From Crossaster papposus (Eukaryota; Echinodermata; Asteroidea; Velatida; Solasteridae): 64,000 bases of DNA. Numbering within the stretch: position 1 is the first letter of the stretch; each line of letters starts with the position of its first letter. The stretch is taken from the NCBI GenBank assembly GCA_037893245.1, contig JBAIAA010000877.1, positions 124,001-188,000 on the forward strand. Reading direction: 5' to 3'. Shown here one piece after another: positions 1 to 64,000 of the stretch. Made by a program: the position numbers and the translations under genes. The notes under the pieces are model-generated. The model was not told where the DNA came from, did no database searches, and saw nothing but the letters and a program-made list of their open reading frames with translations.

Positions 1-2268
1 ATTAGCTACGCATTGTTTGCCACTGTGACATCCAAACCTGTGATGGCCTTGATGAAAACTACCCTGTACAATCTTTTCTGGCAATATCACACACCTTCCA
101 TCTCTTTGGTTACCTTCTTTACTTTGTACTACCACTACAGGAAATTCTTCTTGTTTACTTCTCACTGATGTACAACTATCTTTAAAGTTTGTTTTTGTAG
201 TCATCGGTGTTTCATCTGTCATCATTTTTTTATTCCCTTTTATTTTCATTTCAGAACCTTCCCATGCTTTTCTCTTTCTACTCCTTTTTCCACTACTCTG
301 TCCATATACTGTTTGCATCTCAACATCATATGTACCCTCCTGATGATCAGAACTCTCTTTACTATTTTCATTTCCAATTCCTCTGGTTGGATCATTGTTA
401 TCTGTTTTGCTCTCTTCGGTAGTTTTCCCCTTTTTGCTCCTTAAAGAATAACCTCCGGACTGCTTTTGTACCCATACTGTTATACCGTTAGTTCTCACCC
501 AATGATTACCTGTTCTATCTTCGGTCTTACATGTAAAACAACTCTCATTGTTCTTTACTTCATTTACAATGTGCTTTTCTTGTGCTTGATTGAATTTGTC
601 TTTGCATGGTTCATCTACACACCTCTTCATTGGTAAATGCTTGCTGTCTCTGCATCTTTCTTGTATTGGCACCTTGTAGATGTTTGTATCTGTAGGAATA
701 CCAAGATCATTCAATAGAGACTTACAGTAAGTAGTCATTCCACATCTAAGACATAACCAAGTAAATGATTTGTTCACCAAAAAATATTCCATCTTCTTGA
801 AATTCATACAGTTGACATGGTACCATATGTTACAACCGTCACACTGAACTTTACTTTCGGTCGACTCAATATTCGTATCACACAACCAGCACTGTTTATC
901 GCACATTTCATACACTTCAGTTGGCCTCGTTATTTTACATGTATCCTTGCTGTTTGTATGGTCATCTCTTGTTTTCATCGTTTGTGTATCCATCACGTTC
1001 TCACTATTTTCCAATGCATGACTACCTTCCACAGGTTCCTTTACACATGTTGCAAACATCTTCTTTTGGCTTTTCTTGTACAACTGTTGTTCATTTTGTT
1101 TCCCTTGCTTCTTCCGACTTCTTTTGTTACAGTCCTGATACTGCTTATGCAACACAATCTTCAATGTACTCCGTGTATGGGAAAAAATAACCTTCTGAGC
1201 ATATGCATGAACATTTCTCTCATCTTTACTCATACGCTGTTCTACTCTTTTGCCACCTCTTTGTCTATTGTAAGACTCCTTGCGAGCTTGCCTCTTCTTT
1301 ACATTTGTTCTTACTCTTCCAGACTTCCGTCTACTTTTCCATTCAAACTCCTCTACAACATAGTCCAGTATCTTACCTCCAGCACAGCATTTCTTTTCAT
1401 ACAAACAGTTTATCATTCTTTCATGCTTGCATACTCTTTTGGGGGTCAACTTCTGCATTCTCTTTCTCTGCACATGGCCTACCTTTTCCAGCCACTTTGC
1501 CATCTTCTCTGCTTTCACATATGCTCTGCCACCGGTACAGCTACCATCATCAAAACATGTTTGTGTCCCTGTTGAAATGTCCAAATTATACAAAACAGAC
1601 TGATCACCTTGTGCATTCACTATTTTGTCCTGCTTCGTTGTTCGACATGGCTTTGTCTTCACTCTTTCACATGGTTTAGTGAGTATTATATCACATGGCT
1701 CTGACAACATTGTTTCACATAGCTTGGGCAACATTCTTTTACATAGCTCTGGCAACATTCTTTTACATAACTCTGGCAACATTACATCTTTTGTGGCAAC
1801 ATCAGATTTGCCAGTTGTAAGGCAGGCTGTCTGCTCCGCTACAGTCCTGGGAACTGTAACGTCAACTGGTTCACCTGTTTGCGTCTGTCCTGCAAGGTCA
1901 CACAGCCGCTGTTGTGACCAGGGTACATCCGCCTCGCACGGCAGAGTACACCCACATGCTGGTGGGTCAGACTTCGCTGAGATACCCTCGCTACGGGTAG
2001 ACAGACTTCCTTGAGGAGATGCTAACCTCGAGGCATTTGGATTTTCACCAGGTGGCGAAGGCTCTCCTGAAGGAGCACCCAGAAGAAATGAAATATCCCA
2101 TGAACGGGGCATAGGATGAGTACATATAGAGAAGAATGAATGGGGAGATGAAATGGATGACATGACAATGACAGACAAGGGAAACGTACATCGTCTGGAT
2201 GACCGCTCCATCACTGCATGGCGCATCGCATCCCTCCTTGCACTCTGGTTAGGCTGGTAGTACTTCAT
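1..2268 (-). CDS. PHD-finger protein, C-terminal part beyond window edge; probably mobile-element derived
   Basis: The minus strand is open without a stop from 2340 to base 1; I take the ATG at 2268 (another lies at 2301). At least 756 residues are present and the end is missing. Residues about 460-509 (bases 891-742) form a PHD zinc finger: CWLC, then QCDGC, WYHVNC and WLCLRC, giving the full Cys4-His-Cys3 set including the Trp near the last pair. The N-terminal 300 residues are Ser/Pro/Arg rich and hold a 24-bp in-frame repeat; the middle is Lys/Arg rich (possible nuclear localisation). The last residues before the edge contain FHQGHHRFGCHSGKQC. A spaced Gly, Phe-Gly, Gly-x-Gln-Cys pattern of that kind opens cysteine-protease-like domains in some animal transposon proteins (recalled resemblance, not tested). 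PHD fingers usually read histone tails. It could be a host chromatin protein, but the layout suggests a transposon protein. Coding is likely because the frame stays open for 780 codons. Confidence 0.62.
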   Translation of the reverse strand, partial: MKYYQPNQSARRDAMRHAVMERSSRRCTFPLSVIVMSSISSPHSFFSICTHPMPRSWDISFLLGAPSGEPSPPGENPNASRLASPQGSLSTRSEGISAKSDPPACGCTLPCEADVPWSQQRLCDLAGQTQTGEPVDVTVPRTVAEQTACLTTGKSDVATKDVMLPELCKRMLPELCKRMLPKLCETMLSEPCDIILTKPCERVKTKPCRTTKQDKIVNAQGDQSVLYNLDISTGTQTCFDDGSCTGGRAYVKAEKMAKWLEKVGHVQRKRMQKLTPKRVCKHERMINCLYEKKCCAGGKILDYVVEEFEWKSRRKSGRVRTNVKKRQARKESYNRQRGGKRVEQRMSKDERNVHAYAQKVIFSHTRSTLKIVLHKQYQDCNKRSRKKQGKQNEQQLYKKSQKKMFATCVKEPVEGSHALENSENVMDTQTMKTRDDHTNSKDTCKITRPTEVYEMCDKQCWLCDTNIESTESKVQCDGCNIWYHVNCMNFKKMEYFLVNKSFTWLCLRCGMTTYCKSLLNDLGIPTDTNIYKVPIQERCRDSKHLPMKRCVDEPCKDKFNQAQEKHIVNEVKNNESCFTCKTEDRTGNHWVRTNGITVWVQKQSGGYSLRSKKGKTTEESKTDNNDPTRGIGNENSKESSDHQEGTYDVEMQTVYGQSSGKRSRKRKAWEGSEMKIKGNKKMMTDETPMTTKTNFKDSCTSVRSKQEEFPVVVVQSKEGNQRDGRCVILPEKIVQGSFHQGHHRFGCHSGKQCVAN
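1644..1787 (-). repeat. 24-bp tandem repeat inside the PHD gene
   Basis: Six 24-bp units lie in frame with the minus-strand gene and give an eight-residue peptide repeat of the type MLPELCKR, better conserved in the four units at 1692-1787. A unit divisible by three with varied third positions is what a translated repeat would show. Confidence 0.7.
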
Positions 2269-2301
2269 TTTCTGTTGATAAAGGCGAAAACAAACTAACA
2301 T

Positions 2302-4060
2302 ATATATTTGTAGATAAATCCCCTTCACTCCAACTTGACATCAGCTGACGTTATTCACAAGCTTCAATTGCACTGTGCGCCCAAAACGAACTCCATACAA
2401 AGCAGGTATGTGGCTATAATTTGACTGAACATTCATCTGGGAATACACACTTTTTAAAAGGGGGTCGGGTCAAATTTTATTCATTATATGAAAGGGGAAT
2501 TCACAGGTCATGGACATCTAAAGCCCCCCTCCCTTTAGTTACTTTATTCATTATATCTTTCATTCCAAAACAACCCTCATCCCTAAATATTGTTTAAAAA
2601 AATTACATGACTTGCGCATTAAATTCCTAAAGTATTTAGAAACAACACAACTACATTTGTATTCTGTTAAATGTTTAAACACAATTTTTTTATTTTCTTT
2701 TAAATTCACTTTGCATTATAATTTGTTTGGTGCCACAAACAATACCTCAATACAATATTTACCCACGAATATGTTGTAACTGCCATGGTATATCAGAGTC
2801 CTTTTACCATCTCACACAATAGTCAACACAAATTGGTCACTAACTATCCTAGTAAGCCTATTTTACACACACACAATTTAAATGCCACAAATTAAAATCT
2901 GTTATATTTGCAGAAACCAAAAAACACCCATGTATCTTCTAGCATTATCTCCAGCTTTATATTTAATCCATGAGATTAAGAATTCAAACAGGACCAAGCA
3001 TGGAGGTTACTTGGACACCGAAAATATCTCTTCATTCCATAAACTTTCAACAAATTTGTCAATTTAAAATATGTACTTAGAATCTCATTAATGTATGGTG
3101 TTTTTTTGTGTGTTTTTTTTAGAAATAACACTTATTTATTCACTAACTTCTGTTATTGACATTGCAAATGTTCAACATTGGATTTGTACTGTGGCGGCCT
3201 TGCTATAGAATGCAAACCAGTACTACTGTGGTGCAGGGAGGGGGGGGGGGGCTAATTAATAAATACATTACATGGAAAGAAGTGGTTATTATTAGGCCTG
3301 TGCTCGCTAAATTTAAGTAAACAATATTTTGTCGTCTAGCTAGTGCGGCGCCCAATACATTAAAAGAAGTAATAAATTACAACCATTGTTTGTACAAGAC
3401 CTGTGGCCTAGGCGATAGCCTTTTTGACTCACGATATTAAGAATATTCTCTTAATCTTATAATACATGTAACATTTTAAAATGACTCAACATTTAATTAC
3501 ATAGTATTATATTTTCCTTTAGAATTTGTGACTAGTGAATTTTCTCAAGAGAATTTAAGACCAACAATTTGAAATGGTTCAATTCCCGTCTCGTAAATTT
3601 AATACATCTATCAACTGCTTCCCCACCCACCACCACCCAAAATTAAATTCTCAATTTTTTTAAATTTCTTTTTAGTATAAAATTAAAATTCTACTGCAAT
3701 TAACTATTGCACTAGCAGCAGATGTTTTGACTTCGATTAATCGATTTTCATCTTACCCTTTATATTTTAGTGACGTTTTATTTTATTTTAAAGACTCGCC
3801 CGAGGATTTTACAACAGTATTGTTATTACTAAACTTGTGACTCCGGCTCTAATTGTGTCCTAATGTTATCCGCAATAATTTACAGCTGGACTTATTAAGA
3901 CTCAAGCTAACGTCTAGTGTGTATTGAAATTGTCATCCACGCAACTGTACATGTGCGCTCAACAAAGGCTCAAGGTTGTGTGTAGTCGACTTGACCCGAG
4001 TCGAGTTGTCTCATACAACGGTCGACTTGTCTGACCCCCGCTAGATTATAGTGCGCGGCA
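2302..4060. other. AT-rich non-coding stretch
   Basis: No gene recognised. It has a run of G at about 3239-3251 and many short A/T runs. The first few hundred bases would contain the promoter of the minus-strand PHD gene, but no TATA box or other element stands out. Confidence 0.5.
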
Positions 4061-4730
4061 TGGCTGGACCCTAGCCCAGGTTGGACTCAGTCCTCCGTTG
4101 TGTACAACGCGACGGAGTCCAGGGTATCAATGTTTCCTGCCATAGCGAAAAATTTTACAACAACATTTTTTCATATTTGTACCTGATGAAGGAAGCCAAA
4201 ATCTCGCTTATGTATTCCTTGTGTCTGGAACTAAAGATCGTCATGGGTTATTAAAAGTTAATGTGTCTTTAGGCAACTTATTTACAGAAAATAAATTTCA
4301 AATCCACGCTTTTGGAAGTGAACATCATGTACGAACTCTCTACAATCCCTACATGCGTGCGATCGTGCGCGGGTACCCGGCAGCCGCGCCGGCCTACAAC
4401 TGATAAGCCAGGCGCGTGCACGGTACCCGCGCACGCATGTAGGGATTGTAGAGAGTTCGTACATGATGTTCACTTCCAAAAGCGTGGATTTGAAATTTAT
4501 TTTCTGTAAATAAGTTGCCTAAAGACACATTAACTTTTAATAACCCATGACGATCTTTAGTTCCAGACACAAGGAATACATAAGCGAGATTTTGGCTTCC
4601 TTCATCAGGTAAAAATATGAAAAAATGTTGTTGTAAAATTTTTCGCTATGGCAGGAGACATTGATACCTATACCCTGGACGTCAGTCTTATGAAGAACGT
4701 CGTCCAACCTGGGTTAGCTGGACCCCAGCC
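4061..4730. repeat. Long foldback (inverted repeat) of 670 bp
   Basis: Bases 4061-4378 reappear as their reverse complement at 4421-4730, with a GC-rich spacer of about 40 bp. The inner 240 bp of each arm is nearly perfect; the outer 60 bp is diverged. The same peptide, beginning MEVNIMYELSTIPTCVR, can be read from both strands, which is a simple proof of the palindrome. One arm carries a small extra GC-rich segment next to the spacer. No target-site duplication is obvious. It may be a foldback transposon or an inverted duplication; a transcript would form long dsRNA. Confidence 0.85.
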
Positions 4731-5501
4731 CTAAATCCGTCTATAAATTTATCGAAATTCTCTATTGTTTAACTCCTGTTATAGCGACATATAAAGTAAC
4801 ACTTATTCTATTAAAATATTATACAACACACAATCACACAAATTTAGATATTTCCATACAAATAATACAACAAAAAACTTATCAAAAAAATACAACTGCT
4901 GGCATAATCTTACCGTGTAGAGAATAGTCAGATACACCGTATTGATAGTAATGGTCGGCCCACCCAACGTTGAAGCTGCGGTACCGTACTGCCAGAAAGG
5001 TAGTCGTCATAGAGGGCGCCCTTTCTTTTTCACCACAGCAAATCTGTCTTACTAGTGTTATATTATCAAGCTTTGCGATAGAGGCAATGAGCCAAGTAAA
5101 TATTATTATTTCCTTATCTCATTCATTCATTCATTCATTCATCATACATTTATTTCCATATTGCTGGTTTACAAACATTTAAATTAGAAACTTAGTGAAA
5201 AATATGGAAAAAAAATAGTAAAAAATTGAGAAATTTTTGTTATGAAGCGTACAAGTCGTCAATAAATTGTATTAATCCAACAATTTATGTAAATTCCAGA
5301 GACAATAACAGCAAAGTTTCACCTATATATTTATACAAGTCTACATCTTTTTCTGCATTTTTATACTTTTGAATAAAACCGTTAATTTATCAGGAAATTA
5401 CCAGGAAATTAATTTTTTTATTAATTTTGGAATCCGTAGTCACCATTTTCCAATACGATTTGTCAACGATTTATTTAACCCCCTGCCTCAATGGTTTAGC
5501 C
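4731..5501. other. Non-coding, with ATTC microsatellite
   Basis: No gene seen. Contains an (ATTC)n tract at 5121-5142 and AT-rich sequence up to the first copy of the repeat array. Confidence 0.5.
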
Positions 5502-8500
5502 AATAGGCTTTGGCACTTTCGTTAATCCGATCGACTTGAGACTTAGCACACACCTCAACCACGATCCCCAGGAGGGCCAAGAGGAAAATCGTCATGATGA
5601 CGTCACTGTGGGTCCAGTGACGTCACGTAAAGGACGGTTCATACTCGGCGCGAAAGCAAACGCGAACTCGAATTTGTGACGTCAGGGCGAGTTTTCGCGA
5701 TGCGAAATCGCAAAAGTTGAACACATTTCAACTTGGGCGAATGTTCGCAGCGAATGCTTTGTGACGTTAAATTCGTTCGCATTCGCTTTCGCGTGAAGTA
5801 TGAACCGGCCTTAATGGTGCAGTTTTTAAGACCCTCTCTCTCCGGAAATATACACGTCCGATTGGGGTCAAACTTGGTATGCAAGTATATATTTTGGGAT
5901 ATGTTATAGACGAAAAATAAGATGACGTCATGCTGACGTCAACGGGTGTCATGTGACATCACATTAAATTTGCAGTGTTTGGGACCCTCTATCTCAGGAA
6001 GTACAGGCACGATTGTGGTCAAACTTGGTATGCAGTATTCCAGGATATGTTATAGAAATTAAGATGACATCATGATGACTTAATCGGATGTCATGTGACG
6101 TCATATTAAAGGTTAATTTTTCCGCGTAGGATCTGTACACGTTTTTTTTAAACTAAAATATCTGTAACAGTACTTTGATAAATCCGATCGACTTCAGACT
6201 TTGCACACACTTAGACCACCACCAACATATAAAGTAGAAAGTCATTTTAGACACCCAAAACAGCTCTGTGTTTGTCCACAAACACATTTCTAGTTTTCTT
6301 TTTTTTCTCCTTCAGACTCTTCTCCATAGAGTTTTTTGTTCGGACAATACACTTTGGCACTTTGATAAATCCGATCGACTTGAGACTTGGCATACACTTA
6401 GACCACCACCCACAGATGATCCTAGAAGAAATTCGTCACGATTACATCATTCATGGTCACGTGACGTCACGTTAAAGGGGCAATTTTTCCCCATAGGATT
6501 TGTACACGTTTTCCTTCAGACTATTGACTTTGACACTTTGTTAAATCCGATTGACTCGAGACTTAGTACACAGCTCAACCACCATCCTCAGGAGAGCCAA
6601 GAGGAAAATCGTCATGATGACGTCATCGGGGGTCATGTGACGTCACATTAAAGGTGCAGTTTTTAAGACCCTCTACCTCTGGAAGTACATGTCCGATTGG
6701 GGTCAAACTTGGTATTCAGGTATTCCATGATGAGTTATAGACGAAAATTAAGATGACATTATGATGACGTCATCGGGTGTCATGTGACGTCACATTAACG
6801 GTGCAGTTTTTAGGACCCTCTATCTCTGAAAGTACATGTCCGATTGGGGTCAAACTTGGTAGACGGGTATTCCGGGATGTGTTATAGACAAAAATTAAGT
6901 TGACGTAATGATGACGTCATCAGGTGTCATGCGACGTCACATTAAAGGTGTAGTTTTCCCCATAGGTTTTGTACATGTTTTCCTTCAGACTATTGACTTT
7001 GACACTGGTAAATTCACTCGACTCCAGACTTAGCATACACTTAGAACACCACCCACAGATGGTTCTGGAGGAAATTTGGCACGATTGCGTAATTCAAGGT
7101 CTCGTGACATGACGTTAAAGGTTCAATTTTCCCCCCATAGGTTTTGTACACGTTTTTCTTTAGACTATTGACTTTGACACTTTCGTAAATTTGATCGACT
7201 TGAGACCTAGCACACATTTCGACCACCATCCCCAGGAGGGCCAAGAGAAAACTTGTGATGGTGACGTCATCGTGGGTCATGTGACGTCACTTTAAAGGTT
7301 TAGTTTTTTTAATAGCATTTGTACACGTTTTTTTCAAGCAATATATTTGGCACTTTGGTAAATCCGACCGATTTCAGACTTGATACACACTAGACCACCA
7401 CCTACATATTGAAAGCCATTTTAGACATCCGAAACAGCTCTGTGTTTGTCCACAAACACATGTCTAGTTTTTTTTTTTTTTTGTCACTTTTTCCCCATAG
7501 GATTTGTACACGTTTTTTCTGCCAATACACTTTGACACTTTGGTAAATCCGATCGACTTGAGACTTGGCATACATTTAGACAACCACCCAAGGACGGTCC
7601 TACAACAAATTCGTCGCGATTACATAATTCTTGGTCACGTGACGTCACGTTAAAGGTGCAATTTTCCCCCATAGGTTTTGTACACGTTTTTCTTCAGACT
7701 ATTTAATTTGACAGTTTGGTGAATCCGATTGACTTGAAACTTAGCACACACCTCGACCACCATCCCCAGGAGGTCCAGGAGAAAAATCGTCATGATGACG
7801 TCATCGTGGGTCATGTGACGTTACACAAAAGGTGCAGTTTTTAAGACCCTCTATCTCTGGAAGTACACGTCCGATTGGGGTCAAATTTGGTTTGCAAGTA
7901 TTCGAGGATGTGTTATAGACGAAAATTAAGATGACGTAATTATGACATCATCGGGTGTCATGTGACGTCACATTAAAGGTTCAATTTTCTCCATAGGTTT
8001 TGTACACGTTTTTCTTCAAAATATTGAATTTGACACTTCTGTCAATTCGATCGACTTGAGACTTAGCACAGACCTCGACCACCATCCTTAGGAGGGTCAA
8101 GAACAAAATAATCAAGATGACGTCATCGGGGGTCATGTGACGTCACATTAAAGGTGTAGTTTTTAAGACCGTCTAACTCTGAAAGTACAAGTCCGGTTGG
8201 GGTCAAACTTGGCTTGCAAGTATTCGAGGATGTGTTATAGACAAAAAATAGGATGACGTAATTATGACATCATCGGGTGTCATGTGACGTCACATTAAAG
8301 GTTCTATTTTCTCCATAGGTTTTGTACACGTTTTTCTTCAGACTATTGAATTTGACAATTTGGTAAATCCGATCGACTTCGGACTTGGCACACACCTCGA
8401 CCACCATACCCAGGAGGGCCAAGGGGGAAATCGTCAGGATGACGTCATCGTGGGTCATATGAGGTCACATTAAAGGGGCAGATTTTAGGACCCTCTATCT

Positions 8501-11500
8501 CTGGAAGTACATGTCTGATTGGGGCCAAACTTGGTATGCAAGTATTCCAGAATGTGTAATAGACGAAAATTAAGATGACATCATGATGACATCATCGGGT
8601 GTCATGTGACGTCACTTTAAAGGTGCAGTTTTTCCCATAGGATTTGTACACGTATTTTTCAACTTATATATCTTGGGAAAATTGACAAATCCAATCGATT
8701 TCAGACTTGGCACACACATAATGAAAGTTATCTTAGACATCCGAAACAGCTCTGTGTTTGTCCACAAACACATGTCTAGTTTTTTTTTTTTCTCCTTCAG
8801 ACTTTCCCCATAGGGTTTGTACACGTTTTTTGTTCGGACAATACACTTTGACACTTTGATGAATCCGATCGACTTGAAACTAGGCATACACTTAGACCAC
8901 CACCCACAGATGATCCTAGAAGAAATTTGTCACGATTACGTCATTCGTGGTCACGTGACGTCACGTTAAAGGTGCAATTTTCCCCCATAGGATTTGTACA
9001 CGTTTTTCTTCAGAATGTTGAATTTGACACTTCGGTAAACCCGATCGACTTGAGACTTAAGACACACCTCGACCACCATCCCCAGAGGGGCCAGAAGAAA
9101 AATCGTCATGATGACGTCATCGTGGGTCATTTGACGTCACATTAAAGGTGGAGTTTATAAGACCCTCTATCTCTGGAAGTACAGGCCCGATTGGCGACAA
9201 ACTTGACATGCAAGTATCCCGGGATGTGTTATAGACGAAAATTAAGATGACGTCATGACGACGTCATCAGGGGCCATGTGACGTCACATTAAAGGTGTAG
9301 TTTTCCCTATAGGTTTTGTACACGTTTTTCGTCAGACTATTGAATTTGACACTTTGGTAAATCCAATCGACTCGAGACTTAGTACACACCTCGACCACCA
9401 TCTCTAGGAGGGCCACAAGGATAATCGTCATGATGACGTCATCGTGGGTCAGGTGACGTCACTTTAAAGGTGTAGTTTTTAAGACCCTCTATCTCTGGAA
9501 GTAAAGGTCTGATTGGGGTCAAACTTGGTATGCAGGTATTCCAGGATGTGTTATAGACGGAAATTAAGATGACGCCATGACGACGTCATCGTGGGCCATG
9601 TGACGTCACATTAAAGGTGCAGTTTTTCCCATAGGATTTGTACACGTTTTTTGCAACCAAGATATATTTGGCACTTTGGTAAATCCGATCGACTTCAGAT
9701 TTGGTACACACATAGACCACCACTCACATATTCAAAGTCATTTTAGACAAGCGAAACAGCTCTGTGTTTGTCCACAAACACATGTCTAGTTTTTTTTCTT
9801 CTTCTGTTTCAGACTATTCTCCATAGGATTTGTACACGTTTTTTGTTCAGCCAGTACACTTTGACACTTTGGTAGATCCGATCGACTTGAGACTTTGCAT
9901 ACTCTAAGACCACCACCCACAGATAGTCCTAGAAGAAATTCGTAACGATTACGTCTTTCATGGTCACGTGACGTCACGTTAAAGGTGCAATTTTTCCCCA
10001 TAGGTTTTGTACACGTTTTCCTTCAGACTATTGACTTTGACACTTTGGTAAATCCGATTGACTTTAGACTTAATATAAACCTCAACCACCATCCTCAGGA
10101 GGGCCAAGAGGAAAATCGTCATGATTACGTCATCGGGGGTCATGTGACGTCACGTTAAAGGTGCAGTTTTTAGGACCCTCTATCTCTGAAAGTACATGTC
10201 CGATTGGGGTCAAACTTGGTATACGGGTATTCCGGGATGTTTTATAGACGAAAATTAGGGTGACGTCATGATGACATTATCGTGGGTCATGTGACATCAC
10301 ATTAAAGGTGTAGTTTTTAAGACTCTATATCCCTGGAAGTACAAGTCCAATTAGGGTCAAACTTGGTATTCAGGTATTCCGGGATGTGTTATAGACGAAA
10401 ATTAAGTTAACGTCATGATGACGTCATCAGGTGTCATGTGACGTCACATTAAAGGTGTAGTTTTCCCCATAGGTTTTGTACACGTTTTCCTTCAGACTAT
10501 TGACTTTGATACTTTGGTAAATTCACTCGACTCCAGACTTAGCATACACTTAGAACACCACCCACAGATGGTTCTGGAGAAAATTAGGCACGATTGCGTA
10601 ATTCAAGGTCACGTGACAAGACGTTAAAGGTTCAATTTTCCCCCCATAGGTTTTGTACACGTTTTTTCTTTAGACTATTGACTTTGACACTTTCGTAAAT
10701 TTGATCGACTTGAGACCTAGCACACACTTCGACCACCATCCCCAGGAGGGCCAAGAGAAAACTCGTGATGATGACGTCATCGTGGGTCATGTGACGTCAC
10801 ATCAAAGGTTCATTTTTTTTTCATTTTTTTAATTTTTACACGTTTTTTTCAAGCAATATATTTGGCACTTTGGTAAACCCGATCGATTTCAGACTTGATA
10901 TACACTAGACCACCACCCACATATTGAAAGTCATTTTAGACATCCGAAACAGCTCTGTGTTTGTCCACAAACACATGTCTAGTTTTTTGTTTTTTTTCCT
11001 TTTTTTCCTCAGTTTCAGACTTTTCTCCATATAGTTTGTACACAGTTTTCTTCAGCCAATACACTTTGACACTTTGGTAAATCCGATCGACTTTAGACTT
11101 GGCATACATTTAAACAACCACCAAAGGACGGTCCTAGAAGAAATTCGTCGCGATTACGTCATTCATGATCACGTGACGTCACGTTAAAGGTGTAATTTTC
11201 CCCCATAGGTTTTGTACACGTTTTTCTTCAGACTATTGACTTTGACACTTTGTTCATTCCGATTGACTCAAAACTTAGTACACATCTCAACCACCTTCCT
11301 CAGGAGGGCCAAGAGGAAAATTGTCATGATGACGTCATCGGGGGTCATGTGACGTCACATTAAAGGTTCAGTTTTTAAGACCCTCTACCTCTGGAAGTAC
11401 ATGTCCGATTGGGGTCAAACTTAGTATTCAGGTATTCCAGGATGAGTTATAGACAAAAATTAAGATGATATCACGATGACGTCATCGGGTGTCACATGAC

Positions 11501-11817
11501 GTCACATCAAAGGTGTAGTTTTTAGGACCCTCTATCTCTGGAAGTACATGTCCGATTGGGGTCAAACTTGGTATGCACATATTCCATGATGTGTTATAGA
11601 CGAACATTAAGATGACGTCATGATGACATCATCGGGTGTCATGTGACGTCACATTAAATGAACAGTTTTTCCTATAGGATTTGTACACATTTTTTCAACC
11701 AATATATCTTTGGCACTTTAATACATCCGATCGACTTCACACTTGGCACACCCAAATATTGAAAGTCATTTTAGACATGCGAAACAGCTCTGTGTTTGTC
11801 CACAAACACATTTCTAG
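5502..11817 (+). mobile_element. Tandem array of family A Helentron-like elements (6 copies)
   Basis: Six head-to-tail copies of about 0.8-1.3 kb each end in the same 3' signature: GAAACAGCTCTG, the hairpin TGTGTTTGTCCACAAACACA, a short spacer, then CTAG followed by a T run. CTAG ends lie at 6290, 7464, 8776, 9786, 10979 and 11814. Inside each copy are diverged subrepeats of about 150-350 bp with phrases such as CCATAGGTTTTGTACACG and TCCGATCGACTTGAGACTT, separated by TGACGTCA palindromes. A 3' stem-loop followed by CTAG, insertion in T-rich sequence, a tandem-repeat core and a 5'/3' subterminal inverted repeat (visible in the copy at 48508-49294) are the marks of Helentron-associated rolling-circle elements (HINE/DINE-like). 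No protein is encoded. The first copy lacks its 5' end. The alternative is an ordinary satellite. Confidence 0.6.
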
Positions 11818-11950
11818 TTGGCTTTTTCGCAAATGCGAAAAAGCCTTTGTTTTTGTTCTGATTTTTTTGGCTTTTTCGCAAATTTTGCGAAAAAGCATTT
11901 GTTTTTGTTCTGATTTTTGGCTTTTTCGCAATTTTGCGAAAAAGCCTTTG
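11818..11950 (+). repeat. Triplicated 5'-end hairpin of family B
   Basis: GGCTTTTTCGC...GCGAAAAAGC(C) hairpins occur three times (about 11820, 11869, 11919), each followed by TTTGTTTTTGTTCTGATT, before a run of roughly 45 T. It looks as if three 5' ends were stacked or the 5' end was amplified with a period of about 50 bp. Confidence 0.75.
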
Positions 11951-11959
11951 TTTTTGTTC

Positions 11960-12008
<49 letters not shown>

Positions 12009-12442
12009 TAACCTAAACTCCATAGACTTTGTACACGTTTTTTTGCACAAGTACTTTTGCCAGAAAACAAAGTCATATTTCCATAAAACTTAACCCAAGT
12101 GAAGACCCCATAGTAAGCTCGTGCCTAGCAAACATACGTCATGGTGACGTCATCAGGGATCACGTGACGTCATCTTAAAGGTGCAATTGATTTAATCTTT
12201 GAAAATCAATAACAAATCAACCGCAAAAGACCTAAACTTGATTTTTGTGGCAATAGATAGAATAATTAAGGATCTTCATTTCATCTCATGTGCGTGAAAT
12301 CACGTGACCCTTCCTTCCGGTCCAAACCGGAAGTGCCTTATAATTTAAAACTGGAAAATGATATGAACTTAATTTCAACGATGTTAGTGTCTGGCTAGAA
12401 TAAACTTTTCAAAAAATTACCGGCGACGTCATAACACGTTAT

Positions 12443-15400
12443 AGCGCCCTCTAGCGGCAGGTTGAAAAATGGTTAAAATGCATAATTTGTTGGTGTGTGT
12501 GGCGAAGTTTGCTGAAATCACTTCATAACCGGTGTATATAATCAGCTTCGTGCTAAGAACATATTGAGAAAGAGATTTATTGATGACGTCACCAAACCGG
12601 AAGTTACAATGAAAAGACCTTAACACCTTAAAACGTCGCTTAGACTTTGTACACGTTTTTTTGCACAAGTACTTTTACCAGAAAACAAAGTCGTATTTTC
12701 ATAAAACTTAACCCAGGTGAAGACCCTATAGAAAAATCGTGTCTCGCAGACATACGTCATGGTGACGTCATCAGGGGTCACGTGACGTCATCTTAAAGGT
12801 GCAATTGCTTTAATCTTTGAAAATCAATAACAAATCAACCGCAAAAGGCCTAAACTTGATTTTTGTGGCAATAGATAGAATAATTAAAGATCTTCATTTC
12901 AACTCATGTGCGTGAAATCACGTGACCCTTCCTTCCGGTCCAAACCGGAAGTGCCTTATAATTTAAAACTGAAAAATGATATGAACTTACTTTCAACGAT
13001 GTTAGTGTCTGGCTAGAATAAACTTTTCAAAATAATTACCGGCGACATCATAACACGTTATAGCGCCCTCTAGCGGCAGGTTGACAAATGGTTAAAATGA
13101 ATAATCTGTTGATGTGTGTGGCGAAGTTTGCTGAAATTACTTTATAACCGGTGTATATATAATCAGCTTCGTGCTAAGAACATATTGAGAAAGAGATTTA
13201 TTGATGACGTCACCAAACCGGAAGTTACAATGAAAAGACCTTAAAACCTTTTCTGTTAATTACGTCACGATGACGTCATCAAGTGTCAGATTACAAGCAA
13301 CCAAATATTTCTAAATTTAATCTTTGAAAATCAATATAAAATCAACTGTAAGAGATCTGATTTAGATTTTTAGGAGAATTGATAGATTAATCCATGGTCT
13401 TCATAATTTGTATTACATGCAAAAAGACCTGACCCTTCCTTCCGGTCCAAACCAGAAGTGCATTATAATTTAAAAGTGGAAAACGATGTAAACTTATTTA
13501 AAACGATGTTAGGCGCTGGCTAGGTTATAAGTAAAAACAAAGTTAACGTTGACTTCATAAAATGTTATAGCGCCCTCTAGCGGCATGTTGACAAATGTTA
13601 CGTCATATTACGATTATATTTGAATTATTACGTTTTTCGACCTTTAAGTCATATCTCAGCAACGGAACGTGCTAACATAACATACGTTTGTATTGTTAGG
13701 TGATAGATAGTTGCACAAAAAGTTCAGAAACGTGTGACGTCATCGTTTTAATCAGTTTGAGTTTATTTTAATCTGTTTAAATTAACTTAAATTCGGTTTT
13801 TTTGAAAACAAATACTCTAAAAAAATGGGAATACGAAAAAGCCCTATGTTCTGTTCCTTGAACAGACGTAGTTCTAGTTTTTTTTTTTTTTTCTTTTTTT
13901 TTTAGTAACCTAAACCCCATAGACTTTGTACACGTTTTTTTGCACAAGTACTTTTACCAGAAAACAAAGTCGTATTTTCATAAAACTTAACCCAGGTGAA
14001 GACCCTATAGTGAGCTCGTGCCTAGCAGACATACGTCATGGTGACGTCATCAGGGGTCACGTGACGTCATCTTAAAGGTGCAATTAATTTAATCTTTGAA
14101 AATCAATAACAAATCAACCGCAAAAGACCGATACTTGATTTTTGTGGCAATAGATAGAATGACCCAGGATCTTAATTTTATCTCGTGTGCGTGAAGTCAC
14201 GTGACCCTTCCTTCCGGTCTAAACCGGAAGTGCCTTATAATTTAAAACTGAAAAATGATATGAACTTACTTTCAACGTTGTTAGTGTCTGGCTAGAATGT
14301 ATTTTTCAAAAAAAATACTGGTGACGTCATAACATGTTATAGCGCCCTCTAGCGGCAGGTTGAAATTTTTTAAAATGAATATTCGGTTGATGTGTGTGGC
14401 GAAGTTTGCAGAAATAACTTTATAACCGGTGTATATAATCAGCTTCATGCTAAGACCATATTGGGAAGGGGAAATATTTATGACGTCACCAAACCGGAAG
14501 TTACAATGAAAAATCCTTTAAACCTTTAAAAATCGCTTAAAAATCAACCGGGATAGATATAATCCAGATTTTTCCATCAAATAGCAAAGTTAAGACAGCT
14601 CTCGAGCTTTCTGTTAATTACGTCACGATGACGTCATCAAGTGTCAAATTACAATCAACCAAATATTTCTAGATATAATCTTTGAAAATCAATATAAAAT
14701 CAACTGTAAGAGATCTCATTTAGATTTTTAAGGGAATTGATAGACTAATCCATGGTCTTCATAATTTGTATTGGATGCAAAAAGACCCGACCCTTCCTTC
14801 TGGTCCAAACCGGAAGTGCCTTATAATTTAAAAATGGAAAACGATGTGAACTTACTTTCAACGATGTTAGGCGCTGGCTAGGTTGTAAGTAACAACAAAG
14901 TCAACGGTGACTTCATAAAATGTTATAGCGCCCTCTAGCGGCATGTTGACAAATGTTACATCATATTACGATTATATTTAAATTATTACGTTTTAAGACC
15001 TTTAAGCCATATCTCAGCAACGGAACGTGCTAACATAACACATATGTTTGTATTGTTAGGTGATGGATAGTTTCACAAATAGTTCACAAACGTGTGACGT
15101 CATCGTTTTAATCAGTTTGAATTCATTTTAATCTGTTTAAATTAACTTAAATTCGTTTTCAATAATTTTAAATTGTTTTGATGGTATAAAAGTTCAATTT
15201 TTGAAAAATTTAATCTAAAAAATTGCGTATGCGAAAAAGCCCTATGTTCTGTTCCTCGAACAGACGTAGTTCTAGTTGGCTTTTTCGCAATTTTGCGAAA
15301 AAGCCTTTGTTTTTGTTCTGATTTTTTTTTTTCTTTTTTTCTTTTTCTTTTAGTAACCTAAACTCCATAGACTTTGTGCACGTTTTTTTGCACAAGTACT

Positions 15401-18400
15401 TTTACCAGAAAACAAAGTCGTATTTCCATAAAACTTAACCCAGGTGAAGACCCTATACTGAACTCGTGTCTCCCAGAAATACGTCATGGTGACGTCATCA
15501 GGGGTCACGTGACGTCACCTTAAAGGTGTAATTGATTTAATCTTTGAAATTCAATAACAAATCAACCGCAAAAGACCGAAACTAAATTTTTGTGGCAATA
15601 GATAGAATAATCCAGGATCTTAATTTTATCTCGTGTGCGTGAAATCACGTGACCCTTCCTTCCGGTCTAAACCGGAAGTGCCTCATAATTTAAAAGTGAA
15701 AAATGATATGAACTTACTTTCAACGATGTTAGTGTCTGGCTACAATGTATTTTTCAAAAAAAGTATTGGTGACGTCATAACATGTTATAGCGCCCTCTAG
15801 CGGCTGTTTGAAAAATTGTTAAAATGAATAATCTGTTGATGTGTGTGGCGAAGTTTGCTGAAATCACTTTATAACCGGTGTATTTAATCAGCTTCATGCT
15901 AGGAACAAGTTGACGGGAAGAAAAAATTATGACGTCACCAGACCGGAAGTTAGAATGAAAAGACTCCTTTTCCTTTGAAAATTCCTAGAAAATTAAACCT
16001 GACAGATACAATCTTGATATTTGCTCTAAAGGTTAATGTAAAAGTAGTTCTCGAACTTCCCTGTGTTTTGGGGCAAAAAACGAACTTGAACATACCCTGC
16101 GGCACCCTTGAAATGTAATCGTTTTGGCCTAGGTGCAAAAAGCATTGACCCCTTACGCGTGCATGGCACACGTATAATATACATGCTAGTACATGTACGT
16201 ATACACTAATAGTGTATTATGTATTGAGCGAATGTATCACCACTGACATCGTTCGTGCAAGCACATGTACGCTCACCCAAGAGGACACTAGCCGCCAACC
16301 TGTGAAACAGGATGACGTCATCAAATTGCCCATGGGGAAGGGCGCCGCGTACGACAGGTAGGTAAACACGCTTTCGGCTACGCAGAATCCAACCCCGTAG
16401 ACTTTGTAAACGTTGCTTGCACAATTCAAAGCACTTTTAACGGAAAAACAAAGTCGTATTCCCATAAACTTGACCCAGGTGAAGACCCAATAGTGAACTG
16501 GTGTCTCGCAGACAGACGTCATGATGACGTCATCAGGAGTCACGTGACGTCATCTTAAAGGTTCAATTGATTTAATCTTTGAAAATCAATACAAAATCAA
16601 CCGCAAATGACCGAAACTTGATGTTTGTGGCAATAGATAGAATAATTCAGAATCTTCATTTTATCTCGTGTGCGTAAAATCACGTGACCCTCCCTTCCGG
16701 TCCAAACCGGAAGTGCCTCATAATTTGAAAGTGAAAAATGATATGAACTTACTTTCAACGATGTTAGTGTCTGGCTAGAATAAACTTTTCAAAAAAATTC
16801 CGGCGACGTCATAACATGTTAATAGCGCCCTCTAGCGGCAGGTTGAAAAATAGTTAAAATGAACAATCTGTTTATGTGTGTTGCGAAGTTTGCTGAAACC
16901 ACTTTATAACCGGTGTATATAATCAGCTTCATGCTTAGACCATTATTGGGAAGGAGAAATATTTATGACGTCACCAAACCGGAAGTTACAATGAAAAATC
17001 CTTTAAACCTTAAACAATCGCTTAAAAATCAACCGGGATAGATATAATCCAGATTTTTGCTTCAAATAGCAAAGTTAAGACAGCTCTCGAGCTTTATGTT
17101 AATTACGTCACGATGACGTCATCAAGTGTCAAATTACAATCAACCAAATATTTCTAGATATAATCTTTGAAAATCAATATAAAATCAACTGTAAGAGATC
17201 TGATTTAGATTTCTAAGGGAATTGATAGACTAATCTATGGTCTTCATAATTTGTATTACATGCAAAAAGACCCGACCCTTCCTTCCGGTCCAAACCGGAA
17301 GTGCCTTATAATTTAAAAATGGAAAACGATGTGAACTTACTTTCAACGATGTTAGGCGCTGGCTAGGTTGTAAGTAACAAGAAAGTTAACAGTGACTTCA
17401 TAAAATGTTATAGCGCCCTCTAGCGGCGTGTTGACAAATGTTACATCATATTACGATTATATTTAAATTATTACGTTTTAAGACCTTTAAGCCATATCTC
17501 AGCAACGAAACGTGCTAACATAACAACTTTTTTTATTGTTAGGTGATAGATAGTTGCACAAAAAGTTCACAAACGTGTGACGTCATCATTTTAATCAGTT
17601 TGAATTAATTTTAATCTGTTTAAATTAACTTAAATTCGTTTCCAATGATTTTAAATTGTTTTGATGGTATAAAAGTTCAATTTTTGAAATATTTAATCTA
17701 AAAAATTGAGAATGCGAAAAAGCCCTATGTTCTGTTCCTCGAACAGACGTAGTTCTAGTTTCTTCTTTTTTTTCTTTTAGTAACCTAAACTCCATAGACT
17801 TTGTACACGTTTTTTTGCACAAGTACTTTTACCAGAGAACAAAGTCGTATTTCCATAAAACTTAACCCAAGTGAAGACCCTATAGTAAGCTCGTGCCTAG
17901 CCGACATACGACATGGTGACGTCACCAGGGGTCACGTGACGTCATCTTAAAGGTGCAATTGATTTAATCTTTGAAAATCAATAACAAATCAACCGCAAAA
18001 GACCGAAACTTGATTTTTATGGCAACAGATAGAATAATCCAGGATCTTCATTTTATCTCATGTGCGTAAAATCACGTGACCCTTCCTTCCGGTCTAAACC
18101 GGAAGTGCCTTATAATTTAAAAGTGAAAAATGATATGAACTTACTTTCAACGCTGTTAGTGTCTGGCTAGTTTGTATTTAACAACAAAAATACCGGCGAC
18201 GCCATAACATGTTATAGCGCCCTCTAGCGGCAAGTTGAAAAATTGTTAAAATGAATAATCTGTTGATGTGTGTGGCGAAATTTGCGGAAATCACTTTATA
18301 ACCGGTGTATTTAATCAGCTTCATGCTAGGAACAAGTCGACGAGAAGAAAAATTATGACGTCACCAGACCGGAAGTTACAATGAAAAGACTTCTTTTCCT

Positions 18401-21400
18401 TTGAAAATTCCTAAAAAATTAAACCTGACAGATATAATCTTGATTTTTGTTCAAAAGGTTAGTGTAAAAGTAGTTCTCGAACTTTCCTTTTTTTTTTGGC
18501 AAAAAACGAACTTGGACATACCCTGCGGCACCCTTTAAATTTAATCGTTTTGGCCTAGGCGCATAAAGCATTGACCCCTTATATGTGGGTGTACATGCTT
18601 GTATGTACGTACGTATACACTGATAGTGTACTATGCATTGAGCGAATGTATCACTACTGACATCGTACGTGCATGCAAATGTACGCTCACCCAAGAGGAC
18701 ACTAGCCGCCAACAAGCGAAACAGGATGACGTCATCAAATTGTCTATGGGGAAGGGCGCCGTGTGCGACAGGTAGGTAAACAGGCTCTCGGCTACGCAGA
18801 ATCCAATCCCATAGACTTTGTAAACGTTGTTTGCACAATTCCAAGCACTTTTAACGAAAAACAAAGTCGTATTTCCATAAAACTTAACCCAGGTGAAGAC
18901 CCTATAGAAAACTCGTGTTTCGCAGACATACGCCATGGTTACGTTGTCAGGGGTCACGTGACGTCATCTTAAAGGTGCAATTGATTTAATCTTTAAAAAT
19001 AAATAACAAATCAACCACAAAAGACCGAAACTTGATTTTTGTGGCAATAGATAGAATAATCCAGAATCTTCATTTTATCTCGTGTGCTAAAATCACGTGA
19101 CCCTTCCTTCCGGTCCAACCGGAAGTGTCTCATAATTTGAAAGTGAAAAATGATATGAACTTACTTTCAACGATGTTAGTTTCTGGCTAGAATAAACTTT
19201 TCCAAAAAAAATCAGGCGACGTCATAATATATTATAGCGCCCTCTAGCGGCAGGTTGAAAAATGGTTAAAATGAATAATCTGTTGATGTGTGTGGCGAAG
19301 TTTGCTGAAACCACTTTATAACCGGTGTATATAATCAGCTTCATGCTTAGACCATATTGGGAAGGAGAAATATTTATGACGTCACCAAACCGGAAGTTAC
19401 AATGAAAAATCCTTTAAACCTTAAACAATCGCTTAAAAATCACCCGCTATAGATATAATCCAGATTTTTGCATCAGATAGCACAGTAAAGACAGCTCTCG
19501 AGCTTTCTGTTAATTACGTCACGATGACGTCATCAAATGTCAGATTACAAGCAACCAAATATTTCTAGATTTAATCTTTGAAAATCAATATAAAATCAAC
19601 TGTAAGATATCTGATTTAGATTTTTAAGGGAATTGATAGATTAATCCATGGTCTTCATAATTTGTATTACATGCAAAAAAACCTGACCCTTCCTTCCGGT
19701 CCAAACCGGAAGTGCATTATAATTTAAAAGTGGAAAACGATGTGAACTTACTTTCAACGATGTTAGGCGCTGGCTAGGTTGTAAGTAACAAACAAGTTAA
19801 CGGTGACTTCTTAAAATGTTATAGCGCCCTCTAGCGGCATGTTGACACATGTTACGTCATATTACGATTATATTCGAATTATTACGTTTTTCGACCTTTA
19901 AGTCATATCTCAGCAACGGAACGTGCTAACATAACAAATTTTTTTATTGTTAGGTGATAGATAGTTGCACAAAAAGTTCACAAACGTGTGACGTCATCGT
20001 TTTAATCAGTTTGAATTAATTTTAATCTGTTTAAATTAACCTAAATTCGTTTCCAATGATTTTAAATTGTTTTGATGGTATAAAAGTTCAATTTTTGAAA
20101 TATTTAATCAAAAAAATTGAGAATGCGAAAAAGCCCTATGTTCTGTTCCTCGAACAGACGTAGTTCTAGTTTTTCTTTTTCTTTCTTCTTCTTTTTTCTT
20201 TCTTTTAGTAACCTAAACCCCATAGACTTTGTACACGTTTTTTTGCACAAGTACTTTTAATAGAAAACAAAGTCGTATTTCCATAAAACTTAACCCAATT
20301 GAAGACCCTATAGTAAGCTCGTGCCTAGCCGACATACGTCATGATGACGTCATCAGGGGGTCACATGACGTCATCTTAAAGGTTCAATTGATTTAATCTT
20401 TAAAAATAAATAACAAATCAACCACAAAAGACCGAAACTTGATTTTTGTGGCAATAGATAGAATAATCCAGAATCTTCATTTTATCTCGTGTGCGTAAAA
20501 TCACGTGACTCTTCCTTCCGGTCCAAACCGGAAGTGCCTCATAATTTGAAAGTGAAAAATTATATGAACTTACTTTCAACGATGTTAGTGTCTGGTTAGA
20601 ATAAACTTTTCCAAAAAAAATCAGGCGACGTCATAATATGTTATAGCGCCCTCTAGCGGCAGGTTGAAAAATGGTTAAAATGAATAATCTGTTGATGTGT
20701 GTGGCGAATTTTGCTGAAACCACTTTATAACCGGTGTATATAATTAGCTTCATGCTTAGACCATTTATTGGGAAGGAGAAATATTTATGACGTCACCAAA
20801 CCGGAAGTTACAATAAAAAATCCTTTAAACCTTAAACAATCGCTTAAAAATCAACCGCTATAGATATAATCCAGATTTTTGCATCAGATAGCAAAGTAAA
20901 GACAGCTCTCGAGCTTTCTGTTAATTACGTCACGATGACGTCATCAAATGTCAGATTACAAGCAACAAAATATTTCTAGATTTAATCTTTGAAAATCAAT
21001 ATAAAATCAACGGTAAGAGATCTGATTTAGATTTTTAGGGGAATTGATAGATTAATCCATGGTCTTCATAATTTGTATTACATGCAAAAAGACCTGACCC
21101 TTCCTTCCGGTCTAAACTGGAAGTGCATTATAATTTAAAAGTGGAAAACGATGTGAACTTACTTTCAACGATGTTAGGCGCCGGCTAGGTTGTAAGTAAC
21201 AAACAAGTTAACAGTGACTTCATAAAATGTTAAAGCGCCCTCTAGCGTCATGTTGACAAATGTTACGTCATATTACGATTATATTTGAATTATTACGTTT
21301 TTAGACGTTGAAGGCATATCTCAGCAACGGATCGTGTTAACATAACACCTCATTTTGTGTTGTTAGGTGATAGATAGTTGCACAACAAGTTCACAAACGT

Positions 21401-23680
21401 GTGACGTCATCGTTTTAATCAGTTTTAATTCATTTTACTCTGTTTAAATTAACTTAAATTAGTTTTCAATGATTTTAAATTGTTTTGATGGTTTAAAAGT
21501 TCAATTTTTGAAATATTTAATAAAAAAAAATTGTGAATGCGAAAAAGCCCTATGTTCTGTTCCTTGAACAGACGTAGTTCTAGTTTTCTTTTTTTTTTCT
21601 TCTTCTTTTTTTTTCTTTTAGTAACCTAAACTCCATAGACTTTGTACACGTTTTTTTGCACAAGTACTTTTACCAGAGAACAAAGTCGTATTTCCATAAA
21701 ACTTAACCCAAGTGAAGACCCTATAGTAAGCTCGTGCCTAGCCGACATACGACATGGTGACGTCATCAGGGGTCACGTGACGTCATCTTAAAGGTGTAAT
21801 TGATTTAATCTTTGAAAATCAATAACAAATCAACCGCAAAAGACCGAAACTTGATTTTTGTGGCAACAGATAGAATAATCCAGGATCTTCATTTTATCTC
21901 ATGTGCGTAAAATCACGTGACCCTTCCTTCCGGTCTAAACCGGAAGTGCCTTATAATTTAAAAGTGAAAAATGATATGAACTTACTTTCAACGCTGTTAG
22001 TGTCTGGCTAGTTTGTATTTAACAACAAAAATACCGGCGACGCCATAACATGTTATAGCGCCCTCTAGCGGCAAGTTGAAAAATGGTTAAAATGAATAAT
22101 CTGTTGATGTGTGTGGCGAAATTTGCGGAAATCACTTTATAACCGGTGTATTTAATCAGCTTCATGCTAGGAACAAGTCGACGAGAAGAAAAATTATGAC
22201 GTCACCAGACCGGAAGTTACAATGAAAAGACTTCTTTTCCTTTGAAAATTCCTAAAAAATTAAACCTGACAGATATAATCTTGATTTTTGTTCAAAAGGT
22301 TAGTGTAAAAGTAGTTCTCGAACTTTCCTTTTTTTTTTGGCAAAAAACGAACTTGGACATACCCTGCGGCACCCTTTAAATTTAATCGTTTTGGCCTAGG
22401 CGCATAAAGCATTGACCCCTTATATGTGGGTGTACATGCTTGTATGTACGTACGTATACACTGATAGTGTACTATGCATTGAGCGAATGTATCACTACTG
22501 ACATCGTACGTGCATGCAAATGTACGCTCACCCAAGAGGACACTAGCCGCCAACAAGCGAAACAGGATGACGTCATCAAATTGCCTATGGGGAAGGGCGC
22601 CGTGTGCGACAGGTAGGTAAACAGGCTCTCGGCTACGCAGAATCCAATCCCATAGACTTTGTAAACGTTGTTTGCACAATTCCAAGCACTTTTAACGAAA
22701 AACAAAGTCGTATTTCCATAAAACTTAACCCAGGTGAAGACCCTATAGTAAACTCGTGTTTCGCAGACATACGTCATGGTTACGTCGTCAGGGGTCACGT
22801 GACGTCATCTTAATGGTGCAATTGATTTAATCTTTAAAAATAAATAACAAATCAACCACAAAAGACCGAAACTTGATTTTTGTGGCAATAGATAGAATAA
22901 TCCAGAATCTTCATTTTATCTCGTGTGCTAAAATCACGTGACCCTTCCTTCCGGTCCAACCGGAAGTGCCTCATAATTTGAAAGTGAAAAATGATATGAA
23001 CTTACTTTCAACGATGTTAGTTTCTGGCTAGAATAAACTTTTCCAAAAAAAAATCAGGCGACGTCATAATATGTTATAGCGCCCTCTAGCGGCAGGTTGA
23101 AAAATGGTTAAAATGAATAATCTGTTGATGTGTGTGGCGAAGTTTGCTGAAACCACTTTATAACCGGTGTATATAATCAGCTTCATGCTTAGACCATATT
23201 GGGAAGGAGAAATATTTATGACGTCACCAAACCGGAAGTTACAATGAAAAATCCTTTAAACCTTAAACAATCGCTTAAAAATCACCCGCTATAGATATAA
23301 TCCAGATTTTTGCATCAGATAGCACAGTAAAGACAGCTCTCGAGCTTTCTGTTAATTACGTCACGATGACGTCATCAAATGTCAGATTACAAGCAACCAA
23401 ATATTTCTAGATTTAATCTTTGAAAATCAATATAAAATCAACTGTAAGATATCTGATTTAGATTTTTAGGGGAATTGATAGATTAATCCATGGTCTTCAT
23501 AATTTGTATTACATGCAAAAAACCCTGACCCTTCCTTCCGGTCCAAACCGGAAGTGCATTATAATTTAAAAGTGGAAAACGATGTGAACTTACTTTCAAC
23601 GATGTTAGGCGCTGGCTAGGTTGTAAGTAACAAACAAGTTAACGGCGACTTCTTAAAATGTTATAGCGCCCTCTAGCGGC
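12443..23680. promoter_or_regulatory. Series of about 16 CTCF-like motifs
   Basis: The 16-mer AGCGCCCTCTAGCGGC occurs at 12443, 13062, 13569, 14341, 14937, 15789, 16824, 17412, 18216, 19236, 19823, 20645, 22057, 23078 and 23665, with one altered copy at 21234. Its reverse complement, GCCGCTAGAGGGCGCT, fits the known CTCF core consensus (CCRCYAGRGGGCGC). All copies point the same way, 0.5-1 kb apart. Binding is inferred from the motif only. Confidence 0.4.
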
Positions 23681-24011
23681 ATGTTGACAAATGTTACGTC
23701 ATATTACGATTATATTCGAATTATTACGTTTTTCGACCTTTAAGTCATATCTCAGCAACGGAACGTGCTAACATAACATACGTTTGTATTGTTAGGTGAT
23801 AGATAGTTGCACAAAAAGTTCACAAACATGTGACGTCATCGTTTTAATCAGTTTGGATTCATTTTAATCTGTTTAAATTAACTTAAATTCGTTTTCGATG
23901 ATTTTAAATTATTTTGATGGTATAAAAGTTCAATTTTTGCAAAATTTAATCTAAAAAATTGCGAAAGCGAAAAAGCCCTATGTTCTGTTCCTCGAACAGA
24001 CGTAGTTCTAG
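17759..24011 (+). repeat. Recent large duplication inside the family B array
   Basis: The copy ending at 20169 and the copy ending at 24011 are almost identical over about 2.2 kb at an offset of 3841 bp. For example, a 141-codon open frame at 18419-18844 (minus) is repeated without amino-acid change at 22260-22685. Other copies in the array are clearly more diverged, so this pair arose recently, probably by unequal exchange of a two-copy unit. Confidence 0.8.
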
Positions 24012-25082
24012 TTTTTTGTGTGTTTTTGTCCACTTTCAGACTTTTTCTCATAGGATTTGTACACGTTTCGTTCAGCCAATACACTTTGACACTTTGGTAA
24101 ATCCGATCGACTTGAGACTTGGCATACACTAAGAACACCAACCACAGATGGTCCTAGAAGAAATTCGTCTCGATTGCGTCATTCATGGTCACGTGACGTC
24201 ACGTTAAAGGTGCAATGTTTCCCCATAGGTTTTGTACACGTTTTCATCCAGACTATTGATTTTGACACTTTAGTTAATCCGATTGACCTAAATGTTAGCA
24301 CACACCTCAACCACCATCCTCAGAAGGGCCAATATGAAAATCGCCATGATGACGTCATCGGGGGTCATGTGACGTCACATTAAAGGTTCAGTTTTTAGGA
24401 CCCTCTATCTCTGGAAGTACAAGTCCGATTAGTGTCAAACTTGGTATACAGGTATTCCGGGATGTGTTATATACGAAAATTAAGGTGACGTCATAATGAC
24501 GTCATAATGACGTCATGTGACGTCACATTAAAGGTGTAGTTTTCCCCATAAGATTTGTACACGTTTTTTCACCCGATATATATTTGGCACTTTGGTAAAT
24601 CCGGATCGACTTCAGACTTGGCTAGCTACTCTTAGCATACTACCCACAGATGATTCTAGAAGAAATTCGTCACGATTACGTTATTCATGGTCAAGTGACG
24701 TCACGTTAAAGGTTCAATTTTTCCCCATAGGTTTTGTACACGTTTTCCTCAAGACTATTGACTTTAACACTTTAGTAAATCCGATTGACCTAAAAGTTAG
24801 CACACACCTCAACCACCATCCTCAGAAGGGCCAATGTGAAAATCGGCATGATGACGTCATCGGGGGGTCATGTGACGTCATATTAAAGGTTCGGTTTTTA
24901 GGACCCTCTTTCTCTGGAAGTACAAGTCCGATTAGTGTCAAACTTGGTATACAGGTATTCCGGGATGTGTTATATACGAAAATTAAGGTGACGTCATAAT
25001 GACTTCATAATGACGTCATGTGACGTCACATTACAGGTGTAGTTTTCCCCATAAGATTTGTATACGTTTTTTCACCCGATAT
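24012..25082 (+). mobile_element. Family A Helentron-like copy, 5' part (split by retrotransposon)
   Basis: Starts right after the CTAG of the last family B copy and returns to the family A module order, with a cluster of four TGACGTCA-type sites at 24485-24530. Two modules (24180-24560 and 24680-25060) are close duplicates. The copy is broken at 25082 by the retrotransposon; its missing part continues at 28936. Confidence 0.6.
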
Positions 25083-28000
25083 AATAATAATAATAATAAA
25101 TGTTTCTTATATAGCGCATTTCAAAACCGGAGGAATTCTCAATGCGCTTTACATGACAAAGGCTTATAATTTACATTTTACATTTAAACTTATATATCTA
25201 CATACTACAAATAACATAATTTTGCTGAGTACAAATCAAAGTGCATCTTAAATTACAAAATAGGTCAATAGGTAACATAACAAAAATGTAGCTGCAATCT
25301 CAACAACCAACTAAAGTATAAGTATAACAATGGCACGTTATACATGTACCATTCATACTTACAAATATGCCTCTTTGAATAGGTAGGTTTTAAGCTGTTT
25401 TTTAAAGCTATTGGGGTTGGATTGGGAGCGAATTTCGTACGGTAGCAAGTTCCAGAAAGTTGGGCCGATAAAAGAAAATGAGCGTTCACCGTATTTTTTT
25501 GTTTTTTGTGGGGGTACACGAAGGAACTGCTGGTTTGATGATCGGAGGGATCTTGCTGGGGTGTAGACAGACAAAAGATCAGAGAGATAGCTCGGTGCGA
25601 GACCATGGATAGCATTGAAGACAAGTAGGATAATTTTGAAACGGATACGAAATTTAATTGGAAGCCAGTGAAGTTCTTTTAGAATTGGTGTGGTGTGTTC
25701 TTTTCGGGGGGATTTAGAAACAAGTCTCGCTGCTGAATTTTGTATTCTTTGCAGTTTTGTTACTTGTTTTTCCGGAAGGCCTACCAAAAGGCTATTACAA
25801 TTATCGAGTAGAGACGAGACAAAAGCATGTACAAGAACTTCAGTGCTGGACTTATTAAGGTATGGACGAATACTGCCAATTTTCCTTAGTGCTAGGGAGG
25901 CATTCCGGCAGACCTTATTAACGTGAGGTTGCATATTCAAATGTTTGTCTAGAACAACACCAAGATCTCGCACCGACTTAGAAGGGGGGACCTGATTATT
26001 TCCTGATGTAATTGGGGGGAATTCCTGACATTGTCTGAATCTTGAAGATAGGTGAAGAACTTCCATCTTGTTGTCGTTGAGAACCAGATAGTTGCTCGCC
26101 ATCCAGTCTCGAACTTCTCGGAGACAGCATTTTAGCCGCTCGATCACAAATTCCCTGTTTGAGTTTATAGAGACGTACAATTGTGTGTCATCAGCATACA
26201 ACATGGTTGAGAAACCATGTGCGCTGATTATGTATTGGATTGGAGAAGTGTAAGCTATGAAGAGAACCGGCCCTATAACTGAGCCTTGAGGGACACCCCA
26301 TTGTAGTAACGAAGGCTCTGATGAAGCTCCTGCGACGATGACCACTTGCTCTCTCTCTGACAGGTATGATGCAATCCACCGTAGTGCTACCGTTCCTTTA
26401 ATCGTGAGAGTAGCAAATGGTGTTCTATGGTGTCGAATGCAGCCGTCAGGTCTAATAAGATTAGCACAGCTTCATTCCCGCTATCAAGTGTTATGAGGAG
26501 GTCGTTGTAAACCCTCACAAGAGCAGTCTCGACACCATGGTGCTGCCTGTAGGCTGACTGTCTGGATGGCAAGAGTTGGTTTTCAGAGAAGTATGCCATC
26601 AACTGCTGACAAACTATACGCTCGATTACTTTTGCGAGAAATGGTAGATTGGAAATTGGACGGAAGTTCTTCAGGTTATCTGGGTCAAGACTAGGCTTTT
26701 TTAGCGTAGGTGTTACCAATGCCGACTTCAATGAAGCAGGAAAAATGCCCAGCTCAAGAGACTGATTCGCTATGTCGGTGATGGCAGGAAGAAGGGTGTC
26801 AATGCATTTACTGAAGACATGAGCAGGAATGGGGTCTGACAAACAGGATTTGATTGTCTTTGACCTAATGATGGAGCGCACCTCACCATTGGGAATGGGC
26901 CGAAACTTCTGCAGACTGCACGTCGTACTTCCGTCTGTTGTGTCACTTGGTGATTCGTAGTCAGTGTTGGCGTTAATTTCTCGTAGTCGGAAGACCTTGT
27001 CGTGAAAAAAGTTTGAGAATCGTTCTGCAAGCTCTTTCTCAGAGTCATAAGAGGGAAGGCGTTGGTCACTTCGTTCAACCGTCATCCTTTCGACAATCTG
27101 GAATAGTTCCTTGGTGTTGCAATTGGAAATCTTTTCTCTGTGATGTGCTCCTTTAGCTTGTTTCAGCTTAGATCGGTATTCAGAGAGAGATTCTTTCATG
27201 ATTTCCTCATCTATTGTTGTCTTTGTCTTTCTCCACTTTCGCTCTTTTGAACGCATATTCTGTTTTTGGTTTCTTATGGCATCGTCATACCATGGTGCAT
27301 GTGGACGCAACTGGACATCTTTTTGCATCACTGGTGCATGTTTATCTAGTGTGGCAGCAAGAGTATTGTTGTACGTATCAACTTTCTGCGAGACATCCAT
27401 ATCTGGGAGGTTGTCGTATTCAGCAAAAGAGCTTTCAAATCCAGCATTGAATTCCCCATAGTCGATGTTCTGGAGCTTGCGGAAGGTGACTTGCTTTCTG
27501 GTCGTAGACGGACGTGCCAATGCTGCCGTAAACGTAATAGCGGCATGGTCTGATGGCATTGCATGATGGACACTCACATTATCGACGAAGTCCGTACCAT
27601 CGCGTACAATCAGCAGGTCAAGGATGTGTCCACGTAAGTGCGTTTGCTCGGAGATCAGCTGCTTCAGACCTCCAGAGTCAAGGAGGTCCGAGATTGTTCT
27701 TGCATCAGTGTCTGATGGATTGTCTACATGGATGTTGAAGTCGCCACAAATGAGCAGCTTGCTTTGCAGTAAGCTAACAGATTCGAGGAGGGTGGATAAT
27801 TCAGCAAAGAAGTGTGTCATACCCTGGCCTCTGGCAGGTGGTCTGTAGATGCCAATCAAGGATAACGTGTCTTGATTGGGAGTACCAGCTGTTACCTCGA
27901 GGCATTCAAAAGTTTCGTGTGTACGAGTTCTTTTCTTGGTGGTGAAACCGCTGCGTAGAATAATGCAAATTCCGCCTCCTTTCTTTCCTTTGCGAGGAAG

Positions 28001-28935
28001 TTGCAACAGACGGTAGTCTTGTAGAGTGTTTTGAATATCAGCTAAGACGGGACCGTCGCGACAATCTCCTCTGAGCCACGCTTCTGTGATCACCAGAATA
28101 TCAAGGTTCTCAGTCAAGATAAAGTCACAGATTTCAGTGGGCTTATTCATCATTGACTGCGCATTCCAAAGACCAACGCGTGTGGGATTGACATTGGGAC
28201 CACTGGCTGCAGGAACAAGCCGTATGAGTTTCAGGATAGAGGGATGAGTAATGCGCCTCTTTCTCATCTCTGTCGGGATCTCTTTCCTCACATGTGTGAT
28301 GACTGGGATGGGCCTCTGCTGCTTTTCCCAAGATCTTCGGCCTCTCCGGGTCGGTCCTGTGGAGCAAATTCCCAGGTTCCTCACCCTCTGATATCAGTCT
28401 GGAGGAAGCCGGTAGCCACCGGCCGGTGCAATACTTCTCAGAAGGTCCTCATTGCTATATTGCTGCAGTGACAGTACATCACATAAGATTGCCATTGCTA
28501 GTAGCAACATAAAAGGGGAAGTTAAGTTGGGGTTCCCCATGGCAATTATCTGCATTCAGTCAGAGCCATTCAGCTTGCTCACAGTGCATGTCGTGGTGAA
28601 TAGGGCACTAGCTGCACACAATAGAAGTTCAGTTCACTCCACAATGGGAAGTCAGTCAACCATACGCATATGTACATGTAGTATAAACATGGAGGATCAT
28701 AGCTCTGTACATATACTCAGTACATATACTCAGCATGTAGATTTTCACTGGCTAATATCCAATGAACTAAGTGATCAAATGTTCCTAAAATTGTCTAGTA
28801 GCATCCTGATACATTCACAAAACTACTGGTCACAAACTGTTCACAACTTTCAAAGAAATAGCAGGCTAAATGTATGTAAAAGTACAGAGCAATTATTATT
28901 GAGTGCAACCTAAGGCGCCACATCACTTACATTTG
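25083..28935 (-). mobile_element. L2/CR1-type non-LTR retrotransposon, nearly full length
   Basis: The element lies on the minus strand with its 5' end near 28935 and a 3' end of about 275 bp of UTR closing in a (TTA)n tail at 25083-25100. It is inserted into a family A repeat at GATAT: the uninterrupted relative reads CACCCGATATATATTTGGC at about 24575, while here CACCCGATAT stands on the left and GATATATATTTGGC on the right, giving a short GATAT duplication. There is no separate ORF1. The 3' microsatellite tail, a single EN-RT frame and the C-terminal block typical of L2 proteins (HGLAPSYLSDLL, FWNLLP, FKKQLKTYLF) point to the L2/CR1 group. Confidence 0.88.
25359..28384 (-). pseudogene. Endonuclease-reverse transcriptase of the L2-type element, frameshifted
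   Basis: The first part (28384-26387, 665 codons) has an APE-type endonuclease: LWNAQSM near the start of the domain, TEAWL with the catalytic Glu, GIYRPP, GDFN, LDLLI and the SDH motif. It continues into the reverse transcriptase fingers (FRPISNLP, LDLTAAFDTIEHH). The frame then stops at 26387. The rest of the RT follows in another frame from 26345 to 25359 (328 codons): WGVPQGSVIGPVLF, the catalytic YADD, and the thumb and C-terminal L2 block. One small indel between about 26380 and 26400 explains the break; no other lesion was found, so the copy is young. EN nicks the target and RT copies the element RNA there. The first codon at 28384 is not ATG, so the true start is unsure. Confidence 0.85.
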
Positions 28936-29824
28936 GATATATATTTGGCACTTTGGTAAATCCGATCGACTTCAGACTTGGCTAGCTACTCTTAGCATAC
29001 TACCCACAGATGATCCTATAAGAAATTCGTCACGATTATGTCATTCGTGGTCACGTGACATCACGTTAAAGGTGCAGTTTTTTCCCCATAGGTTTTGTAC
29101 ACGTTTTTCTTCAGACTATTGACTTTGACACTTTGGTAAATCCGATCGACTTCCGACTTAGCACACACTTGATCACCATCCCCAGGAGGGCCAAGATAAA
29201 AATCGTCACGATGACGTCATCGTGGGTCATGTGACGTCACATTAAAGGTTCAGTTTTTTGGACCCTCTATCTCTGGAAGTACAGGTCCGATTGTGCTCAA
29301 ACTTGATTTACAGGTATTCCGGGATATGCTATAGATATAAATGGAGGTGATGGCATAATGACGTCATCGGGTGTAATGTGGCGTCACCTTAAAGGTGTAG
29401 TTGTTAAGACCCTCTATCTCTAGAAGTACAGGTCCGATTGGAGTCAAACTTGGTATGCAAGTATTCCGGGATGTGTTATAGGTATACATTGAGCTGACGT
29501 AATGATAACGACATCGGGTGTCATGTGACGTCACATTAAAGGTGAGTTTTCAAGACCATCTATCTCTGAAAGTACAAGTCCGATTCAGGTCAAACTTGGT
29601 ACGCAATTATTTCGGGATGTGTTATAGGTATTAATTGGGGTCACGTCATGATTATGTTATCGGGTGTAATGATATGTCACATTAAATGTGTATTTGTTAT
29701 AGTTTTAGATGAATGTTTTCGTCATTTTTGTCACATTTGTTATTAATGAAAGTATGTTGTGATGGTGTCATAGAATCATTTAACACTGCCGAAACAGCTA
29801 GTGTTTGTCCACAAACACATCTAG
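28936..29824 (+). mobile_element. Family A Helentron-like copy, 3' part
   Basis: Picks up exactly where the copy at 24012-25082 was interrupted (ATATTTGGCACTTTGGTAAATC) and ends with GAAACAGCTAG, the hairpin TGTTTGTCCACAAACA and CTAG at 29821-29824, followed by TTTG and unique sequence. Subrepeats here are more diverged than in the main array. Confidence 0.6.
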
Positions 29825-30061
29825 TTTGTTAATTCAAGTCCTTACATGACACCGTTTTTATTGCTTTTATGTGGATAAACAGAAAAGTGGTTGGGCCAAA
29901 AGAAACCAGGTTGATGTGTCCACGTGCTCGGCATCCAAACCTCAAGGACAACAGCTGGCTACGTTGAATATACAAACGAAGACGACGACTCGTACCACCA
30001 CGCGTATGTACATGACCTTCATAGCTTTTTGGGGTACAACCATTTAAATATGCCCCAACAA
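29825..30061. other. Unique non-coding sequence
   Basis: No gene or repeat recognised between the end of the repeat array and the minisatellite. Confidence 0.4.
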
Positions 30062-30291
30062 TAGAATGCCGCTATACTGAACATTCGGCTGTATACCGAA
30101 CATTCGGCTGTATCGAACGCTCGGCTGTACCAAACGCTCGGCTGTACCGAACGCTCGGCTGTACCGAACGCTCGGCTGTACCGAACGCTCGGCTGTACCG
30201 AACGCTCGGCTGTACCGAACGCTCGGCTGTACCGAACGCTCGGCTGTACCGAACGCTCGGCTGTACCGAACGCTCGGCTGTACCGAACACA
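30062..30291. repeat. 17-bp minisatellite, about 13 copies
   Basis: The unit CGGCTGTACCGAACGCT is repeated almost perfectly, with mutated units at the left edge (ATTCGGCTGTA). Because 17 is not a multiple of three and the unit has no stop, the minus strand reads the same 17-residue peptide repeat in all frames, giving open frames of up to 158 codons that are not evidence for a gene. Confidence 0.92.
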
Positions 30292-30367
30292 ATTCTTGGC
30301 TCCGGATCTGTGTGTCCAAACATACCGAACATTGTTGTTGAGAATATGTCAAAAACTGTGTGAATAT

Positions 30368-30413
30368 GTGAAAACTTTGCGTGTATATACGCCTCCGGCG
30401 CGAACTGGTTAAC
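30368..30413 (+). repeat. Solitary end of a TTAA-flanked MITE
   Basis: Forty-odd bases ending GGCGCGAACTGGTTAA match, as reverse complement, the left end of the element at 62812-63045, including the inner GTATATACG block. Only one end is present, so this is a truncated copy. Confidence 0.6.
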
Positions 30414-32280
30414 AAGATCTTCTTCAGAGAAAAAAAAAATGTCTGTTTAAATGACAAAAAACATATAAAAGGGGACATACAAGCATGCTGCATAACATGG
30501 TTGGAAGAAGAAACACACAATATAAATAATTAACAGAGTAGAGTTTGTTTTCGCGAACGTGATTTTGTTTATAACATTCAACATTTCTGGACAATTACAA
30601 GATTTCTAGTCATTTTATGCCCAGCAAGATATGAGACATAAGTCTCCCATACCTATACACTCTCTAGACTATTGTTACCTAACGCCCCAAAACCCTAAAA
30701 AACTCAAAATAATTCCTGAGAAACCACAACATTCTACAAGCACAATGACCACCACAAAGCAGATATCTCATATCTTGCTGCATTTATTGAAATGGGCTTC
30801 CAAATTATATTATGTGTTGGTGCTTCAAAATTCTTATAATAGGAAATATATCTTATTGTTTGTTGGGTTTCGCAATTTTTAACTCGTTTCCGGAAAAGTA
30901 AAATTAAAATGTTTTTTTGTTCACGTGTATTTCAACAGATATGGTTCTGACACCAGCATCGGACGGATCCTACCTGACACCAACCGACGTTAGATTCGCA
31001 GCATGGAAACTACAAGATATACAATAAAAAACGACTAGCAAAACAAGTCCGCTATTTCGTGGCTATTTGGTTCTACAAAATGACAGACTGTTATTTGTCA
31101 CGATATCAAACCAAATTCACGCAATTTGAAGGAGTAGTATGTGAATCTTTATATTCTACTTTTTCAAAAACTTCCCAACTATATTCATTTCATTTTTATA
31201 CATGAAAACGCCCAATCCAAAGCAACGTCCCCCTTTAACAATTACCAAAATACAATGTTGAATAAGCACCAATGAATGGGGACTATGTACATATATAATT
31301 ATTTATTGCGTTCAGGACATGTAATTGATTTATTTATGCGATTATGAAATGTATATCGTTTCCTTAGCTGTTTTAATATATTAAAGTTGTTTTAGTTACA
31401 CCTTGTGCTCCCCCTCCCCGAAACAAAATGTGTTCCGTCGCACTAGAAGAAAACAATTGTATTTCAAACCATATCTATGTTATATATGTTAGTTACACAT
31501 TCTACGTTTGGCATTCTGTTATGTTTTCATATTTGTTTAGACCCGCTGTAAATATATTTAGAATCCATTCTCATAATTGGTGGAAGACAGTTTTAATTGT
31601 AAAAACGTGTGTTAATTGTTGGTAGCGTTAAACTTTAGTCATACTTGGATTAGAATGTACATAACTTATATAATATATACAATGGTTTTCCTAGCCTCCA
31701 ATAATTCTACTAATAAATATAATCACAATTTGCTTTTGCTGTAATTTTCGAAAATGTTTGTGTTAGGTTGGTTTATTTGTGACGCTGCCGTGTTTAAAGT
31801 TAATGTTCGTAGATGTTAGAAAAACCAAGAAAAAAGTGCTGTTCATGCAGTCTGGTTCATTGACTTCCTTTAAACGAATTCAATAAATTGGTGAAGTGTT
31901 TGAAAATGTTTTTTCTCGCCCCCAATTCCTAAAGGTTATATTATTTTTTTAAAACAAACACCAAATTGTTGACATTTTGTATAATTATAACCTCTTACAA
32001 TTTTTTATTTTGTTTCCCAAAAGTTACATTTTAGCAAATTATGATACAAATACAAGGCTAACCCCTCACTAATCTAAATTTTTCATAAAAAAACATCTAT
32101 TACCCCATGCGACAGGACACGTGACAAAATATTCAGGCATTGGCCCAAAGAGTTCATGTTCTGTGTGTATCGTTAGGCCGGAGCAGTTTATTGCCAGAGG
32201 TTGATCTGAAAACATATTATTTCAAACCAACAGTATATTACAATATTATATTACAATAGTATATAAGTTTGCTTCCGATA
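30414..32280. other. AT-rich non-coding stretch
   Basis: No gene recognised on either strand; open frames here are short and low in complexity. One diverged copy of the 66-bp repeat found at 32534-32870 lies near 32040-32110. Confidence 0.45.
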
Positions 32281-32525
32281 GCGAAATTACAACGTATTTC
32301 TATCATGTTTTAGTTATTTACCAAAATAACATAAAACCCCATGATAGCACCAGCACTAATCATGTCTTCGCACTTTACGAAAACCTAATAATTAGTGCTG
32401 TACCGATCGCGACATTAAAACGTATCACTATCATGTTTGAGTTATTTACCAAAATAACGTAAAACCCGATAACGGCGCCCATACCATCATGTCTTCGCAC
32501 TTCACGAAATCCCAATAATAGTATC
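32281..32525. repeat. 128-bp tandem duplication
   Basis: Bases 32281-32408 and 32409-32525 are related copies sharing TTATTTACCAAAATAAC and CATCATGTCTTCGCACTT blocks, with about 15-20 percent differences by eye. Confidence 0.7.
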
Positions 32526-32533
32526 ACCATCAT

Positions 32534-32870
32534 GTTTTATGCAAGGCTAACACTCACAAATCTCAATTGTTCATAAAAACAATTTTGGCCCATGTTTAAT
32601 AAAAATACAAGGCTAACCCCTCACAAATCTCAATTTTTCATTAACACTTTTTTGCCCATTTTTGATAAAAATGCAAGGCTGACCACTTACATTTCTCTAT
32701 AATTTTATAAATACATTTGTTTGCCCATTTTTGATAAAAATGCAAGGCTCACCCTTACAAATCTCAATTGTCATATAAACTATTGTTTTCCCATTTTTGA
32801 TAAAATTGCAAGGCTAACCCCTTACAAATCTCAATTGTTTATAACAAACTTTTTTGGCCCATTTTGGTTC
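32534..32870. repeat. 66-69 bp tandem repeat, five copies
   Basis: The phrase GCAAGGCTAACCCCTTACA recurs at about 32541, 32607, 32673, 32742 and 32808, joined by CAATTGTTCATAAAA and TGCCCATTTTTGATAAAA. Copies in reverse orientation are found at 43033-43185. Confidence 0.8.
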
Positions 32871-35288
32871 ATATTTGGTTTTTTTGGCCCATTTTTGATT
32901 CAGCGTTGCTTGTCGTCCGAAGATATGTCGTGTTGTTTACTTTATGCAGCAAATACATTATTTATCGAAGATTTTCAACCAAATCATCGAAAGGCCTCAG
33001 AATCATTTCTTCGTGGTCACAATTTCATATTTGCGTAAAAATACATACATGTTTAAGACACAAATAACATTACAGTCAACTAAACAAAAACAATTGTACA
33101 CAAACAATATTGACAACACAACTGAAGGATTGCCAACTTCATCACTATCTAGTGGCTCTCCTGAAATGCTATCAAGTACAAAAACAAAACACTAACATTC
33201 CTATGATACAAACACTTAGCGACTTAGAAAACATTTTGACAGGTAAAACAAAAGCTACATTGAAACATGCACAACTTTAATGATTACAACTTTAAAAACT
33301 GTATTGTTTTGTTTGTAAAAAAAAAGCATCCTCGCCCAGCATTTTATAGAAAATATATGCAATTGGTACATTAATTTTTATAAAACCTAAAACGTTACAA
33401 ATATAAATTCTAATCAATTTTTATTAGGGTATCAAGTGAACCCGGGATAAAAAAAAAGAGTTTGTAAATGATGATAACCCGAAAACAACCATGTCTTGGA
33501 CAGATCGGTAATGGTCGGTAATGCCTCCCTTAATCTGGAAAATCAATGAAAAAGAGAGTGATGAGCAGCATTACACCTGGCTCTTTGGTGATGAAACTTC
33601 ACAACATCGGTGTGTCTAGCATTAACAACAATGTAATTATCAAACGGAATGTCTAATTTGTTATGCAAACATTTAACAACAAACACAATTGAAACAAAGA
33701 GAAGTATGTTGTTTAAAAGAGGTAAACCCAGTTGGACACACCTACATGTATCAGTTTAATCAAACGATGTTTGAATTTGCCAACAGGCATGGGTAATCCA
33801 TCATTTTGTTCAGGTAGCCAGCTATTCTGCTAGCTGGCACACATACGTCAGTTAGGCACATAAACTGCATGTACAAATAGTTTTGACCATAACATGGTCA
33901 GCATTCAAGCAAATCGTATCCAGCAAAACCAGCAAAATCAAGCCAGACAGTCCGGGACACTTCCAACCTAAATAATGTACAATTCCTTAAAAGCCTTCGT
34001 TAACATCACTCTATACGAAGCAACTACTAGTCCGATAATCTCCGATATTTTGAGCATGACTGTGTAAATGTTATGACCTTTTCACCTAAACATACATTTT
34101 CTACGCAACGACCGATTAATAAGAAACGGGTCAGCTTTTTAGGCCATTACTATTAGCATAATGAGCACCACCCCCAAAAAAACCTCACACGGATGTCTGT
34201 CTTTACGTCGTCTGGCACCCCGACTTCTCTCCCATAGGAAAGCGCATACATTATGTAAACAAAGCCATGGTGTTATTACGTTCCAGGTTCATAAGTAAAT
34301 GCTATATTTTAGTAAAACAACACGAAATACATTAAACGTTCCTTCATACTCTGCCCAAAAAAGTAAACAAAACATAACGGAATGCCGCACGTAGAAGGTG
34401 TAACCATTACCAACATAGGTATGGTTTAAAAGATACACCTTTTCACTTGAAAAATGAGACATCGTCCCAATCTGATAATGTTTGACAGAGTAACTAGTAA
34501 TTCCCCAAGAGGTCAAATTAACATGGGACCAATTTTTTTGATTTTGTTGGGATACTGTACTGTGTGTGTTGCAATGTGGACAAGCTGTTGGTGGTTAGCA
34601 GCTAAAGGAATATTGTGTCCAATTCCTCTCCATCCTGATGCTAAACATATTTAGTACGTAAACATGTTTACAAACATTAATTTTGTTTACTCGCTAAAGA
34701 CAGTTTTTGCAGTGTAGGTCATGCAATTATCTACACAGAGGCAAGTAAGCTACCTTTGCCACAATGCCTACAATTGAAAACATGGCCCCATGGTCAATTT
34801 GAAGCTCTTGGGAAATTACTCAATAATTATCAGATTTCTCATTGTAAAGTGGAAAGGTGTATCTTTCATAGCATACAATACCTATATTATCTATGTTGGC
34901 TGTACGTTGTGTGTGGAACACTCAATTAGTTTTGTTTACATTTTTGTGGACACGCTGTAGTAGGCTGTACTCATATGACACTTGTTGGCAGACACACTTT
35001 ACGAAGATGTAACTCATGATGGGGGCATTTATTACAGACCCTTTGCATGCCAGCCATCCTAGCAGTGCAGTCCTTTGCTCAAAGAGGTTTACGTTAGAGG
35101 TGTTTACAAAAGCAATTATTACACATTTATTATTATTACACATTTATTATTTGTAGCATAGGTATTATGCCTGCGATTGTTGTTCTTTCTTCATATTTTT
35201 GTGTTATTTTGTTTGTTTGGGGTTATATTTGGCTGTTGGAACATACCACAAAAACAGTGGCCCTTTACGACTAGCAGTCCACACTCTG
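32871..35288. other. Non-coding stretch with one MITE end
   Basis: No gene recognised. About 34636-34716 carries ACTCGCTAAAGACAGTTTTT and related sequence, the reverse complement of the terminus of the MITE at 36778-36995. A short repeat of TTATTATTACACA lies at 35115-35150. Confidence 0.45.
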
Positions 35289-35449
35289 AAAACACTCCTG
35301 GGTCAGATTGACCCAGAATCTATCTGACCCAGAATCTGCATCCAAATTTGCACACTCCTTTAACGACCCTTTTTTTTCTAGTTGACCCGCATAATATGAC
35401 TGGGCAAATTTGGATGCAGATTTTGGGTCAATCTGACCCAGGAGTTTAT
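35289..35449. repeat. Inverted-repeat element (MITE-like)
   Basis: CTCCTGGGTCAGATTGACCC and the neighbouring ATCTGCATCCAAATTTG on the left are mirrored on the right by CAAATTTGGATGCAG and GGGTCAATCTGACCCAGGAG. Arms of about 45-55 bp around a 50-bp centre. Confidence 0.75.
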
Positions 35450-35875
35450 ATTATTTAATACAATTCCAAGATGGCTGCTGCATACCCCAGATCCATTGCA
35501 CAAAAAAGTCAGTCGGTTTTGTAAAAAACCCACAAACTGAATTATTGTGTTCAATAGGTCAACTCGTCATTTCAAATCTTCATAATTAGAGGTCATTACT
35601 CTGGCAGTTATCATTAAAGCTAGAAGTCTAAATGAATTTAGTGTAATCTTTTAGATCCATTACCAATTGATTTATATATTTTTAATTATTCATTGATTTG
35701 TATACGAAGAAAAAACTACCTTTCTAAATGTATCATTCATTAATACTTTCGGTTCGGAAGAAATCCATTCACTGATATAAGAGCTTTCACCAGTAATTTC
35801 AAGGTGAAACATAATTACTATCGGTTTTTGTGACACAACGTTAAAAGCAGCATGTTTGATTGCAATAATGTCGCA

Positions 35876-38587
35876 TCACACCTGGTGATACATCTTGACT
35901 GAGTACCAGTCAGCCACTTCCAGCTGCCCATCTGATGTGAATGTGATTCCGTTGGGATAGTACAGACCCTGTGCAATGCACTTGAGAAAGCCACTTTGAG
36001 GGTCATAGTGGTGGATATGACCCATGTTATCATAATTATGCATTGCAACATAGATACCTGAGCTATCAGTGTACACACCGTTGCAGCACTGTACTGGTTG
36101 ACCATTGATGGTGGGTTTGATGGTGCGCCGTGTAGTGCCATTGCCATCAGCAACATTTACTGTCTGTGACCATGAACTGATGACAATTAAATTATTGCTG
36201 TCTACAGCTACATAGTGAGGTTTAACCTTGACTGGTATGGTACATAGGAGCTCACCATCAGTGGGGCTGTGTTCAGTCAACACCAGCCTCTTGACATCAC
36301 CTACTACGATGGTACCATCATTCTTGACAGCTACACCCCGGAGGTCAACTGCGGTCTTACCGACCTCACTCGGTGGCACTGTTGGGAACTCGTAGGCCAG
36401 CGTGTTGTCGCTGTGGAACACCTTCACATGGCATGCGTCTTCCTCAACGACCACCAAACGATTGTTGGTGCGTATAGCTGCGATGCCGCGTGGACCTGTA
36501 GGAGTCATGATGTCAAAACAAACGACATAATGCAGTTCAATACAGACATTTTTGAAAGAGTAAATACTGCAGTTTAAAAAAATGTCTGTCAAGAATATAT
36601 TGTTAAGGTTTGGTATACACACTTGAGAAATCACCGCGTTTTATAATTTATTTTGCAAGATCTTGTTATGTTTGGTGTTTATCTATTTTATGCCCCAGAT
36701 TGTGGGGCATAAAATGCTTCACTGTGATTTATCTTTCTTTGTGAATAATGGGCGATATGCCAACGAGTGATAAACATACACTGCAAAAACTGTGTTTAGC
36801 GAGTCAGCACTTTTCTAAACACTTTCTTGCTTTCAGTTTTGCTAAACATGTTTAGCATGTGGATGGATAATATTTAGTAATTGAACATTGATGTTTATTG
36901 GACATGGGTGTTTAGCTGCTAAGCATGTTTGCTAATTATGTTAACTGTTAGCAAAAAAAGTCAGTTTACTCGGTAAATACAGGTTTTTTGAGAGTAAGTC
37001 CGCTTATACCGATGTTTAAGCAAATCTATGCTTTTTACTCTGCAATTATTAGATCTATTTTTCTGGGAATCACATCTTTTGCAAAGAATTTCAGGAATAA
37101 AGCAAATCAAATTTCTATTTTTGGTTTGTCCACTTTTGACATTTTGTTTTTATGGAATATACATTGAGGTTGAAAAACATTCCCATGTCTTGAATACCAA
37201 CTTATTAGTGAAGACCGAAGGCGAATTGTTTAAGTGCATAATTTTCGCAGATGGCATGTAATTTTAACTTACATCCTTGCATCGGGATTGTGCTTTTCTG
37301 GCTGCCATCGATGCTGCAGATCACAACTCGTTTGTTGCCGTAGTCAGTCACTGCAATCTCATCAGGTGGACGAGCAGCAATGCCACAAGCCCAATTGAAC
37401 TCTCCTGGACCACTTCCCCGTCTACCAAACTCACAACACAGCTCCCACTTGCCTTCCGTCACCCCGGCCACCTTACCTAGATTGATGTCACCAACCCCCT
37501 CACTCTGCTTGAACTCCAGAAATGCCAGCCTGTCATCAACTCTAGGAATAGCCTGACCGGCCAACAGTTTCAAGTCTTTGCTGAATGTAGGATAGAGTGA
37601 CAGGAAGTCACTATCCGATGCAGTCCTTGTCACCTCTCTAGCTGTATCTAGTGAAAACTGAAACGTCTCCAAAGCCAAGCTCGTGGTTTTCTCACATTCT
37701 TCCAGTTTCTGCTCACGATCCGTTTGGATGTTTTTGATGTCGTCAAGGATGCGATTTTCCTGAGCCGTTACCTCTGCTCGTTTCTTAGCTGCTCTGTCTT
37801 GCACTTCTGTCGTGACCCTCTTGGCTGTGACACTTAAATCTTCTTTCAGTCTTGAGACTTTCTCTTGTGATTTCTGGAGTTCTTTTATGGCGTTTTCAAG
37901 TGGAGAAAACAGTTCACCCAACGACTCCTTGTATGTTGATGTGGCTAGATTTCTGTCAATACACACGTGTTCTGGCATACGGTGGTCGAGGACGGTACAA
38001 TCTCGGCAGATGGGCACTTCACATGTGGTACAAAAGAACTGTGTCACTTCGCTCTCATGGATCTGACATTTTGGATGTTGTTTCGAGTGTTTCTTTGTCA
38101 GTGTAACCTTTCCCTTACCAATGGCCTTCAGTGGAGTCACCTTGTGGTTTGATGAGACAGCAAATCGAAGATGCATTTTGCTACAGGCTGAGCACAAATT
38201 CTGGTCGCAGTCCAGACATCTGTGCATTGCCTCATTGGCTTCCTCACAAATACCACACAATATTCCAGCATCACCCAAGCTCACTACCTTTTCCTGAAGT
38301 TTAATCTCCTCAAGTTTAATCTCCTCAACTAAACCCATTAGATGAAAGTTGGTTTTCAGACCCTGCACCCCTGCCTCTGGAAGTTTTGTCTCCTGTCGAC
38401 ACACCGGGCAAGGAATCTCCGTACAGCCCTGGTGCTTCGTGCTGTGGTATTTCAGCAGACATTGCTCACAGAAACTGTGCAGGCATTCCAGTATCTTTGG
38501 CTGTTGATATCTGTCTTGACATATGCAGCACTCAATATGTCTGCAAATTGTCTCTAGAGCTGAACTTATTGCAGGTCCGGTTGCCAT
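35876..38587 (-). CDS. TRIM-NHL protein (RING, two B-boxes, coiled coil, NHL propeller)
   Basis: Two exons on the minus strand, 38587-37273 and 36495-35876, joined across a 777-bp intron (donor GTAAGT, acceptor CTCCTACAG, matching phase 1), give 644 residues. RING finger, residues 20-63: C20, C23, C35, H37, C40, C43, C60, C63. B-box 1 follows at about 109-150 (CGICEE...CLDCDQNLCSAC), B-box 2 at about 170-212 (CQIHESEV...CEVPICRDC...H), then a coiled coil to about 330. NHL-type blades begin at FGRRGSGPGEFNWACGIA and fill exon 2 (PRGIAA, DLRGVAV, NGVYTD, YPNGITF). No filamin domain is seen, unlike TRIM2/3/71. Proteins of this plan are usually E3 ubiquitin ligases with a propeller for protein or RNA binding. 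CCCAG ten bases before the ATG after a pyrimidine tract suggests a 5' UTR intron. Confidence 0.92.
36686..36714. repeat. Short perfect hairpin in the TRIM intron
   Basis: TTTTATGCCCCA and TGGGGCATAAAA are perfect 12-bp arms around five bases. Function unknown. Confidence 0.7.
36778..36995. repeat. MITE in the TRIM intron
   Basis: Left end ACACTGCAAAAACTGTGTTT is mirrored imperfectly by the right end (AAATACAGGTTTTTTGAGAGT). The inside repeats TTTAGC/GCTAAA words. The same terminus occurs alone near 34716. About 218 bp and non-coding. Confidence 0.6.
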
Positions 38588-39189
38588 TTTGTTTTGTCTG
38601 GGAAAAAAAGAAGATTGTGTTCATGTATTTATTTAAAGGGATCGGACAGCCAGAGCTCTAGATGTGAATTTAAAAAAAGTAAGTGCAAAATCACACCCTC
38701 AAAACTGCACATCCTCTTCAATCCAATCTGTTAATGAGAATGCTAAAATTTCAGAAGTAACTTGCGTCCTATCTTGAAAGCCATGCAAGTTGTTTTTCTT
38801 GTTTTGCTTGCTTTGAAAGATTTGCTTCGAGGTCATGTATCATGCACCTTTGATTTTCTCTGCTGGTGGTATAGTCCATATAGCAGGCATGAATGGGAAG
38901 GCAGTCTAGATGTTAAATTAAGAAAGCACATCGTTTAGCAAATCTATTTGAGCACAATCGGTGTGTTTACTTTAGATGAAGTGAACGTGGAGGTATACAC
39001 CGTCACGCTTTGATGGATTTATTTTCTAATAAAAACCGATATGTCCTTTGCCACAAAAAGTCTTCCCATTTTACTCTTACTAGTACAAGTGATACATATT
39101 ACTCTTCTACACCAAAAGCCGAGAAAATAGCACATTTTGTTATCAAACAAATTTGATGAAAAAAGGTGGAGTCAGATACAAAAGTGTTG
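38588..39189. other. Upstream region of the TRIM-NHL gene
   Basis: Apart from the likely 3' splice site at 38598-38610 (minus strand), which implies an upstream non-coding exon, no promoter element or gene is recognisable. Confidence 0.35.
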
Positions 39190-39764
39190 CCATTCTATAT
39201 TTACAAAAAAGTATAGCACTGTAATACACAGGATACAAAAAAGTGTCATTGATCTAAGAGGTTACATTTCTTTTGTAAAAATTAAGTTTTTTCCACGCGA
39301 AAAAAATATCTGTAACCTTCACGGTCGTTGGCCGCCATCTTGCCTTCGCACGGAGTTGGCCTTTACCATTAATATATACGGGTGTGCAGAAAATGAAATT
39401 ATCATGTCATACACAACAGAGGGTGCGCTGTCAGTTTTATGCTGAATTGAGTTAGTTGGAATGGAAGGCGAGTTTTGATATGACTTAATTGGCCTACTAC
39501 ATGTACTACATTTGTTTTCTAAGTATGGGGAGACAACATTATTATCATTTTAGGTCATGTATAATTTCCTGCACACCCATACATAAAATGGTATAGGCCA
39601 ACTCCGCGCGAAGGCAAGATGGCGGCCAACGTCCGTGCTGATTAGAGATAATTTTTTGGCATGAAAAAAAACATCATTTTTACAAAAGAAATGTAACCTC
39701 AAGCACAATGACACTCTTTTGTATCGTGTATCCAGTGCTATACTTTTTTGTCAATATAGAATAC
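39190..39764. repeat. Foldback element with YY1-like motifs in the arms
   Basis: Arms 39190-39412 and 39550-39764 are imperfect reverse complements around a 137-bp centre. Each arm holds GGCCGCCATCTTGCCTTCG or its complement; GCCGCCATCTTG is the textbook YY1 site. The arms also share the GTTACATTTCTTTTGTAAAAA block. Confidence 0.8.
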
Positions 39765-39772
39765 GTTTTGGA

Positions 39773-39847
39773 TGTGTTGTCGGTGTGTTGTCGGTGTGTT
39801 GTCGGTGCTTTGTCGGTGCTGTGCGTGTTGTCGGTGTGTTGTCGGTG
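39773..39847. repeat. 11-bp minisatellite
   Basis: GTGTTGTCGGT is repeated six to seven times with a few substitutions, directly beside the foldback element. Confidence 0.8.
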
Positions 39848-40230
39848 AATAAGCCAATTCGGTATTCCAACTGCGCATGTGCACAACAAGATTCAACAAT
39901 TTTTCTCAAGGGATAAACACGGCAGAAAAATGCACACAAGAATATGGGGGACGTGGTAACCGAATCTGCATTCTCTGTATTTTCTTGTGAAATCGAAAAG
40001 ACGATGGGCACTTTGTTTGGCCACACAAATTTGCAAAATACCTGAAAACACCAAAACGTAAACAATAAATGTTTAGTAACTTTAGAACACGACGATCCCT
40101 TTAAATTTGCTGGTACCCGCTATGCTTTTGCACGCAATCGATGAAATGTTTATCTCAAAAGGAAAATCGTCAAATCTTCATACTGTGCGCATGTGCAGTG
40201 GGAATACTGAACTGGCTTATATTATACTTA

Positions 40231-40878
40231 TAGCCCCATAGATAGAGAGGGTTTTTACAGGTTAACCGCTGTTAAACAATAGAAACCATGCACAAACAAA
40301 ATAAAATTACTCCCATACCGCTGCACGGTCTACATCATACACATTTTTTATGAGTACTTTAATAACTCACCATGCCAGCACCAACCATAAAACCGGTCGA
40401 ATATCGCCCAATTTCTGTAAAAAAAGGTGAAAACTATCCCCGATCCGCAAACGCGACTGTCACAAGATGGCGGATAACTCGTGCGTAATTTAGCCGCAGC
40501 TGCATGGGCATTAGCCGTTTTCGAAACACAAGCTTCATCTTGCGAGGCCTTATTCATACAGTTTAGCAATGCTCCAGAGGCAAAGCCACAATAGACCGAA
40601 GCCAGGGTTTGGAAAACAGCACCCATTAAACTATGTTATCCGCCATCTTGTAACAGTCGCGTTTGCGGAACGGGGATAGTTTTCACCTTTTTACAGAAAT
40701 TGGGCGAGATTCGACCGGTTTTATGGTTGGTGCTGGCATGGTGAGTTGTTAAAGTACTCATAAAAATTGTGTACGAGGTAGACCGTGCAGCGGTATGGGA
40801 GTAATTTTATTTTGTTTGTACATGGTTTCTATTGTTTAACGGTGGTTAACCTGTAAAAACCCTCTCTATCTATGGGGC
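40231..40878. repeat. Foldback element, about 250-bp arms
   Basis: Arms 40231-40478 and 40636-40878 are close reverse complements (ends CCCCATAGATAGAGAGG and CCTCTCTATCTATGGGG) around a 157-bp centre. Next to the centre each arm carries CAAGATGGCGGAT or its complement, again a YY1-type core. Differences are mostly single bases. Confidence 0.85.
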
Positions 40879-41505
40879 CGCCTTTCGGGCGTCGCGACGC
40901 GTCGGGAGCCCCATATATAGTTCTAGGGGTAATCTTTGCACTGAAGTGAATGATTGACCTGCAAAAATTATGAACAAAAACGCGTCAGGTTGCAAAATTC
41001 TTTCCCAATTTGGCATTGACCGATAATAATATCTTTGCTTACATTTGTTGTGGATGGTAAAACCGTTAAAGTTTCTGCCGATGCGAGTTCAAATAAGCAA
41101 ACCTTTCAGTTTCAGTTATTTTCCTTGAAGCGGTAACACGGAAGTACACTTATACAGTACATGTACGTCGACGTAGAAATGCATCATGTAGAGCGCCCCC
41201 AATAAACAACACGCTCATTCTGACTCTGGCCGTTTTCCAAACATCAGCTTAGGCTCCATTTGGGCTCCATCGCCATTGACGAATTAATACTGCATCGCAA
41301 AATCACAGAAAGGTGACTGGACATCGCGCACTGCCCATGCTAGGCTTCGATCAACCAGTAAATAAAATTGACTTTACGCCGGTGCAGAGCAAGCGTGAAA
41401 TAAGGGTTGTGATGCGAGATGTTTTCCTAGGGCTGTCTTAAATTGGGATGATAATGCTGGATGAATAAGTTGATCAGTATAGCTCGTTCCAGTCTACAAT
41501 CGTCT
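40879..41505. other. Non-coding stretch
   Basis: No gene recognised. Begins with a GC-rich CGTCGCGACGCG palindrome at about 40888-40904. Confidence 0.4.
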
Positions 41506-41850
41506 TTATTATTATTATTATTATTATTACTTTTGGGCAATGAAACCGAGGATTCCTCAAAAAGCACCCAAGACACTGTAAGCTCGTAAGTCTGAGAAAA
41601 CGTGAAGAAGGATGAAAGAAATGCCAGAAATTAAACACCGGGGCGAACCCCTTCTCTTAGCGATAAGCGTGACTGGGTTCTTTTACGTGCGTGTCCAGGT
41701 TCAATATATGCACAATACACACACACAGGACCAACGGCTTTACGTCCCATCCGAAGGACAAAGCAATAGTGGTTTAATTGCCTTGCTTAAGGATACACGT
41801 GTCGACGGCCGGGATTCTAACTCGCGCTCTGTGGAGCAGATTGTGTCTAT
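41506..41850 (-). repeat. Retroposon fragment with (TTA)n tail
   Basis: A (TTA)n tract at 41506-41529 starts a block containing CGGCTTTACGTCCCATCC, CTTAAGGATACACGTGTCG and GGGATTCTAACTCG. These phrases recur as a dispersed repeat in marine invertebrate genomes (recalled, not searched). On the minus strand the TAA tail would be the 3' end. The 149-codon plus-strand frame starting at 41612 crosses it and is not supported as a gene. Confidence 0.45.
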
Positions 41851-42895
41851 TTCTTCGTGGTCTTTCTACTTGGGTGATGTAATTAGTGATGTTGACGGCA
41901 ATTTCATTGTGAATGGAGCAATAAAGCATAGTGAGCCTACTGACTTTTCTACGATTGTTTTTGTCCTGCTTTTGTTAATACTTTTCCCCACATACCTGAT
42001 AACATGCATGGTTTATATCACAAACAAAATAATTTTAAAGAATACTTTACTTCGATTTTGACATTTTACAACCTAGCCTCTTTTTTTAAATAATGACAAG
42101 TCTAAATAGGGTACACGGTTGATTAGGAGTTGAGGTGTCCAAAACCCTGACGTCTTGTATTTAATGACCTATATTTTGCTTGAAGCTGTAGCGTTCTCTA
42201 AAGTGGACTTATGAACACTTCAGCAAATAAACCTGTTTGCACTGATTTTCTTGTATAATACACTTTTGTAAATATTTAGTTATTTTTCACTTTGTTTTCA
42301 GTTATTTTACCCATGCATTAATAACAGTCCATAATCACAATTCCAGATGTTAAACCTCTGAGATTCAGCAAACTATGCATTCATCACTTTCCTTTGCACC
42401 AAGGTCCAACCTATTACTTGAGTTGATTCAATTATACCAGACCAGCCCGTTTGTCCTTCCAATTTCAGTTAATGGTTTTTGCTCAACCTTCATGATGAGG
42501 TTACCAGGTCCAGCGGGCCTTTGCCCTTGGGGACATGTCTAGACAGTTGTTATTCTTTGTTCATATTTAACCACTCTGTTTTCAGTCCTCATGCAAGCAA
42601 CATCTCACATTTACTTTCTCCAGTTATACTTAATTCTTGCCCGATACTGTGAATTCTCGGTTCCTTCCTGAATAAAAATAAAACTACTTTAAACGCATAT
42701 ATCCAAATCTTAGTGTGTCCAGTTTAATTGTATATACACTAAATATCCTTATTGAGTGATCCCCACAATGTCGCTTCCCAGGTTGTATCGTACAATTGGG
42801 TGTGATCCCTGGCTAACGGCATTCTGGTGTTTATGACTTCTGATTAATATGCCCTCGAACAAAGATACTGACCATTTGGAAGACCACCAACATAG
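41851..42895. other. AT-rich non-coding stretch
   Basis: Nothing recognisable on either strand. Confidence 0.4.
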
Positions 42896-42962
42896 GGCAA
42901 GATAGCTCAGTTGGTAGATCGCCCGACCGGAATTCTAGAGGTCGCAGGTTCAACGCCTTGCC
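42896..42962 (+). repeat. tRNA-like sequence (SINE head or tRNA pseudogene)
   Basis: GGCAAG and CTTGCC can pair as an acceptor stem; TAGCTCAGTTGGTAGA is a good A box / D arm; GGTCGCAGGTTCAACGCC is a degraded T arm (the usual GGTTCGAATCC is altered). At 67 bases, without a clear anticodon arm, it is not a functional tRNA. Confidence 0.5.
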
Positions 42963-43032
42963 AATTTCTTTGTACACTTTAAATTTTATTTAAATTGACC
43001 AAAAATGAACTTTTCTTTAAGAAAACAAAATG

Positions 43033-43185
43033 TAAGGGGTTATAGCCTTGCATTTTTATAAAATTGGCCTATTTTTTTATTTTTTAGATAAATTAAACAT
43101 TGGAAGGGGTTAGCCTTGCATTTTTATTAATTTTTTTCCAAATTAACAATATAGAACATTTTTAAATTGTAAGGGGTTAGCCTTG
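43033..43185 (-). repeat. Inverted copies of the 66-bp repeat
   Basis: AAGGGGTTAGCCTTGCATTTTT occurs three times at about 60-bp spacing; it is the reverse complement of the repeat at 32534-32870. Confidence 0.7.
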
Positions 43186-43221
43186 ACCTTCGCCATGACC
43201 TTCGAATATGTCGTCTTGGCT

Positions 43222-43425
43222 AACTCGCACAATCGCTCGGGAAATTACGAGCGGAATTGTGTACATATTTGCATGCGCGTGTGATGTTGCGTGCATAATC
43301 GAATGATGCTACATGCATAATCGCTAACTCATTGGTCAAGTTTCTGTTACATCACATAATTATGCAACGTCACACGCGCATGCAAATCGACACGATTGTG
43401 CTTAGAATTTTCCGAGATGTGAGTA
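43222..43425. repeat. Imperfect foldback around a duplicated GCATAATCG centre
   Basis: TTTGCATGCGCGTGTGATGTTGC on the left is mirrored by GCAACGTCACACGCGCATGCAAA on the right, with CACAATCG and CTCGG blocks outside. Arms of about 70 bp with indels. Confidence 0.7.
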
Positions 43426-45459
43426 AGGGTGGTCATAGTGTGGTCTACGGCGTACATCAGAGGGCGCCCGCATTGGCGGCCTACGCGCGCAGCATACAGC
43501 GCTGTTTTCTCAGTTGTTTATTTTGAACTCCATGGAAGTAATCAATATGCAAACATGTCATATCTCCAGAACCGAAGGGGCCATGGAGTTCTATTATATA
43601 CTAATTGAAAGCTGACGTTGTGAGCTTTGCATTCCTGTATATAACTATTTTTTGGCGACATAATATTCATTTTTATAAAAATTGACTATATTTTGACTTT
43701 TTGAATTTTGTTTTATTTATTTTACCAAATAAATGGTCATAAATTACAAATAAAACAATTAACTGCATGTGATATCTAAAATCAATGAGAAATTTATTAT
43801 TATCAGAAAAACACAAGATGAAACCAAATAAGGTCATTTTCTCCCAGAGTTTACCTAAAACGCCCCAGTTGTTTCTAGAAGTAATTTGAAAGGTTAAACA
43901 AAAAATTGCTGGTAAAATTGCATTTTAGAGCAATGTTCACATGTGGCGTCAGTGAAGACAGCTAAAGTAATTTCAACTGTTTCCTATAATGTACAAATAA
44001 AGTCCAGCCTGAAGTCTGGTGTCGAGACAACAGTGGGTAATACCGACTGCTCTCTCCTGGCACCAGACTACTTCATATTGAAAATTTGCAAAAATAGACT
44101 TCTACAAAAATGTGTTATTCACCTTTTTGTAAATTTGAATGCTTCAGATTTAACCGCTGCCTCTTTTTCTTTCGTATGATGAGCAGCTTAACGTGTTACT
44201 GCATACATCGGCTGTTACCACAAAAAAACGCACCTCCTATTTTTTTTACCCAGTTTCCCATCTTAAAAAGCAATAAAAACATATCAAAATGAATGTTCAC
44301 ATTGATAAAATAAAAAACAATTAATGAAATTGTTAGTTAAATCGCATGTTAATAAAAGGTACTTAATACTGTGACAAATCTACTGATAGATGCGAGGGTG
44401 CATCTCAATACTCATGATGTTATGATCAATCATGACAACATCATGATAACCAATTCCCTGCAGAAGTATCTACCCCACCCTCACCCCCAGTCCATAGCAG
44501 CTGGGATGCCATTATACCACACATTTGTTATGGGCTCATTAGTGAGGGGTTCTGGCAAAATGAGACAGAACTGGGCAGAGGTTGAAATGAGGGTTTTCGT
44601 TAAGAAAAGAGAATACAATTCTCCTTACAAAGCTGTATGTTGTGCTTCAATCGGACATTCCGTGAACAAGTTATGGATGTTTTAAGTTCACATTTATCAA
44701 TATGTCGCTAAGGTACAATGTTATAAAAAAGAACTTTGAAATGTTGAGTTTTGTACATGATATATGGGAAAATGTTAAATGTTTCCCCTATAAAAACTCT
44801 TTCATTCCACTATTTCCATACTATTTCTTAATCAAATATAGTTATTAGACATAGCAAGGATTACAAATATCAATAAATCTGAAGAAAAATAAAACACCCA
44901 TTATTTATTATTTTGCAGTTTTCTCCACTATGCCCTGTGCCCAGTTCTGCCTCGCACAATAAAGCACATTGAGTTGCAAGTCTGGTTGTTTTTGTTTTCC
45001 TTGGGGGAACAAAAAAATCCTCCAAACCACAAATTAATAAAAGAAAAAGTTTCCAATGACTTAAAAACTTTATTTTAAGAGAGACAAAGAAAGAAAAATA
45101 TAATACTTTTTGTTAACAAAAAAATAAAAAAAACCGAACTACGATGATTGTTGTAAAATCACTCCCCGGACGTAAAACTCTCCAAAATTAGCCCTATTAT
45201 TAAGATTTCCAAGGCGCTAAACAAGATTGGGGATGATAAATTCTCATTGGCACTGGTAGAAAAGAGAATTATTATCTCATCGGAAGTGTGAGATCGCACG
45301 GTTATTGGAAATGGTGCGTGTCTTATGCAAATCAGGGATTAGTGTGCAGTGGTCCACGGAGGGTGCTGAGGAATGTCCTTTAAGGTGCGTGTATGTTATT
45401 TAAACACTATTAAACTACTCTTGTGACGTCACTCTATTCAGAAAAGTGTCGATTATTTT
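43426..45459. other. Non-coding stretch
   Basis: No gene recognised. A GC-rich patch lies at 43450-43500. A 104-codon plus-strand frame at 44371-44685 has no recognisable domain. Confidence 0.4.
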
Positions 45460-45489
45460 AAAGAATGTACAGTTAACTGTACATTCTTT
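45460..45489. repeat. Perfect 30-bp palindrome
   Basis: AAAGAATGTACAGTT is followed directly by its reverse complement, without a spacer. Confidence 0.95.
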
Positions 45490-46977
45490 TAAGAATTAAC
45501 AGAAAAATAACGACTCAAAATTGCTATTGTTATATGTATTACAATTTAGTAAGAGCTATGTTGACAGTTTCTCTAGAGCTCTCAACAGTTGTTTTGGAGG
45601 TCTCTTTGCTGTGTCGACGCACTTTTGCGGTTTCCGCCCGGCTGACTGCTCTCCTATGGTGCTCACTGGTTCTGGCCACCGAAGCCCTTGTTGTAGAGGC
45701 GAGATACTGCCATGCTCGACCGTATGGAGTGGTTCGTCCAAAAGCCTTGTTGCACAGATTTGCCACAACCTGGGATATCAACAATAACACAAATCAAATA
45801 AAATGGATGCGCCAACCCGCATGTAACAAATTGCATCAAGGTTTGTCTAAAACATTCGAAAGTGAAAATGGCCCAAGAACTTTGAGAAAAGAAAATGGGG
45901 AGGATAAACCATTTTATTAGCAAGGTCGAGGCGATGGTTCGCAATTTAAAATATGTACATGTAGTAGGAATTGATTTCTTGCAAATGGGAATAATTTTCG
46001 ACGGAGATAGGCCATATACGTTCAAAGGTACCTAAAAGTACTTCTACTAATGCACAACTTTAAAAGGGCTGGTATACGTACAACACGTACATGTACTTTA
46101 CATTCGCTAACTCGCCCATGCTGTCCTGTTGTATACCCGTGTAGAAAAACGGCAGAAAAACCAACATAAATTTGTTATGTTCCGAGTCTGGTTCGACATG
46201 TGATAATGAAACCGTTCAGGGTTTAACAAAAGGCTGTATACTTTCGACACGGAATAATGACTACTGACGCTAAGTTACACCATAAAATGGGGCCAAAAAT
46301 AATAAGCCAAAATGAGCTGCTGATGAGAACTAAGCCAAATGTTGGGAATAAAAAGTTCTTGTTTTCTTTTCTTGCTTATTTTCCATCATTACCTGATCTG
46401 TTACAAGGAGTCCAAATCGGCCACGAGTGTAGGAAGTTTATTCACCTCTGAATCGGCCGCTTTAGTATAAACATGGAGCAATAAACTAGCCTCATTGGAG
46501 TATAAATCCTCATCGAATATGTCCCAAAATACTGGTTTAAATCACCATCAAAATAAATTGGCGAGTCAGTTCTTGAGGTGACACAACATATCTCCCAACG
46601 TATTCCTACTCAACATATGTACGGATCATCACTGGAAGACATTTTAGCGGAGTTAGCATAGACACACCCGACGCACAACAATGTATGGCATCAAATGACT
46701 TCGAGGTCGAATGTACTGGGCATTTTAAAGGTTCTAAGCAGACCTTTAGAGGAGAATTGCTGTTTAATAATTTAAAATGTGCCTTGGTGTGTAAGTAACA
46801 AGACCAGGGGTGATAAAATGGTATAAAATGACATTAATTGGGGTTAATCGCCGTAAATGTAATTGGCCCCCTCATTAACATGTTCAAACACTGACAAATG
46901 GTGGCGCTGTTCGTGACGAACATTCGGCAACCCCCAAAATTCCACGCGGGTACGCACGCAGCAGATTTTGTTCAGAC
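45490..46977. other. No supported gene
   Basis: Overlapping open frames on both strands at 45521-46025 show no recognisable domain and no clear splice pattern. The rest is AT-rich. Confidence 0.35.
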
Positions 46978-47130
46978 ATGGCGAGTGAAGACGACAGTTA
47001 GGGGCCGGGGAGCGCATATTCCACAGAATCGGACGAAATATCCGCAGTATCATCAGGTCCTACATCTGAAGAAGATATTCCACTTGACAATTCCTTTGAC
47101 AATAACTTTAGTCGACCATCGACTAAATGA
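46978..47130 (+). pseudogene. Possible broken coding exon (MASEDDS...)
   Basis: From ATG at 46978 one frame runs 51 codons to TGA at 47128 with a single internal TAG at 46999. The residues after it are acidic and Ser-rich (SAYSTESDEISAVSSGPTSE), like the N-termini of some transposases and zinc-finger proteins. Base composition is higher in GC than its surroundings. It may be a decayed exon or chance. Confidence 0.2.
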
Positions 47131-47605
47131 TTTTGCATCGATACGCGTGGCACACGATGCATGCATGCACGGGCACGCTGGTCGCGACGTCGAAGTCTTC
47201 CCAAACATACGTCACAATTATGCAAATTTTACATGTTAATAAGCTACCATTCTAGGGGCGGGGCCGGTCCCCCAAAGCACTTTATTATTTTTTTTCTCAT
47301 ATTAATTACCAAAAAATAAAACTTTTATGAACTGAAAATAACTCAATTAGTTAATATCTTTCATTTAAACTAATAAAAACCACATTTCTAGACCCTTTAA
47401 ACACCCTCATTTTACCCAACCTTTATTCAATTGTTTGGTTACGCAACACGGAGACCGGACAGGACAAAGCTTTCAAATTCCTCAGTAGCTTCTACCACTG
47501 AACAATGGACTTAATTCATCGCATACTCTAAAGCATTAGTAAGAATTGACACTTGTTGTTCCTTTTAAATATTGACAATGGGTGTAAAAGGGACGTAGTT
47601 TAAGT
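47131..47605. other. Non-coding stretch
   Basis: Nothing recognisable. Confidence 0.35.
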
Positions 47606-47716
47606 CGGAGAAACGACTCAAAAGGTGGACATTCTTTGATTCAAATTGGGCTCGGACGCTGCGCGTCCTCGCCCATTCGAATTAATGAATGTCCACTTTT
47701 TCGTCATTTCTCCTTA
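47606..47716. repeat. 110-bp hairpin
   Basis: GGAGAAACGACTCAAAAGGT, GTGGACATTC and AATTGGGC on the left pair with GCCCATTCGAATT, GAATGTCCAC and TCGTCATTTCTCC on the right; an inner GGACGC/GCGTCC stem closes the loop. A few mismatches. Confidence 0.75.
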
Positions 47717-48507
47717 ACAGAATTGGAAGTGCTTAGTTTGGATTTATTATTTGATCTTCGAGCTTGTTCGCTTTTTCAAGCGCTCGATCGCCTTCGGGGG
47801 TCAGACGGGAAATATTTTAGAGCATCTTTTTTTTCTGAACCCAAATAAATCCCAGGTTTTGATCTCCGTTTTTCGCCTGTCTCAATTAAATATTGATAAA
47901 TTCCTAATTGTTTCCAATCCTACAAAATTTTCATGAAATTTATTCAGGGATAGCAGCAAACGCTGTAAAAAGTAAAGATATTTGTTGGGATGATTGCCAA
48001 TACCGCATCCGTTAACGATTCGAAGTGTTCATTGTAAAGATAGTCAATAGGGCTTACCCATGTTTATGTTAAATGTCCCGGTTTAGGAGTTAAAGAAGGA
48101 AATTTTCGAGTTTCTTTTACAGTTTATTTATATGTTCACAGTGATAGAGAAAAAATGCTCACAGAAATGTAAGGTTATAGTATCTTATTATGATGGTTTG
48201 TGGTGAATACGCTTCCAATCAAATCGGAAGTAAAAGTTTATATATTGAAGTGTACATCCCCACGTTATGCAGATTGTAATGTACAAATAACTGAATCGTT
48301 GCTAGTCAAAGAAAATATTTAAGTTTGTAAAAGCGAATCGAGTTGAATAAAATGTCAAAACATGATAATATTCAAACATTGTGTAGGTCATACACATATA
48401 GACAAGCTGAAAGTATAAGAATTGTATTGTATATAGCTATTTTCAAGTGGTGAATCCCGGCGTGTGTGAGCGTAAACCAGCAAAAATAAAAACAGGTAAA
48501 AATGTAA
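47717..48507. other. Non-coding stretch
   Basis: No gene or repeat recognised. Confidence 0.4.
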
Positions 48508-49294
48508 CTAGACATGTGTTTGTGGACAAACACAGAGCTGTTTCGAGTGTCTAAAATTACTTTCAATATGTGTGTGGTGGTCTTTTGTGTGTGCCAAGTC
48601 TCAAGTCGATCAGATTTACTAAAGTGTCAAAGGCAATAGTCTAAAGAAAAACGTGTACAAAACCTATGGGAAAAAAATAGAAACTTTGACGTGACGCCCC
48701 GTGACCTTGAATGCCGTAATCGTGCCGAAGTTCTTCTAGGGCCGTCTGTGGATGGTGGTCTAAGTGTGTGCCAAGTCTCAAGTCGATCGGATTTACTAAA
48801 GTGTCAAAGTCAATAGTCTAAAGAAAAACGTGTACAAAACCAATGGGAGAAAAATGTGAACCTTTAATGTGACGTCACGTGACCTTGAATGATGCAATCG
48901 TGCCGAATTTCTTTCAGAAACATCTGGGGGTGGTGTTCTAAGTGTATGCGAAGTTTCAAGTCGGTCGGATGTACCCAAGTGCAAAAGTCAATAGTCTGAA
49001 GAAAAACGTGTACAAAACCTATGGGGAAAATTAAACCTTTAACGTGACGTCACGTGACCTTGAATGACACAATCGAGCCAAATTTCTTCTAGGACCATCT
49101 GTGGGTGAAGGTCTAAGTGTATACCAAGTCTCAAGTAGATTGAAATCACCAAAGTGCCAAAGTGTATTGGCAGAACAAACGTGTGTAAATCCTATGGGTA
49201 AAAACACTGAAAGTGGAAAAAAAAAAAAAAGGAAAAAGAAAAAAAAAAACTTTAACGAAAACAAAAGCTGTTTCGGTGAAAAACCGAAACAGCT
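48508..49294 (-). mobile_element. Isolated family A Helentron-like element
   Basis: This single complete copy, in reverse orientation and flanked by unrelated sequence, fixes both ends of the family. On the minus strand it opens at 49294 with AGCTGTTTCGG, a short loop and CCGAAACAGCT, then TTTTGTTTTCG and a T-rich tract. It has about three modules with GTGACGTCAC sites and closes with GAAACAGCT, the TGTGTTTG hairpin and CTAG at 48508-48511, followed by TTAC. The 5' AGCTGTTTC is the reverse complement of the 3' GAAACAGCT, i.e. a subterminal inverted repeat. Confidence 0.65.
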
Positions 49295-49395
49295 AATTAT
49301 GTAAATATATTTTGGTTGTTGCAAGTCTGTTGCAAGTACATGTACATGTATGGTTGGTTATCGTGGCTGAGATGAGACTTGGTCAATACGTATAG

Positions 49396-49565
49396 GCTGG
49401 GTTCGGGCGGTCTGTTCTTGACTGGCGAAACTCGATTGTGCAAAACCCCGAATAATAGGTGGTGTGTGATCCTGTTCCGAGTGCAAGATTCCTGGGTCGC
49501 GTTTGAGCGCGACAACCGAGTTTTGCGTGTCAAGAACAGACCGCCCGACGCGACGAACCAGTCTG
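49396..49565. repeat. Inverted-repeat element
   Basis: GGGCGGTCTGTTCTTGAC is mirrored by GTCAAGAACAGACCGCCC; the arms extend outward to CTGGGTTCG and CGAACCAG. Spacer about 70 bp. Confidence 0.75.
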
Positions 49566-49567
49566 AG

Positions 49568-49860
49568 TCACCGTTGGAGTAAATCGGATGTGCAGGGGCC
49601 GCATGTGCAGGGTTCACCAAGTTCATGTTGTTTTGTCTGGTACGTGACTTCATTTCCGGTCTGTATTTCCTCCAAAGCTCTAGGAGCCAATTCCATTGAG
49701 CTGCTAAGAACAATAAATTGCCTTAGCACAACAATGCCCTGCTCAGTTAAATAGGTTACAAGTTTAGACTCCATTGTTTTTTTCCGGGGCGCCTCGCAAA
49801 TAAACCAGTTAAACATTCTACCTGAGGCTAAACCATTTATAATTGTATGCATGTCTTGTG
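49568..49860 (-). CDS. Possible unrecognised exon
   Basis: After a plausible acceptor (TTGATTTAG at 49861-49869, minus strand) an open frame of 97 codons runs to a stop at 49568. It includes MESKLVTYLTEQGIVVLRQF and a Cys-rich tail (CTCGPC). Its composition looks less random than neighbouring frames but no family is recognised and no partner exon was found. Confidence 0.18.
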
Positions 49861-49869
49861 CTAAATCAA

Positions 49870-50432
49870 GTAAGTAAAATAATAATAATAATGAAGACCA
49901 CCCCACCCCCCTTAAAAAACCCAAAACAAACCAAACAAACAAACAGAACCACAGTAAACTACAAATCAGTAGAAACACATTCTGATAACTTTAGTGTTCA
50001 AGCGGCTTTGGCATTAAACCCAGTAAATGCGTTACCATCAAAATTAAATTAAAACAAAATTCAAAACATTCGCAGAATAGTATATTTTTACTTGATGTAG
50101 AGCGTAGAGATGTGGAACTCGACAATTTGTTTTCATAATGTTTTGGTATTATTAATATGTTACCTTTAATAATATTGTGGCTAGTGTTTGTTTCATAATG
50201 GGGCTCTACATACAACACAAACTGAACACAAATCACGACCGGTGTACGTCATGTTTCTATCCACCAATCATAGTTGGTCACCCAACAAGTCAGTGGTTCA
50301 AGTGGTCTTTCATTGGGGAAGTCACAATGCAATATTTGTCGAGGCACCTATCTATCTAACCCGGTTTTTCCTTTAGCCTTGTTCTCTGGTTAAGATATTC
50401 GGCAAGAAAATTGGCGAAGAAAAAGTTAAACC
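49870..50432. other. Non-coding stretch
   Basis: Nothing recognisable apart from A/C-rich low-complexity sequence at 49890-49950. Confidence 0.4.
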
Positions 50433-50435
50433 TTA

Positions 50436-50508
50436 ACAACAGCCGGATTCGAACCACAGACTTTTCGATCCATAGCCTATATCTCTACCAACTAGGCTAT
50501 TATTTTGT
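50436..50508 (-). repeat. tRNA-like sequence (SINE head or pseudogene)
   Basis: On the minus strand TAGCCTAGTTGGTAGAG (A box) is followed after about 30 bases by GGTTCGAATCC (B box). The acceptor stem is not convincing, so a retroposon is more likely than a tRNA gene. Confidence 0.5.
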
Positions 50509-50742
50509 GAGTTAGTTAAGAACAGGGGTTCTTTAGAGTTTTTTAATAATAAATCAGTTGCCATTGTTCTTATTGTTCTTTTCATGAATATACGTTTACG
50601 CATTACAGCTGCCGAAGAAAACAAATTGCGAACCGCTACACGTATACGTGGTCCAAGTTCATTTATTGCCTTTTCGCCATGCAAACCTTCGAATCTCATC
50701 TGTCTTCCTTTCATTGGTCAGTTGGGAGTGTCAATCACAAAG

Positions 50743-51048
50743 CACGCGTTTGAACGTGTCATCGACGACTATAACACGTCCACCAATAAGATGTGTTCAT
50801 TTCACAGTGTCGGTGACTGAAAGTCACATTAACATAACTCCCGTCATGACTAATAAACGAGTCAGTGGTGTGTAATTGACAGCGCACTAGGGGCCACGCG
50901 TTTGAACGTGTCATCGACGTCTTTAAAACGTCCACCAAGAAGATGGGTTCATTTCACAGTGTCGGTGACTGAAAGTTGCATTAACATAACTCACGTTCAT
51001 GAATATTAAACGAGTCAGTGGTGTGTGATAGACAGTGCGCTAGGGGCC
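50743..51048 (+). repeat. 152-bp tandem duplication upstream of the C1q gene
   Basis: Copies 50743-50894 and 50895-51048 share CACGCGTTTGAACGTGTC at the start, TTTCACAGTGTCGGTGACTG in the middle and GCTAGGGGCC-type sequence at the end (about 90 percent identical). They lie immediately upstream of the likely first exon and may be duplicated promoter or enhancer sequence. Confidence 0.8.
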
Positions 51049-51210
51049 AATTACAAACCGGGCAACGTTCCTCAGTCACTGCTTAGGAAATCACTGGCAA
51101 GTTTTTTAAGGCAGGAGCGCGCGCTTCATTCCTCACAACGACCGCAACTCATCTTCGCCTTCGACAGGACAGCCAGAGAGAGACCTGAACGCAAGAACGA
51201 GATTTACAAG
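51049..51210 (+). other. Likely non-coding exon 1 and promoter of the C1q gene
   Basis: A GC-richer block ends with TTTACAAG followed by the donor GTAAGG at 51211. No ATG frame fits the downstream exons. The transcription start is not identifiable; no TATA box seen. Confidence 0.4.
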
Positions 51211-51980
51211 GTAAGGTTCTGTGACAGATGGAAACAGGCTTTTCAAGTCTTGAGATGAAATTAATGTTTGTATTCCTTCTTGATTAGTGGTTCTTACAAA
51301 AGTATGTTTTAAACAAAACTCGTGAACAGAGTAAGTTGTGTCAGATTATATTTTGACTCTCTGCTCCGCTGTCCATGTAAAATGGTTGTAAAAGGCCGTT
51401 CATGTACTTAGGGTCCCCTATACATGTATACCCTTGGTACTGTGCTTGATGTTCAGGCTGTTCCACCATCCTTCTGACATGCTTTAATGAGCACATACCG
51501 CCTACCCCAGCATCCTACCAAGCATCTTTTAGCATCATGTCAGAATCTGCCGCGTATCCTGTTCCAGAATCTTCCACCTCATGTCCACTGAACTCGGCAC
51601 CATCCACAATCCATAATGTTAGCGCAAGCATCCCATCCTATTGATTTGTTTCACCACTCCATGCAAACCCTTAGGGCATAAGTCTTATTTAAAAGGGTTG
51701 GAGCAAACGTCAAATGTATTGTATTCCTTCTTTGCATCCACAGACTCCCCTTGTTATCTCCCCATTTTGTCATCATCTTTGTTACTTTCTTTTTAGGGAC
51801 AGCTGCTCGCTTTGATAAAACATAATGATATCACAACATCAACAACAAACAAACAAACACATTTCTTATTATAGCCTTTACGCTGACAACAGCCTCAAAG
51901 CGCTGTAAAAATACATTAAAATAAACAAATAAAGAGACTTGTTGTGAGTTAAGGTGTTTGTTTGTTTGTATTATTTTCAG

Positions 51981-52050
51981 GTGACATTCAACTTCAGTCA
52001 CTAAGATTTCTTCTCGGCGGCTGAGCTCTGATTAAGAACACCACGTCAAG
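51981..52050 (+). other. Likely non-coding exon 2 of the C1q gene
   Basis: Seventy bases lie between a good acceptor (TATTATTTTCAG) and donor (CAAGGTAGGC). No long frame; it probably continues the 5' UTR. Confidence 0.45.
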
Positions 52051-52986
52051 GTAGGCCTTACTGTATTAAAAACAAAAAAAACAAATAACGTTATATTTTT
52101 TAACATCGCCACGAAACCATTGACGTATCTTGTGAGGAGCTATAGCTAAACAATCAGCGAGACAAATTCTTAAATATTACCGTATTTACAGAGTTTTTCA
52201 GTCAGGATATTATATCTTTCCCAGTTATTTTAACACTAGTATCACACATTCTTATAACGACACTTTACTTTTGTCCCCGAACATCGCCTAGCTCAATTCT
52301 CAATTTAAAAAATAGTTATCAATGAATTCCATTCTAGATCAAGTATTATTGCAATTTGTATACCTTTCTGATTCCTCCTAAAATCGTGAAATTCGTTTCA
52401 CGGGGCTTTCGAAATTAAATTAAAAAATAACTAATTTTGGTGTTTTTTGTCGTTTGTTTTAAGACTCTTGGTCATTTAAATACAAAAAAAATAACCATAA
52501 CGTTTGATAGTAAACAGAACAAAATGCAACGACAACAGCGTCTAAATCTATTAAAATAAAAACAAAGCAAAATACCCAAAACCACACATTAATTTACGAC
52601 GAATCGCAATGCTCTAATTAAAATTACACTGCAATTTTAATCAAATCCCTTTGTAATTTTTGAAATTGAGAATCAAGAGTTGAGCTCGACGATGTTTGCG
52701 GACGAAATTAAAGTGCAAATATAATGAATTTCTGGAGAAGAGGAGAGGTGGGTTTGGCCCTACTTTATAGCTTGATTCAAAACCCGTACGACACTCTTCC
52801 TCAAAAAAGTTGTTCCGTCAAATTTGTTTTGCCGCTTTATACAAACCGACCAAAACGAACATCTGAAGTTATTTTGTATGCGCTCTACCCGAGAACCTTT
52901 TAATTCAATTTTGTTTGCTTCTTTTTCTGTTTAATAATTAGTCCCTTTTGTGATTTATATTGTGTACTTTTGGTATTTTATACAGA

Positions 52987-53826
52987 ATGAAGATCTTGGT
53001 GGCAACCGTTCTTTCAATCGCCCTCCTTCTGGGTAACTCTGTCAAGCTCCGAGCTTCCGTCACTGAGCCGGTTGCGACGGACGGTGATGTTCCAGCGTCT
53101 CAGGCGTGTCCGATGTGCTGCCAGGGACCTGCTGCCGCACATGGTATACCAGGTTTAAATGGACAGGTCGGACCGATGGGACCCTACGGCCAGCCGGGGT
53201 CAAAGGGCGACGCAGGTCAGCCCGGTCAAATTGGCGATATCGGGCCAATCGGTCCAATGGGTGAGCGGGGAGCACTTGGGAACGCTGGGCCTAAAGGTGA
53301 CGATGGGATAGGCCAGCCCGGCCAGATAGGTCCGAAAGGTCTGCAGGGTGTAGTCGGAAGTCCTGGTCAGACTGGTGTCAAAGGTCAGAAGGGTGAGCCA
53401 GGGGAGACACCAGACGACTCCAACCAGCGGGTAGCATTCACCGCGGTGAGGACGAGCAACTCTGATACCTCCACGAGTCACGACACCCGTTTGCCCTTCC
53501 AGCAGACCGAGACGCTTCTGCCGGGTACCAGCTTCGATCTCGGGACCGGCACGTTCACGTGTACTGTGCCGGGCACCTACGTGTTTACGTTTTCTGTGAA
53601 CAAATATTATTCCAGCAGCCACGTGTACGTTCATCTCCGGAAGAACGACGACTATGTTGTCTCTGGCCTTAGCAGTGATTCAAGTCACAATGAGCAGATG
53701 TCTGGGAGCGCGGTGCTGGTTCTGCAGCAAGGAGACACGGTGGGGCTTACCATGTACGGTAGGGCGCATAGTGGTTCCCCCTATCACTACACCTCATTCA
53801 GTGGCTTCCTCCTTTACCCCGAATAA
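52987..53826 (+). CDS. Secreted collagen-like C1q-domain protein
   Basis: 279 residues. I start at ATG 52987 because a 3' splice site (TTTTATACAG) ends at 52985, so the in-frame codons upstream are intronic. Residues 1-24 are a signal peptide (KILVATVLSIALLLG). A short stalk has Cys41, Cys44 and Cys45, suited to inter-chain disulphides. Residues 53-141 are Gly-X-Y collagen repeats (about 29 triplets) with one Gly-Ile interruption after GDD, like the kink known in C1q and related proteins. Residues about 148-279 are the globular C1q domain (VAFTAVRTS, FTCTVPGTYVFTFSV, VYVHLRKND, GSAVLVLQQGDTVGLTM, SGFLLYPE). Such proteins trimerise and bind ligands outside the cell, often in innate defence. 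The whole coding region is in one exon. AATAAA at 53822 overlaps the stop. Confidence 0.95.
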   Translation: MKILVATVLSIALLLGNSVKLRASVTEPVATDGDVPASQACPMCCQGPAAAHGIPGLNGQVGPMGPYGQPGSKGDAGQPGQIGDIGPIGPMGERGALGNAGPKGDDGIGQPGQIGPKGLQGVVGSPGQTGVKGQKGEPGETPDDSNQRVAFTAVRTSNSDTSTSHDTRLPFQQTETLLPGTSFDLGTGTFTCTVPGTYVFTFSVNKYYSSSHVYVHLRKNDDYVVSGLSSDSSHNEQMSGSAVLVLQQGDTVGLTMYGRAHSGSPYHYTSFSGFLLYPE

Positions 53827-54289
53827 ATAATAAATAATTGCTGAAACAGTAGTCGTATTAAAAAGAAATAATATTCAATGTCATAATAATTAATATTTGT
53901 TAAGCGTCTTAGTCTTCATAAAAAGTTTCAAAACGCCTTACCAACCGACATAAAAACTACATGAAAAACAATTTAATCAAAAGTAATATTTGTATAGAAC
54001 TTGTTTTATAGGTTGCGTATGTTTTTAATTCCACACTCGACAATTGTCGCAATAGCTGAAATACATTTGGTGTTTAATTCTAAACCTTGTTTCAATACGA
54101 TTTAATGCAGTTAATTAGTTGTACAATGTACTATCGACGTACTAATAAATATCTTACTTATTTTAAAGGAAAAAAAATGATTCTAGGCATCCAGCAAAAT
54201 GATTACGGTAGATATCGTGTAATTGTTCAGAATTGTTTAAACAAATTCACAATCGCCCGCTGGCGAATGCGACAAAACATAATAATAAC
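53827..54289. other. 3' flank of the C1q gene
   Basis: AT-rich and non-coding; several AATAAA-like words just after the stop could serve as polyadenylation signals. Confidence 0.4.
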
Positions 54290-54460
54290 TGCCCGACTTT
54301 GGTTAAAAGAAAATGCCGTTTTTCTTGCTTTTCTCGGCATCAATGATTGTAAAACTTCGGACAGGTCAGTTAAACGATATTTACTATAAAATACAACCGA
54401 ACCCCCCAAATCCACACATTCATAATAATTTAAGCAATTACCAATGGTGTATCATACATG
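54290..54460 (-). repeat. Dispersed repeat, copy 1
   Basis: TTTTTCTTGCTTTTCTCGGC and CAATTACCAATGGTGT blocks match, in inverted orientation, sequence at 60975-61165. Both look like copies of a MITE whose ends carry ACCATTGGTAATTGCTT. Confidence 0.6.
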
Positions 54461-54947
54461 TCCGCCATACTACTACTGGCTTTTAAACATATCGTTACTG
54501 AATAAACATATTTACCCATTTTATGTTGTTTCAAATGTTTTTTTTTAAATATACAATTTACTGTTTTTAATATTCATTTTTAATAAAATGTTCAGATATA
54601 CTGATACCAGTGCAGCGTAACTGGAGGTCCAAGGTTCAAACCCAGCTAAAGTCAATGGATGAATACAAAATAGAATATTTTGCTTCAATTCCCAATTTGT
54701 AAGCATTTAATAGCATCTGTATAAATAAAAAAGTAAGGTAGAATATTAGCAGTTGCTCCATTTGGTATAAATTAAATGTTCGCTATGTGTGGCTATACTG
54801 TACGTGCACATGATAGACTCTATTGTTATAAACCATTCGGCCGTGCAATTAACTGCAAGTATAAAGCGTTTGATACTTTGTTAGTTAGCAATTCTAAGAT
54901 TGCTGGGATTTTAAGTATGAGCTTCATGACCTCTCAGTTTTCGGGTT
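54461..54947. other. Non-coding stretch
   Basis: A weak B-box-like GGTTCAAACCC lies near 54632; nothing else recognisable. Confidence 0.35.
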
Positions 54948-55974
54948 TCACTTCACTCTAAACTTCTCTCTCGGCATGTCATAGTCCCACTCTCCCTTCA
55001 GTATTATGTTAGCTGCCATGTGGTAGATCTCATCCGAGCACTTGGCCCCAACCCCGTTACCGCCAACGAGCACGCCAAGCCCAGGGCCGACCATGTCGCA
55101 GTCGAGTAGCCGCGTAGGTGTGGTGGTAGTCACGCAAGTATCGGTGTGAATGGAAAGTGGCTTCAGATCTGCAACGGTAATAAAAAGTGTTGCATCTTTT
55201 TTGGTTTAATATCCAGAGACAATCACGACAAAAACATAGGACGAACATTTTTGAATGGATGCATAGTTCCATTTCAATATGCTGCACTTCACTGGATATA
55301 CTTGTAATAAATTTGTGATTTACTTTTGTTTTATCCCACCGTTTTGTAAAACCTGCCGATAGTAATTATTGACTAGTTTTGTGGTGACGGCGCTCAATAT
55401 AACGGGGCACTACAATTCCTCGCATTAAATTACACCTACGACGCGCCAATGTGTTTTGTGAAAAAGCTCACAGGACGTGTCGCAGCTGCCTTGCGGTGAA
55501 ATGGCTGCATCGAGCTGTATACTGCCCACAGAGCTGTTTCGTGTGCACAATGAGCAGGGGTAATAATATTGTAGTGACACAAGCGCCAGTATTGTTGGAT
55601 ACGTGCGCTTTACAAATATTTGTATTGTTATCTATAGTTTTTACACAGTAATAAGATCGATGGAGTCCCGCGGATCACCTACCAGGAATTATGCCTTATA
55701 GGCACTGCAGGAGTCTATCTGACGTTGGTTGATCACCATGACCAAAGTACCAGGCCTTCATTTGCTCCTTAGTTGTCATATCTTTCTCACCCACTTTACC
55801 GTGACCTATTTTCAGGTACCACTTGCCTACAAAACATTTGGGGAAAGAAAACAAAATTTAGCTACATGTATTCAATAGGAATAGTATGGTGGTTTCATTG
55901 GGACTAACAAATGATCAGCGCGGACGCCAAGCACAAGTTCTCCTCTCGCTTGGTTGCAGCAAGTGAGTTAGGGG

Positions 55975-56115
55975 AGACTTGGGTTTGAGTCACCAAACAT
56001 TGAGTCTGAGTCAGAGTCCCAGTCACCACTGTCGAGTCTTGAGTGCGAGTCCTGAATCAAACAGGTAGAGTCCGAGTCTGAGTCATAAGTCAAATGGTTG
56101 GGTCTGAGCAATATT
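55975..56115. repeat. GAGTC-rich simple repeat in an intron
   Basis: Degenerate runs of GAGTCTGAGTCAGAGTC and related words. Lies in the intron between exons 3 and 4 of the oxidoreductase. Confidence 0.7.
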
Positions 56116-57049
56116 TATTGGTATTTGCCAGAGATTCAGTAAGAATTCAAAATCCAAATTCAGTAAGAATCAAAGCTCTTTATTACTAAAATTGGAAATT
56201 CATAGCTATTTTCCCATTCATAGCTATTTTATAGCTATTCCCATTTTGCAATCTATAGGTTGGTTGCGCACAAACATTACCGTTGTGATTTTGAATTTAC
56301 AAGGCGGGATTCAGACCTATACACGTCATGCATATCAGGAGGGAATCTCAGGAGGTACGCAAGATTCGCTGCCCGTTGTAATACTGGACACCATTTGAAG
56401 TCTAGGAACCAGACTAGGCTAGACATGGGAGGATTGTGTTTACTCATAAAGATGTCAAAATCCAGCTAGATTATCTAATGGCCTGTTCTCTTAATGATTA
56501 CATTCATTAGTCACATATACATGGTAATATTTACCGTTTGGGTACGGAATCGGTTGCAAAATGTAGCAGTCTTGTCCCAAGTCCGTTTCTCCCTCATGGA
56601 CGTCTAAGGAAGGCATGCCCTGGAGCCTGTCCCTGTCATCTTCTATCAACTACAGAAGCACCACGACTTGAGACTTGGCCGTTATATCAAGTTGCAACCC
56701 AGCGGGTAGTAGGTCTCCCACAGCAGTTGAGGCCCCAGTGCGGAGCAAGACTTTCTTAGCATTGATGGTCCTGTCGGCTTCGGTGGCTAGTGTAAATACG
56801 ATGTGATAGATCGTCAACGAGGTCGTCCAATATTCTGCATCCTTGGCGCTGAGCCAAGGTCTGCTGGGCAAAAAGGAGCTTCCGCGGGCTCAGATGATGA
56901 CACTGATCCCTGTCTGGTTGGCACCATCAAGTAGCTTACGGCCGAGGGAACCATCGTGTGCAGTCAGCCACAGCACCCCAACGTCCCTGTAAAAATGTAT
57001 CCCTACAGAGAAAATGATAGGTAACCAACTATTTAAGGTGTCATGTGAT

Positions 57050-57355
57050 TAATGGCTGTTGACCGGTTCCCAGCCATTTTCCACTCGATAATAATAGCAG
57101 GTACTTGTACAGTGAAATATTCCAAATACCATCTCAGCTCCCGGGGGAGTATACACCTCGATGCTGCCATTTCGGCGCAAAGAAGCTATTCCAATGACCA
57201 TCTCTGCCCTCACAGGTACCCATTTACGCCTGGGTGGGGAGAAGCAGAGGCACACGCACAACCCCAGGTTGGACTCGAACCCACAACCTGCAGAATTACC
57301 AGCAGACCACAAATGAAATGCTCCCGGCCACGATGCCACTCCACAGCCCTAAATA
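57050..57355 (-). repeat. tRNA-derived SINE
   Basis: On the minus strand GGCTGTGGAGTGGC starts the element, GGGTTCGAGTCC is a good B box, and a tail follows with CCCAGGCGTAAATGGGTACC. About 300 bp, inside intron 2 of the oxidoreductase. An A box is degenerate. Confidence 0.6.
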
Positions 57356-57399
57356 AGTGGTCTTCTACAATTGAAAACTTTGATATGAGAGTTTTTCTA

Positions 57400-59406
57400 C
57401 GGAGCTCTGGAAGTGCCATCCGACTTGTTTACATCCGGACACATTTTATCTCAGGATGACGACATAATAGAGGCAAAATGACGACATCCTTTAATATTTG
57501 TTCGCGTAATGGCGACATCCTGAGATAATATATCGCGTGATGACGACATGCTGAAAGTAGGATGACGACATCCCGAGATAACATATCGCGGGATGACGAC
57601 ATCCCGAGATAATATATCGCGGGATGACGACATGCTAAAAGAAGGGTGACGACATCCTGAGATAATATATCGCGGGATGACGACATGTTGAAAATAGGAT
57701 GACGACATCCTGAGATAACATATCGCGGGATGACGACATCCTGAGATAATATATCGCGGGATGACGACATGCTAAAAGTAGGATGACGACATCCTGAGAT
57801 AATATATCGCGGGATGACTACATCCTGAGAGTAGGATGACGACATCCTGAGATAATATATCGCGGGATGACGACATGTTGAAAATAGGATGACGACGTCC
57901 TGAGATAATATATCGCGGGATGACGACATGTTGAAAGTAGGATGACGACATCCTGAGATAATATATCGCGGGATGACGACATCCTGAGAATAGGATGACG
58001 ACATCTGGAGATAACATATCGCGGGATGACGACATGCTAAAAGTAGGATGACGACATCCTGAGATAATATATCGCGGGATGACGACATGTTGAAAATAGG
58101 ATGACGACATCCTGAGATAATATGTCGCGGGATGACGACATGTTGAAAGTAGGATGACGACATCCTGAGATAATATATCGCGGGATGACGACATCCTGAT
58201 AGTAGGATGACGACATCCCGAGATAACATATCGCGGGATGACGACATGCTAAAAGTAGGATGACGACATCCTGGGATAATATATCGCGGGATGACGACAT
58301 GTTGAAAATAGGATGACGACATCCTGAGATAATATATCGCGGGATGACGACATGTTGAAAGTAGGATGACGACATCCTGAGATAATATATCGCGGGATGA
58401 CGACATCCTGGGAGTAGGATGACGACATCCTGAGATAATATATCCCGGGATGACGACAAAATCCGTATTACATGTTTCTTTAATCAATCCGTATGGTAGG
58501 CTTTGTATATTTCCGTGACGCTTTTGCTTTGGCCTTGACGCTTTGACTTTGGTCGTGACAGTTGTGGACCACCGTAGTATTTCGTTAAAAGACGTCTTCT
58601 TGAGAGATATGATTTAATATCCTGGAAAGATGTCTTTCCAAGATACGATTATCATGGAAAGGCGTCTTTTTGTGATACGATTATCATAGAAAGACGTCTT
58701 TCTGAGATACAATATTAGGAAAGATATATTTCCGAGATACGATATCACGGAAAGACATATTTTTATATCAGTATTCCGTCTTTTTGAGATAAATTATCTC
58801 AGAAATGCGGAAACGCGGATGGTCACTTTAAGCTTCCGTATTGCTGATCTAATCAGGATCCTACATAGTTTCAGCAGCATGTCGTCATCCCGGGATATAT
58901 TATCCCAGCATGTCGTCAACCTACTTTCAACATGTCGTCATCCCGCGATATATTATCCCAGGATGTCGTCATCCTACTTTTAGCATGTCGTCATCCCGGG
59001 ATATATTATCCCAGGATGTCGTCATCCTACTTTCAACATGTCGTCATCCTGCGATATATTATCTCAGGATGTCGTCATGCTATTTTCAACATGTCGTCAT
59101 CCTATTTTCAACATGTCGTCATCCCGCGATATATTATCTCAGGATGTCGTCATCCTACTTTCAACATGTCGTCATCCTGCGATATATTATCTCAGGATGT
59201 CGTCATCCTATTTTCAACATGTTGTCATCCCGCGATATATTATCTCAGGATGTCGTCATCCTACTTTCAGCATGTCGTCATCACGCGATATATTATCTCA
59301 GGATGTCGCCATTACGCGAACAAATATCAAAGGATATCAGGATGTCGTCCTGAGATAAAATATGTCAGGATGTAAACAAGTCGGATGGCACTTCCATATT
59401 TTTCCG
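57400..59406. mobile_element. Foldback element 1 built of 53-bp satellite units
   Basis: The left end CGGAGCTCTGGAAGTGCC and adjoining ATCCGACTTGTTTACATCC is mirrored at 59377-59406, where the last dozen bases have decayed. TA flanks both ends. The interior has about 19 units of 53 bp in one direction (57440-58455), a spacer, and about 8 units in the opposite direction (58880-59370). Each unit contains GGATGACGACAT twice, CTGAGATAATATATCGCGG and TTGAAAGTAGG. The 53-bp unit has no stops, so open frames of up to 352 codons appear with a 53-residue period; they are not genes. Confidence 0.85.
58575..58795. repeat. Tandem repeat in the centre of foldback element 1
   Basis: GAAAGACGTCTTTCTGAGATACGAT is repeated five to six times with a period near 35 bp and increasing divergence; AGACGTCT makes each unit partly palindromic. 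Confidence 0.75.
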
Positions 59407-59562
59407 TATTTTTCAGATGAATAACATTTTTGACTAACAAATAGTCACTTTTCTCACTTCCAGAAACTTGTTTTAACCTCAAATTGATTCTGGACTTTTC
59501 AATGTTTCCTCTTTATAAAAAAAAGAAGAAGATAATCCTATCCCCATTTTTCCTCAAAAGTA

Positions 59563-60274
59563 CGGAGCTCTGGAAGTGCCATCCGACTTGTTTACATCCT
59601 GACATATTTTATCTCAGGATGACGACATAATAAAGGTAAAATGACGACATCCTTTGATATTTGTTCGCGTAATGGCGACATCCTGAGATAATATATCGCG
59701 GGATGACGACATCCTGAAAGTACGATGACGACATCCTGAGATAATATATCGCGTGATGACGACATGTTGAAAGTAGGATGACGACATCCTGATATAAGAT
59801 ATCGCGGGATGACGACATGTTGAAAGTAGGATGACGACATCCTGAGATAATATATCTCGGGATGACGACATGTTGAAAGTATGATGACGACATCTTGAGA
59901 TAATATATCGCTGGATGACGACATGCTGAAAGTGGGATGACGACATCCTGAGATAATATATCAGGATGTCGTCATTACGCGAACAAATATCAAAGGATGT
60001 CGTCATTTTGCCCTTATTATGTCGTCATCCCGCGATATCTTATATCAAGATGTTGTCATCCTACTTTCAAGATGTCGTCATCACGCGATATATTTTCTCA
60101 GGATGTCGTCATCGTACTTTCAGGATGTCGTCATCCCGCGATATATTATCTCAGGATGTCGCCATTACGCGAACAAATATCAAAGGATGTCGTCATTTTG
60201 CCTCTATTATGTCGTCATCCTGAGATAAAATATGTCAGGATGTAAACAAGTCGGATGGCACTTCCAGAGCTCCG
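59563..60274. mobile_element. Foldback element 2 of the 53-bp satellite family
   Basis: Shorter relative of the element to its left, with intact terminal inverted repeats of about 37 bp (CGGAGCTCTGGAAGTGCC outermost) and TA on both sides (59561-59562 and 60275-60276). About seven 53-bp units run one way and five the other, meeting at 59965 without a spacer. Confidence 0.88.
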
Positions 60275-60974
60275 TACAAAAGCTCTTGCAGAAAGGGCAA
60301 AACAGACTTTCGGCATGCGCAAGTCTACAATCCGTAACCTCTTCCCGCATCTTGTAGACGTCAATGGTTCACAGGTTCACAGTACGCGTGAAATATTCGC
60401 ACATGCATTCACACGTGCGTGCATTTCTCTCTCACCTGTCAATCGTTCGATATCACTGAACCTTTGAGCTGCTCGTCTGCCAAGTTCTCCTGATTCAAAA
60501 CTTCTGCTGATTCCACTAAATACTCGTCCCTCATCAAATACAGACCGGCTTTCATAATTCTTAAAAAAATAACCAGAAGATATAATTGCAATTATTCATG
60601 ATCCAGTGTTGTAGTACTAGAACTTGCACCAAATTATGTAAACATAATAATGACCCTATAAACTCTCTGGCATGCTGTCATTTTCAAGAATTTTGAAGTA
60701 GTCTAAAGATGTGTCCCAGAGATGCATTTTTTTGAAATTTCTATTAAGCAGTTGGTTCAATATCAAATCTAAAAATATTATTGGTTCAAATCTAAAAATA
60801 TTATTTTCTTGGTATATATAGCATCCACAGAACTAAACCTTCGTCAGTTTAGTTTTCAAGCACCTTTCTTTTAATTAGATTTTTGAGAACTTTTGCGGCT
60901 TTCAAACAATACAAATGTACAACTGACAATAAGTAAAACATTTTTGAGGTCTTGGATATATTTGGACAATGTGC

Positions 60975-61165
60975 CCCTCCCAAAGATTTTAAAGGTAAAC
61001 ACCATTGGTAATTGCTTGAATTATCATGAATGGGTACATTTTTGGGGGTTGTATTTTGTAGTAAACATTGTTCAACTGACTTGTCTGGAGTTTTACAATC
61101 ATGGATGCTGAGAAAAGCAAGAAAAACGACATTTGTTTTCAACCGGCGTCAGGCAGTAGTTCTTA
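60975..61165 (+). repeat. Dispersed repeat, copy 2
   Basis: CACCATTGGTAATTGCTTGA and GAGAAAAGCAAGAAAAACG match the copy at 54290-54460 as reverse complement. Located in intron 1 of the oxidoreductase. Confidence 0.6.
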
Positions 61166-61498
61166 TATTGTTCCTGTTTTTGTTATTATATAAATATCAA
61201 TTTTCAGAACAATTGGAGGATATTTAGCGCAATTCTTTTGCTGGATGCCTACAATCATTATTTACCTACAAATAAGTCAGATATTTCCTAATAATTTGGT
61301 AGTAAAATGTTGCGATTTCGCAAATGGTGTATCCTATCTTTAAATCTCGAGTGGAAAACAAAAATCATACCTCTTTGTGACTGGTTCACTGGGTCTGATA
61401 AGGCAAACCAAGATACCAGGCCACTCTGAGCAATATTTGGCGGCTGCACTGCCCCACAAACCTGCCCCGACGAATACCTCGGTTGTAGTTGCAGACAT

Positions 61499-62387
61499 GA
61501 CTGACAAACGATGGGGTTATCACGTACAGCTAGTAGTATGACACTAAATTACATGAATAGAAAACACAAACAGAAAAGGTCAGGTAAATACAAAATGTAA
61601 ACGGACAATTTGTAGGTCGTCCTGATAAGAAAAGTATTAAGTTGATGTACGGGGTGTTCTGTACATGGGGTCATTTTTGACAATTTTTTTTCAGTTGTTT
61701 CTGTATAACATACAATTTATTTAACCATCATATATTTTTTCGGTTGCATGAAAATGCATGAGTATACCCACAGACTCTGTTTCTTGATTGACCGAGTGCT
61801 AGTCACATGGTATTTTCTATTTTTACTATCTTTCTGTGCACGACCAAAAGTACTATAGTCGTAGCAACCATGGTACTATACCATTAGCAACCAAAGTAGT
61901 ACCCATGGTGCAGTATTTGTGTGTAAATGTATGCTGATGTGCGCGTAGAGCATAGCGCATTGAGCGTAGCGCGTATTGTTCCAAAGAGCCAGCACTACAG
62001 AGTTGGATTAAAATAAAAGTTCATTTTAACTGTATTTAGATTATAATTATAAAATATTAAAACCAAGCTGTATCTGTGAGTGAGGCATGAAGGTAGGAAA
62101 CCTCAATTGACATGGGCGAGGTGTTAAAAACTGTCATAAGGTGTTATAAACGTGAAAATACTGGTACGACTACGAGTATTAAATGACTAAAGAGACTGGA
62201 GAGATCGTGCTGTGCTTCAAAGAATAATAACAGTTTTCTTATCTGTTCGATGCTTCCAATACTACAAGCACACACTATGCCTAATGCGCATAAACCGAAT
62301 GTATATGTGTGTAACAATGAGACGGAGCATATAAGTGACTGACTTCTTATTGTGGGGATTTCCTTGAACTTGTTCAAGTCTCCCATG
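61499..62387. other. Upstream of the oxidoreductase pseudogene
   Basis: No promoter element or gene recognised. GAGCATAGCGCATTGAGCGT at 61948-61970 is a short imperfect repeat. Confidence 0.4.
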
Positions 62388-62690
62388 TTATACCCCAGTC
62401 ACAATTGGCTTGCGATGGGTTTGCGATTAGTTTACGGCGGATTTCTAGGCATTTTCGGCCGGGGCCCCACGGGACTCCTTGCGGCTGCCAGGTCATTTTT
62501 TGGCATCGGGCGGGCATCGAGTTACTTTTAACTCGGACTTAAAACCTGGTGCGGCGTTTCGCATCGCAAACTGATCGCCAATAAATCGGTCAATGCCTAG
62601 CCGATGTCCGGCACACGTCGGGCGGGCGCAAAGCCAAATAACCCTAACCCACGCCGCCCGGGCTCCGCTTTAATTGTGACTGGGGTATAA
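62388..62690. repeat. MITE with 19-bp terminal inverted repeats
   Basis: TTATACCCCAGTCACAATT on the left and its perfect reverse complement on the right bound a GC-rich 265-bp interior without coding potential. Flanking duplication is unclear (TTA/TAA or TA). Confidence 0.85.
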
Positions 62691-62811
62691 GGCAACCCTT
62701 TAACTACATTTTCGCACAATTTATGGACACACCATTTTCTCCCAGTTTTTGTTTGCTGGGCTAAATATCACAATGTTATCATTGTTAATATGATTTTCCA
62801 TAAGGTTTTAA

Positions 62812-63045
62812 CCAGTTCGCGCCGGATGACGTATATAAACGCAAAAATTTCCCCAAATTCAAAACGGATGACGCATAAACACGCCAAGTTCAAGTTCGGA
62901 AATGTATGTCAGCAGCGCGCAAGGCCGGAAATGCGTGGGTGTGCTACCCAGCACTATCGGCCTGAACACGCTTCGGATCGAGTTTCGTTAAAAATAATCC
63001 CGCCCGTCGGCTCGGCGATAGTAAAATAATCCTGGCGCGAACTGG
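62812..63045. repeat. TTAA-flanked MITE (piggyBac-like target)
   Basis: Termini CCAGTTCGCGCC and GGCGCGAACTGG are perfect inverted repeats, each flanked by TTAA (62808-62811 and 63046-63049). TTAA duplication is characteristic of piggyBac-type transposition; the termini do not show the usual CCC start, so the superfamily is uncertain. A broken relative is at 30368-30413. Confidence 0.75.
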
Positions 63046-63049
63046 TTAA

Positions 63050-63560
63050 TATAATAACCGTGCCAGTAAGCAACTTGGTGAATTTGAAGCTCACCGATAC
63101 TGACTACTTGATAATATCTGGAGACAGTGTAAATGTGCGCATGTTTATGGGTTCATGAAGTTGTCATTTTGGATAATTACTATGATCACATAATTATTCA
63201 GTCACTTACAGTGTATACATTGTATGCTTTAGAAAATGTTATTGAAGTAAGGATATGTAGAATCACCAAAATAAACTTTCCAAAAAAATGTTAATAATAA
63301 TATACCCAAATATAGGAATAAATATATTACGCGGCAGGGATTAACGATTTATGCAAATTAGTCATATTTCCACCACTTGGATTTGTTGATATTTTTAGTA
63401 TGTTATTCTAGAGAGCTTATAGAAGTGCACTGTGGTGAAAAATATTCTATTGCAATTTGTGTGGGGTCAACAAAAGAAAATTAAGTATTTTCCCTGGACT
63501 ATAATCCTACTCCTAGCGTCTTGACCTAGATGAAATTGCTTAGGTGAAATAAACTTGTTT
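63050..63560. other. Non-coding stretch
   Basis: AT-rich; nothing recognisable. Confidence 0.4.
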
Positions 63561-63570
63561 ATTAAAAGCC

Positions 63571-63980
63571 CTGTCCGCACTGGACTTAATTTGGGCAAAC
63601 TAACCGAGCCAATGGGTAACTTGCCCATTTCAAGTCCAGTGCGGACAGCCTGGGTAACTTTCCTCACAGGTAACTTACCCACGCCGCGTGGGAAGTTTAA
63701 CCGAGCCAAAGGTGCCCAGGAAGATTGACCAGGAAGATTTAACCGAGCCAGAAAATCCAGTGCGGACGCGACGTCTCGGTTAAATCTTCCATCACCCATT
63801 ATGTAAGAAAATAATGTTGAGAGCTAGCGTCGGGAACAGACGATCCGGTCGTCAAGTCGCGGTCATAGGTCACGCAGGGCGCCCTCTTTATTGTTTTGGA
63901 GCCAGTTTGGTTATAGTTTACCCATCGTCCCGGCAATTCTACCCGCGTCAATTAAATCCAAGTGCGGACAGTGGGAAGAT
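63571..63980. repeat. Cluster of inverted AAGTCCAGTGCGGACA repeats
   Basis: TGTCCGCACTGGACTT at 63571 is mirrored by AAGTCCAGTGCGGACA at 63632, and partial copies follow near 63754 and 63952. GTTTAACCGAGCCA words repeat between them. Probably one or two foldback elements, the last possibly continuing past the window. Confidence 0.6.
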
Positions 63981-64000
63981 TAACCCATCGGAATGTTACC

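Follow-up and report, generated by a model that had tools for sequence, protein, structure and literature searches.

Tandem Helitron arrays are usually ascribed to read-through, and the canonical Helitron 3' end is CTRR. Among the closest described systems, HINE/DINE-1 elements have palindromic inverted repeats near both ends, a 3' stem-loop and central tandem repeats, and use a T-rich insertion site with no duplication seen, according to the available part of the report on them (PMC4067079). In the accessible text on Cg_HINE of Crassostrea gigas (PMC7492417), HINE modules contain satellite-like tandem repeats, the target is oligo-T and there is no duplication. For the Helitron2-type FoHeli elements of Fusarium, the portion of the paper at hand (PMC5148889) describes multiple 5' termini, for which self-insertion was proposed, and a transposase that is reversed in some groups. 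These features recur, with no duplication visible at the flanks read, in the elements described here, which we found in a window of 64,000 nucleotides (C877:124001-188000) of the 1.02-Gb Crossaster papposus assembly. All coordinates without a prefix that concern this array are those of the window.

Results

The window contains elements of two families, A and B, with one plan in different letters. As read from a solitary A copy, both ends of which are visible with T's at either side (Table 1), and from other loci, this plan consists of a hairpin, a short spacer, a T tract, a body of tandem repeats, an inverted copy of the hairpin's left arm, a stem-loop and CTAG. Inverted repeats lie near both ends, the 5' one being palindromic (AGCTGTTTCG/CGAAACAGCT, 10 bp, in A; GGCTTTTTCGC/GCGAAAAAGCC, 11 bp, in B), and the elements start after the T's with AGCTG or GGCTT. 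The 5' hairpins of both families have 12-pair stems, and none of 200 shuffles was equally stable. The 3' stem-loops before CTAG are weaker, their stability being matched by 2 of 200 shuffles in one case and 7 of 200 in the other (energy z-scores of -2.87 and -2.24). The exact 27-base B end has 1676 matches in the genome (916+760) and the exact A hairpin 9196, with 0 matches for the reversed-pattern control in both cases; by hand count, 34 of the first 50 listed A hairpin sites (of 9196) are at most 110 bp from another. A sequence-only reading of this DNA had proposed a Helentron-like identity, which is backed by the layout, the ends and the linked Rep family, and had named target-site duplications as evidence against it. 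No duplication is visible at the four flank pairs read (the solitary copy of the window, L009, C15 and C22), all with T's on both sides, and here the uninterrupted outer copy is known by analogy only (L009 compared with C13). In part, the evidence establishes the two families as HINEs (non-autonomous Helentrons) with insertion between T's.

A search with PF14214 (Helitron_like_N), the one Rep/helicase domain profile used, scored 150 of 273 candidates; the matches number at least 150, and many of them lie in open frames of more than 3,000 codons. Twelve longer copies share the A tail, defined as an identity of 92% or more across the initial 132 bases of the query, among the matches listed; A tails at 91% and less (C877:539306, C687, C258 and others) fall outside this set, and some of its contigs may duplicate one another. 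PF14214 lies upstream on the opposite strand in 11 of the 12, among the matches listed, at a distance of 8,129-10,492 bases in nine and of about 24 and 26 kb in two; for the remaining copy, C317, there is no upstream PF14214 among these matches. From this tail sharing and linkage, a Rep-bearing element with the A tail is likely to be the source of machinery for the HINEs. The first member of the window array, A1, probably represents the 3' portion of a Helentron that is autonomous, and a Rep match lies 3.7 kb left of the window (G000:C877:119730-120320, - strand). Its left limit at 3322 was set by locus length and is no true boundary, and it is interrupted at 4078-4716 and at about 5634-5811 by segments missing from other copies. 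The second of these segments has inverted ends and resembles a small inverted-repeat transposon.

The array has 13 in-register 3' ends (7 of family A, 6 of family B) on the + strand between 6293 and 29824, every one consisting of a stem-loop, CTAG and T. The sequence-only reading had described 12 or 13 consecutive copies ending in this way, and all 13 ends were confirmed at the places claimed. Its array start at 5502 had to be given up: no element end lies there, and similarity to other genomic copies reaches upstream to at least 3322. Of the 5' hairpins that it assigned to both families, that of B was found in the array at four sites (11820, 11869, 11919 and 15278 only). That of A was not seen there; it occurs at other loci, and the solitary copy (48508-49294) carries it. 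Since B hairpins are confined to these sites, four of the six B bodies start directly in the T run after the previous CTAG. Identities between A bodies of the array are mostly in the eighties, with a single pair at 90.8%, and those between B pairs are mostly 88-94%, with a single pair at 98.6%. This pair comprises the first and third bodies of 17759..24011 (B4 and B6), which, judged by their sequence, arose by later local duplication. The last A copy is split at about 25092-28930 by a LINE-like insertion with reverse transcriptase and endonuclease matches.

Table 1. Positions of family A and family B features in the window
Feature	Position	Strand	Remarks
Family A 3' ends	6293, 7467, 8779, 9789, 10982, 11817, 29824	+	
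Family B 3' ends	13877, 15275, 17758, 20169, 21583, 24011	+	
A1, tail of a longer element	3322..6293	+	extent from similarity to genomic copies
Five family A bodies	6294..11817	+	3' ends 7467, 8779, 9789, 10982, 11817; all lacking a 5' hairpin in this array
Three stacked family B 5' hairpins	11820..11946	+	
Family B body 1	11947..13877	+	
Family B body 2	13878..15275	+	without hairpin
Family B copy 3	15278..17758	+	own hairpin 15278-15305
Three family B bodies	17759..24011	+	without hairpins; ends 20169, 21583, 24011
Family A body, outermost copy	24012..29824	+	without hairpin; followed by unrelated flank
Solitary complete family A copy	48508..49294	-	hairpin to CTAG; flanks ...ACATAATT and TTACATTT...

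A tandem array of 17-bp units (30071-30288) lies directly beyond the transposon array. Elsewhere the window encodes a TRIM-like RING/B-box protein (37205-38620, - strand) followed by an NHL-repeat frame (35876-36640, - strand), and a collagen plus C1q-domain protein (52954-53826); arrays of 53-bp units in both orientations are present at 57509-60172.

Joints between elements were counted by a script over 16 stretches, chosen for holding many copies and built from 22 of 56 loci and the window. In these chosen stretches, a bare body came next after 56 of the 97 parsed 3' ends, a hairpin after 37 and other sequence after 4, and the 96 parsed hairpins were followed by another hairpin (49) or a body (47). 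Without the repeated unit C3b, the counts were 49 for 3' end to bare body, 31 for 3' end to hairpin, 4 for 3' end to other sequence, 39 for hairpin to hairpin and 39 for hairpin to body. The hairpins form 47 stacks with one (20 stacks), two (12), three (10), four (3) or five (2) hairpins, so that 27 of the 47 contain 2-5. Loci L039 and L040 show a higher-order repeat of about 4.3-4.6 kb composed of A and B parts. At L055, a GCGAGGGGGGACTTGTC-rich satellite occupies about 600-8500 within a family A body, and no further 3' ends were found there because the satellite fills the locus.

Nesting can be followed at C13 and C15, where one and the same B copy sits inside different outer copies. The inner copies agree at 1463 of 1469 aligned bases (99.6%), and the outer parts are 95.1% identical. 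The solitary L009 has a C13-type outer start with an uninterrupted T tract (5' region compared by eye). C15 is a complete nest with 2 hairpins, 2 3' ends and unrelated flanks, and two overlapping loci span all of it.

Entry of newcomers on the body side of an older hairpin would pair the last hairpin of a stack with the body that comes first. In this mirror order, the mean hairpin similarity of 13 A bodies was 0.949, compared with 0.922 in shuffles, and was reached by 42 of 5000 shuffles; the A bodies of the window stand outside this subtype test because its array holds no A hairpins. The clearest run is the second five-hairpin stack of C17, where the following bodies match the subtypes in mirror order with one exception (by eye). 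C17 also has a mixed stack A-A-A-B, followed by a B body and then by an A body of the third A hairpin's subtype. Family order fits 28 of 33 testable bare bodies, a figure that is weakly informative because most arrays are single-family. Where the expected family differs from that of the preceding body, there are two fits (C17 and C641) and two misfit events, namely C18, counted once, and C3b, which as a repeat unit was counted three times; the fifth mismatch, at C13, is a script labelling fault. L006 was kept in the order tests despite its overlap with the C18 stretch and was excluded from the joint and relative counts. Overall, the mirror-order test gave a modest positive result, with exceptions.

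Nearest relatives were sought for 60 of the 81 bodies, the queries coming from stretches other than C3b that hold at least 3 bodies. The closest sampled relative was in another array for 37 of the 60 bodies, in the same array for 23 (random expectation 10.9) and in an adjacent position for 8 (random expectation 2.8). Local duplication is real and contributes to the arrays, and the pattern indicates both recurrent insertion and some local duplication.

Discussion

The arrays probably grew mainly by self-insertion, with newcomers entering the T tract that separates an older copy's 5' hairpin from its body. A newcomer, moving as a single strand or a circle as known Helitron biology suggests, would enter the T tract just inside the older hairpin. 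Each event would leave the old hairpin in front, place the new hairpin behind it and displace the old body by a whole new copy, so that hairpins would pile up with their bodies in mirror order. Later local duplication and the movement of multi-hairpin composites may then have altered the counts. In the complete array C22, 10 hairpins stand against 11 3' ends, and in C17 (18767-35008) 18 against 13; these unequal counts call for duplication, loss or composite movement. Repeated insertion, one of two origins considered in the sequence-only reading, is supported, but its target is mostly the inner T tract of the older copy rather than the T-rich 3' end; insertion into the T's after CTAG is compatible with some joints (the 37 of 97 3' ends followed by a hairpin).

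Amplification of a few original copies and hairpins, through slippage or unequal exchange between T tracts, would account for the near-identity of B4 and B6, for C3b with its repeated unit of about 4.3-4.6 kb and for the excess of same-array and adjacent nearest relatives over random expectation. We consider it unlikely, as 37 of 60 bodies have their closest copy in another array even though the sample covers little of the genome's complement of copies, neighbouring bodies are many percent apart, and neither the mixed A/B stacks nor the inner copy common to C13 and C15 would be expected. Joint types and nearest relatives place slippage alone, as well as read-through alone, below nesting. Composite transposition, in which a unit already carrying several hairpins moves and inserts as one, was proposed for FoHeli in the available part of PMC5148889 and fits the surplus of hairpins over 3' ends at C17. 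It appears quite improbable here, since the two counts are equal in C15 and nearly equal in C22, and by itself it leaves the bare bodies unexplained. Rolling-circle read-through, in which the 3' terminator is ignored and head-to-tail multimers are inserted, the other origin offered in the sequence-only reading, is highly improbable: it matches the hairpins directly after 37 of 97 3' ends, yet it predicts a hairpin before every body, where we find bare bodies after 56 of 97 3' ends and 49 hairpin-hairpin joints, and it does not account for the A bodies without a hairpin that follow a B copy (window 24011, C17 20378 and C641 17661).

It is conceivable, if on balance doubtful, that the machinery targets its own 5' region. 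A Helentron Rep sitting on the 5' hairpin of a resident copy would then steer newcomers, whichever family they belong to, into the T tract beside it, which would make self-nesting the rule and the arrays time-ordered stacks, legible like brackets. If many arrays arise by ordered self-insertion, they would record relative insertion times, the seeding of satellite-like DNA by HINEs would be explained and Helentron target choice would become testable.

A search of literature titles, with subscription papers mostly beyond its reach, found none that deals with hairpin stacks across a genome or with a bracket-like order. Like canonical Helitrons, the elements described here have a 3' hairpin followed by CTAG; canonical Helitrons insert between A and T and have a 5' TC, whereas the flanks here are T and T, which sets these elements outside the canonical class. 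Compared with HINE/DINE-1 (PMC4067079, available part), the inverted repeats are 10-11 bp instead of the 12-15 bp of mite HINEs, the 3' end is CTAG, and long arrays with stacked 5' hairpins do not feature in that text. Cg_HINE forms dispersed short arrays, with no hairpin stacks in the accessible description (PMC7492417). For FoHeli, the portion of the paper at hand (PMC5148889) describes few cases and no order test, whereas here two families inter-nest in many copies. Within the literature searched, the scale and the cross-family order of nesting look new.
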